A stretch of 64,000 nt of DNA from an uncultured Cohaesibacter sp. (GTDB taxonomy: Bacteria; Pseudomonadota; Alphaproteobacteria; Rhizobiales; Cohaesibacteraceae), in NCBI RefSeq assembly GCF_963682185.1, contig NZ_OY821667.1, positions 4,787,501 to 4,851,500 of the forward strand, written 5' to 3'. The position numbers and the translations under genes are program-made. Under the pieces are notes generated by a model. The model saw nothing but the letters and a program-made list of their open reading frames with translations. It searched no databases and was not told the origin of the DNA. Below are positions 1 to 64,000 of the stretch, in pieces (position 1 is the stretch's first letter; every line of letters begins with the position of its first letter).

Positions 1-94
1 GCGGCTAGAGAAGAGAAAACAGGCGTTCCCATCCAGTCGTCCTCGTGTTTGAATCCATATCCCAACTGTCAGCCTTCATCTTCGTGGTTATTCT

Positions 95-110
95 TTAATA
101 TCCTGTTAAC
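95..110. promoter_or_regulatory. Perfect CtrA-type box
   Basis: The sequence reads TTAA, seven bases, then TTAAC, which is the full consensus of the alphaproteobacterial cell-cycle regulator CtrA. It lies in the gene-free stretch 1-320, about 210 bases before the lipoprotein gene that begins at 321. It could serve that gene or one running leftward off the window. The motif is seen directly; occupancy by CtrA is inference. The rest of 1-320 holds nothing else I can support. Confidence 0.5.
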
Positions 111-320
111 CATAGGCATTCTGGCCTGACTTTTCATCGCCTGAATGCATGTCGAAGATCGGGACTGAAGCAGCGGGTGCTTTGTTTCCAAATCGGCCCC
201 TTGGCATCTGCATTCTTATGCTGAACAATGGACGAAATCGATTCGAGTGATATCTCGAAAGTGTAATGGTATGGTGATGCGCGATCAACTCTCGCTTGCT
301 GCTTCAGGACTGCAGGGCCT

Positions 321-1214
321 TTGGAAAAGAGAAATTATTTCACAGACTTACCATCCATACCTAGCGGACGCCGTGGAGCCGGACTAACGGTCCTTTGTGC
401 GCTTGTCCTGGGGCTTTCCGCTTGCAGTTCGAGGGTAGGGGATCTTGGTCGGCCCGAGAGCAACAGTTTCGCTGAAGGCTTCATGCACAATACCGGCAGA
501 CTGAAGGCAAAACTGACCGGCGAACTGGTCTCTGATTTCAATTTCACCGATGAAGAGAAGACCATGCGTAATCTGGCCTGGAACCTCATCAGGCCACCGC
601 ATGCTGAAGACTGGATTTCATCGGATTTGTGGAAATTCTATTCCTCGCTCCAGAATGTCGGGTTACACCTGCTCACCGAGACGCAGACGGCTCGGCTGAC
701 ACCGCTCATCGATATGGGCTTTGATCCAAAACGCTATTACTGGGTTCTGCATTCCGAGAAATATGCCTCCCACCATGTGCGCTATGAGCGCATCATTCAG
801 GATATCCAGCAAGACCGTGACGCTTTGGCCAGTTTTGTTCCAGCCGCGGAACGGGTGGTGGCCATGGACAACGAACGCATGGCTGCGCTGGAGCGCAAGG
901 TCGATATGGATCCGCGAGAGCTGAAAAACGCTTATGCCCGTGTTGATGAAAACAAGCGCTACATTGCATGGGTCTGGCGATCCTTGAAATATCGCATGAC
1001 CGCCTATGCCTATGCGATCAAGAAGCTTGAAATAGAAACGCCATCGCCTCGCGTGCATGAGGCCAATCAGGCGCTGCGGTTCCTCTTGGCCGATTTTGAA
1101 GAACAGAATGGCACCATCGCCACTTCGGATAGCCAAGGGACCGCCAACACGCCTCTGCCCTCGCGCTATACACGTCGCCAGTGGGACAAAGTGGATCGTA
1201 CCCTGATCAAATGA
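321..1214 (+). CDS. Putative lipoprotein of unknown function
   Basis: A 297-residue protein whose N-terminus has paired arginines near residue 18, a hydrophobic stretch and a lipobox-like LGLSAC ending at about residue 35. It is therefore probably a lipid-anchored envelope protein. The rest is mostly charged and helical, with Trp- and Tyr-rich patches and no catalytic motif I recognise. The start is TTG, because no ATG or GTG precedes the signal sequence; an AGGG lies about seven bases upstream. The next genes are convergent. I do not recognise the family. Confidence 0.75.
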   Translation: MEKRNYFTDLPSIPSGRRGAGLTVLCALVLGLSACSSRVGDLGRPESNSFAEGFMHNTGRLKAKLTGELVSDFNFTDEEKTMRNLAWNLIRPPHAEDWISSDLWKFYSSLQNVGLHLLTETQTARLTPLIDMGFDPKRYYWVLHSEKYASHHVRYERIIQDIQQDRDALASFVPAAERVVAMDNERMAALERKVDMDPRELKNAYARVDENKRYIAWVWRSLKYRMTAYAYAIKKLEIETPSPRVHEANQALRFLLADFEEQNGTIATSDSQGTANTPLPSRYTRRQWDKVDRTLIK

Positions 1215-1279
1215 CGCAGAATTCAAAGGGAGGCGAACAGCAACTGTCCACCGGGGAATTTTATTGGTCCGCCAATGGC

Positions 1280-1846
1280 CTATTCAAAGGAATCTTGGCT
1301 CCAGAGAGGGCCGCAAGAGAGCGTTTCCAGCGCGCTGGCAATATTGCCCCGGTCCCGTTCGGATGCGACCATGGCTCGAACGACCAGAATGCCCTTATCC
1401 CCTGTAGCTGAAATGGCGATGGCTGTTTCATCGGTTAGGTCTGGGCGCTCAGCCAACAGCCGCTGCTGTCCGCGTGTCGCGAGAACAACATTGAGGTTTG
1501 ATCCCGAAATCTGGTTTGTCAGACTGAATTGGCTACGACCGTTCCGGTCGACATAATCCAGACTCCAGAAATTGCTCGGCAGGCTGCCTTTCAATAACAC
1601 CGGCGCGTCAGATACATTGGTACGGCAAAGCCCATAAGCGAAAGTCGGGTCCAGATCGACCGACAAGTTGATTGCGTCTTTCGGGTTTGCAAGCACATAC
1701 ATCTCATGTACCGGCCCCAGCGCCTGAACCTTATGCCACAGATCATTTTCCGCAAAATAGGGTAGGGCAAAAATGGTCGCGATATGAATGATCGCGGCGA
1801 CAATGAGAGCTGCAAAAAAGACGAGGGTTTCGCGGATCATGGGCAC
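1280..1846 (-). CDS. DUF1254-type membrane-anchored protein
   Basis: A 188-residue protein with one N-terminal membrane helix (about residues 6-28) and a periplasmic domain containing NPKDAINLSVDLDPTFAYGLCRT, typical of the DUF1254 family by recall. It overlaps the 3' end of the upstream DUF1214 gene by ten bases (1837-1846), so the two are translationally coupled. The pair is found together in many rhizobia; its biochemical role is unknown. An envelope function is inferred from the anchors and the adjacent PBP1A gene. Confidence 0.75.
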   Translation of the reverse strand: MPMIRETLVFFAALIVAAIIHIATIFALPYFAENDLWHKVQALGPVHEMYVLANPKDAINLSVDLDPTFAYGLCRTNVSDAPVLLKGSLPSNFWSLDYVDRNGRSQFSLTNQISGSNLNVVLATRGQQRLLAERPDLTDETAIAISATGDKGILVVRAMVASERDRGNIASALETLSCGPLWSQDSFE

Positions 1847-2412
1847 CCCATCGAAGCGATTGATGGAAGCTTGATTTCCGAATATCCGCCCCCGCTGGTA
1901 TGGGGCGTTTCATAGAGCCGCAGCACAAGCTTGAAAGGAATGTTGGCCGGACTCTGCAACCAGTTTCCCCCCATGATCTCAGGGCCGGTTACGATATCAA
2001 ATATACTGCCACTCACACGAGCCACATCCTGACTATGCAGGCTATAACGATTGGATGGATTGTCAATCAACTCGCCAGATCTCGTCGTCAGCGTCAAGGT
2101 CCATATGCGCGAAGGTAGTTCGCTTCCTTCAATGCGATAATGGCAGGCGCCATCCAGCGGCGTGCCTTTGTCATCCGTGGTGGCAACAAAGGCAATGCCT
2201 TCTCCCGATGCTAACTTCAGCGAGCCACGCCGCGCCTGATCTGCGCGGGAGTAGGGATTGACGTCCGGCCCCGCAGCATCTGGCCAAGCGTGCCAGGGAC
2301 CGATTTGGAACAGCCCGAAACGATCTGCGTGATTGACGGCAAAATATGCGCTGCCAATGCCGAGGCCGATGGCGACAACAGCAAAAAGAATGATATCTCC
2401 GATTAGGCGCAC
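1837..2412 (-). CDS. DUF1214-type membrane-anchored protein
   Basis: A 191-residue protein with one N-terminal transmembrane segment (about residues 5-26), then a soluble domain with the motif RIWTLTLTTRSGELIDNPSNRYS. The DRFGLFQIGPWHAWP and SPANIPFKLVLRLYETP blocks fit DUF1214 as I recall it. It is the first gene of a two-gene minus-strand unit with the DUF1254 gene, overlapping it by ten bases. It is separated from the PBP1A gene, on the same strand, by 153 bases. No reaction can be assigned; the partner gene suggests the two act together in the cell envelope. Confidence 0.75.
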   Translation of the reverse strand: MRLIGDIILFAVVAIGLGIGSAYFAVNHADRFGLFQIGPWHAWPDAAGPDVNPYSRADQARRGSLKLASGEGIAFVATTDDKGTPLDGACHYRIEGSELPSRIWTLTLTTRSGELIDNPSNRYSLHSQDVARVSGSIFDIVTGPEIMGGNWLQSPANIPFKLVLRLYETPHTSGGGYSEIKLPSIASMGCP

Positions 2413-2565
2413 GCTCTACAGCTCTCGTTCTGGTTTGCTCAAAGTTGACGCTCGACTCTCGTTTTCCTCAAGCCCTCAATGTATCCGTACAGGGATTTAC
2501 GCAAAGGTCAATTGCAGATCGCCAATTTGAGAAAGGCCAGTCCGACAAATCCGCATCTTTTCTGA

Positions 2566-4833
2566 TCAGCGGCTTATGATTGCCGTTTGGTCTCGATGCC
2601 ATGCTGTCTTGAGTTCACTCAAGCCTCCAGATGGTGGCTGCTTGAGCTGGGTCAGACCGGGGACTGAACCAGACTTGTTTGGAGAGGCCGCGGGCAGGGG
2701 GAGCAGCTCTGGGGCCTGCGGCTGAGAGCCGGATGCATCATCCTCGTTGTTGAATAACTTTGATAGCTGATCCAGCTGTTTGACTACACTGGGAGACAGG
2801 CGTTGATTGGACCGCTGGGTCTTCATATCCTTGATGCGACCTGCAGCTGCCACTTGAATATTCTGGTGGTTCTTCTGGAAGAGAATCGGGTCTTCGACAT
2901 AGGGCATGGGCTTCAGTTCCACCTGCTGATGAGCTGCGGTCATGATCTTTTGCCATGCCATTGCTGGCAGATTGCCGCCGGTGAGGCGCCGAGTATCATG
3001 GTTGTCATCATTGCCGAACCAAACTGCTGCTGAATAATTGCCGGTAAAGCCGCAGAACCATGCATCCTTGTAGGATGACGTTGTGCCGGTTTTCCCGGCC
3101 GCCGTAATGCCTTCCAGTTGCGCCCGACGCCCTGTGCCGGCGTTAACAACAGAAACCAACATCTCGTTCATGCCGGCAATGGTTTCCGGCGGAATGATCT
3201 GCTCGGGCTTGTGGGTGCGATTATAATCATAGATGACACGCCCCTTGGAATCGAGAATCTGCAAAACTCCGTGAGCGATGGCTTTCTTGCCACCCGATGC
3301 AAAAACGGCATAGCCGGTCGCCATATCCATCACCGAGACTTCCGCAGCCCCAAGCGGCAGAGAGCGCGTGATCTTGAGCTCTGAATGAATACCCATCCTG
3401 TGAGCGACTTCGACGATCTTGTCGCGACCGATGGCCTGAGCCAGACGCACCGGCACGGTATTGATCGAGCGTCTCAAGGCATTGAGCAGTGTGACCGGAC
3501 CGGAATAGGAGCGGCCATAGTTTTTCGGTGACCAGTTGCCAATGGTAATCGGCGCATCCTGAATGACGGACTTGGGGGTGTAGCCATTCATCAGGGCCGT
3601 TGTGTAGACGAAGGGCTTGAAAGAAGAGCCCGGTTGGCGCAGGGCATCGGTTGCGCGGTTGAACTGGCTCTTGCCATAATCCTTGCCACCAATGATCGCG
3701 ACCACAGCACCATCCGGTTCCATAAGCACTGCGGCGGCTTCGCTGACATCATAGCGTTTGCCATTCTCGCGCAGAATGCTGTCGATGGCCTGTTCCGACT
3801 GCCGCTGTACGGTCATGTCGATAGACGTCTTGACAGTCAACACACGATGCTTGCCGCCAACGATGCGTTTGACTTCCTCAAAAGCCCAGTCAAGGAAATG
3901 GTTCGGCGTGTCTTTTTCTGCCTGATCGACGGGCGTAGCCGGATTACGCAGGGCACCCACGATCTGACCCTCGGTCAGGAAACCTGCCTGAACCATGTTG
4001 ATCAGCACTTCCTTGGCGCGGGCGCGGGCCCGAGGCAGATTGACATGCGGCGCATATTTCGTTGGTGCCTTGAAAAGGCCGGCCAGCATGGCCGATTCTG
4101 CCAGCGTGAGATCTTTGGCAGATTTGCCGAAATAATATTCAGACGCTGCTGCAATGCCGTAGGTGCCGCCGCCCATATAGGCGCGGTCAAGATAAAGTTT
4201 GAGAATCTGGCGTTTGGTGAGCCGTGCTTCCAGCCAGAGCGAAAGAAAAGCTTCGTCGATCTTGCGGGTGAGCGTGCGTTCGTTTGTCAGGAACAGGTTC
4301 TTGGCGAGCTGCTGGGTGAGCGTGGACCCCCCCTGCACGACACCGCCTGCTCGGGCGTTTTCGACAATAGCGCGCGCCAACCCCAGAAAGTCGATCCCGA
4401 AATGCTCGAAGAAACGTCGGTCCTCCGTCGCCAGAACCGCCTTGATGAAATTGTCCGGTAGATCCTGTAGCTCAAAGGAATCGTCCTGAAGAATACCGCG
4501 CTTACCGATCTCGTTGCCAAAGCGATCGAGGAAGGTGACTGCGTAATCTTCCTGTTCGGGCAGGCCTCCGATCGTCCGGTCCATATCGTTGAGTGCCCAT
4601 GAAAGAGCAAACAGCGCGCCGAACACGCCCATGGTCAAGCCGCCCGAGAGCATCTGGATCAGCCAGAAGCGCCATCCCGTCACACGCAGGCGGCGCATCA
4701 CGGAATTCACATTTTCCAGCCAACGCAGCAGGGTTTCCCGGAGCCGATAAAGTCCGGTATCGACAGCGGCATCCAGGGCGAGGAAACGGTATTTCCACTT
4801 GACCTTTGTGCTATTTTGAAACGGATCTTTCAC
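2566..4833 (-). CDS. Bifunctional penicillin-binding protein, PBP1A family
   Basis: A class A penicillin-binding protein of 755 residues that polymerises and crosslinks peptidoglycan. A cytoplasmic N-terminus is followed by a membrane helix (about 56-80). The glycosyltransferase family 51 domain carries the signature TEDRRFFEHFGID (136-149) and the QGGSTLTQQLAKN block (167-179). The transpeptidase domain has SSFK (403-406, catalytic Ser403), SIN (456-458) and KTGT (581-584). The C-terminal 120 residues are low-complexity, rich in Pro, Gln and Ser. All catalytic motifs are intact and length is normal for the family. The stretch 4834-5136 separates it from a divergent gene. Confidence 0.93.
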   Translation of the reverse strand: MKDPFQNSTKVKWKYRFLALDAAVDTGLYRLRETLLRWLENVNSVMRRLRVTGWRFWLIQMLSGGLTMGVFGALFALSWALNDMDRTIGGLPEQEDYAVTFLDRFGNEIGKRGILQDDSFELQDLPDNFIKAVLATEDRRFFEHFGIDFLGLARAIVENARAGGVVQGGSTLTQQLAKNLFLTNERTLTRKIDEAFLSLWLEARLTKRQILKLYLDRAYMGGGTYGIAAASEYYFGKSAKDLTLAESAMLAGLFKAPTKYAPHVNLPRARARAKEVLINMVQAGFLTEGQIVGALRNPATPVDQAEKDTPNHFLDWAFEEVKRIVGGKHRVLTVKTSIDMTVQRQSEQAIDSILRENGKRYDVSEAAAVLMEPDGAVVAIIGGKDYGKSQFNRATDALRQPGSSFKPFVYTTALMNGYTPKSVIQDAPITIGNWSPKNYGRSYSGPVTLLNALRRSINTVPVRLAQAIGRDKIVEVAHRMGIHSELKITRSLPLGAAEVSVMDMATGYAVFASGGKKAIAHGVLQILDSKGRVIYDYNRTHKPEQIIPPETIAGMNEMLVSVVNAGTGRRAQLEGITAAGKTGTTSSYKDAWFCGFTGNYSAAVWFGNDDNHDTRRLTGGNLPAMAWQKIMTAAHQQVELKPMPYVEDPILFQKNHQNIQVAAAGRIKDMKTQRSNQRLSPSVVKQLDQLSKLFNNEDDASGSQPQAPELLPLPAASPNKSGSVPGLTQLKQPPSGGLSELKTAWHRDQTAIISR

Positions 4834-5136
4834 GGCTCTGACACTTTGTCTCTGAAATCGATGGACCTAGCAATACTTTGTTAGCTAACGCTCTTCAAGA
4901 AGCAAGTCCTGGGCCAGACATAAATTTTAGTTTATTGCGCCCCGATCGTTGCGCACTGGCAAGAATAATCACCTCTGGCATCATACAGGACTTGACGAAC
5001 CAATTGCTAATGGTCGACAGATCTTATGGAAACGGGCAAGATGAAGTTATAAGCCATTCACCAGAATGCCTCAAGCCCGAACGAGACCAGCCGTAGTGCC
5101 CTTTGGTACTGCCCAATGCCAACAAGGGCCAAAAGA
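4834..5136. other. Divergent intergenic region
   Basis: About 300 bases between the PBP1A gene (minus) and the UPF0260 gene (plus), presumably holding both promoters. The only clear structure is a perfect 10-base palindrome, GTTAGCTAAC, at 4880-4889. No convincing gene or hairpin terminator is visible. Confidence 0.4.
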
Positions 5137-5673
5137 ATGACCGACAAGAAACCGGACCTTATCGCTACAGTCGATCCGACTGCTGAATATGAAAAGCCCT
5201 TCTGGCAGGTGAAAAGGCTCGATGAGATGAGCCAGGCGGAATGGGAATCGCTCTGCGATGGCTGCGCGCGCTGTTGCCTCAACAAGCTGGAAGATTGGGA
5301 CACGGGCGAAATCATCTGGACCAACGTCGCCTGCAGTCTGCTGGATTCCGATAGCTGCCGCTGCAAGGATTATCACAATCGACTGGCAACGATCCCAGAT
5401 TGCGTTCCGCTGGATGCCGAAAAAGTGTCCTCGATTTCATGGTTGCCACCAACCTGTGCCTATCGCTTGCTCGATGAGGGCTATGATCTCTACTGGTGGC
5501 ATCCTCTGGTGTCGGGCGATCCCGATACGATCCATCAGGCGGGAATTTCCGTGCGCGGACGTGTTGTCTCGGAAGAGGGCATGGAAGTGGAAGATTATGA
5601 AGACCATCTGGCCAGCTGGCCCGGCGAAGACCCAGATGACGAGCCTGTATTGTTGAACCGAGACCACAAGTGA
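5137..5673 (+). CDS. UPF0260 / YcgN-type cysteine cluster protein
   Basis: A 178-residue cytoplasmic protein starting MTDKKPDL; an in-frame ATG at 5116 is possible but less likely. It contains [14 protein letters not shown], then further cysteines in [17 protein letters not shown] and PPTCAYRLL. This is the conserved cysteine pattern of UPF0260 (YcgN), believed to bind a metal or iron-sulfur centre; the function is not established. The [15 protein letters not shown] segment near residue 125 also matches the family. It is monocistronic and followed by an AT-rich gap and a small-RNA candidate. Confidence 0.88.
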
Positions 5674-5755
5674 GATTTTCCCAGCTGTAAGGTGCTGAAA
5701 AATCAATATAAATACAATTTTAAATAGAAAATTACAACTTTAACAAGAAAATCTC

Positions 5756-5784
5756 TTGACCTGCGAACGGTCCTGAGGTACATA
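5756..5784 (+). promoter_or_regulatory. Sigma70-type promoter of small RNA
   Basis: TTGACC at 5756-5761 and TACATA at 5779-5784 are separated by exactly 17 bases, predicting transcription from about A5791. That base is the first nucleotide of a perfect stem, which supports the assignment. Confidence 0.6.
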
Positions 5785-5790
5785 TTAGCT

Positions 5791-5903
5791 ACAGTCGGAA
5801 AGGTGTGAGCAACTTTTGCTCCCTCCGACTGTCGTGTGTTCATTATTGGGCTTGTTAGTCCATCTAGCTATTCGCCGCTCGGTTCGCCGTAGCGGCTTTT
5901 TTT
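5791..5903 (+). ncRNA. Candidate ~113-nt small RNA upstream of GTA cluster
   Basis: The RNA would begin at the predicted start 5791. ACAGTCGGA (5791-5799) pairs perfectly with TCCGACTGT (5824-5832), and inside it GAGCAA (5807-5812) pairs with TTGCTC (5816-5821). A CTCCCTCC tract sits at the inner junction and could face Shine-Dalgarno sequences. A weak middle hairpin (GGGCT/AGTCC) and an intrinsic terminator, GCCGCT (5874-5879) with AGCGGC (5891-5896) then seven T (5897-5903), complete it. There is no ORF inside. It lies 124 bases before the first GTA gene on the same strand. I could not match it to a named family; known alphaproteobacterial trans-acting sRNAs have a similar plan. Confidence 0.6.
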
Positions 5904-6027
5904 ATGCTCTTGCAAATGCCCAATGGGGCCGGTTTGGCTCTTGAATGCCTTGCGAGTGATCGCGGCATTCAGGTGGTTCATCGGTGTGACTGCGGGCTAT
6001 TTACAACTGACACAATCAGGAACAGGC

Positions 6028-6609
6028 ATGTCAAAGAAACAGTCAAAGAGACCGGACTGGAAGGCCATTCGTGCCGAGTGCGAGAAAGCGGGGCGCGCTT
6101 CTTTTTCCGCAATCGCCACCGCCCATGGCATCAGCGTTGCCACATTGAGAAAGAAGCGAAAGCTCTGGGAGCGATCGGAGGAGGCAGCGGAAGACGAAAC
6201 CTCGCAAGAGGCTTCCACAATAGATGGATCATCTGTTCAGTCTGCATCTCTAGGGCCGTTAGGCCTATCTGCTCCATCAATTGATCATCTGGCCATGGTC
6301 CGAAGGCTTTATCACGCAACAGATCAGCAAATCCGGCATCTCGAACAGCAGTTGCAAAATGGCAGCGCGGCGTTTGACGAAAAGGAAGCGCGCATGCTCG
6401 GCACAATAGCTCGTACGCTGGACAAGATAATGGAGCTCAACCCGCAAGGGGCTGATCTGGATGCTGCAAGTAAAGAGGACGGAAATGGGGATGACAGAGA
6501 CGATGATACAGGCACCCTTGACCTCCTCCGCGAAGAGCTTGCGCGCCGCCTTGATGGACTCAAGCAAGGATCTTCAGGCAAACTTTCTGGCGAGTCTGAC
6601 ACCCAATGA
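6028..6609 (+). CDS. GTA small terminase-like protein (g1)
   Basis: A 193-residue protein that would recognise DNA for packaging. The chosen start is ATG 6028 after AGGAACAGG; an upstream in-frame ATG at 5923 would add 35 residues that look untranslated. The N-terminus contains a helix-turn-helix-like segment (about 8-45, with AIATAHGISVATLRKKRKLW). A helical middle (about 95-140) and an acidic, low-complexity C-terminus follow. Position directly before the large terminase and overlap with it by more than 100 bases match g1 of gene transfer agents. Sequence similarity to classical small terminases is weak, so the call leans on context. Confidence 0.7.
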   Translation: MSKKQSKRPDWKAIRAECEKAGRASFSAIATAHGISVATLRKKRKLWERSEEAAEDETSQEASTIDGSSVQSASLGPLGLSAPSIDHLAMVRRLYHATDQQIRHLEQQLQNGSAAFDEKEARMLGTIARTLDKIMELNPQGADLDAASKEDGNGDDRDDDTGTLDLLREELARRLDGLKQGSSGKLSGESDTQ

Positions 6610-7852
6610 ATTGCGGCGTCTTGTGTATGACTGGGAGCTTTGGGCGCGCCCAGACCAGTTGCCGCCCGATGGTGATTGGATCTCCTGGCTGGTTCTTGGC
6701 GGGCGCGGCGCTGGTAAAACGCGCACGGGCGCAGAATGGGTCAAGGCGCTGGTGCAAGGGCGGCCGCCCTTTGCGTCCCAGCCCTATGGACGCATCGCGC
6801 TGATTGGAGAAACCCTGCAGGATGCCCGTGATGTGATGGTGGAAGGGGTATCCGGCCTGTTGGCTATTCACGACAAACAGGACCGGCCAAACTGGCAACC
6901 GTCCCGACGTCGGCTGGAATGGCCCAATGGAGCGGTTGCTCAGATCTTTTCCGCTGAAGACCCGGAAAGCTTAAGGGGGCCGCAGTTTGGGGCGGCATGG
7001 GGCGATGAGCTGGCCAAATGGCGTCACGCAGAAGCCACTTGGGACATGTTGCAATTTGGTCTGCGCCTTGGTCAAAAGCCACGCCAGATTGTAACCACGA
7101 CACCAAAGCCCACACCTTTGCTCAAGAGGTTGATGGCCGATCCGACATCTGCAATCAGCCATGCTCCAACACGAGCCAACCTGGCCAATCTGGCGCCGGG
7201 CTTTCTGGATACGATCGTGCGCCGCTATGAAGGGTCGCGTCTTGGGCGGCAGGAACTGGACGGAGAATTGATTGAAGACAGGGCCGATGCGCTTTGGAAG
7301 CGCGATCAGCTCGACCGGCTGAGGGTTGATGATCCTCCCGCGACCCTCAGCCGGATTGTGGTCGCCATTGACCCGCCTGCGACCTCTGGCAAAAGCGCCG
7401 ATGCCTGTGGCCTTGTTGTCGCAGGGCTTGATGGAGATGGGCTGTGTTTCATTCTAAGAGACAGCACGCTTAACAGTGCAAGCCCCACAGCTTGGGCCAA
7501 CAAGGCCATCGCGCTCTATCATCGCTTCGAAGCCGATTGCGTTGTGGCGGAAGTCAATCAGGGCGGGGAGATGGTAACCACTATTCTCGACAATATTGAT
7601 GCAAGCGTGCCGGTGCGATCCGTGCGGGCGACCCGCGGTAAATATCTGCGCGCTGAGCCTGTCAGTGCTCTTTACGAGCAAGGCAGGGTGCGCCATGTCG
7701 GCAACATGGCCGAACTGGAAGATGAAATGTGTGACTTCGGGCTAGATGGTCTGACGTCTGGAAAAAGCCCCGATAGGCTCGATGCCATGGTTTGGGCTGT
7801 GACGCATCTCTGCCTCGCTGACCGGTCTCAACCGAAAGTCCGGGCAATCTGA
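6491..7852 (+). CDS. GTA large terminase, DNA-packaging ATPase/nuclease (g2)
   Basis: The motor that packs and cuts DNA. From ATG 6491 it has 453 residues; AGAGGACGG lies just upstream, and ATGs at 6461 and 6485 are alternatives. Walker A is GGRGAGKT (70-77), followed by RTGAEWV. A Walker B-like segment is FGAAWGDELAKW. The TTTPKPTPLLK coupling motif and a C-terminal RNase H-like nuclease domain, beginning IVVAIDPPATSG with later acidic residues (EVNQGGEM, DRLDAMVWA), are all present. This is the most diagnostic packaging gene of the cluster and appears intact. Confidence 0.93.
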   Translation: MTETMIQAPLTSSAKSLRAALMDSSKDLQANFLASLTPNELRRLVYDWELWARPDQLPPDGDWISWLVLGGRGAGKTRTGAEWVKALVQGRPPFASQPYGRIALIGETLQDARDVMVEGVSGLLAIHDKQDRPNWQPSRRRLEWPNGAVAQIFSAEDPESLRGPQFGAAWGDELAKWRHAEATWDMLQFGLRLGQKPRQIVTTTPKPTPLLKRLMADPTSAISHAPTRANLANLAPGFLDTIVRRYEGSRLGRQELDGELIEDRADALWKRDQLDRLRVDDPPATLSRIVVAIDPPATSGKSADACGLVVAGLDGDGLCFILRDSTLNSASPTAWANKAIALYHRFEADCVVAEVNQGGEMVTTILDNIDASVPVRSVRATRGKYLRAEPVSALYEQGRVRHVGNMAELEDEMCDFGLDGLTSGKSPDRLDAMVWAVTHLCLADRSQPKVRAI

Positions 7853-7879
7853 CACAGCAAGAAAGGAAGGAAGAAGCAA

Positions 7880-9151
7880 ATGCTTCGCTGGACCTTGAAA
7901 GGGCCGGCGCGTTCGCGCTCGCCTCAAATTCACAAAGCCAAGTCAAACGCCACTGATCTCGCAGCAGATACTGGCGCCCTGGAAGGCAAAAATTCTCGGA
8001 CCGGCGCTCTTGTTTCTGTGCACCAGACAGGGCGCCCGCGCTGGACACCACGAGATTATGGCGCTTTGGCCATGCAGGGCTATGCGCGTAACCCGATCGT
8101 CTATCGGTCTATCCGCATGATCTCAGAAGCTGCTGCTTCTGCCACCGTCTATTGCCTAGTGGGGGGAGAAAGACTGACCGAGCATCCAGTGCTTGATCTT
8201 CTGCATCACCCGAATGAACGGCAGGATGGTGCGACATGGCTTGAAAGCCTTTATGGCCATCTGCTTGTTTCCGGCAATGCCTATATTGAGGCCGTTTTCG
8301 GCGCTAGCAGTTTGAAGGAATTGCATTGTTTGCGGCCAGACAGGATGAAGGTCGTGCCCGGTCCAAACGGCTGGCCAGATGCTTACGACTATACCATTGG
8401 CAACAAGGCAGTGCGGTTTCATCAGAATGACGATAGCGCACGTGTGCCGCCGATCCTGCATATCACCCTGTTCCACCCGCATGATGATCACTATGGACTC
8501 AGTCCGCTGGAAGCGGCGCAAACCAGTCTCGATGTGCACAATGCGGCCGCCAGTTGGAACAAGGCGTTGCTAGACAACTCCGCCCGCCCATCTGGTGCGC
8601 TGGTTTATGCGGCTTCTGAAGCAGGAAATCTCAGTGACGAGCAATTTGAACGTCTCAAGAAGGAACTAGAAGAAGGCTATCAAGGGGCAATGAATGCTGG
8701 ACGCCCTTTGCTGCTTGAAGGAGGGCTGGATTGGAAGAGCATGAGCATGTCGCCGCGTGATATGGACTTCATCGACGCCAAGAATAGCGCAGCTCGAGAA
8801 ATCGCTCTGGCTTTTGGTGTCCCGCCCATGTTGCTCGGCATTCCCGGAGACAACACCTATTCAAACTATGCCGAAGCGAACCGGGCCTTCTGGCGTCAAA
8901 CGGTTCTGCCACTGGCGAGCCGCTGTTTGCAAAATATCGCTCGCTGGCTTTCGCCTGCTTATGACGAGACGTTCGATTTGAAGATTGATCTTGATCTCAT
9001 CTCCGCATTGGCAAGCGAGCGGGAGGCGCTCTGGAACCGCGTCGGCAATGCGTCCTTCCTCACAGAAAATGAAAAACGCACCGCAGTCGGCTACAGCCCG
9101 ACGGAAGCACCAAGGAGCACGACCCGCAGCACAAGTGAGGGAGGGAAATGA
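7880..9151 (+). CDS. GTA portal protein, HK97 family (g3)
   Basis: A 423-residue portal protein forming the ring at one capsid vertex through which DNA passes. Typical HK97-type blocks are present: YARNPIVYRSIRMISEAAAS (about 58-77), HHPNERQDGATWLESLYGHLLVSGNAY, LHITLFHPHDDHYGLSPLEAA, and the C-terminal AFGVPPMLLGIPGDNTYSNYAEA. It follows the large terminase after 27 bases with GGAAGGAAG upstream. Length is normal. The stop codon lies one base before the GTG of the next small gene. Confidence 0.92.
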   Translation: MLRWTLKGPARSRSPQIHKAKSNATDLAADTGALEGKNSRTGALVSVHQTGRPRWTPRDYGALAMQGYARNPIVYRSIRMISEAAASATVYCLVGGERLTEHPVLDLLHHPNERQDGATWLESLYGHLLVSGNAYIEAVFGASSLKELHCLRPDRMKVVPGPNGWPDAYDYTIGNKAVRFHQNDDSARVPPILHITLFHPHDDHYGLSPLEAAQTSLDVHNAAASWNKALLDNSARPSGALVYAASEAGNLSDEQFERLKKELEEGYQGAMNAGRPLLLEGGLDWKSMSMSPRDMDFIDAKNSAAREIALAFGVPPMLLGIPGDNTYSNYAEANRAFWRQTVLPLASRCLQNIARWLSPAYDETFDLKIDLDLISALASEREALWNRVGNASFLTENEKRTAVGYSPTEAPRSTTRSTSEGGK

Positions 9152-9152
9152 T

Positions 9153-9332
9153 GTGGCAGATGCTTTGCAGATTTTCGCAACAAAGGGAGATCTGGCCCAT
9201 GTTGCGCTCTTTCTCTGGGCCAGTGCGGCCAGTGGCTTGCTCGTCTGGAGCTTGCGAGAACAGGCTGCATCCAACAAGCGCTTTCAGGATTTTGTCGAGG
9301 AGATTGCGCGCCTCACCAGTTTGCTCGAATAG
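9153..9332 (+). CDS. Small GTA membrane protein after portal
   Basis: A 59-residue protein, MADALQIFATKGDLAHVALF then one membrane helix (LFLWASAASGLLVWSL, about 19-35) and a charged tail. It starts at GTG 9153, five bases after AGGGAGGG and one base after the portal stop. Small proteins of this type occur between portal and protease genes in many gene transfer agent clusters as I recall. The function is unknown; a membrane location is inferred from the helix. A longer frame from 8985 merely overlaps the portal gene. Confidence 0.65.
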   Translation: MADALQIFATKGDLAHVALFLWASAASGLLVWSLREQAASNKRFQDFVEEIARLTSLLE

Positions 9333-9363
9333 TAAACTCAAATTCAGTTTATTTTGGGGTGTT

Positions 9364-9474
9364 GTGGAAAGGCCAGATCACAAGAAGGTCTTTGCTCGCT
9401 TTTCCCGTTCTCTGGAAGCGCATCTGGGCCATGAACCGGTTGCACGCATCCGCCTCATCTCCACATCAATGTGA
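9364..9474 (+). CDS. Possible 36-residue small protein
   Basis: A short frame from GTG 9364 encodes a basic 36-residue peptide beginning MERPDHKKVFARF. It fills most of the 160-base gap between the small membrane protein and the prohead protease. The upstream TTGGGGTG is a poor ribosome site. There is no family match by eye, and it may be chance. Confidence 0.25.
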   Translation: MERPDHKKVFARFSRSLEAHLGHEPVARIRLISTSM

Positions 9475-9492
9475 AACAATAGATATAAGCTT

Positions 9493-10233
9493 ATGAAATA
9501 TATCGATGTCTATCACGCTTCAAAGCATTGCTCTAACCTGAACACAGAGAAGAAGGCGCTGCCGTCTGCTCTGGATGTTGTTAAGGATGATGGGCTGTTT
9601 GAAGGCTATGCCTGCCTGTTTGGCAAAGAAGATCTTGGCCATGATGTAATCCGACAGGGCGCCTTTGCCAAGAGCCTTGCTGACCGCGGGCTGGACGGGA
9701 TCAAGCTGCTTTATCAGCATGATCCGGCGCAGCCAATCGGTCAGTGGCTGACCATCCGGGAAGACAGCAAGGGGCTATTCGTCCGTGGCAAGCTGGCAAC
9801 CGAAGTCGCCAAAGCGCGCGAAATCCTCTCGATGATGAAGGCCGGTATTCTGGATGGCCTCTCCATTGGTTTTCGCACCGTGCGCGGAAGTAAAGATCCC
9901 AAGAGCGGTATCCGTCATTTGCTGGAGTTGGATCTTTGGGAAATCTCCATCGTCACCTTCCCGATGCAGCCGGACGCGCGCATCTCTTCGGTTAAATCAA
10001 GGCTGGGGGCTGGGGCTGGTTTGCAGCCTGATGACGATCCCCTCAGCAAAAGAGAATTGGAACGCAAGCTCATGCAGGACGCTGGGCTGAGCCGTTCCCA
10101 GGCCCGGGCCCTCATGGCCCATGGTCTCCCTGGCCTCAGTGGCAAGCAGGACGCTGCCTTTCTTGAGCCCTCATGCGAGCTTGCGGCCTTGCGCAAGTTG
10201 ACCCGAGCCATGCTCAGGGCAGTAAACGTTTAG
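9493..10233 (+). CDS. GTA prohead maturation protease (g4)
   Basis: A 246-residue HK97-type serine protease that trims the capsid protein during head assembly. Conserved elements are FEGYACLFGKEDLGHDVIRQGAF, LLYQHDPAQPIGQW with the catalytic histidine, DGLSIGFRTV with the serine, and LLELDLWEISIVTFPM with the acidic residue. The C-terminal 60 residues form a variable tail rich in charged residues. It precedes the capsid gene by 52 bases, as in all gene transfer agents of this type. Confidence 0.9.
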   Translation: MKYIDVYHASKHCSNLNTEKKALPSALDVVKDDGLFEGYACLFGKEDLGHDVIRQGAFAKSLADRGLDGIKLLYQHDPAQPIGQWLTIREDSKGLFVRGKLATEVAKAREILSMMKAGILDGLSIGFRTVRGSKDPKSGIRHLLELDLWEISIVTFPMQPDARISSVKSRLGAGAGLQPDDDPLSKRELERKLMQDAGLSRSQARALMAHGLPGLSGKQDAAFLEPSCELAALRKLTRAMLRAVNV

Positions 10234-10285
10234 GCCTTTTGGATCTCGCAAACCTTCACTCATTTCAAACGAAAAGAGTCTTCTC

Positions 10286-11554
10286 ATGAAAGAACTGAAT
10301 ATCCCGTCTCCTGAGACGAAGTCCATGGTCAATGGAGACCTCGGAACGGCCTTTGACGACTTTCTGGTCTCCTTTGAAGCTTTCAAGCGCGCCAATGATG
10401 ATCGCCTTGATGAAATCGAGAAACGGTCTTCCGATGTGCTGACAGAGCACAAGGTCGATCGCATCTCCAAGGCTCTGGATGATCAGCAGTCAGCCCTCGA
10501 CAACCTCATCCTCAAGGCCCGCCGACCTTCTCTTGGTGATGGGGTGTCTTCGGCGCGCAATGCTTCCCTGCTGTCTCCTCGCGCTATGGAACACAAGACG
10601 GCTTTTAATCGATACATTCGCTCCGGTGTCGAGCAGGATTTGCGTGATCTGGAAGCCAAGGCCATGTCCATCAGCTCTGATCCTGATGGCGGCTATCTGG
10701 TGCCGGAACAGGTTGAAGCGGAAGTCGGGCGCCGTCTTGCGGCTATTTCTCCGATCCGTGGCATCGCCGATGTGCGTGAAATTTCAGGTACGACCTTGAA
10801 AAAGCCTTTCGCCAAATCGGGGCCGGAAGTCGGTTGGGTTGGTGAAACGGCTGCGCGTCCTCAGACTGATGCTTCAGCTTTGGCCGAGTTGTCCTATACG
10901 GCAATGGAGCTTTATGCCATGCCTGCTGCGACGCCTAGCTTGCTTGAAGATGCGGCGATCAATGTTGACGAATGGATTGCTGCGGAAGTGGAAACCGCCT
11001 TTGCCGAACAGGAAGGGGCTGCCTTCGTCAATGGTGATGGCGTTAACAAGCCAAAAGGCTTCATGGCTGAAACCGTGGTGGCTGAAGACAGCTGGGCCTG
11101 GGGCTCCCTGGGGGCCATCGCGACAGGAACTGCAGGTGGATTTGGTTCGACCAACCCCGGCGATCCGCTCATTGATCTAATCTACAGCCTCAAGGCAGGG
11201 TATCGGCAGAATGCGCAGTTCGTGATGAACCGAACGACGCAGGCCGCGGTTCGCAAGCTCAAAGACAATGATGGTAACTATCTCTGGCAGCCGCCAGCAG
11301 CCATCGGTGCCAAAGCTTCTTTGCTGAACTATGCCATCACTGAAGCGGAAGATATGCCGGACATTGCAACAGACGCCTGTGCTATGGCCTTCGGAGACTT
11401 CAAGCGCGGTTATCTCATCGTCGATCGCCTCGGCCTGAGCATTCTGCGCGATCCATATTCCTCCAAGCCATATGTTCTGTTCTATGTAACCAAGCGTGTC
11501 GGTGGTGGTGTTCAGGACTATGACGCCATCAAGCTGATGCAGTTCTCTGCCTGA
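10286..11554 (+). CDS. GTA major capsid protein, HK97 fold (g5)
   Basis: The 422-residue head protein. The first ~85 residues are charged and helical (FLVSFEAFKRANDDRLDEIEK), matching the scaffolding delta domain that the protease removes. The rest carries HK97-fold blocks: SSDPDGGYLVPEQVEAEV (about 130-147), LKKPFAKSGPEVGWVGE, AAFVNGDGVNKPKGF, FVMNRTTQAAVRKLKD, and the C-terminal DPYSSKPYVLFYVTKRVGGGV. It is intact and expected to be the most highly expressed gene of the cluster. Confidence 0.94.
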   Translation: MKELNIPSPETKSMVNGDLGTAFDDFLVSFEAFKRANDDRLDEIEKRSSDVLTEHKVDRISKALDDQQSALDNLILKARRPSLGDGVSSARNASLLSPRAMEHKTAFNRYIRSGVEQDLRDLEAKAMSISSDPDGGYLVPEQVEAEVGRRLAAISPIRGIADVREISGTTLKKPFAKSGPEVGWVGETAARPQTDASALAELSYTAMELYAMPAATPSLLEDAAINVDEWIAAEVETAFAEQEGAAFVNGDGVNKPKGFMAETVVAEDSWAWGSLGAIATGTAGGFGSTNPGDPLIDLIYSLKAGYRQNAQFVMNRTTQAAVRKLKDNDGNYLWQPPAAIGAKASLLNYAITEAEDMPDIATDACAMAFGDFKRGYLIVDRLGLSILRDPYSSKPYVLFYVTKRVGGGVQDYDAIKLMQFSA

Positions 11555-11579
11555 TTGTTTCATTTGTAATGGTGAAGAA

Positions 11580-12140
11580 ATGTCACTCACTCTTTTGACC
11601 GCACCGGCAGTGGAACCGGTCAGCCTTGCAGAAATCAAGGCTTATTTGAAGATCGATCAGGATACCGAAGATGATCTGATCCGTGCCTTTTTGAGCGCGG
11701 CTCGTGTGCATCTGGAACATATGATCGGTCATCACCTTATCACTCAAACCTGGCGCGTTTTGATGGAAGGGCCGCTGGGGGAGAGTTTTCGTTTACCGCT
11801 GCAGCCGGTATCTGATCTCTTGGCACTTGCTGTCGTCAATGTTGATGGAAGTGTGACCGAACTGGACGTCTCCGGGCTTTCCATTTTCCAAACCGACAAT
11901 CCGGCAACGCTCGCCAATCTCGATGGCTTTCTGCTGAGCAGCAAACAACGCCTTCAGATCGATGTTGAAACTGGCTTCGGCCCCATGGCGGAAGATGTGC
12001 CAGAGCCTTTGCGGCTGGCGATCAAGATGATCGTCGCCGAATGGTATGAGCGTCGTCTGATCGCTGATCCAGCGCAACTGCCTGCGTTGGCTAAAGCATT
12101 GGCGCCTCTGATTGCACCCTACAGAAGCTTTCATCTTTAG
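11580..12140 (+). CDS. GTA head-tail connector (g6)
   Basis: A 186-residue adaptor of the gp6/phiE125 gp8 type that binds under the portal. It begins MSLTLLTAPAVEPVSLAEIKAYLKID, a typical opening for the family, followed by ATEDDLI-like and RVHLEHMIGHHLI segments and a C-terminal helix pair (LRLAIKMIVAEWYERR). A ribosome site (GGTGAAGAA) precedes ATG 11580. The next gene starts 51 bases later. Confidence 0.85.
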   Translation: MSLTLLTAPAVEPVSLAEIKAYLKIDQDTEDDLIRAFLSAARVHLEHMIGHHLITQTWRVLMEGPLGESFRLPLQPVSDLLALAVVNVDGSVTELDVSGLSIFQTDNPATLANLDGFLLSSKQRLQIDVETGFGPMAEDVPEPLRLAIKMIVAEWYERRLIADPAQLPALAKALAPLIAPYRSFHL

Positions 12141-12191
12141 GTCATTTCAAGGGAAATGATTGATCTTTCAATCTCAAAACAGGAGGGTGCC

Positions 12192-12551
12192 GTGGCACAA
12201 ACAGCTCTCGCTCCCTTTCAATTCGATCCTGCCGGATTACGCCATCAGATTGCGCTGTACCAGCCGATCTATGATGAAGCAGCCCCTTGGGAAGGTGCGG
12301 AAACGCTCGAACTGGTGGCTGAGGTCTGGGCAGGTCTTCTTGCGGTGGATAGCAACGAGCGAACCAACGCAGAACAGGCAAGCAACAGTCTATCGCTTCG
12401 CTTTGTTATCCGTCACCGTGAAGGTCTCGAGCCGTTAACTGCGCTTACTTACGAGAATGCGCTTTATGACTGTCTGAGCATTCATGATCCAGATGGCACG
12501 AAACGCTGGCTATTGATTGAGGCACGCACCAGATTGGGAGCGCAGTCATGA
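12192..12551 (+). CDS. GTA head closure protein (g7)
   Basis: A 119-residue protein of the phage head-tail adaptor family that seals the head and joins the tail. The start is GTG 12192 because AGGAGGG (12181-12187) lies five bases before it; an ATG at 12156 in the same frame lacks such a site. Family features are RHQIALYQPIYDEA, EVWAGLLAV, LRFVIRHREGLEP, and the C-terminal RWLLIEARTRLGAQ. Its stop overlaps the start of the next small gene. Confidence 0.8.
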   Translation: MAQTALAPFQFDPAGLRHQIALYQPIYDEAAPWEGAETLELVAEVWAGLLAVDSNERTNAEQASNSLSLRFVIRHREGLEPLTALTYENALYDCLSIHDPDGTKRWLLIEARTRLGAQS

Positions 12552-12805
12552 GTATCAAACTCAATGCAATAGCTCGACGCATCTTGTCTGACCGTCTGGA
12601 ATCCTATGCCGAAACAATCACCAGTCAGGCATCGGCAGAGGGTACGGATATTTCCGTTGAAACCGATCTTTCGGAAGATGGCGGCTCAATTAGCCTATCC
12701 GGCAATCAACTGCTCCAAGCTCATTATGGTGATCGGGAGAACGCGCCCTCCGGTTTTGTTTCCAGTCTCCTTGAGGGGCTGACACAGCAAAGGAGACGCG
12801 TATGA
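12548..12805 (+). CDS. Small protein between head closure and tail terminator
   Basis: An 85-residue protein (MSIKLNAIARRILSDRLESYAE) with an N-terminal amphipathic helix and an acidic middle. It overlaps its neighbours by four bases on each side (ATGA junctions), so it is clearly a real, coupled gene. The RcGTA cluster has no recognised gene here between g7 and g8. It may correspond to a shortened HK97 gp10-like protein or may be a lineage-specific connector; I cannot decide. Confidence 0.7.
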   Translation: MSIKLNAIARRILSDRLESYAETITSQASAEGTDISVETDLSEDGGSISLSGNQLLQAHYGDRENAPSGFVSSLLEGLTQQRRRV

Positions 12806-13218
12806 CCAGTTTGTCCTCCGGTGCGCTGGAACAGGCTATCTTGTCGTCTTTTAAAAGTGACAGTGCCCTGATTTCATTGCTTGGTGGGGTACGGCTCTAT
12901 GACGAGCCCAAACGAAATGCACAATTTCCCTATCTTACGCTGACCACGAGCTATTCACGCGATTGGAGCACGGGCACCGAAACAGGGGAAGAGCACCGCA
13001 TTATCATAACCATATGGACAGCAGCCGATGACCGCTCGCGGCAACAGGATATTCTCGCGCGCCTCAGCACCCTGTTGGAAGCGTTTGAGCCTGACATGAC
13101 CGACCATGCCCTGATCAATCTTCTTGTCGAGCGCATTGAGCTGCGCCCTGATCGTAAAAACCATCTGCTTCAGGGCATTATGCAGTTGAGGGCCGTGACG
13201 GAACGCTCACTCGGTTGA
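12802..13218 (+). CDS. GTA tail terminator, DUF3168 family (g8)
   Basis: A 138-residue protein that caps the tail tube before head attachment. The DUF3168 pattern is clear: ALEQAILSSFKSDSALISLLGGVRLYDEPKRNAQFPYLTL near the start, then IITIWTAADDRSRQQDILARL and the C-terminal LLQGIMQLRAVTE. It overlaps the preceding small gene by four bases and lies 53 bases before the major tail gene. Confidence 0.87.
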   Translation: MTSLSSGALEQAILSSFKSDSALISLLGGVRLYDEPKRNAQFPYLTLTTSYSRDWSTGTETGEEHRIIITIWTAADDRSRQQDILARLSTLLEAFEPDMTDHALINLLVERIELRPDRKNHLLQGIMQLRAVTERSLG

Positions 13219-13271
13219 TCCAGCGTTCATTACGCAAATGTTTTTCATTTTGAATATCAGGAGAAATCTCC

Positions 13272-13685
13272 ATGACAGCACAAAAAGGCAAGGACCTTTT
13301 GCTCAAGGTGCACAACACCACCGAAGACGCATTCATCACTGTAGCAGGTTTGCGAGCCCGTTCGCTCTCGTTCAACGCCGAAAGTGTAGATATCAGTCAC
13401 ACGGAATCCGCAGGGCGTTGGCGGGAGCTGCTTGAAGGGGCCGGGTCACGCCGAGCCAGCCTCTCGGGTAGTGGACTCTTCAAAGACAGCGAGAGCGATG
13501 AACGTATCCGGTCATTGTTCTTTGATGGCACCATCGCCTCCTGGCAGGTGATCATCCCGGATTTTGGAACCCTTGAAGGACCATTCCAGATCACGGCGCT
13601 GGAATATTCTGGTCAGCATAACAACGAATTGTCGTTTGAGATGGCGCTGGAATCTGCTGGCGCACTCGCCTTTACAGCCTCTTGA
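13272..13685 (+). CDS. GTA major tail protein, TP901-1 family (g9)
   Basis: A 137-residue tail-tube subunit. It has the family opening MTAQKGKDLLLKV, then FITVAGLRARSLSFNAESVDISHTES, WRELLEGAG and the C-terminal NNELSFEMALESAGALAFTA. GGAGAAATCTCC, which is also a small palindrome, precedes the ATG. Its TGA shares a base with the ATG of g10 (13683-13687), indicating translational coupling. Confidence 0.9.
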   Translation: MTAQKGKDLLLKVHNTTEDAFITVAGLRARSLSFNAESVDISHTESAGRWRELLEGAGSRRASLSGSGLFKDSESDERIRSLFFDGTIASWQVIIPDFGTLEGPFQITALEYSGQHNNELSFEMALESAGALAFTAS

Positions 13686-14116
13686 TGAAGGACCAATTCA
13701 CAATGGTGAACAGACGACGAGGCGAAATTTCGCTCACTCTTGATAATAAACCGTACGCTCTTTGTCTAACCCTCGGGGCTCTGGCTGAGTTGGAAGATAG
13801 CATGGAGCTCGATGATATTGGTGCTCTTGCAGATCGTTTCTCTGGTGGCAAGGTAAAAAGCGCAGATCTGGTGAAAATTCTGGGGGCCGCTTTGCGTGCT
13901 GGAGGGGCCAATGTCACGGATAAAGAGGCTGCTTCGATGCGTTGTAAGGGAGGGGCTCCAGTCCTCACAACTGCGCTAGTTGACTTGTTAAGAGAGACAT
14001 TTAGCCCCGAACCTGAGAATGGTGCTCGGGAACCCTCGTATAAGGTCGAAGGACTATCCTCAAGTGAGGGAGGGCAGAACTCTGGCCCAAACCCCGGGAA
14101 GGCCGGTCTGGTTTAA
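13685..14116 (+). CDS. GTA tail assembly chaperone g10, upstream frame
   Basis: A 143-residue GTA gp10-family protein: MVNRRRGEISLTLDNKPYALCLTLGALAELEDSM, then LADRFSGGKVKSADLVKILGAALRAGG. The first 100 residues are conserved. The last 35, from about residue 110, are low-complexity Gly, Ser and Pro. Translation probably starts at ATG 13685, overlapping the g9 stop, or at ATG 13703. A canonical slippery heptamer lies in its tail at 14086-14092, and the overlapping -1 frame encodes the second chaperone domain. Confidence 0.85.
   Translation: MKDQFTMVNRRRGEISLTLDNKPYALCLTLGALAELEDSMELDDIGALADRFSGGKVKSADLVKILGAALRAGGANVTDKEAASMRCKGGAPVLTTALVDLLRETFSPEPENGAREPSYKVEGLSSSEGGQNSGPNPGKAGLV
14086..14092 (+). 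promoter_or_regulatory. Putative -1 ribosomal frameshift site CCCAAAC
   Basis: The heptamer C CCA AAC is in register with the g10 reading frame and can re-pair as CCC AAA in the -1 frame, which is the X XXY YYZ pattern. Downstream, CCGGT (14103-14107) can pair with ACTGG (14116-14120), and CCGG (14094-14097) with CCGG (14103-14106), as stimulatory structure. The -1 frame is open from 14068 to 14316 and lacks an ATG, GTG or TTG before its conserved domain. Confidence 0.6.
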
Positions 14117-14316
14117 CTGGATCGGCCTCTTCTATTGCATGCTTCCCATGGGCAACTCTGTTTGTCACGGCAAGCCAGCAGCTTGGTTGGACACCACCGG
14201 AGATTTGGGCGGCAACACCCAAGGAGGTGCTATTGGCTCTGAGCGTTCCTGCAAAGCATAATCCGTCTATGTCCCGCGAGGATTTTCAGACGCTTAGTGC
14301 GGCTTTTCCTGATTGA
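14086..14316 (+). CDS. GTA second tail chaperone (g10.1, TIGR02216-like), reached by frameshift
   Basis: The -1 frame relative to g10 encodes a domain beginning FPWATLFVTASQQLGW, then TPPEIWAATPKEVLLAL and ending FQTLSAAFPD. That matches the small chaperone (rcc01693/g10.1 type) with its conserved PW, FW-TP-E and AFPD elements. The frame is open from 14068 but has no ATG, GTG or TTG before this domain. Either it is produced as a g10 fusion by -1 frameshifting at 14086-14092, or it uses a rare ATT at 14134. The first option parallels lambda gpG/gpGT. The product would be about 210 residues. Confidence 0.7.
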   Translation, partial: PKPREGRSGLTGSASSIACFPWATLFVTASQQLGWTPPEIWAATPKEVLLALSVPAKHNPSMSREDFQTLSAAFPD

Positions 14317-14404
14317 GGAGGCTTAGTGGCTAATCATCGCGTAGATGGCCATGTTGCCGTTATCATTTTTAATCCTGTGCCCAAAATAGAGAAGGGGGGC
14401 TGAT

Positions 14405-15007
14405 ATGGCTGATGAAGTCGTGGAAACCGCAGTCGTTAAAGTTGAGGCTGATATGAAAGCCTTCACAAAAGACCTTTCAGCTGCAAGCAAGCAAGCCGAG
14501 AGGCTCGGCGACAAGGTTGCTGATGCATTCGAAGATGCGATTGTCGGTGGTCAAAATCTTGAAACGATTTTCAGCAAACTTGCACTTGATGTGAGCAAAA
14601 GCGCGTTATCCTCTGGTTTAGAGCCACTTAAACAACTTGTGTCGAGTTCAATTTCCAGTCTCGCTTCGGGACTGTTTTCCTCGCTCACCTCTTCAAGCGG
14701 GGGGACAGGCTCTTCCTTGCTTGGCAGCTTGACTCCTTTTGCCAAAGGCGGCGTTGTGTCTTCTCCCTCCCTGTTCTCAACATCAACGGGCACCGGATTG
14801 ATGGGGGAAGCCGGTGCCGAGGCCATTCTACCCCTTCAGCGGGGAGCTGACGGGCGATTAGGTGTGGCCATGCCGGGTGCAAGTGGGCAGTCGGTGAATG
14901 TCGTCATGAATGTGAGCACGCCGAACGTTAGCTCATTTTCAAAATCAGAAAACCAGATTGCCACCAAGTTGGCGCGAGCGGTTGGGCGTGGGCGGCGCGG
15001 CCTTTGA
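14405..15007 (+). CDS. GTA tape measure-type protein (g11)
   Basis: A 200-residue protein of the short gene transfer agent tape-measure family. It has an N-terminal coiled segment (VVKVEADMKAFTKDLSAASKQAERL), a Ser- and Leu-rich middle (about 75-115), then GGVVSSPSLF and LMGEAGAEAILPLQRGADGRLGV, the hallmark of this family. AAGGGGGG precedes ATG 14405. It is much shorter than phage tape measures, as usual for these agents. The C-terminus ends in a basic RGRRGL. A terminator hairpin follows. Confidence 0.87.
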   Translation: MADEVVETAVVKVEADMKAFTKDLSAASKQAERLGDKVADAFEDAIVGGQNLETIFSKLALDVSKSALSSGLEPLKQLVSSSISSLASGLFSSLTSSSGGTGSSLLGSLTPFAKGGVVSSPSLFSTSTGTGLMGEAGAEAILPLQRGADGRLGVAMPGASGQSVNVVMNVSTPNVSSFSKSENQIATKLARAVGRGRRGL

Positions 15008-15083
15008 CGTGATGACAATGCGTATCCATGTCGGCCGAATTAGGCTAGGTGGCCAACATCCAATAACCGCCCCAAATACCTAT

Positions 15084-15117
15084 AGGGCTGTTTCCTGCTA
15101 AGGAGACAGCCCTTTTT
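15084..15117 (+). terminator. Intrinsic terminator inside the GTA cluster
   Basis: AGGGCTGTTTCC (15084-15095) can pair with GGAGACAGCCCT (15102-15113), followed by TTTTT. It separates the tape measure gene from the distal tail genes, which lie on the same strand 25 bases further on. Read-through or a downstream promoter is needed for the rest of the tail. Confidence 0.65.
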
Positions 15118-15141
15118 GCTTTGCAAAATTAGGACAAATCA

Positions 15142-15768
15142 ATGAACGGATTTCATGAGATACGCTTTCCCCTTGATGTGGGTTTCGGAGCGTCAGGAGG
15201 GCCAGAGCGGCGGACTGATATTGCAACTTTGGCTTCTGGGTTTGAAGAGCGTAATGCGCGTTGGGCAGATTCCAGACGAAGCTATGATGCAGGTGTTGGG
15301 CTGCGTTCGATTGCGGATTTGCAAACTGTTTTGAGATTTTTTGAGGAGCGTCGCGGGCGGCTCTATGGGTTCCGCTTCCTTGATCCCTTTGATCATGCAT
15401 CTTGTGACGCCGGAAAAACACCCCAATCTACCGATCAACAGATTGGAACCGGCGATGGAGAAACAACGCAATTTGAGCTCGTAAAAACATACGGCACAAA
15501 CTATGCGCCCTATGAACGCAGGATCGTCAAGCCCGTTGAAGGCTCTATCAAGGTTGCACTTGGCGGAGAGGAAACCTCGGCTTGGACCGTGGATGTCACC
15601 ACAGGCATCATCACGTTCGATGAGGCACCCGAGGACGGGGAACTAGTCGCGGCGGGCTTCAAATTTGATGTACCAGTGCGCTTTGATACCGACAAGCTCG
15701 AATTCTCGATCAGTGCATTTGAAGCAGGCGATCTTCCCTCCATTCCATTAATTGAGGTGAAGTCATGA
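15142..15768 (+). CDS. GTA distal tail protein, DUF2460 (g12)
   Basis: A 208-residue TIGR02217/DUF2460 protein at the tail tip. It begins MNGFHEIRFPLDVGFGASGGPERRTDI and contains FFEERRGRLYGFRFLDPFDH, RRIVKPVEGSIKVALGG, and WTVDVTTGIITFDEAPEDGE, all typical. It ends in LPSIPLIEVKS and overlaps the next gene by four bases (ATGA). It is the first gene after the internal terminator. Confidence 0.9.
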   Translation: MNGFHEIRFPLDVGFGASGGPERRTDIATLASGFEERNARWADSRRSYDAGVGLRSIADLQTVLRFFEERRGRLYGFRFLDPFDHASCDAGKTPQSTDQQIGTGDGETTQFELVKTYGTNYAPYERRIVKPVEGSIKVALGGEETSAWTVDVTTGIITFDEAPEDGELVAAGFKFDVPVRFDTDKLEFSISAFEAGDLPSIPLIEVKS

Positions 15769-16658
15769 AAGAGCTTTCTGATGAAATGACTGCTCATCTT
15801 CAAAGTGGAACGACCACGTTGGCCACTTGCTGGATCTTAAAGCGGACTGACGGATATAGCATTGGTTTCACTGACCATGACCGGACTATCGAATTGAATG
15901 GCGTCTCCTGTGAACCTAACACAGGGTTCACAGGCTCGGAAATCCGGCAGAGCGATGGCTTTGCGAGCGATGATCAGGATATTACAGGTGTTCTAGCCTC
16001 CGATCGCATAGCAGAGGCAGATCTTATGACCGGCCGCTATGATGCCGCGACCATTGAAACCTGGTGCGTGAATTGGCAGATGCCTGATCAGGCTCTTTTG
16101 CTGCGGACGGGCTATTTGGGTGAAATCAAGCAAGATCGCCAGAGTTTTCAGGCTGAAATTCGGTCTCTCTCCATCGATATGGAGCAGGAGAAAGGGCGCG
16201 TTTTCCAGTATCGTTGTGATGCCAATGTCGGTGATACCAGATGTGGGCTCAATCTTGATGAGCTGGGGCTCACTTTCACAGGAGTTGTCAGTGAGATTAA
16301 ATCTCCGAACTGGTTGGCGGTCACACTGGAAACGCGCCCTGAAGCCGGGCTCCTTTCCATGGGGCGCCTTGAAATGACCTCTGGTGCGGCCGAGGAAATG
16401 GCTTTTGACATCATTTCTCACCAACAATTGAGTGAAAGCGATGAGGTCGAGTTGTGGCTTCCATTGCATGAGCAGATTGCAGCAGGAGATGGCGTAAAAG
16501 TTTTTGTTGGATGCGACAAGAGCTTTTCGACGTGTCGCAAGCAGTTTGCGAACCAACTCAATTTCCGAGGATTCCCCCATATGCCGGGGAACGATTTCAT
16601 TCTTACCTATCCCTCGCTTTCGCAACAGAATGATGGATCTCCCCTTATTGAGGATTAG
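15765..16658 (+). CDS. GTA hub protein, DUF2163/BR0599 (g13)
   Basis: A 297-residue baseplate hub protein. N-terminal DUF2163: LATCWILKRTDGYSIGFTDHDRTI, then DVNVGDTRCGLNLD-like cysteine segments (residues about 146-160). C-terminal BR0599 domain: FVGCDKSFSTCRKQFANQLNFRGFPHMPG, where paired cysteines suggest a metal or iron-sulfur site, as reported for the R. capsulatus protein. Coupled to g12 by a four-base overlap. A 360-residue open frame on the opposite strand here is a shadow. Confidence 0.9.
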   Translation: MKELSDEMTAHLQSGTTTLATCWILKRTDGYSIGFTDHDRTIELNGVSCEPNTGFTGSEIRQSDGFASDDQDITGVLASDRIAEADLMTGRYDAATIETWCVNWQMPDQALLLRTGYLGEIKQDRQSFQAEIRSLSIDMEQEKGRVFQYRCDANVGDTRCGLNLDELGLTFTGVVSEIKSPNWLAVTLETRPEAGLLSMGRLEMTSGAAEEMAFDIISHQQLSESDEVELWLPLHEQIAAGDGVKVFVGCDKSFSTCRKQFANQLNFRGFPHMPGNDFILTYPSLSQQNDGSPLIED

Positions 16659-16661
16659 AAG

Positions 16662-17135
16662 ATGGTGGACGAAACAACCACAGATGTCAGCGCTGCCTTG
16701 ATCATCTCTGAAGCGCTCAGTTGGATTGGAACGCCTTACAAGCATCAGGCAAGCTGCAAGCATGCTGGCTGTGATTGTTTGGGGCTGATCCGCGGTGTCT
16801 ACTCTGCCTTCTGGCCAGAAACAGAACAGCCACCGGCTTATAGTCCTAACTGGGCGGAGGCGAACAGCGAAGAAACGCTTGCCAATGCGGCGAAGAGATA
16901 TCTGCTGCCGGTTGATCAGGATGTGCTTTCCCCATCCAACATACTGCTCTTTCGTTACAAAAGAGGCTATCCGGCTAAGCATGCTGGGATGCTGATTGAT
17001 GAAACCCGCTTTCTTCATGCGCAAGATGGTGTTGGAGTGCAGCTTGTTTCTCTTTCTCCATGGTGGATGAGGCATCTATCTCATGTTTTCGCGTTTCCGC
17101 CCCTTCCTTCTGCTCCAAAAACCGGAATTGAATAG
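16662..17135 (+). CDS. GTA NlpC/P60 cell-wall peptidase (g14)
   Basis: A 157-residue tail-tip peptidase thought to open the recipient's peptidoglycan. The NlpC/P60 catalytic cysteine is in CDCLGLIRGVY (Cys39), with histidine in KHAGM (His107) and a further polar residue near His119. The substrate-side segment ALSWIGTPYKHQASCKHAG is standard for the TIGR02219 family. It starts three bases after the g13 stop and ends two bases before the g15 start, in a tight operon. Confidence 0.92.
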   Translation: MVDETTTDVSAALIISEALSWIGTPYKHQASCKHAGCDCLGLIRGVYSAFWPETEQPPAYSPNWAEANSEETLANAAKRYLLPVDQDVLSPSNILLFRYKRGYPAKHAGMLIDETRFLHAQDGVGVQLVSLSPWWMRHLSHVFAFPPLPSAPKTGIE

Positions 17136-17137
17136 AA

Positions 17138-20100
17138 ATGACCACTCTCGTTTTGAAATCCGTGGGCAGTGTCGTCGGTGGAGCCCTGTTTGGGCCGTTG
17201 GGGGCCGCAATTGGGGGAGCTCTTGGTGCTGTTGGAGGCTACCAGCTGGACCAGACGCTGTTTGGCACGTCCCGATCTGTAGAGGGCCCCAGTCTTTCTG
17301 ATCTGTCAGTGCAAACCTCAACAGAAGGCTCTTCCATTCCGCGCCTTTACGGGCGTGCCCGTCTGACTGGGCAGATTATCTGGGCGACCAATCTCGTTGA
17401 GGAAGTTACATCGCGTAAATACAAAACAGGAGCTTCCAAGGGCGGAAGCGGATCTTCAACCACAGAGACGACTTACAGCTACTTTGCCAATTTTGCGGTT
17501 GGGCTCTGCGAAGGAGAGATTGCCTATATCGGACGTGTCTGGGCAAATGGGTCAATTCTGGATCTGAAGGACATCAGCTACAGGGTCTATCGCGGTACGG
17601 ATGATCAGCTACCAGATAGCCTGATTGAGGCCAAGCAGGGAACCGATTATGCTCCAGCCTATCGTGGGCTGGCCTATGTTGTATTTGAAAAGTTGCCGTT
17701 GGAAGATTTCGGCAACCGCATACCGCAATTATCTTTCGAAGTTGTTCGGCCAATCGGCACTCTGGAAAATCAGATTGAATCTATCGTCATGATTCCGGGC
17801 TCCACTGAGTTTGGCTATGACACAACAGAAGTTCTGCGCAAGGACGGAGAAGGAGAGTGGAGTTCGGAAAACCGACATTCCTATGAACAGGGAACCGATT
17901 TTGAAGTGTCTCTGGATCATCTGATCGCTCTTTGTCCAAATCTGACCAACATCGCTCTCGTTGTGGCATGGTTTGGAACAGACTTACGCGCAGGATCTTG
18001 TGCGATCCAGCCGAAAGTCGATAATAGTGACAAGACAACATCAGGAGATCAATGGTCTGTTGCTGGCCTTAGTAGGGCCGAGGCTCAAAGTGTTTCTGTT
18101 ATTGAAGGAAGAGCGGCCTATGGAGGAACGCCTTCCGACGCTTCAGTCATTAGGGCGATAGAGGCAATCAAGGAACGCGGCCTCAATGTCACTCTCTATC
18201 CATTCATCATGATGGATATCGCTTCGGGTAATGGTCTCACAGACCCGTATGGAGCTGAAGAGCAAGCGCCGTTCCCATGGCGAGGACGCATTACCTGCTA
18301 TCCAGGGCCTGAGCAGGAAGAAACTGCGGATCAAACTTCCCTTGCTTCCGATCAGGTAGCGACTTTTTACTCCTCGCAAACCTGGAGCTACTCCCGATTC
18401 ATCATGCACTATGCGCAGCTGGCTGTGGAGGCCGGAGGCGTTGAGGGGATGCTTATTGGGTCTGAATTGCGTGGTCTGACACAAATTCGCGATGATTTGG
18501 GCAATTATCCCTTCGTATCTTGCCTTAAGGCATTGGCGGCAGATGTGCGAGACTGTGTGGGTCATGACACCAAGATCACTTACGGGGCAGACTGGAGCGA
18601 ATATTTCGGCCATCACCCACAAGATGAGACTGGAACCGTTCGCTTTAACCTCGATCCTCTTTGGTCCGATGACAATATTGATGCTGTTGGCATCGACAAC
18701 TATATGCCCATGTCAGATTGGCGGGCTGGAGAAGACCATCTGGATGCGAGCCTGGCTGATACGGGGCTTGAGCAATCCTATCTTCAGACTAATATTGCAG
18801 GCGGAGAAGGATATGACTGGTACTATGCAAGTCAGGCCGATCGTGATCAGCAGATTAGAACGCCCATAACAGATGGCGCTGCAGACAAGCCTTGGGTCTA
18901 TCGATTTAAGGACATCGTAAATTGGTGGTCTAACGCCCATTTCAATCGCGATCTGGATGTCGAAAGTGACACGGCAACCGATTGGGAGCCGTGCTCCAAG
19001 CCGATTTGGTTTACAGAGATTGGATGCCCTGCTGTGCATTTGGGGCCCAATCAACCCAATGTGTTTCCAGATGCAAAATCTTCTGAATCGTCCTTGCCAT
19101 ATTATTCTTCCGGAGCAAGGAGTGATGCGGCTCAGCGGGCCCTGCTGGAAGCCGGTCTTGACTATTGGCAAACTCAATCGGAGCAAATCAACCCGCTTTC
19201 TCCCGTCTATGGAGAAAGAATGGTCGCTTCTGATCAGATCTATCTTTGGGCTTGGGATGCGCGCCCATTTCCCGCTTTCCCTCTAAGCAGTGATACATGG
19301 TCCGATGGTGCAGCCTGGCATACGGGACATTGGCTTAACGGGCGCTTGGGGGGCGCTCCGGTGCAAGATATTGTGCGCACGGTGATGCAGGATTTCGAGC
19401 TATCTGACCCTGAATTCGTAGCGGTTCCGGTCGCTGTCGATGGATTTGTGATTGATAGTCGCATGTCGGCTCGCTCCGCGCTTGAAAGCTTGTGTGATGC
19501 ATTTGGTATTTCTTTTGTAACCAGCGGCAATAAGTTGCGGTTTGAATTGCAGGAGCGTCGGGCGAGCAAACAGATCAATATCACTGGGCTTGTCGATGAA
19601 TTGGATGAACCCATTCTCAATATGCAGATTGATCCTTGGGAAGATGAAGCATCCAGTGTGACTTTGTCTTTTGGTGAGCTGTTCTATGATTATCGCTCTT
19701 CGGTGGCACGTTATGATCAGCCATCTGCCAGAACCCGAAAGGAAAGCTCCAAATCTTTGGCTGTTATCTCAACTGACCCAATCATGGTCAATGTCGCCAA
19801 AAGCTGGCTTCGACAGAAAAACTATGCTCGCCATACGGTGCAATTCAAACTGCCTTTGTCTATGGCTGCTCTGGAAGCCGGCGATTTGATTGCACTTGAA
19901 GGAGTGGGCGAGCAGAAAGTTTATTGCATCAACGAGATAGAAGATGGAACTATGCGGGAAGTGTCGGCCACCTTGGCGGCTCCTCGCAACTCGGCCCCAT
20001 TGGCTAAAGATCTCCGAGTGACCTCCTCTTCCAAGCCTGTTGTCACACGGGCTGTATGCTTTGCCATGGATTTGCCTGTGCTTCCGAGCAAAACAGATTA

Positions 20101-21016
20101 TCCGCATGCACCGTATGTCGCGAGTTATTGCTCTCCCTGGCCGGGTAGCTTGGGCCTTTATGAGGGAAGTGCCGAAACCGGATTTGTCCATCGCCAAAGC
20201 CTCGATATTCCTGCGATCTTTGGTGATTTACAAACTGAACTCGCCGGGCGCGAATGTTTCACTTGGGATATGGCCAGCACGTTGGTGGTCAATTTAAATA
20301 ATGGTGATCTGTCTTCTGTGAGTGACCTTGGCCTACTGTCCGGAGCCAATGCAGCTGCCATCGAAGCCAAAAACGGCGAATGGGAAATTATCCAATTCGC
20401 TAATGCTGAGCTTGTTGGTGAAAGCACATGGAAACTGAGCAAACTTCTTAGGGGGCAGCAAGGCACCGAGACTGCTGCTCTAAGTGGTGCGGACATCGGT
20501 GCTCGATTTGTGCTTTTGGATGAGGCGGTCGCACCTTTGGAAATAGATAGCGGTCAGCTCGATAAGGAGTTGCCTTTCCGGGTTGTAGCGAGTGGTGCAA
20601 CGCTGGATGACGTCAACAATATTGATGTTTCAATCTCTGTTACTGGGCGCGGATTGCGCCCTCTGTCTCCTGTGCACCTGAAGGCGATCAGGCCCGAGAC
20701 AGATGACGGTCTACAGTTCGAGTGGGTCCGCCGGGATCGACTGGAATCCGATAGCTGGGCTGACAGCGCCATACCGCTGAGTGAGAGTGAGGAACGCTAC
20801 ACTGTGGTCATAAGGCATCCTGAAACAGCACAAACTTTGCGTGAGGAAGAAGTTGAGGAAGCGCAGTGGTTCTATTCCGCCAGCGCGCAAGCTGCTGACG
20901 GTGTAACCGAGATGACAGAGATCGCAATTGAGATCGCTCAAGTCAGCCGACGCGTCGGGGTCGGGGACACAGTTTCCCGTCGGGTTTCGCTCAATGATCG
21001 TCGGATCCTCTTCTGA
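17138..21016 (+). CDS. GTA baseplate megatron, TIM-barrel host-interaction protein (g15)
   Basis: The 1292-residue tail-tip protein that contacts the recipient cell. The Gly- and Ala-rich start (GALFGPLGAAIGGALGAVGGYQLD) is typical. A tail-hub region (about 40-250) is followed by a glycoside hydrolase-like TIM-barrel (about 400-760, with ITYGADWSEYFGHHP, IDNYMPMSDWR and WFTEIGCPAVHLGPNQPN). A J-like fibronectin and hub domain (about 770-1050) and a C-terminal domain ending RRILF follow. GFGTEL-like glycosidase acidic residues appear in WFTEIGCP. Length is normal for the family. Confidence 0.92.
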   Translation: MTTLVLKSVGSVVGGALFGPLGAAIGGALGAVGGYQLDQTLFGTSRSVEGPSLSDLSVQTSTEGSSIPRLYGRARLTGQIIWATNLVEEVTSRKYKTGASKGGSGSSTTETTYSYFANFAVGLCEGEIAYIGRVWANGSILDLKDISYRVYRGTDDQLPDSLIEAKQGTDYAPAYRGLAYVVFEKLPLEDFGNRIPQLSFEVVRPIGTLENQIESIVMIPGSTEFGYDTTEVLRKDGEGEWSSENRHSYEQGTDFEVSLDHLIALCPNLTNIALVVAWFGTDLRAGSCAIQPKVDNSDKTTSGDQWSVAGLSRAEAQSVSVIEGRAAYGGTPSDASVIRAIEAIKERGLNVTLYPFIMMDIASGNGLTDPYGAEEQAPFPWRGRITCYPGPEQEETADQTSLASDQVATFYSSQTWSYSRFIMHYAQLAVEAGGVEGMLIGSELRGLTQIRDDLGNYPFVSCLKALAADVRDCVGHDTKITYGADWSEYFGHHPQDETGTVRFNLDPLWSDDNIDAVGIDNYMPMSDWRAGEDHLDASLADTGLEQSYLQTNIAGGEGYDWYYASQADRDQQIRTPITDGAADKPWVYRFKDIVNWWSNAHFNRDLDVESDTATDWEPCSKPIWFTEIGCPAVHLGPNQPNVFPDAKSSESSLPYYSSGARSDAAQRALLEAGLDYWQTQSEQINPLSPVYGERMVASDQIYLWAWDARPFPAFPLSSDTWSDGAAWHTGHWLNGRLGGAPVQDIVRTVMQDFELSDPEFVAVPVAVDGFVIDSRMSARSALESLCDAFGISFVTSGNKLRFELQERRASKQINITGLVDELDEPILNMQIDPWEDEASSVTLSFGELFYDYRSSVARYDQPSARTRKESSKSLAVISTDPIMVNVAKSWLRQKNYARHTVQFKLPLSMAALEAGDLIALEGVGEQKVYCINEIEDGTMREVSATLAAPRNSAPLAKDLRVTSSSKPVVTRAVCFAMDLPVLPSKTDYPHAPYVASYCSPWPGSLGLYEGSAETGFVHRQSLDIPAIFGDLQTELAGRECFTWDMASTLVVNLNNGDLSSVSDLGLLSGANAAAIEAKNGEWEIIQFANAELVGESTWKLSKLLRGQQGTETAALSGADIGARFVLLDEAVAPLEIDSGQLDKELPFRVVASGATLDDVNNIDVSISVTGRGLRPLSPVHLKAIRPETDDGLQFEWVRRDRLESDSWADSAIPLSESEERYTVVIRHPETAQTLREEEVEEAQWFYSASAQAADGVTEMTEIAIEIAQVSRRVGVGDTVSRRVSLNDRRILF

Positions 21017-21116
21017 GGCGTCATGACAATGAGGGGTGGTTGCAGTTCGATATAAATCTGCGACTTCTCCATTTTCAATTGTAAACCCAAATTCAAACAA
21101 CGTTAAGGAGCCTATT

Positions 21117-21326
21117 ATGAGTCTATCCGATCAATCCCCGAAAGCCGCTTGGGAATCCAAAATCAACTGGACACAGCTGGTTGCCGTTATGGCAATGGGG
21201 CTGACGATGTTCGGTATCGATCTTGATTCCGATATCCAGCAACGTCTGGCCGTAACAATTTCCAGCCTGTCTGCTGCGATCACTATTATCTGGCGCACCT
21301 GGTACACAACGCGAAAAATTATCTGA
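21117..21326 (+). CDS. Holin-like small membrane protein
   Basis: A 69-residue protein from ATG 21117, preceded by TAAGGAG (21104-21110). It has the layout of phage-encoded small holin-like proteins: a short N-terminus (KAAWESKINWTQ), a hydrophobic stretch (LVAVMAMGLTMFGI), then DSDIQQRLAVTISSLSAAITIIWRTW, and a basic tail. Holins make holes for lysis. The call rests on sequence style and position behind the tail genes; the precise family is not certain. An upstream in-frame ATG at 21036 lacks a ribosome site. Confidence 0.65.
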   Translation: MSLSDQSPKAAWESKINWTQLVAVMAMGLTMFGIDLDSDIQQRLAVTISSLSAAITIIWRTWYTTRKII

Positions 21327-21334
21327 GAAAACCG

Positions 21335-21634
21335 ATGAGCCTGGTTTTTAATTTGATCGCTATTTTGGTGAAGTTGGCCCCCGCGCTAGCTTCACTGCTC
21401 GCACAACTTGCAAAACTCAGCTCTGATCCATCGCCTGGGTCACATGAGAATACTAACGATCTCGCAGAAAGGCCAAGAACTGCAAAAATGGACTTGCATG
21501 ACGCCATGTTGGCCAAATGGGGAAGGATGGCTGCGCGTGAAGAATGGTTTGTTCCTAATCAGAGTGCTGATGCTTCTTCTATTGAATGTTCCTCTGATGA
21601 GTTGCGCCAAACAGATGGTTTCAAGAGAGAGTGA
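21335..21634 (+). CDS. Small membrane protein, possible lysis accessory
   Basis: A 99-residue protein with an N-terminal membrane helix (about 4-26, rich in Leu and Ala) and a polar remainder. It starts nine bases after the holin-like gene. The downstream half overlaps, in another frame, a gene encoding a lipoprotein with an Rz1-like layout. That nesting suggests it could be the inner-membrane partner, although it lacks the long coiled coil of classical inner spanins. I do not recognise a family. Confidence 0.6.
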   Translation: MSLVFNLIAILVKLAPALASLLAQLAKLSSDPSPGSHENTNDLAERPRTAKMDLHDAMLAKWGRMAAREEWFVPNQSADASSIECSSDELRQTDGFKRE

Positions 21635-21785
21635 TCCTCCTTCTACTATGGCACACAAGCAGAGCGGGAACATGGCGGCCTGCCTTCTGTTCGATCCAAT
21701 AACATGGTCTGCGAAAGATACGGATCAGACGATCGCAGAGATCAAACGCCATAATCAGAAGATAGTCAGTTATTGTGTGGAATAG
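21537..21785 (+). CDS. Rz1/outer spanin-like lipoprotein, embedded out of frame
   Basis: From GTG 21537 (after GGAAGGA) a frame of 82 residues begins MKNGLFLIRVLMLLLLN and reaches a lipobox-like PLMSC at residue 23. It ends DPITWSAKDTDQTI then a segment with IKRHN and a C-terminal cysteine. That ending resembles a motif I recall from phage lysis-region small proteins. It lies +2 relative to, and nearly 100 bases inside, the preceding membrane-protein gene, as with Rz/Rz1. Outer spanins fuse the outer to the inner membrane at lysis. Start codon and role are inference. Confidence 0.5.
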   Translation: MKNGLFLIRVLMLLLLNVPLMSCAKQMVSRESDPPSTMAHKQSGNMAACLLFDPITWSAKDTDQTIAEIKRHNQKIVSYCVE

Positions 21786-21832
21786 GGGACGTTCTTCTAT
21801 TTCATGAAAATGACAGTCAAGCGTTCATATTT

Positions 21833-21866
21833 GTTCAGCTTCGGTTCAGGAAAAGCTTTGTAGATT
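21833..21866 (+). promoter_or_regulatory. Direct repeats and -10 element upstream of PepSY gene
   Basis: GTTCAG occurs at 21833-21838 and 21844-21849, eleven bases apart, with a related GTTCAT at 21823-21828. A -10-like TAGATT (21861-21866) follows. The repeats occupy the -35 region, as expected for an OmpR-family activator such as the FeuP protein encoded downstream. The predicted start of transcription coincides with the ATG at 21873, so the mRNA could be leaderless. Confidence 0.45.
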
Positions 21867-21872
21867 ACAGAC

Positions 21873-22196
21873 ATGCAAAATTTGATCAACAAATATGCGC
21901 TCTGGGCGCTGGCTATTTTTGCCATTTCCTCCTTGTTGCCAAGCAACCATGCCGTCGCGGCACAATGCCTTGGCGCCGAGGCGGTCCGTGCAGCTGTATC
22001 TCAAGGTCGTGCGAAAAGTCTGGTGGCAATCACAAAGGCAGCCAATACCGTTGTGAGTGGTGATGTCATTAAGGCAAATCTATGTTCAGCTGGCGGGAAA
22101 CTCTCATATGAACTCGTTATATTGTCTCGGCAAGGCAATGTGACACGCCTTGTTTTGGACGCGAAATCCGGAAAAGTCCTCTCTGTAAATCAGTAA
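21873..22196 (+). CDS. Periplasmic PepSY-domain protein
   Basis: A 107-residue secreted protein: signal peptide (about 1-30, ending SNHAVAA) then one PepSY-type domain. Its characteristic end is SYELVILSRQGNVTRLVLDAKSGKVLSV. PepSY proteins are thought to inhibit or sense in the periplasm. In S. meliloti a small periplasmic protein, FeuN, modulates the sensor FeuQ and its gene abuts feuP. This gene sits 88 bases before the FeuP-like regulator and might have an equivalent role; that is inference, since I cannot compare sequences. Confidence 0.8.
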   Translation: MQNLINKYALWALAIFAISSLLPSNHAVAAQCLGAEAVRAAVSQGRAKSLVAITKAANTVVSGDVIKANLCSAGGKLSYELVILSRQGNVTRLVLDAKSGKVLSVNQ

Positions 22197-22284
22197 CGAG
22201 CCCTTAACATCGCTTGCGATGCAGACTACGATCATTTGCGATGCGTTTGCCTATGCAAATGAAATAGAAGTGTCGGGGAAGCTT

Positions 22285-22959
22285 ATGCGCATTTTAATTG
22301 TTGAAGACGAAGCCGAGTTGAACCGTCAGCTCAAGGACGAAATGGAAGAAAACGGCTATGTCGTTGACTGCGCATTTGATGGAGAAGAAGGGCACTTCCT
22401 CGGTGATACCGAACCATACGATGTTGTTGTCCTTGATATAGGCCTGCCCAAAATGGACGGCATCAGTGTTCTAGAAGCTTGGCGGCGTGACGGTCGTACG
22501 ATGCCAGTTCTTATTCTGACTGCTCGTGACCGCTGGAGCGATAAAGTGCAAGGCATTGATGCCGGAGCGGACGACTATGTAGCTAAGCCATTCCATATGG
22601 AAGAAGTGGTCGCTAGGGTTCGCGCTTTGGTGAGACGTTCTGCCGGCTTGGCATCGAATGAAATTACCTGCGGACCTATTCGTCTAGATGCCCGATCTGG
22701 TCGCGTGACAGTTGAAGGTCTCACTTTGAAGCTAACGTCTCATGAATTTCGGTTGCTTTCCTATTTAATGCATCATCAGGGTAAAATCATATCGCGTACA
22801 GAGCTTGTCGAGCATCTCTATGATCAGGACTTTGACCGTGATTCCAACACGATCGAGGTCTTTATCGGACGTCTTCGCAAAAAGCTGGGCGTGGATGTGA
22901 TCCAGACGGTCAGAGGATTGGGCTACAATATGATTGCGCCTGACAAGGCTAAAGAATGA
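22285..22959 (+). CDS. feuP: OmpR-family response regulator FeuP
   Basis: A 224-residue two-component regulator from ATG 22285 (MRILIVEDEAELN); the ATG 22219 upstream adds residues outside the family pattern. Receiver domain 1-115: acidic pair E7-D8, phospho-acceptor D51 in VLDIGLPKMDG, T in LTARDR and K in YVAKPFHMEEV. Winged-helix output domain 125-222 with LTSHEFRLLSYLMHH and IEVFIGRLRKKL. The sequence resembles rhizobial FeuP and sits near the cyc operon, as in Rhizobium leguminosarum, where feuPQ affect iron uptake. In S. meliloti the system controls cyclic glucan export. The start of the next gene overlaps it by four bases. Confidence 0.82.
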   Translation: MRILIVEDEAELNRQLKDEMEENGYVVDCAFDGEEGHFLGDTEPYDVVVLDIGLPKMDGISVLEAWRRDGRTMPVLILTARDRWSDKVQGIDAGADDYVAKPFHMEEVVARVRALVRRSAGLASNEITCGPIRLDARSGRVTVEGLTLKLTSHEFRLLSYLMHHQGKIISRTELVEHLYDQDFDRDSNTIEVFIGRLRKKLGVDVIQTVRGLGYNMIAPDKAKE

Positions 22960-24362
22960 AGTCGATAACGCGATATCTGGTTATCAATATATCGATTTGG
23001 GCATTGCTCGCAGCCTTGAGCGCTGGTGTCATTCTGACATCCTTGTTTCGCACCTCTGCTGAAGAGTCTTTCGATGGACAGCTGGATATGGTGCTCAAGA
23101 TGCTCGTTGGTGAACTGGCAACACAGCTTTTTAGTTCCGAAGAATTGTCTCGACCCGGTAGCTTGGGGCAACCGCGATTTGAGCTGCCTCTCTCAGGTTG
23201 GTACTGGACAGTCAGCCGCGCCAACAAGGACGATCTTGTCTTTGCATCTCTCTCTCTAGGGGGAGAAAATTTCACCATAGAATCTCAAAATGAAAAGCAA
23301 TATACAGGTGGAATTGGGCGTTATCTATTGGGGAAGGGGCCCGATGGAAAGCCAATTCGTATTCTCGAACGCGAGATTTCCTTTGGTCCTGATCAGAGCT
23401 ACTATTTCCGTGTAACCGGAAACGCAGCTGAATTAGATGAGCAGATCAGTTCCTTCGAGAACAGGGCTTGGCTGCTCATGGTTTTATTTGGAGTGATTCT
23501 GCTCATCGCTTCTCTTCTTCTGGTAAGAACTGCGTTACGGCCGTTGGGTAAACTGAAGCGTCGGGTTCGCGATGTTGTTGTCGGCAAAAGTGAAGCCATC
23601 GTGGGGACCTATCCGGCAGAAGTGGCGGGGCTCGTCGAAGAAGCCAATATCCTGATTGCCTCCAATAAGGAAACCCTTGAAAGAGCGCGCACTCAACTTG
23701 GAAATCTCGCCCACGCGCTCAAAACTCCCTTGTCTGTTATCACTAATGAAGTCAGATCATCTGATCTAAAAAATGCAGATATGCTGGTACGGCAGGTTGA
23801 AGTGATGCGCGATCAGATACAGCTCTATCTGGATCGCGCGCGATTTGCCGCACGCCACAACACCATTGGTACGGTTACCAAAGTTGATCCGGTCCTGAAA
23901 AAACTAACGAGCGTCATGAGCAAAATTCACCCGGAAAAAGTGATTGATTATAACTGTACCGCAGATGCCAATATTTGTTTTCGGGGCGAAGAACAGGATC
24001 TGGAAGAGATGATTGGCAATCTCGTTGATAATGCCTGCAAATGGGCATCAGGCAGGGTTGTCGTGTCTTTGACGGAAGGCAGTAAGCAACCCTCAAAGGA
24101 AGCGAAACATAACAACAATGCAAGTGTCCGAAGGTGGCTCATAATCCTTGTTCAGGATGATGGGCCAGGAATTCAAGAAGGTAGAATAGCGGACGCACTC
24201 AAGCGGGGTAAGCGTCTCGATGAAACCAAACCTGGCTCTGGCTTGGGGTTGTCTATTGTAACAGAAATGGCGAAGCTTTATCAGGGAGCCTTTTCTTTGG
24301 AGCGTTCGTCTCTCGGAGGTCTTCGGGCCGAGTTGATGCTGCCTGCTTTGAATGAAGAGTAA
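22956..24362 (+). CDS. feuQ: Sensor histidine kinase FeuQ
   Basis: A 468-residue membrane sensor. Two membrane helices (about 9-30 and 172-191) flank a periplasmic sensor region. A HAMP linker (about 190-245) leads to the dimerisation domain with His253 in LAHALKTPLSVITNE. The ATPase domain has the N box LVDNACKWA, G1 DDGPGI, and GSGLGLSIV. The insert with repeated Asn (HNNNA) before the DGPG box is unusual. It overlaps feuP by four bases and forms one operon with it. Confidence 0.82.
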   Translation: MKSITRYLVINISIWALLAALSAGVILTSLFRTSAEESFDGQLDMVLKMLVGELATQLFSSEELSRPGSLGQPRFELPLSGWYWTVSRANKDDLVFASLSLGGENFTIESQNEKQYTGGIGRYLLGKGPDGKPIRILEREISFGPDQSYYFRVTGNAAELDEQISSFENRAWLLMVLFGVILLIASLLLVRTALRPLGKLKRRVRDVVVGKSEAIVGTYPAEVAGLVEEANILIASNKETLERARTQLGNLAHALKTPLSVITNEVRSSDLKNADMLVRQVEVMRDQIQLYLDRARFAARHNTIGTVTKVDPVLKKLTSVMSKIHPEKVIDYNCTADANICFRGEEQDLEEMIGNLVDNACKWASGRVVVSLTEGSKQPSKEAKHNNNASVRRWLIILVQDDGPGIQEGRIADALKRGKRLDETKPGSGLGLSIVTEMAKLYQGAFSLERSSLGGLRAELMLPALNEE

Positions 24363-24489
24363 CGTTTTCTGCAATTTGCGCATTCTCCCTCCAATGCAAG
24401 CAAAGAAGGCCCAACAAAGCCTATTTGTCAAAATTTCGACAATTTCGAAACTTAAAGGGAAGTGGCGCGTTATGTATGCAAGTGCGTTT

Positions 24490-24518
24490 TTGTCTTTGGT
24501 TGACCGGACCATTATAGA
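24490..24518 (+). promoter_or_regulatory. Promoter of glycine-zipper lipoprotein
   Basis: TTGTCT (24490-24495) and TATAGA (24513-24518) with a 17-base spacer predict transcription from about 24525, giving a ~110-base leader to the gene at 24634. The rest of 24363-24633 shows nothing else clear. Confidence 0.5.
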
Positions 24519-24633
24519 ATGTGCATAAAATCGCATATGCTTCAAACTCGGCTCGCTCTTTCGATGCCGACGAGCAAATCGCAATTGTCACGAAAGCGAT
24601 CCTTTGATCGTAGCAATGAATAGGGGCTTGAAA

Positions 24634-25098
24634 ATGAAATTTAAATCTATGGCGGTTGTTGCTGTTATGGGCGCTATGCTGGCTGGTTGTCAGGGCGGGC
24701 CAAAAGAAACCTTCGGCGGCCTAACTGGTGCTGTCGCTGGCGGTGTGCTTGGGGCTCAGGTGGGCAGTGGAGAAGGGCGTATGGTGGCAATCGCTGCTGG
24801 TTCGGCTCTCGGGGCATTAGCCGGTTCCTCTATTGGCCGCATGATGGATGAAAATGATCGCAAGATGGCTGCCGAAGCTCAATATCGCGCTCTCGAATAT
24901 GGACGCTCAGGAGCGCCAGTTTCTTGGACGAACCCGGATACCGGTCACCATGGCCAGATTGTTCCAACTCAGTCCTATACGGTGAACGACCTAAATTGTC
25001 GTGATTACACACACACTATTTACGTGGATGGGCAGCCGCAGACCGCACGCGGGCGAGCTTGCCGCCAGAGCGATGGCACTTGGCGTCCAGTAAATTAA
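24634..25098 (+). CDS. 17-kDa antigen-like glycine-zipper lipoprotein
   Basis: A 154-residue outer-membrane lipoprotein. The signal peptide ends in the lipobox LAGC (Cys19). A glycine zipper of the Rickettsia 17-kDa antigen type follows (about 27-75: GGLTGAVAGGVLGAQVG, AAGSALGALAGSSIGRMMD). The C-terminal domain has two cysteines (in NDLNCRDY and GRACRQSDGTW). ATG 24634 is preferred over 24604 because AGGGGC lies upstream and the signal sequence starts there. Such proteins stabilise the envelope. A strong terminator follows. Confidence 0.85.
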   Translation: MKFKSMAVVAVMGAMLAGCQGGPKETFGGLTGAVAGGVLGAQVGSGEGRMVAIAAGSALGALAGSSIGRMMDENDRKMAAEAQYRALEYGRSGAPVSWTNPDTGHHGQIVPTQSYTVNDLNCRDYTHTIYVDGQPQTARGRACRQSDGTWRPVN

Positions 25099-25146
25099 GA
25101 ATTATCTACACCCCCATGATGACCGGGGAATTATATCGAATATAAG

Positions 25147-25182
25147 AAAGGGGAGCCCTAAATTTGAGGTCTCCCCTTTTTT
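25147..25182 (+). terminator. Intrinsic terminator
   Basis: AAAGGGGAG (25147-25155) pairs with CTCCCCTTT (25171-25179), followed by Ts to 25182. It ends the lipoprotein transcript. Confidence 0.85.
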
Positions 25183-25290
25183 GTATCTGTGTATTTCTGA
25201 AAATCGTTCGGTTTGATAGGGAATATTAACAGTTTGATAGCTTTAAATTGAAATTCTAAAAGGAACCAAAATTAAGGCCGGAGTGTCCTT

Positions 25291-26688
25291 ATGGACAGCA
25301 TGAATAAGCTCAAAGATAAGTTGAAACTTTATCTTTCGACGTTGTCTGAAAGTGCCCAGAAAATGCTGTTGCGCAATCTGGAAAAAGCGCAGCGTGAGGG
25401 TAATAGTGACGCCGCCGCAGAGTTAATCGTCGCTGCCTTGCGCGATCTTCTCAAGGTCGAAGAGAAGGTTGTCCCTCTTGAGGAATTCGCTAAAAAAGAT
25501 TTTTTTCGCGAGGCGCGTTTTTTTGCTGCTGATATTGATCTCCTTTCAAAAGTAGAAGCTAGAATTAGCCCTAGCTCATTTGATGTGATCTGGAACTGGA
25601 TCAAAAGAGATATTGCCACACCTGAGCATATTCAGAAACTTGCGATTGATTGTGCAGAGCTCGAAAAGCAGGAAATTTCGAAGCTTTCAGCCGAGGTCTG
25701 CGCCGATCTGGTCGCGAGCATAAAAGCACGGATGAAAGTTGTATCGCGTGAACTCGGAGGCGAGCAAAAGCTTGCCAATCATCTGGGGGGCGAAGTTGTT
25801 TACAAGGACTTGCTCGATGTGCTGATAAGTGCTGAGCGTCTTATGCCCTTGAAGCCGATCTTGAGCCGTATGCCAAAAGAAGTTGTGAGCTGGTCAAATC
25901 CGGAAGGAGATGAAGCTTACAAATTGATTTCCCGTTACGTTCAGCAGGCTCCGTTGCGTACATCGTGGCTCTTTTCTGCTGTTTCCAGAAAACTTCCTTC
26001 GCCACGATTGCGCATTCAGTTGGCCACCAAGTTATCGGGGTCTGATGACGCCATTCAAGTAGCTGCGACAGTTTATGCGCCAGCAGTTCAACAGTTGTTG
26101 TCTGAAATGGATGTGCATGTAGCTGCCGTCGAAGAGCGGCTCAGAGAATTTTCCGGACTAAACGATGCTTTGAATCACCTCCGCAGTTGGAACTCATTAG
26201 CCAAAGCAATTAGTGTTGAACTTGAGGTGCCCAATCAAACCACTTGGGGCAAATTACTCACTGAAATGAAGAAAAAGATGTCGCGTCTTTTAAAGAGCGA
26301 TATCGAATCGACTCCCGGTCTTGTTCGTAAAGCGCTGCGTGCTCCTAAAAGCGGTGATCCCGAATCTGTTGATAGCAATCTTATTGCTGATGCTGTTCGA
26401 GCGTCTAAGATTTTCCATCAGGCAGAGCTTGCAAAAGACAGCCTGGCAATGAACGGTCCAATTGCAGAAGCTCGCAAGGAGCTCGATCAAAGTTTTGAAA
26501 TCTTGACGGAATCTCTCGTTGAGAGGACAAGGCAAGCGGTAGGGCAAGATATCGAAGCGCTCGAAAAGCTGAATGTAGCGGCGCTGGATATTGCCAAGCA
26601 TCTATTTGACGCGGACTTTGCCGACTCTCTGGGACGTCAGTTAAAAGCTGCTGCTTCTGTTAAAGAGCTCCAGGCAGCCGAAGCCTAA
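25291..26688 (+). CDS. Unrecognised helical protein (465 aa)
   Basis: I do not recognise this protein. It has no signal peptide or membrane helix and appears almost wholly alpha-helical, rich in Ala, Leu, Lys, Glu and Ser, with heptad-like stretches around 1-55 and 370-460. There are few cysteines (about two) and no nucleotide-binding or metal motif I can see. Start ATG 25291 has a poor ribosome site; Met4 is an alternative. It is monocistronic between feuPQ plus the lipoprotein and the cyc operon. Third-position composition resembles its neighbours, so recent transfer is unlikely. Confidence 0.8.
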   Translation: MDSMNKLKDKLKLYLSTLSESAQKMLLRNLEKAQREGNSDAAAELIVAALRDLLKVEEKVVPLEEFAKKDFFREARFFAADIDLLSKVEARISPSSFDVIWNWIKRDIATPEHIQKLAIDCAELEKQEISKLSAEVCADLVASIKARMKVVSRELGGEQKLANHLGGEVVYKDLLDVLISAERLMPLKPILSRMPKEVVSWSNPEGDEAYKLISRYVQQAPLRTSWLFSAVSRKLPSPRLRIQLATKLSGSDDAIQVAATVYAPAVQQLLSEMDVHVAAVEERLREFSGLNDALNHLRSWNSLAKAISVELEVPNQTTWGKLLTEMKKKMSRLLKSDIESTPGLVRKALRAPKSGDPESVDSNLIADAVRASKIFHQAELAKDSLAMNGPIAEARKELDQSFEILTESLVERTRQAVGQDIEALEKLNVAALDIAKHLFDADFADSLGRQLKAAASVKELQAAEA

Positions 26689-26869
26689 CTACGTTTGCTT
26701 GAGCCTCTCCTTCCTGATTTTCCCTTCCGCACATGCAATTTATTCTAGGATGGTGTTTGAGTAAGACCAAATCCTATATTATCCAATCGTTAGATGAACA
26801 TGTGTTAATTTGACTTCTCAGCGAAATCAGAAATGCTCTTGCTTGGACTAGTGTGAGAGTTGGACCTGT

Positions 26870-28069
26870 ATGTTTTGGACTATCGCTGTTGTATTGACGC
26901 TCGTGACGATCGCGATCGCGACCTATCCTCTTATGCGCAAAGAGCGCAAGCTGGATAGCGCGAACGCCTATGATATGACGATCTACAAATCTCAATTGCA
27001 AGAAATTGATGGTGACGTCGAACGCGGTTTGATTGATGAAGCCGAAGCCGAAGCAGCCCGTGCAGAAGTCGCACGTCGCTTGATTGGCGCGCAGGATGCG
27101 CTGGAAAAAGAGAGCGAATCTGATCGTATGACTTCAGCCTCACCTGCGAGTGTTTCTCAAGTCGAAGGCGGCAGGTCAAATCTACGATTTGCTGTCGTCA
27201 CGATTGCCCTTCTCATTCCGTTATTATCTTTGGGCCTCTATTTTACACTTGGCTCACCTGAGCTTCCCGCCCAACCCCTCCAAGCCCGCTTATCCAAGCC
27301 ACCTGAAACCCAGAGTTTGACTGAACTCGTTGCTTCGGCAGAAAAGAAGCTGGCGGCGAATCCGGATGATCTGGAAGGCTGGAAAAGGATGGCCCCTGTC
27401 TATGCCCGAATGCGCCGAACAGATGATGCTATCAGGGCCTATAGGAATATCCTTCGCCTTGAAGGAGAAAGCGTTGAAACTTTGTCTGATCTGGGCGAAG
27501 TGCTGGTTATAAAGAATGCCGGTGTCGTCAACGATGAAGCACGCGAATTGTTCCAGCGCGCAAATCTTTTGGATGCAACGGCACCAAAGCCGCGCTTCTT
27601 TTTGGCCATCGCTTTGGGACAATCTGGCGAGACACGGGATGCGATTGAAAAGTGGCAGGCTCTTGTCGCAGATTCCGCCGAAGGCGCTCCATGGATACCT
27701 TTTGCAAAAGAACAGATAGCTGCCTTGCAAAAGCGCGATGCTTCCGGTTCAACAACCGAAGGGGAGCAAGCTCAATCACCATTGGCAGGTCCATCCAAAG
27801 AAGATGTCGATAATGCTGCCGAGTTGAGCGCGGAAGACCGGCAGCAGATGATTGAGGGCATGGTTTCCAATCTTGCTGACCGTTTGAATTCCGAGGGGGG
27901 TACTGCAGATGAGTGGGTGCGCCTTATAAGAGCCGAGCTTGTGCTGAATCGTCCTGATATGGCGGCTAAAACTGTGACCCGCGCGCTCGATGCACTTCAG
28001 TCTGATGTCGATGGGCTTGAGAAGGTTAAAGCTGCCGCGCGGTCTTTGGGCGTATCAATCGATCAGTAG
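26870..28069 (+). CDS. ccmI: Cytochrome c maturation protein CcmI (CycH)
   Basis: A 399-residue apocytochrome chaperone that presents apocytochrome c to the heme ligation machinery. N-terminal membrane helix (about 2-22), a linker with KSQLQEIDGDVERGLI (family signature), a second membrane helix (about 104-125) and a periplasmic tetratricopeptide domain (about 145-280: LEGWKRMAPVYARMRRTDDAIRAYRNILRL). The C-terminus (about 310-395) contains QMIEGMVSNLADRL. It heads the ccmI-ccmE-ccmF-ccmH operon, known as cycHJKL in rhizobia. Confidence 0.93.
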   Translation: MFWTIAVVLTLVTIAIATYPLMRKERKLDSANAYDMTIYKSQLQEIDGDVERGLIDEAEAEAARAEVARRLIGAQDALEKESESDRMTSASPASVSQVEGGRSNLRFAVVTIALLIPLLSLGLYFTLGSPELPAQPLQARLSKPPETQSLTELVASAEKKLAANPDDLEGWKRMAPVYARMRRTDDAIRAYRNILRLEGESVETLSDLGEVLVIKNAGVVNDEARELFQRANLLDATAPKPRFFLAIALGQSGETRDAIEKWQALVADSAEGAPWIPFAKEQIAALQKRDASGSTTEGEQAQSPLAGPSKEDVDNAAELSAEDRQQMIEGMVSNLADRLNSEGGTADEWVRLIRAELVLNRPDMAAKTVTRALDALQSDVDGLEKVKAAARSLGVSIDQ

Positions 28070-28152
28070 GACTGTTTGGGGCTTAAATAGCGAAACGGCG
28101 ATGCGCTACCGGCAGGTAGCTCTCAGAAAAGAATGATAAAGAGGATCTGTTT

Positions 28153-28608
28153 ATGTCAAGAAAGCAAAAAAGGATGATGTTGATCGGTGCCGCCGGAGCT
28201 GTGCTCTTTGCTGCTGTCGGTTTGATTTTGTTCGCTTTGCAAAATCAGATCACCTTTTTCATGAGTCCATCTGAGATAGCGGAAAAAGGTGTCGCTCCCG
28301 GCCAACGCATTCGTCTTGGCGGCTTGGTTAAGGAAGAGTCCGTTGAGCGCACAGACAAAGCCCATGTATCTTTCATTTTGACAGACGGTGGTGCAGAAAT
28401 AAAAGTGGCCTATGCAGGCATTCTGCCCGATCTGTTTCGTGAGGGGCAGGGCGTCGTCACCGAAGGGATGATGAATTCTGATGGATCATTTGCCGCCGAT
28501 ACGGTTTTGGCCAAGCATGATGAGAATTACATGCCGCGAGAAGTAGCCGATGCTCTGAAAGAGCAGGGGCATTGGCAAGACAGTTACGGCAAGGTCAAGA
28601 CGAACTGA
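28153..28608 (+). CDS. ccmE: Heme chaperone CcmE (CycJ)
   Basis: A 151-residue periplasmic heme chaperone. N-terminal basic residues and one membrane helix (about 8-29), then a beta-barrel domain: [44 protein letters not shown]. The heme-binding motif is [11 protein letters not shown], with covalent His122 and nearby Tyr126. Length and motif are complete. It lies 83 bases after ccmI and 117 bases before ccmF. Confidence 0.95.
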
Positions 28609-28725
28609 CCCTCTCAAAGAAAATGGAACCCGAACCAGCCAACCAGAGTGTAATTGTTGGCTCAAGGTTGGGAAAGCAAATAGCAATGCGTGGCGCAGGG
28701 ACGCGCCGACAGAAGGGAAATCCTC

Positions 28726-30711
28726 ATGATCATCGAGCTGGGTCATTTCATGCTTGTGCTTGCTCTCGCCCTGGCACTGATACAGTCGGTTGTTCCAATC
28801 TGGGGGGCTCAGACCAATGACAGTCGCCTGATGGCCATTGCCAGTCCAATTGCGATCATGCAGTTTCTGTTTGTCGGCTTGGCATTCGCTGCCTTGACCC
28901 ATGCCTATGTCACGTCTGATTTTTCAGTTCAGAATGTCTGGGAAAACAGCCATTCGACAATGCCCTTGCTCTACAAGTTCACCTCGGTTTGGGGCAACCA
29001 TGAAGGCTCCATGCTGCTGTGGGTCTTCATTCTGGTAATCTTCAGTGCTCTTGTTGGGGCTTTTGGGCGGAACCTGCCACCTAAGTTAAAGGCCAATACG
29101 CTGGCTGTGCAGGGCTGGATTACCGCTGCATTCCTGCTCTTTGTCTTATTCACCTCAAATCCCTTCCACCGCATAGCCAATGCGCCAATTGAGGGGCGCG
29201 ACCTTAACCCGATTTTGCAGGATATTGGTCTGGCTATTCATCCGCCTCTCCTCTACCTGGGATATGTTGGCTTCTCGATTGCCTTTTCCTTTTCCATTGC
29301 AGCTCTACTGGAAGGGCGTATTGATGCGGCTTGGGCTCGTTGGGTGCGCCCTTGGGTGCTTGTCGCATGGGGGCTGCTTACACTTGGAATCGCTATGGGC
29401 TCCTACTGGGCCTATTATGAGCTTGGCTGGGGTGGATACTGGTTCTGGGACCCGGTAGAGAATGCCTCGTTCATGCCATGGCTGAGCGGTACTGCGCTGC
29501 TTCATTCGGCTATCGTGATGGAAAAGCGTGGGGCATTGAAGGTCTGGACCATTCTTCTCTCCATTTTGACCTTCTCGCTGTCGCTATTAGGTACATTCTT
29601 GGTGCGGTCGGGTGTCCTGACTTCTGTACATGCATTCGCAACCGATCCATCCCGTGGCGTCTTTATTCTGGTTTTGCTTGTTGCTTTCATCGGCGGTGGG
29701 TTATCCCTGTTTGCATGGCGAGCACCCATGCTCAAGCAGGGCGGCGTCTTCTCGCCTATTTCCAGAGAAGGCTCGTTGGTGCTAAACAATCTGTTTCTTT
29801 CTGCGGCTACGGCGGCTGTTCTTGTCGGGACGCTCTATCCGCTGGCGCTGGAAGCGACGACTGGTGCGAAGATTTCTGTCGGGGCTCCTTTCTTCAACGC
29901 CACATTCGGACCAATGATGGTACCGCTTTTGATTGCGGTGCCCGTTGGTCCTCTGCTGGCTTGGAAAAGAGGGGATCTATTCGCCGCCATGCAAAGGCTT
30001 TTCATTGCGTTGGGGGCGGCAATCTTTGTTACGGTCCTTTGTTATGCACTCATCAATGGGGGCAGCGCACTTGCGCCGCTGGGCATCGGTCTAGCTGTTT
30101 GGGTTATGGTTGGTGCGTTGGCTGAGATTCAGCTCCGTATCGGTCTTTTCAAGCTTCCTCTCGGCAAGTCTTTCTCTCGCCTGATCGGGCTACCTCGCAC
30201 GGTCTTCGGTGCGGCATTGGGGCATTTTGGCCTCGGCATGACCTTGCTTGGGCTCATTGTAGCAAGTGCTTATCAAGCTGAAGACATCTTGGTCATGAAG
30301 CCGGGCGACCAAACCTCTATCTCCGGTTATACCTTCCAACTTGATGGCTTCAGGGAGCATGCTGAATTCAACTATGTCGATCTGATCGCCTCCTTCCAAG
30401 TGACCAAGGATGGGCAGCAAGTGGCGGAGTTGCATCCGGCCAAGAGGGTTTACACCTCACGCAATATGCCAACCACAGAAACGGCGATCCATACAATCGG
30501 CGGGGTAACCCAGCTTTATCTTTCTTTGGGTGATGCTCAGGAGAATAACGGTATAGGTGTGCGGATCTATTACAAGCCGTGGGTTACGTTCATCTGGCTT
30601 GGATGTGTTGTCATGTTCATCGGCGGGTGCTTCTCTATCTCCGATAGGCGTTTGCGTATTGGAGCGCCTGCCCGCAAAGGGCGTGCAAAGCAGGCCGCAG
30701 GCACAGCTTGA
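28726..30711 (+). CDS. ccmF: Heme lyase subunit CcmF (CycK)
   Basis: A 661-residue inner-membrane heme lyase that attaches heme to apocytochrome c together with CcmH. The ATG 28726 (MIIELGHFML) is the conserved start; an ATG at 28690 would precede it. About 15 membrane helices are visible. The WWD-type heme-handling segment is GGYWFWDPVENASFMPWL, preceded by ILQDIGLAIHPPLLYLGYVG. Family blocks NHEGSMLLWVF and FLVRSGVLTSVHAFATDP are intact. Confidence 0.95.
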   Translation: MIIELGHFMLVLALALALIQSVVPIWGAQTNDSRLMAIASPIAIMQFLFVGLAFAALTHAYVTSDFSVQNVWENSHSTMPLLYKFTSVWGNHEGSMLLWVFILVIFSALVGAFGRNLPPKLKANTLAVQGWITAAFLLFVLFTSNPFHRIANAPIEGRDLNPILQDIGLAIHPPLLYLGYVGFSIAFSFSIAALLEGRIDAAWARWVRPWVLVAWGLLTLGIAMGSYWAYYELGWGGYWFWDPVENASFMPWLSGTALLHSAIVMEKRGALKVWTILLSILTFSLSLLGTFLVRSGVLTSVHAFATDPSRGVFILVLLVAFIGGGLSLFAWRAPMLKQGGVFSPISREGSLVLNNLFLSAATAAVLVGTLYPLALEATTGAKISVGAPFFNATFGPMMVPLLIAVPVGPLLAWKRGDLFAAMQRLFIALGAAIFVTVLCYALINGGSALAPLGIGLAVWVMVGALAEIQLRIGLFKLPLGKSFSRLIGLPRTVFGAALGHFGLGMTLLGLIVASAYQAEDILVMKPGDQTSISGYTFQLDGFREHAEFNYVDLIASFQVTKDGQQVAELHPAKRVYTSRNMPTTETAIHTIGGVTQLYLSLGDAQENNGIGVRIYYKPWVTFIWLGCVVMFIGGCFSISDRRLRIGAPARKGRAKQAAGTA

Positions 30712-30724
30712 GCTTGGGTGTGAC

Positions 30725-31270
30725 ATGAAGAATAGAGGATTCGGAATGATGACATTTTCTCTCCAGCCCCGAGTGGTTTATCGGTTTTTTGCTGCGCTTC
30801 TGTTGGCTCTTTCGTTTCAGTTGGCGACTGGGCCGGCTTACGCTGTCAAACCGGATGAAATGTTGAAAGACCCCAAACTGGAAACGCGCGCGCGCGATAT
30901 TTCAGAAGGGCTGCGGTGTCTCGTGTGCCAAAACCAGTCAATCGATGATTCCGATGCTCCCTTGGCTCGTGATTTGCGCATTCTCGTGCGCGAGCGCCTT
31001 TCAAAGGGAGACACGGACCAGCAGGTCAAAAGCTTTCTGGTGGATCGTTACGGCGAGTTCGTTCTGCTCGAACCGACCTTCTCTTCCAAGAACTTGTTGC
31101 TTTGGGCGTTCGGCCCTTTGGTGCTCATCTTGGGTGTGATGGCAATCTTCCTCTTTTACCGACGCAATCGGATAATCGCGCAAAAAGCAGAGGTTGAAGG
31201 CAAAAACCATCTGAGCGAGGCAGAACAGGAACGGCTGAACGCTATCCTTTCTGACGATGAAAAGGCTTGA
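30725..31270 (+). CDS. ccmH: Cytochrome c maturation thiol-reductase CcmH (CycL)
   Basis: A 181-residue (or 174 from ATG 30746, which has AGAGGA upstream) periplasmic protein that keeps apocytochrome cysteines reduced. Signal sequence, then RCLVCQNQSIDDSDAPLARDLR with the CxxC pair (Cys65, Cys68), and a membrane helix near 115-135 (LLLWAFGPLVLILGVMAIFLFY). The charged tail is cytoplasmic. It begins 13 bases after the ccmF stop. Unlike rhizobia, where degP follows closely, an Hsp70-like gene lies between here and degP. Confidence 0.93.
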   Translation: MKNRGFGMMTFSLQPRVVYRFFAALLLALSFQLATGPAYAVKPDEMLKDPKLETRARDISEGLRCLVCQNQSIDDSDAPLARDLRILVRERLSKGDTDQQVKSFLVDRYGEFVLLEPTFSSKNLLLWAFGPLVLILGVMAIFLFYRRNRIIAQKAEVEGKNHLSEAEQERLNAILSDDEKA

Positions 31271-31484
31271 TACGTCTGACTATTGAGACGAGATGGTCGC
31301 CAGCCTACCATTCGTCCATGCAGTTCTCATGGTCTGTCTACCTTTCCTGCATTGAACTGGTCGATAGCCGTAAAATCTCCTTTTAAATCCATCCACTTCA
31401 TGCTACTCCCGCCTGCTCTGGCGCCCGGACGAATAATCTCGGGTGCCTGTTTGTTTGAGCGATGACGCGAAGAAGGATGGGACG

Positions 31485-32750
31485 ATGGCGAAACCGATTT
31501 TCTGTGGGCTGGATTTTGGAACATCAAACTCGACATTGGGTCTCTATCGGCAAGAAAAGGCTGAGCTTGTCCCTGTAGAAGGCGACAATGTCACCATTCC
31601 TTCTGCTCTTTTCTTTGACTTCGAAGAGCATGGAATCCATTTCGGACGCGATGCCATTCAGACCTATCTGGAAGGTGGGGAAGGGCGCATGATGCGGGCG
31701 CTCAAGTCAATCCTTGGTACCCCCACCATGCAGGAATTCACCATGGTGGGGAGGGAGCGCAAACCCTTTACCGCAGTCCTTGGACTTTTTCTAAGCCATA
31801 TGAAAGCCAAGGCAGAAGCGCTTCTTGATGATGATCTAACGCACGTGGTCATGGGGCGCCCGGTCTTCTTCGTTGATAACAACCCCGATGCGGACAAGGA
31901 AGCTGAAAAGACCATGCGCGCGATTGCGCAGGATATCGGTTTTACCAACGTCGAGTTCGAATATGAACCGGTCGCTGCCGCGCGAGACTTTCAGCAGGTT
32001 GCCCAGCGAGAGGAAATCGCGCTTATCATCGACATTGGTGGTGGTACCTCCGACTTCACGATCCTGAAGGTCTTGCCGGGCGAACTCGATAAACAGTCAG
32101 AGAACTCCCGAAATCTGATTTTGGCAAATACCGGTATTCATATTGGCGGCACGGATTTCGACCGCTGGCTGTCTCTTTCCCGCGTCATGCCTTTGCTGGG
32201 CTATCAGAGTCCTATGCTCAAGGAAGGCCGCCTCATGCCGGTCGGCTATTTTCACGACTTGGCGACATGGCAGAAAATCAACCTCCTCTACGATCACAAG
32301 ACGCACAGCGAGTTGCGCTATTTGCGCAAGGAGGCAAAGGAGCCTTATTTGCTTGATCGTTTGCTCCAACTGCTCGAAATGCGTGAAGGTCACAGGCTGG
32401 CTCTTTCTGTCGAAAGCAGCAAAGTGACCCTCTCGGATCAAGAAGAGACAGAATTGCCACTGACCTTTATTGAGCGTGATCTCGTAGCATCCATTTCCCG
32501 AGCAGATCTGATTGATAGCCTGGACGATGGAACTGAGCGTATCAAACGCACAATTTCAGAGGCGCTCAAACTGGCCTCTCTTGATGGAGAGCAGATTTCA
32601 GCTGTCTTTCTAACGGGCGGCTCTACCAAGGTTCCCTATATACGGCAAAGCCTTACCGCTATGGTTCCGAACGCCCAAATCATTGAAGGGGATGCCTTCG
32701 GATCGGTTGGAATCGGTCTGGCGTTGGAAGCACAGAGACGGTTTTCATAG
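31485..32750 (+). CDS. Hsp70-like ATPase (YegD family)
   Basis: A 421-residue ATPase-domain-only relative of DnaK. ATG 31485 follows AGAAGGATGGGACG. Phosphate 1: GLDFGTSNSTLG (about 7-18); phosphate 2: IIDIGGGTSDFTIL (about 184-197); adenosine motif AVFLTGGSTKVPYIRQ near 378-393. It lacks the substrate-binding C-terminal domain, as in YegD. The role is unclear and may be in protein quality control. It sits alone between the ccm operon and degP with gaps of 214 and 352 bases. Confidence 0.87.
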   Translation: MAKPIFCGLDFGTSNSTLGLYRQEKAELVPVEGDNVTIPSALFFDFEEHGIHFGRDAIQTYLEGGEGRMMRALKSILGTPTMQEFTMVGRERKPFTAVLGLFLSHMKAKAEALLDDDLTHVVMGRPVFFVDNNPDADKEAEKTMRAIAQDIGFTNVEFEYEPVAAARDFQQVAQREEIALIIDIGGGTSDFTILKVLPGELDKQSENSRNLILANTGIHIGGTDFDRWLSLSRVMPLLGYQSPMLKEGRLMPVGYFHDLATWQKINLLYDHKTHSELRYLRKEAKEPYLLDRLLQLLEMREGHRLALSVESSKVTLSDQEETELPLTFIERDLVASISRADLIDSLDDGTERIKRTISEALKLASLDGEQISAVFLTGGSTKVPYIRQSLTAMVPNAQIIEGDAFGSVGIGLALEAQRRFS

Positions 32751-33102
32751 GGCATCCACGGCTGTATGCGCTTAAGAAATGTGGCAAAAGCGTGCCCAAA
32801 TGTGTCATTGCATCTTAATGCAGGTAACAGAAATTTGAAGAAAGCACACGACATTATTCATAACTAATTGAATTGTATGGTGAAAATTCAATTCTTCAAC
32901 ATTACGCATCTTTAATTCAATCGGCTCGCATCTGGCCAATTTTGACCCATATAAATTTATGCATCGCAATCAAGCGCAATGAACGCGGCTCCTTATGAGA
33001 TTAGCCAGCGCTTTGTGACTTTGAAAAGAATTAAACAATTCACTAGGATACTCTGACCCCTGCCTTGATGGGCGCCAGAGCAGAAATGAGCGGAGACCCT
33101 TG
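32751..33102. other. AT-rich intergenic region before degP
   Basis: A 352-base gap presumably carrying the degP promoter. It contains AT-rich runs and repeated AATTGAATT and AATTCAATT motifs (about 32863-32893 and 32916-32923). I see no clear terminator, gene or recognised operator. Confidence 0.35.
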
Positions 33103-34617
33103 ATGACCAAATCCAAGTTTAAGCATGTGTCAGTGAAGACCACCTTATTGGCATCCGCCCTGTGTCTGGGCGTTGTTGCTGGAGCCACTGTTCCTACCCT
33201 GATAACCGGCCAGCCTGCTGCAAATGCAGAACCGGTTCAGGTTACCGCTCCAGCACAGCCCGTCGATTTCTCCAATGTGGTGAAAGCTGTCAAACCTGCC
33301 GTAGTGTCCGTGCAGGTAAAAACAAAAATTGAACCGCAAAATATTCAGAATTTCTCAATTCCTGGTTTCCCGGAATTTAAAGACCTGCCAAAGGATCACC
33401 CGTTCAACCGTTTCTTCCGTCGTTTTGGCGATGAAGATGAGCAGGGGAATGAGGATAAGAAACGTGCTGTTCCGCACTATGCTCAGGCACAGGGATCCGG
33501 CTTCTTCATCTCTGAAGACGGCTATGTCGTAACCAATCACCATGTCGTCGACAAGGGCGTAGAATTTGTTCTCGTCATGGATGATGGCACCAAGCTTGAT
33601 GCTGATCTTGTTGGCTCCGATGAAAAGTCCGACCTTGCTCTGCTGAAGGTCAAGGATCCGGACCGCAAGTTCAAATATGTGAAGTTCGCAGACAGTCTGC
33701 CTGCTGTCGGCTCATGGGTTCTGGCCGTTGGCAACCCGTTCGGTCTTGGTGGAACGGTCACAGCCGGTATCATCTCGGCAGATGGTCGTGATATCAGCGC
33801 CAAGAACTATGAAAGCTTCATCCAGATTGACGCTGCAGTGAACAAGGGGAACTCCGGTGGCCCGACCTTTAACCTCAATGGTGAAGTGATCGGCATCAAC
33901 ACCGCCATCTACTCTCCTTCGGGCGGCAACGTTGGTATCGCCTTTGCTATTCCTGCTGGCGTTGCGAAAGACGTGATCAATGATCTGCAGCATGGTGGTA
34001 AAGTCAAACGAGGCTGGCTCGGTGTTCATATCCAGAATGTGACCGAAGATATTGCAGATAGCCTTGGCCTAGCAGATGCTTCCGGCGCCATGGTCACCAG
34101 CACCGATGAGACTGCACCTGCATTCAAGGCTGGTGTCAAGGTTGGCGATGTGATCCTTGCTGTCGATGGTGACGAGGTCAAAAACACCCGCGAACTGGCC
34201 CGCCATATTGGTCGTGCTGATCCGGAATCCGATGTCGAACTGACTATCTGGCGCGAAGACAAGGAAATCAAGGTAACGGTTCATCTTGGAACCTATCCCG
34301 AAGAGGTTGCCTCCAGCGATGATGGTTCGTCCTCTCAACAGCCCGGTGAGCCAGCAGAGTTTGAAGACTTTGGCATGAACCTGCAGCCAGGCGATGAAGG
34401 TCTCGTTATTACCAGCGTTGATGCCGATGGACCTGCTGCGGACAAAGGGCTTTCCCGTGGTGATGTTATCCAGTCCGTGGGCGGTAAGCAGGTCAAAAGC
34501 ATTGATGACGTCAAGAAGGGTGTAGAGGCTGCTAAAGACAATGGCCGCAAAACCATCCTGATGCGCATCAAGACCGATGCCGGTATCCGTTTTGTCGGTC
34601 TGCCTCTGAAAAAATAG
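33103..34617 (+). CDS. degP: Periplasmic serine protease/chaperone DegP (Do family)
   Basis: A 504-residue quality-control protease. A long signal sequence (about 1-43) is followed by the trypsin-like domain. Catalytic residues are His147 (TNHHVVD), Asp177 (KSDLALL) and Ser251 (GNSGGP). Two PDZ domains lie at about 300-390 and 410-500. The acidic linker between them is Ser- and Gln-rich. ATG 33103 overlaps an in-frame TTG at 33100. Regulation by the adjacent two-component pair is plausible and follows rhizobial gene order. Confidence 0.95.
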   Translation: MTKSKFKHVSVKTTLLASALCLGVVAGATVPTLITGQPAANAEPVQVTAPAQPVDFSNVVKAVKPAVVSVQVKTKIEPQNIQNFSIPGFPEFKDLPKDHPFNRFFRRFGDEDEQGNEDKKRAVPHYAQAQGSGFFISEDGYVVTNHHVVDKGVEFVLVMDDGTKLDADLVGSDEKSDLALLKVKDPDRKFKYVKFADSLPAVGSWVLAVGNPFGLGGTVTAGIISADGRDISAKNYESFIQIDAAVNKGNSGGPTFNLNGEVIGINTAIYSPSGGNVGIAFAIPAGVAKDVINDLQHGGKVKRGWLGVHIQNVTEDIADSLGLADASGAMVTSTDETAPAFKAGVKVGDVILAVDGDEVKNTRELARHIGRADPESDVELTIWREDKEIKVTVHLGTYPEEVASSDDGSSSQQPGEPAEFEDFGMNLQPGDEGLVITSVDADGPAADKGLSRGDVIQSVGGKQVKSIDDVKKGVEAAKDNGRKTILMRIKTDAGIRFVGLPLKK

Positions 34618-34645
34618 GGCAAGCTGAACACATAAAACCATAAGC

Positions 34646-34674
34646 AAGGGGGCCCTGATGCCCCCTTCTTTCCC
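34646..34674 (+). terminator. Intrinsic terminator after degP
   Basis: AAGGGGGC (34646-34653) pairs with GCCCCCTT (34660-34667), followed by CTTTCCC. The T-run is interrupted, so strength is moderate. Confidence 0.6.
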
Positions 34675-34838
34675 ACCGCTTTGCAAGCCTGTGATTAGGC
34701 AGACTTTTCCTCCCGGACGACCTTTGCTGAATGGCAAAGACCGCTATAATCCTCTAGACCAGTCAAGAACGCAGGTTTAGAACTCTCATTTATGAGACTG
34801 CGAGCAAGGTGGAACGGCCAGAAGCAACGAGGCAGATT

Positions 34839-35516
34839 ATGCGTATCCTGATCATTGAAGACGATATTGAGGCAGCCGCCTATCTAGCCAAGGGTCTCAA
34901 AGAGGCTGGGCACCATTGTGAACATGCTGCAGATGGGGATCAGGGCTATGATATGGCCGCCAAAAGCGGCTATGACGTGATGATCATTGATCGCATGCTG
35001 CCCAAGCGCGACGGGCTTTCCATTATTGAACAAAGACGCGCGGAGGGGGATGAAACCCCTGTGTTGATCCTCTCGGCTCTTGGTGAAGTGGACGACCGCG
35101 TAACGGGCCTGAGGGCTGGCGGGGATGACTATCTCACCAAGCCCTATGCCTTTACCGAGTTGTTGGCGCGGATTGAAGTCATGGCCCGCAGGCGCAACCC
35201 CGGTGAGGTGGAGACGACCTACCGCGTCGCCGATCTGGAACTTGATCGCCTGTCTCATACCGTCAAGCGGGCAGGTGAAAACATCCTTTTGCAGCCGCGC
35301 GAATTTCGGTTGCTTGAGTATCTCATGAAGAATGCCGGTCAGGTTGTCACCCGCACTATGTTGCTTGAAAATGTCTGGGATTATCATTTCGACCCGCAGA
35401 CAAATGTAATCGACGTGCACATCTCCCGTTTGCGCGCAAAGATCGACAAGGGGTTTGACCCGGCACTGTTGCAGACCGTGCGCGGTTCTGGATACAGCCT
35501 GCGCGAACCTGATTGA
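34839..35516 (+). CDS. OmpR-family response regulator
   Basis: A 225-residue regulator (MRILIIEDDIEAAAYL; an upstream frame from 34809 is not family-like). Receiver: E7-D8-D9, phospho-acceptor D51 in IIDRMLPKRDG, and YLTKPYAFTELLAR. Winged helix about 130-222: LQPREFRLLEYLMKN and VIDVHISRLRAKIDKG. The next gene encodes its partner kinase. The pair lies between degP and glnE, as in Sinorhizobium and relatives by recall. Confidence 0.9.
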   Translation: MRILIIEDDIEAAAYLAKGLKEAGHHCEHAADGDQGYDMAAKSGYDVMIIDRMLPKRDGLSIIEQRRAEGDETPVLILSALGEVDDRVTGLRAGGDDYLTKPYAFTELLARIEVMARRRNPGEVETTYRVADLELDRLSHTVKRAGENILLQPREFRLLEYLMKNAGQVVTRTMLLENVWDYHFDPQTNVIDVHISRLRAKIDKGFDPALLQTVRGSGYSLREPD

Positions 35517-35593
35517 TTTTCCTTTTATCTATCTCTTCGGCTGGGCTTGGTTTTGCCGCTAGGCCGGATGAGCCCCATCCTTCAGGAGCGTGA

Positions 35594-37108
35594 ATGTCGC
35601 TTGGATCGATCAACAAGACAATGCGCACAACAGCTTTCAAGCTGAGCGCGATCTATTTGATCATTTTCTCTATCTTCGCGATTTTCCTGATCGTCTATAT
35701 TTCCCTCAATACCCAACTTTTGATGACGCGCCAGCTCAACTCGACCATTGAGGCCGAGGTGCGGGGGCTGGTTGAGCAATATCGCTCCGGTGGCATGCCC
35801 GGACTGGTCAAGGTCATCGAAGAACGATCCAGACGCCCAGGTGCCAGCCTCTATCTGGTGACAGATAGCCGTGGGCATTATGTGGCGGGCAATGTTGCGG
35901 CATTGCCAAAGTGGGTTCTGGATGAGCGTGGAGCGCTGGAACAATCCGTGCCTTATCAGCGTTTGGGTGAACCTGAGCGCAAGGAATATAACGCCGTTGT
36001 CAGTGTTTACGAGATGTTCGGCGGGTACAGGCTGCTCGTCGGGCGCGACGTGGGGGAACGGGAAATCTTCCGCAAGGTGGTGGAGCAGGCCTTCATCGTT
36101 TCTGCCATTCTGATGATCGTCTTGGCGCTGCTGTCGTGGATGTTCGTTTCGCGTAAGGTGCTCAAGCGCATTGATGCCATTGCAGAAGCCTCTGGCAATA
36201 TCATGCGTGGACAGTTGGATGAACGTTTGCCGGTGACGCAAGCTGGCGACGAGTTCGACCGGCTTTCGGAAAATCTCAACACCATGCTCTCGCGCATCGA
36301 AATGCTGATGAAGGGCCTCAAGGAAGTTTCCGATAATATCGCTCATGACTTGAAGACCCCGCTGACACGGCTGCGCAACAGGGTTGAAGTGACGCTGGCC
36401 TCAGAGAATGGCGATAGCGAGAGCTATCGTGAAGCACTGGAGCAGACGCTTGAGGAATCCGATACCCTGATCCGCACCTTCGATGCTCTTCTGCGCATTG
36501 CCCGCGTGGAAGCCAAATCTACCCAGATAGAAAAATGTGCGTTGGATATCGGAGCGATCGCCTCTGATATGGCCGAACTCTATGAACCCGTCGCCGAGGA
36601 CGAGGGAGCGGTTTTGACATGGGAAGCCGAGTCAGATTGTCTCATCCGTGGCAATCGTGAACTGGTTAGCCAAGCGGTGGCTAATCTCGTCGACAATGCC
36701 CTCAAATATGCTGTTCGGCATGTGGCTGAACAACGCGAAAAGAGTGCTAAAGAGGGAAGCGGGATACTTCCTGACGTCGCTCGGATCCATATCTCTGTCA
36801 AACGCAACGGAGAAAAGCCCGAAAATAGTGATGCAATTGACCCGCGCCCGATTACTCTGAAAATTGCGGATAATGGGCAGGGGATTGCGAAGGAGGATCG
36901 GGCGCGCGTCTTGCAGCGTTTCGTGCGTCTCGATAAAAGTCGTAGCCAGCCGGGTTCGGGGTTGGGGCTCAGCCTTGTTAATGCCGTTGCAAGCTTGCAT
37001 GAGGCACATATAGAGCTTGGTGACAATGAACCTGGTCTCGTTTTCTCCATCCATTTTCCACCGGACGAGGTAGCCGCCGCGGATAAGATGGCAAAAGAAA
37101 GCGATTGA
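35594..37108 (+). CDS. Sensor histidine kinase, HAMP type
   Basis: A 504-residue membrane kinase. Membrane helices about 15-37 and 168-185 enclose a periplasmic sensor of ~130 residues. HAMP about 185-240. The phospho-accepting His251 is in IAHDLKTPLTRLRNRVE. ATPase motifs: N box NLVDNALKYAV, G1 ADNGQGIAKEDR, GSGLGLSLV. The ATPase domain has a long insert around 380-415 (EKSAKEGSGILPD). A ribosome site CAGGAGCG precedes ATG 35594. Signal unknown; proximity to degP suggests envelope stress. Confidence 0.9.
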   Translation: MSLGSINKTMRTTAFKLSAIYLIIFSIFAIFLIVYISLNTQLLMTRQLNSTIEAEVRGLVEQYRSGGMPGLVKVIEERSRRPGASLYLVTDSRGHYVAGNVAALPKWVLDERGALEQSVPYQRLGEPERKEYNAVVSVYEMFGGYRLLVGRDVGEREIFRKVVEQAFIVSAILMIVLALLSWMFVSRKVLKRIDAIAEASGNIMRGQLDERLPVTQAGDEFDRLSENLNTMLSRIEMLMKGLKEVSDNIAHDLKTPLTRLRNRVEVTLASENGDSESYREALEQTLEESDTLIRTFDALLRIARVEAKSTQIEKCALDIGAIASDMAELYEPVAEDEGAVLTWEAESDCLIRGNRELVSQAVANLVDNALKYAVRHVAEQREKSAKEGSGILPDVARIHISVKRNGEKPENSDAIDPRPITLKIADNGQGIAKEDRARVLQRFVRLDKSRSQPGSGLGLSLVNAVASLHEAHIELGDNEPGLVFSIHFPPDEVAAADKMAKESD

Positions 37109-37160
37109 CCGACACGCACGCGAATAGATCAGCCTTACCGCTGAGAGAAGGGGAGAGACG

Positions 37161-40148
37161 ATGAGTGCCGCAAAAATCAGGAAAGGCGTTGACGCTTTCT
37201 GGCTGGAGGCAAAAGCTCTTCCGCAAGAAGGGGGCTTGGATGACCAACTATCCCTGTTGCTGGAAAGTTGCCAGAAGCTGCAAGAGAGTGATCCTGAAGC
37301 TGAAGGCGAACTCTCAACTCTCTATGCTGCTCTCCAGCAGGAGCCGCTGAAAGGCCTGCTGGCTGGTATTTGCAGCACATCCTCTTTCTTACGCGATCTG
37401 ATGGTGCAAAAGCCCAAAAGGCTTTCTGACATTCTCGGTCAGTCCGCCGGTGAGCGCATTGATGCCTTGGCTGCAAGCGCCATTGATGAAATACAGGAAA
37501 GCGAAGCATCTGTGATGCGTCATCTGCGCCTCATCAAACAAGATGCCGCTTTGACCATTGCGTTGGCCGATCTGGCAGGATTGTGGAGCGTAAAGCAGGT
37601 CACCAATGCCTTGACGAAAATCGCAGACGCAACGCTACGCGGCGCGTTGCGCTTTGTGCTGCGCGACTATCATCGTCGCGGCAAGGTTACATTACCGCAT
37701 CCGGATGACCCAGAACTGGAATGCGGTTTCGTTGCTCTTGCTATGGGCAAACATGGCGCTGGCGAGCTCAACTATTCATCCGATATCGATCTGATCATCC
37801 TCTATGATTCCACAAGTGGCTGTTGCGACGATCCTTACGAAATGAACCGGACTTATGTGCGTTTCACCCGGCAACTCGTCAAGATCATGCAGGAGAGAAC
37901 AGCGGATGGCTATGTGTTCCGCACGGATCTGCGCCTTCGTCCCGATCCGGGTTCAACGCCGCCTGCTGTGGCCATTCTGGCGGCGCTGCAATATTATGAG
38001 AGCATGGGGCAGAACTGGGAACGAGCTGCCCTGATCAAGGCGCGCCCATGTGCGGGCGATATCGCCGCCGGGGATGCCTTCCTGCATGAAATTACCCCCT
38101 TTATCTGGCGCAAATATTTCGATTATGCAGCGCTCGCCGACGTGCATTCCATCAAGCGCCAGATTCACGCCCACAAGGGGCATGGCTCGGTTGCGATCAA
38201 TGGTCATAATGTGAAGCTGGGACGGGGCGGCATTCGCGAGATCGAGTTTTTCGTCCAAACCCAGCAGCTCATCGCTGGGGGGCGTAATCCGGATTTGCGA
38301 GGTCGGGAGACCATTCCCATGCTGTCCGAGCTTGTCGGTCTGACGTGGATTTCAGAGCGCGCGCGGGATGAGTTGAGCCAATGCTACGAATTCCTGCGCA
38401 AGGTTGAGCATCGCATTCAGATGCAGCGCGACGAGCAGACCCACATGATGCCCCAAAGCGATGATGGCGTTGCACAAATCGGCCGTATGATGGGTTATGC
38501 TTCTGTCGATGCCTTCAAGCGTGATCTGCGCGACACGTTGGAATGTGTGCAGGGGCATTATTCCAATCTCTTCAAGGAAGAGCAGGCTTTGGGAGCAGAA
38601 GGGGGAGGCAACCTTGTCTTCACCGGCGAGGACTACGACCCCAGCACAATTGAAACGCTGACCGAAATGGGCTTTCAGAATCCCAAGGAGGTCATCAATA
38701 CTGTTCGCAGTTGGCATTTCGGGCGCTATCCGGCCATGCGCTCAGCCAAGGCACGGGAACGCTTGACCGAGTTTACGCCCGATCTATTGGCAGCTCTTGG
38801 CAAGACGGACAACCCGGATACATCCTTCCTGTCGTTCCATGCCTTTCTCAAGGCGTTGCCATCAGGGGTACAGGTCTTCTCCCTGCTACGCAACAATCCG
38901 CAGTTGTTTGAAACCCTGATCATTATTCTCGGCGCCGCACCGCGACTTGCCCGCACCATGGGGCGCCGGCCGCGGGTGATCGATGCACTTCTTGATCCGG
39001 CTTTTCTGGGCGATATTCTGGAGCGGGACTATCTGGATGCTCAGCTGCAAAAGGCGCTGTCTGAAGCGACCTGCTTTGAAGATGCGCTTGATTCCGCCCG
39101 GATTTTCGGACAAGAGCAATTGTTCCTCATCGGCGTACGTATTCTAATGGGCATCATCTCGGCCTCTCAGGCCGGGGCCGCGTATGCCATGCTGGCCGGA
39201 GTCATTATTCGGCATATGCTAGAACATTCCCAAAAGGAACTTGAAGAACGTCACGGCAAGATGCCGGGCGGGCAGGTTGCCGTGATCGCTATGGGCAAGC
39301 TGGGCGGGCGCGAGATGACTGCATCATCAGACCTCGATCTCATGCTGATCTATGATTTTGATGAGGATGCCAAATTTTCCGATGGCAAAAAGCCTCTCGC
39401 AGCAAGTCAATATTACGCACGGCTCACTCAGCGCCTTATCACGGCGCTCTCGGCACCAACCGCAGAAGGGGATCTGTACGAGGTGGATTTCCGTCTGAGG
39501 CCTTCCGGCAATTCCGGTCCTCTTGCAACCTCTTTCAAATCCTTCAGGAGTTATCACACCTCCGATGCCTGGACATGGGAGCATATGGCACTCACACGGG
39601 CCCGGATCATTGCTGGTGATGATGGCTTTTGCAAAAAGGTGCGAAAGGAGATTGTCTCCATCCTTTCACGCCCAAGAGATGAACAAAGCATCAAACGGGA
39701 TATCGCCCAGATGCGTGCACGGATCGAGCGGGAGAAGCGCACGTCCGACATCTGGAATATCAAGCAGATTCCCGGCGGTTTGGTGGATGTGGAATTCATT
39801 GCCCAAGGTCTTCAGCTTATGCATGCCCATAAGCATCCTGAGATCTTGCATACCAGCACAGCCCAAAGCCTGCGCCTTTGCGTGGATAGAGGTCTGGTTA
39901 ACAATGCCGACGCCGACATCTTGTTGCCTGCCATTCGGCTTTACCACGATGTGACTCAAATTCTGCGCGTGTGCCTGTCGGAGAGTTTCGATCCCAACAA
40001 GGCTGCTGCGGCGCTGAAAGATGTGGTTGTGCGAGCCTCGCAAGAGATCGATATGAGAAGCCTTGAAGAGAAGCTCTCGGAATTCCAGACCGATACAAGA
40101 GCCTGCTTTGTTCGGCTGGTTGGCCCAGTGGAAGAAGGCAAGGACTAG
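37161..40148 (+). CDS. glnE: Glutamine synthetase adenylyltransferase/deadenylylase GlnE
   Basis: A 995-residue bifunctional enzyme that adds AMP to glutamine synthetase and removes it, tuning nitrogen assimilation. Two nucleotidyltransferase domains are visible. The N-terminal (deadenylylating) domain contains GAGELNYSSDIDLIILYD and RLRPDPGSTPPAV. The C-terminal (adenylylating) domain contains GKLGGREMTASSDLDLMLIYD and RLRPSGNSGPL, then PGGLVDVEFIAQ. Each keeps the acidic metal pair. GAAGGGGAG precedes the ATG. Convergent to the kinase downstream. Confidence 0.95.
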   Translation: MSAAKIRKGVDAFWLEAKALPQEGGLDDQLSLLLESCQKLQESDPEAEGELSTLYAALQQEPLKGLLAGICSTSSFLRDLMVQKPKRLSDILGQSAGERIDALAASAIDEIQESEASVMRHLRLIKQDAALTIALADLAGLWSVKQVTNALTKIADATLRGALRFVLRDYHRRGKVTLPHPDDPELECGFVALAMGKHGAGELNYSSDIDLIILYDSTSGCCDDPYEMNRTYVRFTRQLVKIMQERTADGYVFRTDLRLRPDPGSTPPAVAILAALQYYESMGQNWERAALIKARPCAGDIAAGDAFLHEITPFIWRKYFDYAALADVHSIKRQIHAHKGHGSVAINGHNVKLGRGGIREIEFFVQTQQLIAGGRNPDLRGRETIPMLSELVGLTWISERARDELSQCYEFLRKVEHRIQMQRDEQTHMMPQSDDGVAQIGRMMGYASVDAFKRDLRDTLECVQGHYSNLFKEEQALGAEGGGNLVFTGEDYDPSTIETLTEMGFQNPKEVINTVRSWHFGRYPAMRSAKARERLTEFTPDLLAALGKTDNPDTSFLSFHAFLKALPSGVQVFSLLRNNPQLFETLIIILGAAPRLARTMGRRPRVIDALLDPAFLGDILERDYLDAQLQKALSEATCFEDALDSARIFGQEQLFLIGVRILMGIISASQAGAAYAMLAGVIIRHMLEHSQKELEERHGKMPGGQVAVIAMGKLGGREMTASSDLDLMLIYDFDEDAKFSDGKKPLAASQYYARLTQRLITALSAPTAEGDLYEVDFRLRPSGNSGPLATSFKSFRSYHTSDAWTWEHMALTRARIIAGDDGFCKKVRKEIVSILSRPRDEQSIKRDIAQMRARIEREKRTSDIWNIKQIPGGLVDVEFIAQGLQLMHAHKHPEILHTSTAQSLRLCVDRGLVNNADADILLPAIRLYHDVTQILRVCLSESFDPNKAAAALKDVVVRASQEIDMRSLEEKLSEFQTDTRACFVRLVGPVEEGKD

Positions 40149-40170
40149 GAAAGACAGCAACCTGCTTGAT

Positions 40171-40191
40171 GCGGCCTCGATGGTTGGCCGC
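40171..40191. repeat. GC-rich inverted repeat between convergent genes
   Basis: GCGGCC (40171-40176) and GGCCGC (40186-40191) form a six-base-pair hairpin between glnE and the minus-strand kinase. It lacks a T-run, so it may be a weak bidirectional stop or a stabilising hairpin. Confidence 0.35.
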
Positions 40192-40215
40192 GTCACATCC
40201 GCTTGCTGTTAGGCT

Positions 40216-42873
40216 CTAGTGGGTGGTTGCGCTCAATTGCTGAGGGTGTTTGGTCTGGCTCAGCGTTGCCATATCAGGCGTAACGCCACGCATTTTGCTC
40301 GGCAGACAAATGGTTATGCGTGTGCCCTGACCAATTCGGGAGCGGATCTTCATCGTCCCGCCGGAAAGGCAGATAATTGTGCGCGAGATGGATAAGCCAA
40401 GACCGGAGCCCTTGTGGCTCTTGGTAAACTGGTTCTGCACCTGTTCAAACGGGCTGCCCATGCGATCTATCGCGTCCTGCGGTATGCCAACACCTGTGTC
40501 TGATATGGTCAGATAGCTATAGCCATCCTTGATTTCACCCCTTAGTGCAATCTGGCCACCTTCCTTGGAGAATTTAACGGCATTGTCGAGCAGGTTGAGC
40601 AGAACCTGTTCGATCAGATTGGGGTCTGCATAGGCCTGAAGCGTGTCTGGCAGTTCATCCTTCAACGTCAGCTGCCGGTCATTGGCCTGCTCGTCGATGC
40701 TGTTCTCGTAGGTTTCTCTGACGAGGGAGGCAAGATCAAGCTCTGCAGGCTTGAGATCCACTTCTCCATCTTCCAGACGGGACATATTCAGGATGTCGTC
40801 AATGAGGCCCAGAAGGTAGGAGCCGCTTGAATGGATGTCCTTGGAATAGTCCTTGTATTTATCGGTTGAGTGCTCTCCAAAAATCTCTTGTTTCATGACT
40901 TCGGAAAAGCCGATGATGGCGTTGAGCGGAGTGCGTAATTCGTGGGAAATATTTGCAAGAAACTGAGATTTGGCGCGGTTGGCGATCTCGGCATTCTCTT
41001 TTTCCTTGGCATATTGTTCGGTAAGAACGACCAATTGTTGGGCCTGCATTTCCAGAGTCTGTCGAGATTTTCTCAAATCGGATACCGATGCAATGAGCTG
41101 TTGCTCGCTCTCGAGCAAGCGCTGTTCTTGCAGTTTGAGATTGGAAATATCCGTACCCACCGACACAAAGCCGCCATCGCGTGTGCGGCGCTCGCTGATC
41201 TGCAGCCAGCGTCCATCTGCAAGCTGAACCTTGTAGCTGCGCGCAGCCTTCGGTGAGGTACTTACGCGATCAAGCAGGATCTGGCTTTCATCAATGCCGT
41301 TGTCGTCTTCAATGTCGATGACATGTGGCTGGCCGCTATCCATGATCTCATTGTAGCTGCGCCCGATAATTTCCTCATTCTCTGGCAGATTGTGCAACGT
41401 CCGGTACGGTCTGTTGCAGAGCACTAGTTTGCTGTCTTTGTCCCACAGAACAAAGGCTTCCGAAATGGTGTCCACGGCATCCCTGAGGCGAATATCGGCC
41501 AGCTTGTCATTCTCGGCCTGCTCGATTTGCTGGGAGACATCCATGACGACGCCCATCAGATGCAGCCGATCTTTGGGAGAGACGGTAAGCTCTGCGCGGA
41601 TCTGAATCCAGATCCAGCGGCCGTCTTCATGACGCATTCTGAACCGGCGATCCATCATCGACTGCTCTGAGGAAAGCAGATCCTGCACATGCTGATGCAG
41701 ATTGCCATCCTCAGGATGCATGCGCTCGTTAATGGTTGCAAAGCTGAGAAGCTCGTCGGACCGCTCCATGCCAAGCAGATCAAACATGGAAGGAGACCAG
41801 TAGATGTGGCCATTGCCAAGATCCCAGTCCCAGAGGCCAGAGCGGGAGTGGTGCAAGGCCGCATCCATCCGCTGCACAGTGGCTTCGAAGATGCTGTCCG
41901 CCTCTCTGGCACGGGCTCCTTGACTGAAAAAGGCGTAGACAACCAGAAGGATGATCGCACTCATCATGACAAAGATGATGGCATTGCGCGTGACATCGGC
42001 GCGCCATCCATTGAATAGATCATCGGTCGGCACCAACACCGTGATCGCACCACGGCCTCCACCGAGATGATGAACCGTCGCCAAGGCATCTTTCTTGTCG
42101 CTGGTAGTGACATCAAACACACCGGCGCTCGCACCAATGGTAGAAAAGACCTGAGCGCGCCCTAGAAGATCGATTTGCGTCTTGCGCATATCATTTGTGA
42201 GCGTCGGAATGGACGCGACGATCATGCCGGTCGCATCCGTTTGATAAATCTGATAGTTGGAGGAAATATCCATGGCGGGCATGGCTTCTTCAAGCCAGCT
42301 CTGGAGCATTTCCTTGCTTGGGCGGCTCGCTGTTTTCGCCGTTGAGCTCAACCCTTCGCCAGCATATTCGACTTCTGCTTCGGTTGGTTTTGCTTTTTCA
42401 GCATCAGCTGATGCAAGCGATGCTGCGGTATTCGACTGAGCTTGGGGATCTGATTGGCTCGCTGATGCGACCGCATCCCGTTTGAATTGGTCCAGGCGCT
42501 GCGCTACGCGCTCGGTTGTCAAAGCTGCTATCAGCTGCAATTGCTGACTGGAAGTGGCTTGGATCTCTTCGCGTTCACCAAGCAGGTCATCGGTGCGCAT
42601 GACTCCAACAATTGTGATGAAAACGAGAATGACAGCCGGGATAATACGACGCAGCCAAGGCTCTTCGCGGACGCGCTGGAAATAGGAAGGATCAGCCAAT
42701 AGGCGGGCCGGGCCGGATACATGAGGCTCATGACCATTCGGTGTCGCTCCGAATAATCTGAATCTTGCCTCTTTGGGCGCGCTGGCTATGCCCGCCTGCG
42801 TCATACCCGACCTCCTTGAATTTGTTCTAGTCACTGTCTCGGAGGTGTGCCGCATCTCCGAAGTCGAACTCAT
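40216..42873 (-). CDS. pleC: PleC-like PAS sensor histidine kinase
   Basis: An 885-residue membrane kinase. Two membrane helices (about 78-97 and 300-322) enclose a periplasmic domain; a Ala- and Ser-rich stretch lies at about 120-160. Two or more PAS domains (about 340-610) follow, with WDWDLGNGHIYWSPSMF and FVLWDKDSKLVLCNRPYR. His is in ISHELRTPLNAIIGF near residue 640. ATPase motifs are NLLDNAVKFS, SDTGVGI and GSGLGLSIS. Gene order glnE-kinase-pepN matches the pleC locus of S. meliloti as I recall it, and a CtrA box precedes it. DivJ-type paralogues are the main alternative. Confidence 0.65.
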   Translation of the reverse strand: MSSTSEMRHTSETVTRTNSRRSGMTQAGIASAPKEARFRLFGATPNGHEPHVSGPARLLADPSYFQRVREEPWLRRIIPAVILVFITIVGVMRTDDLLGEREEIQATSSQQLQLIAALTTERVAQRLDQFKRDAVASASQSDPQAQSNTAASLASADAEKAKPTEAEVEYAGEGLSSTAKTASRPSKEMLQSWLEEAMPAMDISSNYQIYQTDATGMIVASIPTLTNDMRKTQIDLLGRAQVFSTIGASAGVFDVTTSDKKDALATVHHLGGGRGAITVLVPTDDLFNGWRADVTRNAIIFVMMSAIILLVVYAFFSQGARAREADSIFEATVQRMDAALHHSRSGLWDWDLGNGHIYWSPSMFDLLGMERSDELLSFATINERMHPEDGNLHQHVQDLLSSEQSMMDRRFRMRHEDGRWIWIQIRAELTVSPKDRLHLMGVVMDVSQQIEQAENDKLADIRLRDAVDTISEAFVLWDKDSKLVLCNRPYRTLHNLPENEEIIGRSYNEIMDSGQPHVIDIEDDNGIDESQILLDRVSTSPKAARSYKVQLADGRWLQISERRTRDGGFVSVGTDISNLKLQEQRLLESEQQLIASVSDLRKSRQTLEMQAQQLVVLTEQYAKEKENAEIANRAKSQFLANISHELRTPLNAIIGFSEVMKQEIFGEHSTDKYKDYSKDIHSSGSYLLGLIDDILNMSRLEDGEVDLKPAELDLASLVRETYENSIDEQANDRQLTLKDELPDTLQAYADPNLIEQVLLNLLDNAVKFSKEGGQIALRGEIKDGYSYLTISDTGVGIPQDAIDRMGSPFEQVQNQFTKSHKGSGLGLSISRTIICLSGGTMKIRSRIGQGTRITICLPSKMRGVTPDMATLSQTKHPQQLSATTH

Positions 42874-42922
42874 TTGAATCGACCTCGGAGTGTTTGTCTA
42901 GAGTCTCACATGAATTTTTTGG

Positions 42923-42938
42923 TTAACGAGAGGTTAAC
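42923..42938 (-). promoter_or_regulatory. Perfect CtrA box upstream of PleC-like kinase
   Basis: TTAACGAGAGGTTAAC contains TTAA, seven bases, then TTAAC, and reads likewise on the other strand. It lies 50 bases before the kinase start codon, in the 122-base gap after pepN. A regulator of the CtrA pathway bearing a CtrA box suggests feedback. Confidence 0.6.
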
Positions 42939-42995
42939 AAACCTAAATGTGCTTTGAGAAATGTCTGATTCTGTTAAAGACTCAGGGCATTTTGA

Positions 42996-45689
42996 TCATT
43001 GCAAGCACCGATTTGCGATATCAGCAACATCTTTCGATAGGCTCTCGGTATTTGCGATTCTCAGAAGTTCTTTCTTGGCCTGTCCCTGTCGTTCAGGCTC
43101 CAGTGCCTTCCATGAGCGGAAGTTGTTGGCCAGTCGAGCCGCCGTTTGTGGGTTGGATTTGTCCAGTTCGATGATGATATCAGCAACCAGCTTAAACCCT
43201 TCTCCATCCTTGCGATTGAACTGTACCTGATTGTTCATGGCAAAGGCCCCAATGAGCGAGCGTACCCGGTTCGGGTTGTTCATCGAGAAGGATGGATGAG
43301 AGAGCAGATCCTTGACCCGTTGCAATGTTTCCTCTTGTGGTGCGGAGGCCTGCAAAGATAACCACTTGTCGATAACCAGTGCATCATTTGTGAATTCAGC
43401 GTGGAAATCATCAAGCAGCGCATTTGCAGCAGGCATTTCATTGCGTGTCAGGCTGGCAAGAGCCGCAAACCGGTCTGTCATATTGGTCGCGTTGTGATAA
43501 TGTGCCACTGCCAGATCGGAGATAGCCTCTTCCTTGCGAGCCAGCGCCAGATCGAGCAGCCCGTTTCGCAAGGCGCGTCGTCCCGCAGAAGAAGCGTCTG
43601 ACCGGAAGCTGGTGTCCTTGTCGTCCAGCGCCATGTAAAGATCAATGAGACTATCACCCAGGGCAGTCGAAAGAGCGTGACGCAAACTTTCGCGCGCCTG
43701 ATGGATTGCATCAGGATCTACATTATTGCCGATTTCGCGGCCAACATCGGACTCGATTGGAAGCTGAAGCAGCTGTGCGCGGAAAGCATGCTCGAGGCTG
43801 TCATCCATGAGACAGGCCTTGAGAGCTTCCAGAATGCTGCTATCCAGCGTACGTGATGAAACGGTCTCTCCAGCCTGTAAGGCGCGTGTCTGATGCACCA
43901 AATGATCCATCAGGATGAACTGTGCCGCTTCCCAGCGATTGAAGGGATCCGTGTCGTGCCCCATCAGGCAAAGATAGTCATCATGGGTCAGGTTGGTCCG
44001 CAGATGCACCGGAGCAGAAAAGCCCCGCAGCAGCGATGGGATTGCATCCTTGCTTACGCCGGTCAGGATGAATTTATGCTGGCGTTCACGGATCTCCAGA
44101 ACGGTGCAATCGGACTTTCCTATTTCCTGCCCGGAAACGGCATCTACAACGGAAGCAAAGGCAACGGGACTGCCATCACGCCCAACAAGTCCGAAACGGA
44201 CCGGAATATGCATGACCTTCTTGGTCGGCTGACCGGGAGTTGGCGGACAGGACTGCTCAATGGAAAGAGATATCTGCTCGCGCGCAGCATCATAGGAATA
44301 AGTGGCAACGAGATCCGGCGTGCCCGCCTGACGATACCAGAGGGCAAACTGGCTAAGGTCAACCGAGCAGGCTTCCTCGAAGGAGGCGATGAAATCTTCA
44401 ATCGTGACGGCTTGGCCATCGAAACGATCAAAATAGAGATCGAGCCCAGCTTTGAAACCTTCTTTTCCAAGCAAAGTTTCCAGCATCCGGCAAACCTCTG
44501 CGCCTTTTTCATAGACTGTCGAGGTATAGAAGTTGTTGATCTCGGAATAGACTTCAGGCCGTACCTGATGGGCGAGGGGGCCGCTATCCTCAGGGAACTG
44601 ACGCGCACGCAGCTGCTGTACATCTGAAATGCGTTTTACTGGACGTGAGCGCATGTCGGACGAAAATTCCTGATCGCGGAAAACCGTCAGGCCTTCCTTC
44701 AGGCATAGTTGGAACCAGTCGCGACATGTGATCCGGTTGCCCGTCCAGTTATGGAAATATTCATGCGCGATCACGCCTTCGATTAGCGCATAGTCGGTGT
44801 CTGTGGCCGTCTCGGGTTTTGCCAGCACATATTTGTCGTTGAAGACGTTGAGCCCCTTATTCTCCATGGCCCCCATGTTGAAGTCGGAAACGGCAACGAT
44901 CATGAATATGTCGAGATCATATTCACGATCAAAAACGTCCTCGTCCCACTTCATGGAGCGCTTGAGCGAGTCCATAGCGTGATCAACCCGATCCTCTTTG
45001 CCATGCTCTACATATATATGCAGTGTGATGTCTCGGCCTGAGCGGGTGACAAAATGATCTTCCACCTGCGCTAGATCGCCTGCCACGAGGGCAAACAGGT
45101 AGGAGGGTTTGGGGAAGGGGTCCTTCCAGCAGGCATAATGCCAGTGCTGATCTTCCGGGTAACCTTCTGGGGTAGACATGGAGCCACTATCCACGAGGTT
45201 ACCGTTGGCCAGCAGATATCTTACCTCAACAGGGGCTTCGATGCGGACGTCATACACGCACAACACATCCGGCCTGTCATAGAAATAAGTGATACGGCGG
45301 AAGCCTTCAGCTTCACACTGGGTGCAATAGGCGCCATTTGAGCGGTAGAGACCCATAAGCTGGGTGTTCTCTTGCGGCGCGAGCTTCGTTACCAGCTCCA
45401 GAGTGAAAGCTTCTTGCGGTGGGTTTTTCAGGATGAACTGATCTTGAGATGCGCTGTAAGCGCACGCGTCAAGGACGTCTCCATTCAGGCGCGCCGATAC
45501 AAAAACGAGATCATCACCATCCAGTGTGAGCACTGCGTCCTTGGAGCCTCCCTCTCTGGGGGCAATCGACAAGGTCGATGTCACCAACGTTTCAAGCGGG
45601 TCCAGCCGAACAGTCAGTGAAACGTGATCAATCGAGTAAGGCGTAGGGGTGTAGTCTTCAAGTCTTACGACGCTATTATCTTGGGACAT
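42996..45689 (-). CDS. pepN: Aminopeptidase N (M1 family)
   Basis: An 897-residue zinc aminopeptidase that trims N-terminal residues from peptides in the cytoplasm. GAMEN substrate motif at 273-277 (DFNMGAMENKGLNVFN). Zinc site HEYFH at 309-313 with the third ligand near Glu332 (LKEGLTVF). The N-terminal beta domain (EDYTPTPYSIDHVSL) and the C-terminal helical domain (ending DVANRCLQ-like) match E. coli PepN in length. Upstream sequence (45690-46017) contains repeated GATACA motifs. Confidence 0.95.
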   Translation of the reverse strand: MSQDNSVVRLEDYTPTPYSIDHVSLTVRLDPLETLVTSTLSIAPREGGSKDAVLTLDGDDLVFVSARLNGDVLDACAYSASQDQFILKNPPQEAFTLELVTKLAPQENTQLMGLYRSNGAYCTQCEAEGFRRITYFYDRPDVLCVYDVRIEAPVEVRYLLANGNLVDSGSMSTPEGYPEDQHWHYACWKDPFPKPSYLFALVAGDLAQVEDHFVTRSGRDITLHIYVEHGKEDRVDHAMDSLKRSMKWDEDVFDREYDLDIFMIVAVSDFNMGAMENKGLNVFNDKYVLAKPETATDTDYALIEGVIAHEYFHNWTGNRITCRDWFQLCLKEGLTVFRDQEFSSDMRSRPVKRISDVQQLRARQFPEDSGPLAHQVRPEVYSEINNFYTSTVYEKGAEVCRMLETLLGKEGFKAGLDLYFDRFDGQAVTIEDFIASFEEACSVDLSQFALWYRQAGTPDLVATYSYDAAREQISLSIEQSCPPTPGQPTKKVMHIPVRFGLVGRDGSPVAFASVVDAVSGQEIGKSDCTVLEIRERQHKFILTGVSKDAIPSLLRGFSAPVHLRTNLTHDDYLCLMGHDTDPFNRWEAAQFILMDHLVHQTRALQAGETVSSRTLDSSILEALKACLMDDSLEHAFRAQLLQLPIESDVGREIGNNVDPDAIHQARESLRHALSTALGDSLIDLYMALDDKDTSFRSDASSAGRRALRNGLLDLALARKEEAISDLAVAHYHNATNMTDRFAALASLTRNEMPAANALLDDFHAEFTNDALVIDKWLSLQASAPQEETLQRVKDLLSHPSFSMNNPNRVRSLIGAFAMNNQVQFNRKDGEGFKLVADIIIELDKSNPQTAARLANNFRSWKALEPERQGQAKKELLRIANTESLSKDVADIANRCLQ

Positions 45690-46017
45690 ATCAAAACTTC
45701 TTAATAGAGAAGAGAATTGCTAGTGCCATGCAGCCTATCTGCGACCCTGTTGCAAAAGCAAGTTAGATACATGGTGCAGTTCTATCCGCAACCGATGCGA
45801 TACCTATGCGATACAATAAATGTATCAATAGGGCTTAGATAGGGTAGTGAGCGGCTCAGGGAAGGGCACTTTTGCAAACTTTACAAGATTACTGTGGATT
45901 AAACTTTCGTGCAAGGCAGCTATGATGCGGGCGCATAATGTTATGCAATCATTGACGAAATTGTATCGATATTTTAGGCAAAAATGAGGAACTCTCCATG
46001 AAACCGGTGCGAAGGGC
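45690..46017. other. Intergenic region with GATACA/TGTATC repeats
   Basis: GATAC elements occur at 45766, 45799 and 45810 and TGTATC at 45821 and 45963. ATGCGATAC repeats at 45795-45803 and 45806-45814, one helical turn apart, and GATACA-ATAAA-TGTATC (45810-45826) is a perfect inverted repeat. This suggests an operator for pepN. No gene is visible here. Confidence 0.4.
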
Positions 46018-47460
46018 TCATTCATCGCGTTGGCTGTTGGCCAATTCAAACGGAACAAATTGGCGGAAATGCGGGTTGACGATCAGCCGACGATCAACGG
46101 GTGGAGCAGCACGTTGATGGCACTTTTGGCGTTCACAAATCCGGCAGGAAACCCCGATTTCGGTAATTCCAGCATCGCTCTTAAGATTGAGACCATCGGA
46201 ATAGATCACTTCATCCGCATAGGACAGCTCGCAGCCAAGGCCGATCGCATAACGACGCACGGGGGCATGATAACCAGAGCCAAGCTTTGTGATGCTGGTA
46301 GCGACACACAGATAGCGGATTCCATCAGGCATTTCGGCCACTTGCACCAGAATACGTCCCGGAGCCTCAAACGCTTCATGCACATTCCAAAGCGGACAGG
46401 CGCCACCAAAACGGGCAAACTGGAAACGCGTTGCCGAGTGGCGCTTGGTGACATTTCCGGCCCTGTCCACGCGCAGAAAATAGAAGGGAACCCCGCGTGC
46501 TCCGGGCCGCTGCATGGAGGAAAGTCGATGGCATATCTGCTCTTGCGATGCGCCGAAATGGTGGCGCATTCGGTCTATATCATGTCGTGTTTCTCGCGCT
46601 GCCTCAAGAAATCTCTGATAGGGTAGGCAGAGGGCCCCCGCAAAATAGTTCGCCAGCCCTAGGCGAGCAATCGCCTCTGCTGCATCGCTGCGCAGGTTGG
46701 CCTTGCTGACGCGCGCGTCGATTAGATCCTTATATTCCATAATCGCAATTTGGTGCGCCAGCAAGAAGGAAAGAGACGCGGAATCCAGCGAGCCATTGAG
46801 ATTTAGAATGCGATTGTCTTCGTCAAAACGGCGCAAAGTCTGGTCATTTGCGGGGTTTTCAGTCAAGCGCACCCGCACAGCATGGCGCTCTTCCAGATAG
46901 GCCTGAAATTGACTTAACCGGTTGCCTTCCGACATGCCGTGCCGGCGTGCAAGGTCTTCTGCGGCCAGATCCAGTTCATCAATATAGTTGTCGTGATAGT
47001 GGAAATAGTCCCTTACTTCTTCATAGGGCAAAATCGCTCGATCAGCCCCTTCGTATGACTGTGCATTCAGGGCATCATCCATTACCATGAGGCGTTCATT
47101 CGCGCGCCTGTGGGCCTGATGCAGTGTTAAAAAAGCCTGTGTGAGCCAGGGTGCGTTCGATGTCGCCATCTTTAATTCTTGCAGGCCGGGGTTCGTGTCT
47201 CGGAACAGGGGTTCAGCCAAGGCCTCCTTGAGGTCGGCGAGTACACGATTGGTGTCTGCAGAGGCGAAGTCATTGAGGGAAAGATTGAAATTATGGCTGA
47301 GTGAGAGCAGGACAGGCGCCGTGAGAGGCCTTTGGTTATTTTCAATCTGGTTCAGATAAGAGGTTGAAATGCCGATGCGTTCGGCAAAAGTCGCCTGCGT
47401 CAGACCATGGCTTTCGCGTAGGGTTCTCACTTTCGGGCCAACGAATAGTTTTTCAGCCAT
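46018..47460 (-). CDS. XRE regulator with M78/DUF2083-type domains (ScfR/RamB-like)
   Basis: A 480-residue regulator of the family controlling short-chain fatty acid or propionate/acetate metabolism. N-terminal helix-turn-helix (about 8-62: TLRESHGLTQATFAERIGISTSYLNQIENNQRPLT). Central M78-like domain with LGLANYFAGALCLPY (about 270). C-terminal zinc-ribbon-like DUF2083 domain with CRICERQKCHQRA near 440-455. It is autoregulated in all likelihood: five TTTGCAAA-like boxes lie just upstream of its start (47476-47525). Confidence 0.85.
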   Translation of the reverse strand: MAEKLFVGPKVRTLRESHGLTQATFAERIGISTSYLNQIENNQRPLTAPVLLSLSHNFNLSLNDFASADTNRVLADLKEALAEPLFRDTNPGLQELKMATSNAPWLTQAFLTLHQAHRRANERLMVMDDALNAQSYEGADRAILPYEEVRDYFHYHDNYIDELDLAAEDLARRHGMSEGNRLSQFQAYLEERHAVRVRLTENPANDQTLRRFDEDNRILNLNGSLDSASLSFLLAHQIAIMEYKDLIDARVSKANLRSDAAEAIARLGLANYFAGALCLPYQRFLEAARETRHDIDRMRHHFGASQEQICHRLSSMQRPGARGVPFYFLRVDRAGNVTKRHSATRFQFARFGGACPLWNVHEAFEAPGRILVQVAEMPDGIRYLCVATSITKLGSGYHAPVRRYAIGLGCELSYADEVIYSDGLNLKSDAGITEIGVSCRICERQKCHQRAAPPVDRRLIVNPHFRQFVPFELANSQRDE

Positions 47461-47475
47461 GCTACTCTCTTGATG

Positions 47476-47525
47476 TTTGCAAGATTTGCAATTTGCAAAA
47501 AAATATTTGCAAAAACATTCGCAAA
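47476..47525 (-). promoter_or_regulatory. TTTGCAAA operator array
   Basis: TTTGCAA at 47476 and 47485, TTTGCAAA at 47492 and 47506, and TTCGCAAA at 47518 cluster in 50 bases directly before the XRE regulator start codon (47460). Similar TTTGCAAA boxes are known for RamB/PrpR-type regulators of this family. Autoregulation is inferred. Confidence 0.6.
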
Positions 47526-47551
47526 TTTACTCAATAAAATCAAGCTCTTCA

Positions 47552-47580
47552 TTGACAAACTTGCGTATCTCCATTCAAAT
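47552..47580 (+). promoter_or_regulatory. Possible promoter of LuxR-type gene
   Basis: TTGACA (47552-47557) and TCAAAT (47575-47580) are 17 bases apart, predicting a start near 47588 and a ~290-base leader before the gene at 47881. The proximity to the TTTGCAAA boxes may make it responsive to the XRE protein. The leader itself shows no hairpin I can define. Confidence 0.4.
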
Positions 47581-47880
47581 GCCGCCCAGTCACTGGCCTT
47601 TCGGCTAGGAGTCGGAGGAAAATCTAAATAAAATCAATCCCTTTTGGTCTGGAGTAAAAGGGTGGCGAAAAAGAATTCCGGTGACTAAGGCGTCTTTTTC
47701 GGTGTAAAGTTGTCATAATTAGGCAATATTACTCATTCTTGGGGGCAAGATGTGTTTCGGCAGGGAGGCCACATCATCTCGGCTCAGCCCTTGGGTAGAT
47801 TTCCTCAGAATTCATTGGCGATAGGGCCAGTGTCGGCAAAGCGATTCAATTCTCAAGGACCGACACAAGGGGGAGAGATT

Positions 47881-48573
47881 ATGCTGCTGCTCGACGATAT
47901 TGGAGGCGAGGTACGTCGCGGATTGGGACATTCAGCCGAACAGGGCTCTGTCACATACCGCACCGTCGTCTTAGCCGAACCGCATCCTATCTTTACAGAA
48001 TGCCTACTGAATATGCTGGGCATCAAACGTGAATATACTCCAGTGCTGGATTGTGCGGGGCTTGAACAGCTTCTCAGTGCAGCACCGGATAGAGAAGACA
48101 CACTGCTGGTGCTCAATCTTGATGCCACAAGCAGTCGCGGGTCCGCCGCTTTGAATGATGTCCGCAAAGCTTACAAGCATGCGCGCCTCGTTCTGATTTG
48201 CGATCATACAGACGATGGTCTGGCCCATTATGCCCTCGGCAATGGCGCGGACTGGGTGATCTACAAGACCGCTTCCGTTTCGGAGCTCCGTTCCATTTCC
48301 AAGCGTATCAAGTCCGGCATTTCGGATGAATATATCGTTGCAGAAAGTGAAGAAGTGCTTGAGCGCTCCGGTCTTTATTCCAAACTTGCCAATCTCACAC
48401 CCAAACAGATGACAATTCTGCGCTATCTGCGTGATGGCTTGCTGAACAAGCAGATTGCCTATGAATTGGGGCTGACAGAAGCAACCGTCAAGCATCATAT
48501 TTCCTTGATCCTCAAAAAGCTCAACTGTTATCGTCGGACGCAAGCCGTCGCGATTGCTAACCGCATGATGTAA
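47881..48573 (+). CDS. LuxR-type regulator with degenerate receiver
   Basis: A 230-residue DNA-binding protein; the ATG at 47881 follows AAGGGGGAGA. Residues about 27-145 resemble a response regulator receiver but lack its chemistry. The acidic pair is AEPH and the phospho-acceptor position appears to be Asn79 (LVLNLDATSSRG); a lysine remains in VIYKTASVSEL. The C-terminal LuxR helix-turn-helix (about 165-225) has LTPKQMTILRYLRDGLLNKQIAYELGLTEATVKHH-type motifs. The upstream in-frame ATG at 47752 adds a non-conserved leader. It probably acts without phosphorylation. Confidence 0.85.
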   Translation: MLLLDDIGGEVRRGLGHSAEQGSVTYRTVVLAEPHPIFTECLLNMLGIKREYTPVLDCAGLEQLLSAAPDREDTLLVLNLDATSSRGSAALNDVRKAYKHARLVLICDHTDDGLAHYALGNGADWVIYKTASVSELRSISKRIKSGISDEYIVAESEEVLERSGLYSKLANLTPKQMTILRYLRDGLLNKQIAYELGLTEATVKHHISLILKKLNCYRRTQAVAIANRMM

Positions 48574-48642
48574 AGACGTCAGTGAAATATGTATCTTCTC
48601 AGTTTAAATGATGTAGATATTTGAATATATCAGTTTGTTTCC

Positions 48643-48677
48643 AAAAACGGGGCGTGCTTTGTACACCCCGTTTTTTT
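48643..48677 (+). terminator. Intrinsic terminator after LuxR-type gene
   Basis: AAAAACGGGG (48643-48652) pairs with CCCCGTTTTT (48666-48675), followed by two more Ts. It ends the regulator transcript before the chemoreceptor gene. Confidence 0.8.
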
Positions 48678-48838
48678 GATTTTGGGTATTTTGAACGTAT
48701 TTGATAAAAAATTGAACAGTTGCCCAAAGTTCGTTCAGTATTAGTGAGAGATCTGACAGGGGTGCGAGGATAAATTTACGATTCAGAAACGTGGAAAAGT
48801 CAAATTATGATCTAAATGCCTAAGCAGTGGGGATCAGC

Positions 48839-50983
48839 ATGAAGCTTCTTCCAAAACGACTATCGTTAAAAATACCTATAATCTTGTTTTCTTCAATAAC
48901 AGTCACTGTTGCTGTTCTGGTTATGCTTGCGATGTGGAAGGGGGAATCCACTTCTGTTAGCCTAACCGAAACGGCACTCATGAATGCGGCCAAGGGCCGC
49001 GCGAGCACTGTTACTGTCTATATGTCGCAGCTGGAAAACAAGCTCAAGGACATGGCGTCGCACACGACGACGGCCGATGCCGCAACGGAATTGAATGGCG
49101 GCTGGGGTGTTCTAAAAGAAAACGCCTCTAAGACTTTGCGACAGATCTATATCGACAACAACCCCAACAGCGCTGATGAGCGCTACAAGCTCGCCGCAGG
49201 GGAAGATGGGTCGATCTATTATAACAAAATCCATGGCAAACATCAGGAGCGAGTTAGTGCGCTTCTTGCTGGAGATCTGTTTCGTGACATGATCCTCGTG
49301 AATAAGGAGGGGAATGTCTATTACAGTTACCGTAAGGGCAAAGAGTTCGGGCGCAATGTGAGCGAGGCCGGTGTCATGCCTGCTATTTTGGAAAAGCAGA
49401 TTGCTCCGATCATCAAACTTGCCAATGACGATCCGAAAGCCACCTATGGCGGTGATAGCTTCACAGGCTTTATTGAATCTGACGGACGTGTCACGGCCTA
49501 TATGGTTGCCCCAGTTCTCAAATGGGGCAAAATCCTGGGCGCCGTCGCCTTCGAAGTGAATACGAGTACGCTGGCCAGTATAATGTCCGATCCGTCGGGA
49601 CTGGGACGTACCGGGTCGATCGCCCTCGTTTCTTCCAACCTGCAGGCTATCAGTCTTAGCCAAAATACAGTTTCAGATCTGCCCGCATCGCTTTCCGCGA
49701 TCGCTTCAAAGGCACTTGATGGCTCGGTTTCGTCCGGAGATGTGGTGTTGGATGGTGAGGAAGATCGCGCGATTGCCGTACCGATGACCGTTCTTGGCAC
49801 CAAGTGGGTCGTGATTGCCAAACAGAACTATCAAGAGCTGTTGGCTCCATCGCGTGATCAAGCCAATACGATGCTTCTGGCAGGTCTTGTGCTGCTGCTG
49901 CTCATGGGCGGCGCAGGGATGCTCTTTGTCCGCTCTTCCATGGCTCCGCTTCAGAAACTGAATGGGAGTGTTATGGAAATTGCCAAAGGCAATTATGATG
50001 TGGATCTGCCCAACGCCAACCATGGCGATGAGATTAGCGAGCTTACTCATTCTGTTGAGATCTTGCGTGATAGCGCGCTTGAGCGGCGCCAATTACAGCA
50101 GCAGAGCGAGAAGGAACAAGGGGCACGTACCAAGCGTCAACGGGCTATTGAAGACCTGATCGATGCCTTCAGGGCATCCTCTTCTCAAATGCTGAATGAA
50201 GTGTCCGCCAATATGGACAGTATGCACCAAACGGCAGAAGTTCTGGCGGAAATCGCAGACCAGACGGCGGTTAAGGCAAACAGCTCTGCGTCGGCTTCCG
50301 AAGTGGCGTCAGGCAATGTGCAGACGGTCGCGTCTGCCGCCGAAGAGCTTTCGGCTTCCATTGAAGAGATCAAGCGACAAGTGACAGAGACCTCAAGTGT
50401 GGTCAATAAGGCAACAGATGCCACCCGCCACACGACCGAAACAGTCTCTGGACTGTCTCATGCGGCTCAGAAGATTGGCGACGTGGTTTCTCTCATTCAG
50501 GCAATTGCTGAACAGACGAATCTCCTGGCCCTCAATGCAACCATTGAGGCGGCGCGTGCCGGTGAGCACGGGCGTGGATTCGCGGTGGTTGCAGCCGAGG
50601 TCAAGGAGCTCGCAAACCAGACCTCCAAAGCGACAGAGGATATTGGTAGCCAGATTCAGGGCATTCAAGCGTCCACGCAAGAGGCGGTGCAGGCGATTCA
50701 AAGCATCGCAGAGACGATGGAACAGGTGAATCAATATACTGCAAGCATCTCTCAGGCCGTGGAAGAGCAGGGCAGCGCGACCTATGAAATCAGTGAAAAT
50801 GTTGCGCAGGCGGCGAGTGGAACTCAACAAGTTGCTGGCAACATGTCTGATTTGTCTCTGTCAATTTCAGAGACGACACAGTCAGTCGGGCAAGTCGAAG
50901 TGAGTGCTCAGTCCGTGGCTGATCAGACTGATCAACTTAGAGACGAAGTCGACCGCTTCCTGAAAAGTGTCGCCGAAGCATGA
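48839..50983 (+). CDS. Methyl-accepting chemotaxis protein, copy 1
   Basis: A 714-residue transmembrane chemoreceptor. Membrane helices about 15-35 and 345-366 flank a large periplasmic Cache-like sensor (about 40-340). A HAMP segment (about 366-420) and the signalling domain (about 430-710) follow, with the tip [32 protein letters not shown]. There is no C-terminal CheR pentapeptide. GTG 48827 is in frame upstream, but ATG 48839 has a ribosome site. The next gene is a paralogue of equal length. Confidence 0.93.
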
Positions 50984-51036
50984 GTCGCCAAATTACAGCC
51001 AGATAAACGCGAGATTGTATAAATCTGAAACTACAG

Positions 51037-51065
51037 AAAACGGGGCTTGAACGAGCCCCGTTTTT
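51037..51065 (+). terminator. Intrinsic terminator after chemoreceptor 1
   Basis: AAAACGGGGCT (51037-51047) pairs with AGCCCCGTTTT (51054-51064) around TGAACG, followed by T-rich sequence. The two receptor genes are therefore separate transcripts. Confidence 0.88.
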
Positions 51066-51277
51066 CTTTTTGTTTCATTGAGGTTTATCGGTTACCCAAT
51101 TTATGCTTTGGAATAAACAAAATCTGCGATTTTTATCAACCTAATGAAATTTTGTTTTATTTTTGAGTGTATACAAAAGTTTTCCCGCAAAGATTGTCTA
51201 AATTTCCCTGAGTTTACCAATAAATAAGTTTGATGCCCAAAACTTGTCGTAAATATTTCGGAGGTTTAAGGGATAAC

Positions 51278-53422
51278 ATGCAGATACTGCCCAAGCGTCT
51301 CGCAACCAAAATTCCCGCAATCATGGTTGTTTCGGTAACGATCCTCGTTGCCTTGTTCGTCTTTGTTGCTTCTTGGATGGGAGGGGAAACCTCCAAGAAA
51401 CTTACGGAAAATGCACTCCTTAACGCTGCGCGAGGCAAGACCAGCACAGTAGAAGTCTATTTTCAGCAAATACAGGAGAAGATGGCTTCCCTGTTGACGC
51501 ATACCACGACACAAAATGCCGCCACAGAAATGCAAAGTGGTTGGAAAACGCTAGGCGACACTGCGTCTGCAGAAATGCGCAAGGTCTTTATTCAAGACAA
51601 TCCCAATGCTGCCGGGGAGCGATACAAATACATTCCCAATGAGGAAAACTTCAATCGCTACCTCTCTGCCCACGCAAAATATCAAAAAGACGTCGGGCAA
51701 CTGCTTGAGGGCGATATCTTCAAGGATATGATGATCTTCGATAAATTTGGAGATCTCTACTATTCTTATCAAAAGACTGATGAGTTTGGCAAAAACATCA
51801 AGGCAAATGGAGCTTTCCAGCCCAAGCTTGCTGCAGCTGTTAATCCGATCCTCAAATCTGCAATGGAAGATCCCAAAAAGGAAATCAAGGGTTTCAATTT
51901 TACCGGCTTCATTCTGAATAATGGAGAAATCACCGGTTATTTGGTGGGGCCTGCATCAAAGTGGGGGCTTACCCTTGGTGCAATCGCTCTGGAAATTGAT
52001 ACCAGTCGCTTTTCTGCCATTCTTAGCGACCGGAGCGGCTTGGGTGAGACTGGCGGTGTAGAACTCGTATCGTCCGAGATGGAGCAGGTGGACTTTGCTA
52101 ATCATACCACCAGTCAGCTCTCAGGTACCCAGAGTGCATTGGTTGCGAAAACGGTGGCCGGCGAAGTGGCTACGGGCGATGTTGATGTGGATGGCAAGAA
52201 GACCCTGGCCATCTCCGTTCCGGTTGATGTTTTTGGCAAGCACTGGGCTGTATATACCCACCAGAGCTATGATGAGCTCCTGGAGCCATCCAGTACCCTT
52301 ACCAATAGTCTGCTTATTCTTGGTATTGTCAGTCTTTTGCTGATGGCAGGGCTTGTTGTCTGGTTTATCCGTCGTTCCTTGGCTCCGCTTCAGCAGCTCA
52401 ATCAGGGTGTGATGGAGATTGCCAACCAGAATCTGGACGTCAAATTGCCAAGCGCAGAGCGCAAGGATGAAATCGGCGAATTGACCCGGTCAGTTGAAGT
52501 GTTGCGCAGCAACGCTCTTGAAAGACGCCAGTTGCAGGAACAGTCCCATCAGGAACAGATCGCGCGTGAAAATCGTCAAAAAGCGATTGAATCAATGATC
52601 GATGGTTTCAGAAGCTCCTCTTCGGATTTGCTGAACACTGTGTCCGGTAACATGGAAAACATGCAGCGGGCAGCGAAAATCTTGTCCGATGTGGCCGATC
52701 AGACCGCAGACAAGGCCAATAGCTCTGCGTCTGCATCTGAAGTTGCTTCCGGTAATGTGCAGACCGTTGCGTCTGCCGCTGAAGAGCTTTCTGCTTCGAT
52801 CGAGGAAATCAAACGTCAGGTGGATGAAACCTCTCAGGTGGTTCACAAGGCGACTGCTGCCACTCGTGAGACGACTGAGACTGTGTCTGGTCTTTCCCAT
52901 TCAGCTCAGAAGATCGGGGACGTTGTCTCCCTTATTCAGGCAATTGCAGAACAGACCAACCTTCTGGCTCTCAATGCCACCATCGAAGCTGCGCGTGCTG
53001 GTGAACATGGCAAGGGCTTCGCTGTTGTGGCGGCCGAGGTCAAGGAACTGGCAAACCAGACTTCCAAGGCGACCGAGGAAATCTCTTCACAGATCCAGGG
53101 CATTCAGGCTGCAACGGATCAGGCTGTGTCTGCTATTCAGGGCATTGCCGACACCATGGAAAAGGTCAACGAATATACGTCGACCATCTCTCTGGCTGTC
53201 GACGAGCAGGGCAGCGCGACCTATGAGATCAGTCGCAACGTGGCGCAGGCTGCGAGCGGAACCCAGCAGGTAGCTGGCAATATGTCAGACCTGTCGGTTT
53301 CCATTACCCAGACCACGCAATCGGTCGATGAAGTTGAGAAGAGTTCCTCCGACGTTGCTCAACGCACCGACCAGCTTCGCAACGAAGTTGATACATTCTT
53401 GAAGAATGTTGCAAGCGCTTGA
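51278..53422 (+). CDS. Methyl-accepting chemotaxis protein, copy 2
   Basis: A 714-residue receptor with the same layout as its upstream neighbour: membrane helices about 14-36 and 345-366, a Cache-like sensor, HAMP and signalling domain. The signalling domain is almost identical in long blocks to copy 1, while the sensor domains differ more, so the two likely sense different ligands. ATG 51278 follows GGAGG (51259-51263); the ATG at 51230 is less likely. The tip [18 protein letters not shown] is present. A GC-rich terminator follows. Confidence 0.93.
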
Positions 53423-53450
53423 TTGCACCCATAAAGGCTAAGAGAAACAG

Positions 53451-53477
53451 CAGGGCCCCAGTCGGGCCCTGTTCTTT
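53451..53477 (+). terminator. Intrinsic terminator after chemoreceptor 2
   Basis: CAGGGCCC (53451-53458) pairs with GGGCCCTG (53464-53471) around CAGTC, then TTCTTT. Confidence 0.8.
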
Positions 53478-53533
53478 GTGGGGCTGAATTCGTTGTTTTC
53501 TTTGGGCATAAGGAGAACTGGTCTATTCCGCTC

Positions 53534-53562
53534 TTGTCGTGGCTGGAGAAATGAGCTAAACC
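53534..53562 (+). promoter_or_regulatory. trp promoter giving a leaderless trpL
   Basis: TTGTCG (53534-53539) and TAAACC (53557-53562) with a 17-base spacer predict transcription beginning at A53569, which is the first base of the leader-peptide ATG. A leaderless trpL is also the arrangement reported in Sinorhizobium meliloti. Confidence 0.6.
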
Positions 53563-53568
53563 GAAACC

Positions 53569-53619
53569 ATGTTGATATTTGCTGCACATAATTCTGGTTG
53601 GTGGTGGCAGACGCGATAA
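53569..53619 (+). CDS. trpL: trp leader peptide TrpL
   Basis: A 16-residue peptide, MLIFAAHNSGWWWQTR, with three consecutive Trp codons (53599-53607). Ribosome stalling at them when tryptophan is short would favour the antiterminator downstream. In S. meliloti the homologous leader RNA (rnTrpL) and peptide also act in trans; that is possible here but not shown by the sequence. Confidence 0.85.
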   Translation: MLIFAAHNSGWWWQTR

Positions 53620-53686
53620 CGGCGGCTGACCCCAGAACTATGTGTATCAAAATTGGGAACAAGCCGTCGGTTTTCCGGCGGCTTTT
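53592..53686 (+). promoter_or_regulatory. trp transcription attenuator
   Basis: TTCTGG (53592-53597) pairs with CCAGAA (53632-53637) as the 1:2 helix. CGGCGGCT (53620-53627) can pair with AGCCGTCG (53662-53669) as the antiterminator. GCCGTCGG (53663-53670) pairs with CCGGCGGC (53675-53682) before TTTT as the terminator. The mutually exclusive pairing is the classical Trp attenuation layout. Confidence 0.8.
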
Positions 53687-53793
53687 GTGTATCCGATTAG
53701 CTTTGCACAGGACCCGCCCGAAAGAAGGCGGGATGAGCAACCAACAGGTCGCGGCTTTGGCCATAAGCAAGAGCCCTGACAGTGAGGAACAAG

Positions 53794-55995
53794 ATGAGCA
53801 AAGAGACCTTATACCCTGGCAATGCCGATATCGATTTCATACCCGATGAAGATTATATAACAGAAGGTGGCATCGAGATTATCCGACAAGCTGGTCAGGA
53901 TGATTTTGCAACGGCCATGAGCGCCTGCCTTGAACAACTGGATAGCCAGCGCGGCGCGGTGCTTTCATCAAACTATGAATATCCCGGGCGTTACACCCGT
54001 TGGGAGCTTGGTTTCGTCAATCCTCCGCTTGTCGTCACTGCGCGTGGCAGGACCATGGCCATTGAGGCACTGAATGATCGTGGCGTGGTGCTTATTCCTG
54101 CCATTCACAAGCGGCTCAAGGACCTCTTCATTCTCAAGAGCTACGAGGCCGATGACACGAGCATTCGTCTTGAAGTGAAGGAACCTGAAGGGGCTTTTAC
54201 TGAAGAAGAACGCAGCCGTGTGCCAAGTGTTTTCTCTGTTGTGCGCGAGATCGTTGGCCTTTTCAAATCCGGACAAGACAGCACATTGGGGTTGTACGGA
54301 GCCTTCGGCTATGATCTTGCCTTCCAGTTCGATGCGATTGATCTCAAGCTTGAGCGCCCGGATGATCAACGCGACATGGTGCTCTATCTGCCTGACGAAA
54401 TTGTCGTCAACGACCTCTATGCGCAGGAAACCACCCGCTATCGTTATGACTTCGCCTATGAAGGCAACACAACCGAGGGTATGGAGCGTGTTCCCAATAT
54501 CGAGCCCTTCAAGTCATCGGATGTAACGCCGCCAGCGGGTGACCACAAGAAGGGTGAATATGCCGGTATCGTGCGGCAGGCTGTCGACTATTTCAAACGC
54601 GGTGATCTGTTCGAGTGTGTGCCCGGCCAGACATTTTACGAGACGGTTAAAAGCAAGCCGTCAGCCATCTCCAAGCGCTTGCAACAGGTCAACCCATCGC
54701 CTTATGGCTTCTTCATCAACCTTGGCCAGCAGGAATATCTGATCGGCGCCAGCCCGGAAATGTTCGTCAAGGTCAGCAATGGCGACCTAGTCGAAACCTG
54801 CCCGATTTCTGGCACTATCAAGCGTGGCGCCGACCCGATTGAAGATAGCGCCCAGATCCTCAAGCTGCTCAATTCCAAGAAAGACGAGAGCGAGCTGACC
54901 ATGTGCTCCGACGTGGACCGCAACGACAAGAGCCGCGTTTGTATTCCTGGTTCTGTCCGCGTCAAGGGGCGCCGACAGATTGAGTTATATTCACGTCTGA
55001 TCCACACGGTGGACCATATCGAAGGGCGCCTGAGGGAAGGGCTCGACGCTATGGACGCCTTCCTCTCTCATGCATGGGCTGTAACCGTAACCGGTGCCCC
55101 CAAGCTATGGGCCATGGAATTCATCGAGAAGCACGAGAAATCTCCGCGTGCATGGTATGGCGGCGCGATTGGTGCTATCGGCTTTGATGGCAATATGAAC
55201 ACCGGTCTGACCCTGCGGACCATTCGCATCAAGAATGGCATTGCTGAAGTGCGGGCAGGGGCAACACTGCTGTTTGATTCCGACCCGGAAGCAGAAGAAG
55301 CCGAAACCGAATTGAAAGCCTCCGCTCTGCGCGCAGCGGTGCGTGAAGCGGCCAATCCGGAAATTCTGGCGGAAAGCTCCGAGGTCAAAAAGCCGGGCGA
55401 GGGACTCAAGATCCTTCTGGTCGACCATCAGGACAGCTTTGTTCATACCCTTGCGAACTATTTCCGCCAGACCGGCGCAGAAGTGCTCACAGTGCGGACG
55501 CCCGTCGCTGATGAAATCTTCGACAGGGTCAACCCTGATCTCATGGTCATGTCTCCGGGGCCGGGCTCGCCTGAGCATTTCAACACCAAGGCAACCATCG
55601 CCAAAGCACGCGAGCGTGGTATAGCCATCTTTGGTGTTTGTTTGGGGCTGCAGGCGCTCGCAGAGGCCTTTGGCGGCTCCCTGAGACAGTTGGGCGTGCC
55701 CATGCATGGCAAACCGTCTCGCATTCGCCTGCAGGAGGGGCGCCTCTTCAAGGGCCTGCCAAAACAGGTGGTGGTCGGGCGTTATCATTCGCTCTTTGCC
55801 GATCCTGTTACGCTGCCAAAAGACTTTGAAATTACGGCCGATACAGATGATGGCGTGATCATGGCAATCGAGCATACGTCCGAGCCAATTAGTGCCGTTC
55901 AGTTCCATCCAGAGTCTATCATGACATTGGGCGGAAAAGCCGGGATGACAATCATCGAGAATGTCATCGCAAGCGTTAAGGCCAAACAGAAATAG
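53794..55995 (+). CDS. trpE: Fused anthranilate synthase TrpE(G)
   Basis: A 733-residue fusion of the chorismate-binding component (about 1-520) and the glutamine amidotransferase (about 535-733) catalysing the first step of tryptophan synthesis. Component I has [29 protein letters not shown], and [13 protein letters not shown]. Component II has the catalytic cysteine in [15 protein letters not shown] and the His-Glu pair in FHPES. The fused form is characteristic of Rhizobiales. ATG 53794 follows GAGGAAC; the GTG at 53782 is less likely. It is controlled by the trpL attenuator. Confidence 0.95.
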
Positions 55996-56229
55996 ATCTT
56001 GAATGGTCTGGCAAGGGGTGGGAGGTCTCTCACCCCTTTGATATGTCCCCTTCCCAAAACTCCACGTCCAGCACTCTTGCCAGCGCCCCAGACAAGAGAT
56101 GAGACAGAAATTTGTGACTGCTGCAGTTTTCGAAAATCTTGTTATACTGTTTCCCTACTGACTATTTTGATGGCAGCATCACATAGGGCTCCAATGGCCC
56201 AGAACCCTTGCACAAATCGGAGCGAGATC

Positions 56230-57594
56230 ATGGCTGTAACCGGAACAATCGCAGCGACCCGAAACGCTCTGATGAGCGGGAAAACCTCTTCAGTAGAGTT
56301 GGTCAGCGAGGCTCTCGCCGAAATCGAAAATGATGCTGGCGAGGGGGACGAGATCTTCCTTCGCACTTTTAAGAATACCGCTATCACACAGGCCGCAGCC
56401 TGTGATGCCATGCGCAAGATGGGCGTGCCGCAAGGGCCTCTGGCGGGCATTCCGATCTCTGTTAAGGATCTTTTCGATGTAGAAGGCGCGCCGACGACCG
56501 CAGGGTCGGCGGTACTTGCTGAAATGGCAGAACCGGCCCGGCGTGATGCGATTGTCATTGAACGTTTGAGAGCTGCCGGTGCCATCTTTCTGGGGCATAC
56601 CAATATGACCGAGTTTGCCTATTCTGGTCTGGGTATCAATCCGCATTTTGGCACGCCTCTCAATGTATGGGATAAAGAAACCGGGCGTGTGCCCGGGGGC
56701 TCCTCATCCGGTGCTGCGCTCTCTGTCGCTAATAACATGGCGATCGCGGCCATCGGTAGCGATACCGGCGGCTCCGTGCGCATACCGTCTGCTTTCAACC
56801 GCCTCTACGGATTCAAGCCAACCACCGGTAGACATCCGATGGCAGGCATTTTTCCCCTGTCACCTTCGCTCGATACGGTTGGGCCGCTCGCCCGGTCCAT
56901 GAATTGCTGCCGCATCATTGACCATGTCATGGCCGGAGACCCTGTCCCGGAGCCTAACCTGCGCTCAATGGTCGGGTTACGGTTCGGTATTTTGGAGACC
57001 ATCGCTCTGGACGGGCTGGACATGGAAGTTGCTGGTGCCTTTGTGCGGGCACTTGAGGCGCTTTCAAAGAGCGGCGCACGGCTTGAACGGATTAAAGTGG
57101 ATGCCTTGCAGAATTTTCATGAGATCGCCCGATTGGGGAGCCTGGCTGGTCCGGAAGCCTATCATCTTCATCGCGATCTCATCGCTTCCAAAGGCGAACA
57201 AATGGATCCGCGCGTGCGGATTCGCATAGAAAACGGCGCAGGCATCTCTGCTGTGGACTATATCGAGATGTTGGCTCTGCAAAAAGAGATGATCGAGAAG
57301 GCACATCTGGCGACGCGCAATTACGATGTCATTCTCATGCCAACGGTGGCTATTGTGCCACCCGAACTCACCCCGCTTGTGGAGTCCGATGCCCTTTACG
57401 CCGAAGCCAATATCAAAGTGCTACGCAATACCGCGCTGGTGAATGTTCTTGGCCGTCCAGCGGCAACCATTCCCGTTGGAGAAGCTGACGCTGCTCCAGT
57501 CGGTCTCATGATTGTGGGCGAAAAAGGCGCCGATGCCATGGTTTTGGATATCGCAGAGTCCATTGATCTCTGCGTCAATTCGGTCTCTTCCTGA
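56230..57594 (+). CDS. Amidase-signature family enzyme
   Basis: A 454-residue amidase from ATG 56230, preceded by CGGAGCGAGATC; a longer frame from 55999 adds non-conserved residues. The Ser-cisSer-Lys triad is Lys79 (PISVKDLFD), Ser158 (PGGSSSGAA) and Ser182 (GSDTGGSVRIP). The substrate is not defined; GatA-like amidotransferase and acylamidase groups share the signature, but no gatB or gatC lies nearby, so a stand-alone amidohydrolase is more likely. Confidence 0.87.
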   Translation: MAVTGTIAATRNALMSGKTSSVELVSEALAEIENDAGEGDEIFLRTFKNTAITQAAACDAMRKMGVPQGPLAGIPISVKDLFDVEGAPTTAGSAVLAEMAEPARRDAIVIERLRAAGAIFLGHTNMTEFAYSGLGINPHFGTPLNVWDKETGRVPGGSSSGAALSVANNMAIAAIGSDTGGSVRIPSAFNRLYGFKPTTGRHPMAGIFPLSPSLDTVGPLARSMNCCRIIDHVMAGDPVPEPNLRSMVGLRFGILETIALDGLDMEVAGAFVRALEALSKSGARLERIKVDALQNFHEIARLGSLAGPEAYHLHRDLIASKGEQMDPRVRIRIENGAGISAVDYIEMLALQKEMIEKAHLATRNYDVILMPTVAIVPPELTPLVESDALYAEANIKVLRNTALVNVLGRPAATIPVGEADAAPVGLMIVGEKGADAMVLDIAESIDLCVNSVSS

Positions 57595-58115
57595 TTCATC
57601 GATTGGCTACACGTCAAGGTAAAATGCATTAATTTGAAACATGAACAAATTCGTATGTGATTGGCTGTTTAAGGTACGATTTTGTGCAAAATAATTTCGG
57701 AGCTGAAATCGTCATTTTTCTACATGTTTTCTAATTGGGTTGGCTAGATCACGGAAAAATCAGGATAAATTCCTTTGAGAAGAGCCTTAAGCCGCAAGAT
57801 TAATTGAACTATACCATGCTGTACAAAAATAATATTGGGGCCTACCTTGTGGTGTAAACGTTTTCCAATATCCACAGATAAGTAAGTTTAAGTTGCTTGA
57901 AATATTTTGCTCTCCGGACCAGATTTTGTGTTTTTTTTGCGTGAAATCAGACTCTTCTGCGAAATTTCATTGTTACTTCTGCGTATATGGCTTGCTTGGG
58001 AGTGATTTGTCTATAAGTGTCCATATCCAAAAGTCTAAAAGGTCACTCTGTTGCTATTGATAAGAATAGGTAAACTCTATACCGATAGTTTTACATTCAC
58101 TATGTGAGCATCCCA
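57595..58115. other. AT-rich intergenic region before Lrp-type gene
   Basis: A 521-base gene-free stretch, notably AT-rich. It contains TGTAAACGTTTTCC (57853-57866), a partial match to LacI-family operators (AAACGTTT core), and several T-runs. The promoter of the Lrp-type gene presumably lies near its 3' end. No ORF or terminator is clear. Confidence 0.35.
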
Positions 58116-58565
58116 ATGATGGACGAAACCGATAAAAGGTTGTTGGCGCTTCTTCAGAAGGATGGCCGAAGGGCGAGCGCCGATCTTGCCAAGGTGATCG
58201 GATTATCGGTCTCAGCGACCAATGATCGAGTTCGCAAACTTATCGATTCTGGCGCGGTCAGATCGATCGAGGCCATTGTCGAACCGTCAACAGTCGGATT
58301 CGGGGTGACGGCTTTCATATATGTGGATTTGGACTACGGATGTAGTGAAGAAGAGTTTGTTTCTGAAGTGACCGCGATCGAGAAGGTGCTCGAGGTTCAT
58401 CATGTGACAGGAAAGCATTCCTATTTGCTCAAGGTGCGAGAACGTACCAACCAGGAGCTGAATGCATTCATGGCGACCCAGTTGAAGCGGTTGCCGGGCG
58501 TGAAGAAAACCGAGACGCTGATTTCATTGGAGACACTGAAAGAGACGTTGAGTTTGCCCTTCTAG
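58116..58565 (+). CDS. Lrp/AsnC-family transcriptional regulator
   Basis: A 149-residue regulator (MMDETDKRLLALLQKDGRRAS). N-terminal winged helix about 1-55 with LAKVIGLSVSATNDRVRKLIDSGAV; C-terminal ligand-binding RAM domain about 65-145 (VLEVHHVTGKHSYLLKVR, LPGVKKTETLISLETLKET). GTG 58104 and ATG 58116/58119 are alternative starts. The ligand, usually an amino acid, cannot be told. No target gene is adjacent; a structured RNA candidate follows. Confidence 0.9.
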   Translation: MMDETDKRLLALLQKDGRRASADLAKVIGLSVSATNDRVRKLIDSGAVRSIEAIVEPSTVGFGVTAFIYVDLDYGCSEEEFVSEVTAIEKVLEVHHVTGKHSYLLKVRERTNQELNAFMATQLKRLPGVKKTETLISLETLKETLSLPF

Positions 58566-58618
58566 GGGTTGCGTTTTTGATGCGGCAAGAAAACCCTGGA
58601 ATGTGGCAAATAGAGCGG

Positions 58619-58843
58619 ACAGAGAATGATAGCGACCAGTCCCCCACACGAAGTGTCGCAGCTGTAAAAGCAACATTCTCTGTACGTGGGCCTTAGGGCC
58701 ACCTGCGGGTCTTTTGATCTGCATTTGGTCGTCGTTGTCCCCCGCAACGACGACCACTCTCGCAGGCGCGCATCCCCCAATGCGCAATTGCATTGCGCTC
58801 AGCGCAAGGTTTGAGGCAGCCGGTAATGGCTGCCTCTTTTTTA
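58619..58843 (+). ncRNA. Structured RNA candidate with repeated CCCCC loops
   Basis: Between convergent genes lies a run of hairpins and a terminator with no ORF. ACAGAGAATG (58619-58628) pairs with CATTCTCTGT (58674-58683), enclosing GCGAC/GTCGC and a loop with TCCCCC (58640). GGTCGTCGTTG (58727-58737) pairs perfectly with CAACGACGACC (58745-58755) around TCCCCCG. GCGCAT (58768-58773) pairs with ATGCGC (58780-58785) around CCCCCA; an alternative helix is GCGCAAT/ATTGCGC (58782-58798). The strong terminator GAGGCAGCC...GGCTGCCTC with TTTTTT closes it. It could be a 3'-UTR-derived or independent sRNA exposing anti-Shine-Dalgarno loops. I see no strong promoter. Confidence 0.55.
58813..58843 (+). 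terminator. Strong intrinsic terminator
   Basis: GAGGCAGCC and GGCTGCCTC form a nine-base-pair stem around GGTAAT, followed by TTTTTT. It serves the plus strand (Lrp-type gene and RNA candidate), not the minus-strand glucosidase. Confidence 0.88.
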
Positions 58844-58880
58844 TTGTCAGTTTGAACTTGGTATCTGCCTGTCCTGGCGA

Positions 58881-60245
58881 TCAAGCTTGGTTGAGCATCG
58901 CTTTCAGCGCATGATAGGAGGCTTTCGGGGTGCGCTTGCAGCTGTCGAAATCGACATGAACGAGCCCGAAGCGCTTGTCATATCCCAATGCCCATTCAAA
59001 ATTATCCATCAAGGACCACACGAAGTAAGCCTTGAGTGGCACACCATTTTCAATTGCACTAAGTGCCTGCTTGAAATGGGCATCCAGAAAGGCGATCCGC
59101 TCCTGGTCGTCAACAGCTCCATTCACCAGCTTATCATTGTTGGCCATGCCATTTTCTGTAATGGCCAGAGGCAGGTCGCCTGTATAGGTGTCCTTGATCC
59201 AATTGAGAAGATAGGTGAGACCTTCCGGATAGACTTCCCAGTCCATCTCTGTGCGCGGAAGCGGGCCCTTGTTGCCAATCATCACTGGCAGGCCGGCGCC
59301 GTCTTCAGTCTCTCCGGCAGAGACGAGATTACGCGTATAATAGTTGATGCCGAGCCAGTCGAGCGGCGCCTTAATGGATGTCATATCCTGCTGCCAGCCT
59401 TCTGGCAGATGCGGTTCGAGATAGGCCAGAACGTCTTCGGGATAGGCACCCTTGAGCAGGGCACCAAGGAACCAGCGATTATAAATGCCTTCCGTCAGTT
59501 TAGCAGCAGATTTGGAGGTCGGGCTTTCATCCAGCGGGCTGACATGCTCAAAGTTGAGAACGATGCCCAGATCCTTCTGTCCCAGAGCGCGCAAGGCGGC
59601 GAGGGCCTTGCCATGGGCAACGGGTACAAGATGGGCTGCACGGCTGACTGCACGTATGTCGCGCAGTCCGGGAGCATGGGCGCCATGAAAGTGGCTATAC
59701 CAAGTGACGCACCAGGGCTCATTGAAGGTGACCACGCTGGAGAGCCGGTCACCGAGGCGTTTGACCACGATTTCGGCATAGTCGGCAAACAGGTCGGTTA
59801 CATCCCTGTTGCGCCAGCCGCCGATGTCGGAAAGCGCGTTGGGCAGTTCCCAGTGATAGAGTGTCAGGTTTGGCTGAAGCCCACGCTCGAGCATGCCGTC
59901 TACCAGCTTATCGTAAAAATCGAGCCCTTCTACATTTACCTGGCCGCGACCCTCCGGGAGAATCCGAGCCCACGAGGTGGAAAAACGGTAGGCTGAAACA
60001 CCCAGTTTCTGCATCAGGTCCAGATCACTGTCCCAACGGTGATAATGGTCGCACGCCTTTGATCCGTTTTCATAGCGGACAACATTGCCCGGAGCTGCGG
60101 CAAAGCTGTCCCAATGGCAAGGGCCGCAGCCACCAAAGGCGCTGCCTTCGATCTGATAGGCGGAAGTGGATGTTCCAAAGGTAAAGTCTTCGGGAAAGTC
60201 AGACCGTTTGACAGTAAAATGTGGCTGTCTTGGTAATGCTGGCAT
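58881..60245 (-). CDS. GH1 family beta-glucosidase
   Basis: A 454-residue cytoplasmic glycosidase, family GH1. N-terminal FTFGTSTSAYQIEGSAFGG substrate motif; acid/base Glu176 in TFNEPW (173-178); nucleophile Glu364 in ITENG (362-366); C-terminal YFVWSLMDNFEWALGYDKRFGLVHVDF. Complete and of standard length. It lies 80 bases downstream of the AglR-like repressor on the same strand and likely forms a unit with it. The substrate is probably a glucoside taken up by the divergent ABC transporter; beta- versus phospho-glucoside specificity cannot be told. Confidence 0.93.
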   Translation of the reverse strand: MPALPRQPHFTVKRSDFPEDFTFGTSTSAYQIEGSAFGGCGPCHWDSFAAAPGNVVRYENGSKACDHYHRWDSDLDLMQKLGVSAYRFSTSWARILPEGRGQVNVEGLDFYDKLVDGMLERGLQPNLTLYHWELPNALSDIGGWRNRDVTDLFADYAEIVVKRLGDRLSSVVTFNEPWCVTWYSHFHGAHAPGLRDIRAVSRAAHLVPVAHGKALAALRALGQKDLGIVLNFEHVSPLDESPTSKSAAKLTEGIYNRWFLGALLKGAYPEDVLAYLEPHLPEGWQQDMTSIKAPLDWLGINYYTRNLVSAGETEDGAGLPVMIGNKGPLPRTEMDWEVYPEGLTYLLNWIKDTYTGDLPLAITENGMANNDKLVNGAVDDQERIAFLDAHFKQALSAIENGVPLKAYFVWSLMDNFEWALGYDKRFGLVHVDFDSCKRTPKASYHALKAMLNQA

Positions 60246-60325
60246 GAAGAAGTCCCATATGGTTGTTTGAACTGGGGGAGGGGGATTATGAAGAGAAATT
60301 GATGTGACTGGCAGCTGTGCTGCTG

Positions 60326-61357
60326 TTAGGTGCGGCGCGGTCCAGTGGATCTTCCGACAACCAAATCAGTTTCCCAGAGTTCCTGCATTGGCGGCTTTTC
60401 TGGATTGTCAATCTGCTCAAGTAAAATCTCGGCCAGTCGCCGCCCAGCATTCATGATGGAAGACCGCACAGACGTGAAAAGAGGGACACCGGGATATTGC
60501 AGGAAGGATAGCTCATCGTCAAAGGTGACAACGGAGAGATCCTTGCCAATCTGCAGACCACATTCTTGGGCCGCGCGCACGACGCCCAACGCCGTCAGAA
60601 CAGAGGATGTGACGAGAGCCGTGGGGGCGTTTTCCCTCTGCAACAGAGACTTGGTGACATCATAGCCGTAAGGTTCAATCATGTCGGAAGAGAAAATGAG
60701 GCTAGGGTCTACTTCGATTCCCCGTTGGGTGAGTGCTGCCTCATAGCCAAGCCGTCTGCGATAGGCAAAATCCATCTCTTCAATACCATTGAGCAGAGCG
60801 ATCCGCTCATGTCCGAGATCAAGCAGAAAATTGGTCGCGCGCTTGAAGCTGCTGCGGTTGTTCACGTCGAGCCAGGAATAGTCGATGTTGCTTTCCTCGG
60901 TGCGGCCGTGCACAACGAAGGGCAATTCTAGACTTTGCAACAGTGCAATGCGTGGCTCATGTTTAAAGGGGCCGTGCACAATTACGCCATCCACGCGCTT
61001 GGATCGGGCCAGCTCCCGGTAGCATTTTTCCTGCTCATCATAAGGCACCACTGAGATCAGCATTTCAAAGCCGAACTTGGCATAAGTCGATCCTGCCCCA
61101 GCGATGAAGTCGGAGAAATGCGGGTTGATCATGGAATGCTGCGGGTTTTGGGGCACAACATGCGCAACTGCATGGGACTTGCCCATGGCAAGGCGTTTGG
61201 CCGAATAGGATGGATGATAATTATATCTGCGCGCAGCTTCAATGACCCGTGCACGGGTTTTCTCTCCAACCTCGGGATATCCGTTTAGAGCCCGGCTGAC
61301 TGTAGTTTGAGACAGGTTTAATTTGTTGGAAAGTTCCTTAAGATTCACAGTCGTCAC
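60326..61357 (-). CDS. aglR: LacI-family repressor, AglR-like
   Basis: A 343-residue repressor starting at GTG 61357 (MTTVNLKELSNKLNLSQTTVSRALNGYPEVGEKTRARV). Helix-turn-helix about 4-50, with the LacI hinge; ligand-binding core about 60-335, including HVVPQNPQHSMINPHFSDFIAG. Its position, divergent from alpha-glucoside transport genes, and its N-terminus match rhizobial AglR by recall. Two similar palindromes (CAAAGCCCTTTG and CAAAGCGCTTTG) in the intergenic region are probable operators. Confidence 0.75.
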   Translation of the reverse strand: MTTVNLKELSNKLNLSQTTVSRALNGYPEVGEKTRARVIEAARRYNYHPSYSAKRLAMGKSHAVAHVVPQNPQHSMINPHFSDFIAGAGSTYAKFGFEMLISVVPYDEQEKCYRELARSKRVDGVIVHGPFKHEPRIALLQSLELPFVVHGRTEESNIDYSWLDVNNRSSFKRATNFLLDLGHERIALLNGIEEMDFAYRRRLGYEAALTQRGIEVDPSLIFSSDMIEPYGYDVTKSLLQRENAPTALVTSSVLTALGVVRAAQECGLQIGKDLSVVTFDDELSFLQYPGVPLFTSVRSSIMNAGRRLAEILLEQIDNPEKPPMQELWETDLVVGRSTGPRRT

Positions 61358-61457
61358 CTCGAGCTCAGGCTACCTACAGTCGATAGTATGAGCTTATTCA
61401 ACTTTATGCGCTTACCCAGCCTGTGCTACGATAGGCCGAGGCTAGTCCTCCGCAAGC

Positions 61458-61469
61458 CAAAGCCCTTTG
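61458..61469. promoter_or_regulatory. Operator-like palindrome upstream of aglR
   Basis: CAAAGCCCTTTG differs at one central base from the perfect palindrome at 61657. It is about 100 bases before the aglR start and 199 bases from the other site, allowing looping. Confidence 0.5.
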
Positions 61470-61618
61470 AAAATTTGACAGCATCTTACGCACAAACCGG
61501 TTGAAACCGCAATCCTGTTGTCAAAGATTGCATCATTTTTTACAATCGCGTGCCCAAAGAGTGTGCTTGCAAATGTAGAAAAACAGCCGAATTTTACCGG
61601 TTTGTATTAAATTCATCC

Positions 61619-61668
61619 TTGACTCTTGTATGCAACCAAAGCATGCTCACCTCATTCAAAGCGCTTTG
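61619..61668 (+). promoter_or_regulatory. aglE promoter and overlapping operator
   Basis: TTGACT (61619-61624) and CATGCT (61642-61647) are 17 bases apart. A perfect 12-base palindrome CAAAGCGCTTTG (61657-61668) lies just downstream of the predicted start (about 61654). A LacI-type repressor bound there would block transcription. The -10 element is weak. Confidence 0.55.
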
Positions 61669-61740
61669 GATAAAGCGCAACTTATGTTTAATAACGACAG
61701 GGTGTCGCTTGTGTAGTTGGCATTCTTGGGAGGTTCGCAA

Positions 61741-63096
61741 ATGTTGAAAAAACTTATGCTCGGTGCAGCCCTTGCCGCTCTCTCTGTTGGGAGCCTTCAG
61801 GCCGCAGAGCTTAAATTCAAGCCAGGAGAAGATGCGAAATTCAACTGGGCTTCATATGAGGAATTCAAAAAGAATGTAGACCTGAGCGGCGATTCCATGA
61901 CCATTTCCGGTCCGTGGCTCGGTGCGGACAAAGACCTCTTCATGAGCGTCGTTGCCTATTTTGAAGAAGCAACCGGCGCCAAAGTGCAGTATGCTGGGTC
62001 GGACTCCTTCGAGCAGCAGATCGTGATTGACACAGGCGCTGGCTCCGCACCAAACGTTGCTGTTTTCCCGCAGCCCGGTCTGGCCGCTGATCTCGCAAGC
62101 AAAGGCTACCTTACCCCGCTCGGTGATGAAACGCGCGACTGGCTTGCTGAAAATTATGCCGCTGGTGAATCCTGGGTTGATCTGGGGAGCTACAAAGATA
62201 AAGACGGCGAATCCAAATTCTTTGCATTCCCATTCAAGGCAGACGTAAAATCACTGGTCTGGTATATCCCGGAAAACTTCGATGATGCTGGCTACGAAGT
62301 ACCGGAAACCATGGAAGACCTCAAAGCACTGACAGAGCAAATCGTGGAAGATGGCGGCACCCCGTGGTGCATCGGTCTTGGTTCTGGCGCTGCGACCGGT
62401 TGGCCTGCAACCGACTGGGTGGAAGACCTGATGCTGCGCACCGCAAGCCCGGCCACCTATGACAAATGGGTCTCCAACGAAATTCCGTTTGATGATCCTG
62501 CGGTCGTCAATGCCATTGAAGAATTCGGCTGGTTTGCTCGCAACGATGATTTCGTAGATGGTGGAGCAGGGGCCGTAGCAACGACCGACTTCCGCGACAG
62601 CCCGAAGGGTCTGTTTGCTTCTCCGCCGAAATGCTACATGCATAAGCAGGCATCCTTCATTCCATCCTTCTTCCCGGAAGGCACGCAACTGGGCGTAGAT
62701 GCAGACTTCTTCTATTTCCCAGCTTATGCTGACAAGGATCTGGGAACCCCGGTTCTTGGTGCTGGCACGATGTTCGCCATTACCAAAGATTCCAAAGCAG
62801 CAGAGGCCTTCATTGAATTCCTGAAAACGCCAATTGCGCATGAAATCTGGATGGCCCAGTCCGGTCTGTTGACCGCATATAAGGGCGTCAACTTGGATGC
62901 CTATGCCAACGAGTCCCTGCACAAGCAAGGTCAGATCCTTCTCAACGCCACGACCTTCCGCTTCGATGCATCTGACCTGATGCCCGGTAAAATTGGCGCT
63001 GGTTCCTTCTGGACCGGTATGGTTGATTACACCGGTGGTAAAGATGCCAAAGAGGTTGCTGGTGAAATTCAGAAGTCCTGGGATGCCCTGAAGTAA
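61741..63096 (+). CDS. aglE: Alpha-glucoside ABC transporter substrate-binding protein AglE
   Basis: A 451-residue periplasmic binding protein from ATG 61741 (an in-frame ATG at 61717 adds residues before the signal peptide). Signal peptide about 1-22 (ending GSLQAAE). Typical ABC sugar-binding body with SGPWLGADKDLFMSVVAYFEEATGAKVQYAGSDSFE-type start, FFAFPFKADVKSLVWYIPENF, and C-terminal FWTGMVDYTGGKDAKEVAGEIQ. It likely binds trehalose-, maltose- or sucrose-like glucosides. First gene of the divergent agl transcript. Confidence 0.85.
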   Translation: MLKKLMLGAALAALSVGSLQAAELKFKPGEDAKFNWASYEEFKKNVDLSGDSMTISGPWLGADKDLFMSVVAYFEEATGAKVQYAGSDSFEQQIVIDTGAGSAPNVAVFPQPGLAADLASKGYLTPLGDETRDWLAENYAAGESWVDLGSYKDKDGESKFFAFPFKADVKSLVWYIPENFDDAGYEVPETMEDLKALTEQIVEDGGTPWCIGLGSGAATGWPATDWVEDLMLRTASPATYDKWVSNEIPFDDPAVVNAIEEFGWFARNDDFVDGGAGAVATTDFRDSPKGLFASPPKCYMHKQASFIPSFFPEGTQLGVDADFFYFPAYADKDLGTPVLGAGTMFAITKDSKAAEAFIEFLKTPIAHEIWMAQSGLLTAYKGVNLDAYANESLHKQGQILLNATTFRFDASDLMPGKIGAGSFWTGMVDYTGGKDAKEVAGEIQKSWDALK

Positions 63097-63496
63097 GCAT
63101 ATATATCTTCAAACAAAAAGGCCGGTCTCCGTCTTCCGGGGACCGGTAACCTATAGGCGATCGTTCCTGTCTTATTTGCCCAAAGTGGCAAAAGGCCGAT
63201 CATAAAACAATCGAACTCTAAAATGCTTCGATCAGGCTAATTCAGGCCTAGGGAGAATGTCTGAAGCCTCCTCTTGATAAGGCAATTACAATTCGGGAAC
63301 CTTTTGCAGGTTCCAGACGTTGCCCAGAAGAGTGGCTGTTCTAGCCGTCTTGTTGACGTTGCAAAGCAAATATCGGCAAGGGTCGTGAAACTCAAACCAA
63401 AGAACCGGGGAATGGTAGCCTCCACGCAGACGGGCGCAGCGATCCGTAAGTATCTTCTATCAATTTCCGGGCAATATTAAGGTGGAGCGTGACTAA
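63097..63496 (+). other. aglE-aglF spacer with stable hairpin
   Basis: A 400-base gap, long for this kind of operon. CCGGTC (63122-63127) pairs with GACCGG (63141-63146) extended by CC/GG; there is no T-run, so it may stabilise aglE mRNA or cause partial termination. A 68-residue frame at 63274-63480 is not convincing. A ribosome site GGTGGAG precedes aglF at 63497. Confidence 0.4.
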
Positions 63497-64000
63497 ATGG
63501 AGCAATTAGCATCGGCACTGGGGACCGTTATCGTCGGGGTCCTTGCGTGCGTGGCGTATTTTTATGGCTCGAACTGGCTCCTGGATCGTGTCTTTCCAGC
63601 AAATGCGGCGTCTGCCGAAAAGGGCATCAAAAATCTTCAGATTGCTCATGCTGTCCGTCCGTGGCTGTTTCTCGGCCCGGCACTGCTGACATTGGGCCTT
63701 TATCTTGTCTATCCCGCTCTCGATTCCGTGCGACTGTCCTTTTACAATAGCGACAGCACCCAGTTTGTCGGTTTGGACAACTATGTATGGCTGTGGTTCG
63801 ACGAAGGGTTTCGCCAGTCCATGTTTAACAACATGCTCTGGCTTATTTTTGTGCCAGCTATGTCGACATTCTTTGGCTTGGTGATCGCGGCACTGACCGA
63901 CAGGATCTGGTGGGGCAATATCGCCAAGTCACTGATTTTCATGCCAATGGCCATTTCCTTCATCGGCGCATCCATCATCTGGAAATTCGTCTACGAATAT
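63497..64000 (+). CDS. aglF: Alpha-glucoside ABC transporter permease AglF (partial)
   Basis: The N-terminal 168 codons of a MalF-type inner-membrane permease; the gene runs off the window. Visible are several membrane helices: about 5-25, 53-73 (WLFLGPALLTLGLYLVYPAL), 112-135 (NNMLWLIFVPAMSTFFGLVIAAL) and 145-165. The phrase VRLSFYNSDSTQFVGLDNYVWL is typical of AglF. It would pair with AglG and the ATPase AglK, expected beyond the right edge. Confidence 0.85.
   Translation, partial: MEQLASALGTVIVGVLACVAYFYGSNWLLDRVFPANAASAEKGIKNLQIAHAVRPWLFLGPALLTLGLYLVYPALDSVRLSFYNSDSTQFVGLDNYVWLWFDEGFRQSMFNNMLWLIFVPAMSTFFGLVIAALTDRIWWGNIAKSLIFMPMAISFIGASIIWKFVYEY

Follow-up and report, generated by a model that had tools for sequence, protein, structure and literature searches.

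Results

Two tail chaperone frames in a GTA-type cluster

The stretch of DNA analysed here (64 000 nucleotides, hereafter the window) lies within a 5.39-Mb single-contig Cohaesibacter genome (G000). Judged from its genes alone, the head-tail region is a gene transfer agent (GTA) cluster of the RcGTA type, with portal, prohead protease, capsid, connector, tail completion, tail tube, g10, g10.5, RcGTA_tape (below cut-off), rcc01695-type distal tail, hub, NlpC peptidase and GTA_megatron families, and it matches the g3-g15 head-tail gene order of RcGTA. The open reading frames at 12156, 12548 and 6461 gave no NCBIfam match. As to phage integration, replication or lysogeny genes beside the cluster, frames were listed over 4000-24000; the YcgN-family neighbour at 5116 resembles a gene of the host, and the other flanks were judged by eye. 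Two chaperone frames lie between the tail tube and the tape measure genes, in the order PF06199, PF11836, PF09550 and RcGTA_tape (the last below cut-off). The features of this segment are as follows, where counts out of 12 refer to the Cohaesibacter loci that bear the element described in the next section:

13272-13685, + strand: g9, major tail (tube) protein, upstream neighbour (PF06199, E = 1.7e-47; TIGR02126, E = 8.6e-31)
13703-14116, + strand: g10, first tail assembly chaperone, 137 aa, frame 0 (PF11836, E = 1.3e-22)
14066-14074, + strand: SD-like tract GAGGGAGGG, candidate frameshift stimulator, 14 nt 5' of the heptamer
14068-14316, + strand: -1 open frame without ATG, GTG or TTG, ending in TGA at 14314-14316
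14086-14092, + strand: overlapping heptamer C CCA AAC (2/12 loci, G000 and G002)
14089-14095, + strand: putative slippery heptamer A AAC CCC in frame-0 register (11/12 loci)
14101-14127, + strand: putative stimulatory hairpin, 12-bp stem (14101-14112 / 14116-14127) and 3-nt loop, after a 5-nt spacer from the heptamer
14143-14313, + strand: second chaperone domain, g10.5 (Phage_TAC_6 / rcc01693 family), from FPW to FPD (PF09550, E = 3.6e-15)
14405-15007, + strand: g11, tape measure protein, downstream neighbour (NF058675 RcGTA_tape, E = 1e-46, below cut-off)

The g10 gene runs from an ATG at 13703 to a TAA at 14114-14116. An initial annotation of the window had described the frame of the second domain as open from 14068, -1 relative to g10 and devoid of ATG, GTG and TTG, and had placed CCCAAAC at 14086-14092 in the register C CCA AAC; both descriptions are borne out by the letters of the window. 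The g10.5 domain was also matched by TIGR02216, under the cut-off of that model (E = 3.2e-5).

An AlphaFold model of g10 has a mean pLDDT of 76.8, falling below 50 over residues 104-124 and 126-137, so that the shift point would lie in a flexible tail of the protein, a would-be linker. Compared with BFVD, the model retrieved several entries named tail assembly chaperone (best E = 7e-4, probability 1.00, TM 0.58/0.67), alongside others named tail tube or carrying no name, and the modelled fold thus resembles predicted phage tail assembly chaperones. The same fold had no match in the PDB at E ≤ 0.001, and the g10 profile found a single, chance-level match among PDB sequences (E = 0.4).

A heptamer and hairpin element conserved in Cohaesibacter

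PF09550 is present in 15 of 18 Cohaesibacter genomes, and the best locus of each is paired with g10. Twelve of these 15 g10/g10.5 loci, the window included, carry the full element, that is, the heptamer, 5 nt and the 12-bp hairpin. A covariance model of the element, searched against 397 genomes of the order, recovered a single site per genome in 12, all of them Cohaesibacter, and none in the other 385 (E ≤ 0.01, stricter filters). The remaining three loci are those of G012 and G007, where an ATGA start overlaps the g10 stop and the hairpin is missing, and of G017, which has A AAC CCG without the hairpin. The G012 and G007 loci (L017 and L033) could represent either a switch of expression mode within the genus or a different cluster lineage. 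Three genomes (G016, G015 and G011) hold second, weak PF09550 matches elsewhere (L043, L044 and L045, respectively), for which the g10 profile found no partner.

The initial annotation had proposed conservation of CCCAAAC, or of another X XXY YYZ heptamer, among relatives as a check. CCCAAAC recurs in only two of the 12 loci (window included), whereas the overlapping AAACCCC at 14089-14095 is found in 11; the twelfth, G001, reads A ACC CCC, a non-canonical heptamer, and its hairpin is perfect all the same. The distance from heptamer to FPW is 57 nt in all 12. Nine of the 12 loci contain no ATG, GTG or TTG in the stretch between the point where the -1 frame opens and the domain. In the other three a potential start lies after the hairpin and before the domain (ATG in G011, TTG in G014, GTG in G015), and its SD pairing is weak (about -4.1 kcal/mol). 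A start codon in close relatives, which had been named as evidence that would speak against frameshifting, is present in G007 and G012 as ATGA but is not conserved among the 12 loci sharing the element.

Possible stimulatory hairpins had also been suggested downstream of the heptamer, and one stem (14101-14112 / 14116-14127) is indeed conserved, its stimulatory role being a prediction. Stem, 3-nt loop and 5-nt spacer align without gaps in 12/12 loci, with 11 or 12 of the 12 pairs formed in each. Paired cells make up 97.2% of the stem on the alignment, compared with at most 51.4% when the stem is slid by 1-3 columns, and the covariation score of 0.318 exceeds that of shuffles (0.215, sd 0.025; 0/500 as high) and of slid stems (at most 0.085). 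Two-sided, compensatory changes occur in two stem pairs (8 cells). Shuffles are not exceeded on two of the five covariation measures, namely the numbers of double-change pairs (reached by 325/500) and of further pair types (184/500). Folded alone, 14093-14140 gives a centroid of -20.2 kcal/mol with a z of -3.5; in a 131-nt context the hairpin is still formed, the whole not being unusually stable (z -0.87). The g10 stop falls at the foot of the stem in seven loci and at the loop in five, and the hairpin therefore keeps step with the heptamer and not with the stop. In Rfam, the window had no match at gathering scores, and 13900-14500 had none at E ≤ 1.

The g11-g12 interval contains a separate, strong terminator-like hairpin with a T run at 15084-15113 (AGGGCTGTTTCCTGCTAAGGAGACAGCCCT TTTTG). 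A near-perfect g11-g12 stem recurs in five of the 12 Cohaesibacter loci (L025, L028, L031, L032 and L041), counted from the heptamer at +985 to +996, and in L027 at +966. Attenuation inside the GTA operon is a possible role for this hairpin.

An SD-like tract upstream of the heptamer

A strong SD-like tract, defined as anti-SD pairing of -9 kcal/mol or better between 30 and 10 nt before the heptamer, lies 9-14 nt 5' of the heptamer in nine of the 12 element-bearing loci. By the same definition such tracts are found in 27/49 other A AAC CCN loci, 5/10 GGGAAA loci and 25/26 CCCTTT loci, and not in the CCCAAA set, which consists of one locus; controls from the g10 body, unmatched in composition, averaged -4.7 to -5.0 for the same sets. 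The median spacing to the heptamer is 14, 10.5, 9.5 and 12 nt for Cohaesibacter, other A AAC CCN, GGGAAA and CCCTTT loci, respectively, with a wide spread. In comparison, ATGA/GTGA loci have a strong tract in 11 of 35, at a median of 4 nt before the start. From these positions we infer that the spacing of the tract fits -1 stimulation better than initiation.

Overlap modes across the order and the class

The 194 loci surveyed in the order are a subset of those detected (235 of 397 genomes matched; 80 of 554 confirmed stretches kept), made up of the loci listed and one more for each further genus. Four of them gave no pair; with repeat loci (L001 and L047-L069) left out of the count, 190 g10/g10.5 pairs were obtained, some genomes being represented twice. 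The second frame is -1 to g10 in 178 pairs, +1 in 10 and frame 0 with an intervening stop in two, and none of the 190 is a natural in-frame fusion. Long open frames that we considered as natural fusions proved to be mostly -1 frames running under g10.

Within the 178 -1 pairs, 66 combine a heptamer with no start, 19 have a heptamer and another start, 79 have a start that overlaps the stop of g10 (a heptamer is also present in 27) and 14, including G001, have neither start nor canonical heptamer. An ATGA overlap is itself a -1 relation, so the -1 frame alone proves nothing; the informative quantity is the register of the heptamers. Across 169 distinct overlaps (repeat overlaps and those shorter than 7 nt being left out), X XXY YYZ heptamers number 110 in the slip register against 11 and 9 in the other two, and without Cohaesibacter the counts are 94, 6 and 9 in 154 overlaps. 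Of 151 unique g10 tails, 96 contain a slip-register heptamer, where codon shuffling predicts 28.9; for A AAC CCN the numbers are 61 observed and 2.9 predicted.

Many Rhizobiaceae-like loci read A AAC CCT TGA, and the apparent TTG 'start' there is therefore part of the slip site. The -1 reading KPLxAA was seen by eye in 21 of 25 A AAC CCY loci whose g10 stop directly follows the heptamer, where the K, the P and mostly the L are fixed, being dictated by heptamer and stop; the remaining 24 A AAC CCN loci outside Cohaesibacter show more variation at this place. For the SD and KPLxAA analyses one heptamer was used per locus where several exist, and L139 and L140 (second copies of the G015 and G017 loci) were left out of both and of the tree below. 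Two further lines of evidence were set aside. A switch of codon periodicity at the heptamer was weak, with an unexpected upstream order in one of three sets, and CCCTTTC sites, present in many other genera, were discounted as strong evidence in that they coincide with P-F-P-W coding.

The same mixture was met in a class-wide sample, where PF09550 was present in 22/192 genomes and 20 further loci yielded 19 pairs: GGGAAAG/A, CCCTTTC/T or AAACCCT in 11, ATGA in three and other or neither in five. On a quick tree of g10, which as a short protein cannot separate gain from loss, 95 rows were labelled slip and 47 start, 45 of the 187 rows had no clear label, and at least 21 changes of mode were counted (L018 was left out). 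Two loci that probably represent one genome twice, L086 and L193, fit neither mode, having no overlap heptamer and no start; a CCCAAACCC string follows their g10 stop, just before FPW.

A search of viral contigs with the g10 protein gave eight pattern matches, among which no relative was confirmed. Two public 'phage' contigs, examined out of four matched records (L240, 1239-1463 of MW462191.1; L241, 1236-1463 of MW091529.1), carry a GTA-like g10 with A AAC CCT TGA and a -1 frame reading KPL[N/S]AA...FPW. The second gene is annotated there from an ATG inside the domain, and its front is consequently lost.

Predicted frameshift product and alternative explanations

From the frames, the missing start, the heptamer and the conserved, covarying hairpin, all observed, we infer slippage itself, its efficiency and the function of the fusion along the following lines. 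Most ribosomes would end g10 normally and yield the 137-aa protein. In a fraction of them, whose P and A sites hold AAC and CCC, respectively, the tRNAs would re-pair one base back as AAA/CCC, while the 12-bp hairpin 5 nt ahead would make the ribosome pause and the SD-like tract behind it would probably aid the slip. Reading would then continue from 14095 through the linker into the second domain. The predicted fusion comprises 204 aa, 131 from g10 and 73 from the -1 frame, and ends at the TGA at 14314-14316; the initial annotation had put its size at ~210 residues. Its junction is predicted as ...GQNSGPNP followed by REGRSGLTGSAS..., reading ...SGPNP-REGRS... across, and the junction peptide GPNPREG would be identical for a slip on either heptamer. 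By analogy with lambda gpG/gpGT, both products, g10 and the fusion, would chaperone the tape measure protein in a set ratio while the tail is assembled (PMC5009743 for lambda).

In our view the locus is best read (probability roughly 0.92) as a programmed -1 frameshift that links g10 to g10.5 at one or the other of the overlapping heptamers, because of the conserved heptamer, the covarying hairpin, the 5-nt spacing, the 57-nt distance to the domain, the lack of a conserved start and the spacing of the SD-like tract. The proposal that a -1 shift links the two chaperones has thereby gained support from comparison between genomes. Translation of g10.5 on its own, from a non-standard start (ATT, ATC or CTG) or by reinitiation after the g10 stop, with an incidental overlap, has in our estimate a slim chance of being correct. 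Related lineages do have an overlapping ATG or GTG start, and the window offers an ATT four codons 5' of FPW, but no start-like codon is conserved, G002 and G009 are also devoid of CTG, ATT, ATC and ATA before the domain, and neither the fixed spacing between heptamer and hairpin nor the register bias would be explained. We regard as highly improbable that the hairpin is a transcription attenuator, a terminator or some other RNA or DNA element apart from frameshifting. The stem stands 5 nt after the heptamer in 12/12 loci wherever the g10 stop falls, and it is the sole position among the long stems scanned to recur in all 12; the T-rich CTTCTATT that follows it in the window, where it is listed as terminator-like, has no counterpart in most relatives when the alignment is inspected by eye.

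Within the frameshift reading, the window and G002 have both heptamers, overlapping and in register, and slippage there could in principle take place on C CCA AAC (14086-14092) instead of A AAC CCC. This is unlikely given that the former occurs in two loci and the latter in 11, and that the constant 5-nt spacing belongs to A AAC CCC. Decay or sequencing error as the origin of the split frame, to which nothing but the missing start would point, is refuted by the fact that 12 genomes share this split together with heptamer and hairpin and have kept the domain.

Several observations count against the preferred frameshift reading: the non-canonical heptamer of G001, the possible starts in G011, G014 and G015, the three Cohaesibacter loci that lack the element, the two covariation measures on which shuffles are not exceeded, the ordinary stability of the 131-nt context, the unmatched SD control and the 14 -1 pairs with neither start nor canonical heptamer. 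In addition, A AAC CCN may be a weak slip site. In E. coli tests, as given in the accessible portion of PMC4066793, A_AA.C_CC.A was among three motifs that stayed under threshold with the strongest stimulator. The same portion describes 64 heptamers tested and gene families then sought with 21 of them; none of these 21 is A AAC CCN, and such sites would presumably escape that survey.

Discussion

Our analysis points to a known kind of frameshift, that of lambda G/GT, in what is apparently a new setting, a GTA. The lambda-type tail chaperone frameshift was reportedly described by Xu, Hendrix and Duda in 2004, and the lambda heptamer is G GGA AAG. The available part of PMC5009743 presents the lambda gpG/gpGT tail chaperone pair as having relatives in many tailed phages. 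As far as those sources go, the Cohaesibacter locus is like lambda in that a pair of chaperone frames separates the tail tube gene from the tape measure gene, the second frame being in -1, with an X XXY YYZ junction. It differs from lambda in residing in a GTA, in its A AAC CCC heptamer with 12-bp hairpin and SD-like tract, and in that an overlapping start takes the place of the shift in many sister loci. Tail chaperone frameshifts have also been described for the phiCbK group, on AAAAAAC and GGGAAAC (PMC3556154), and for Rhodobacter capsulatus phages (PMC8601537 and PMC4882933, in excerpts). These share with Cohaesibacter the tail chaperone genes, the -1 shift and the bacterial class; they are, however, true phages, the heptamers of the phiCbK kin are different, and the passages available do not extend the finding to GTAs.

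For RcGTA itself, the part of PMC11409702 consulted gives g10 (tail chaperone 1) and g10.5 (tail chaperone 2) the names of two genes, and the main text of that paper contains the word 'frameshift' 0 times; in the main text of the RcGTA structure paper (PMC7296036), chaperone, g10 and frameshift do not occur. The g10 proteins of Cohaesibacter and RcGTA both belong to PF11836, and from its place and name RcGTA g10.5 is presumably the PF09550 / rcc01693 gene. A +1 shift proposed in a hydrolase of a possible Wolbachia GTA (PMC10299305, in the section available) is a separate matter. In the openly accessible literature searched, in part as excerpts or listings, we found no report of a tail chaperone frameshift in a GTA. 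What is surprising is less the kind of event than its presence and upkeep in a GTA, its A AAC CCY heptamer and the repeated changes between this mode and an overlapping start.

The composition of the element has parallels in unrelated genes. The E. coli dnaX frameshift employs a heptamer with an upstream SD-like tract and/or a downstream structure. IS3-family signals are likewise built from a heptamer with an SD-like tract and/or downstream structure, according to the portion of PMC4066793 seen. The Cohaesibacter element resembles both in this combination, within what that portion covers, and is unlike them in its genes and heptamer.

Taking these observations together, we propose that GTAs of the RcGTA type in alphaproteobacteria have inherited and actively keep the chaperone frameshift; that its main site in the Hyphomicrobiales-like order sampled is A AAC CCY, poor by E. 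coli rules and backed by the SD-like tract and, in Cohaesibacter, by the hairpin; and that an overlapping ATGA start has replaced the frameshift on repeated occasions, perhaps with returns to frameshifting. We give this joint proposal an even chance of being right. If it holds, alphaproteobacterial ribosomes or tRNAs would have slip preferences of their own, and the coexistence of frameshift and overlapping start would offer a natural experiment on what the fusion contributes. On the practical side, automated annotation can miss or truncate g10.5, as in L240 and L241. The cassette and its compensatory changes have been kept in 12 species of one genus, suggesting that tail-assembly stoichiometry is under selection, or was until lately. 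This bears on the debate as to whether GTA clusters are relics or maintained machines: if the proposal is true, selection on chaperone stoichiometry would still be acting on domesticated GTAs.
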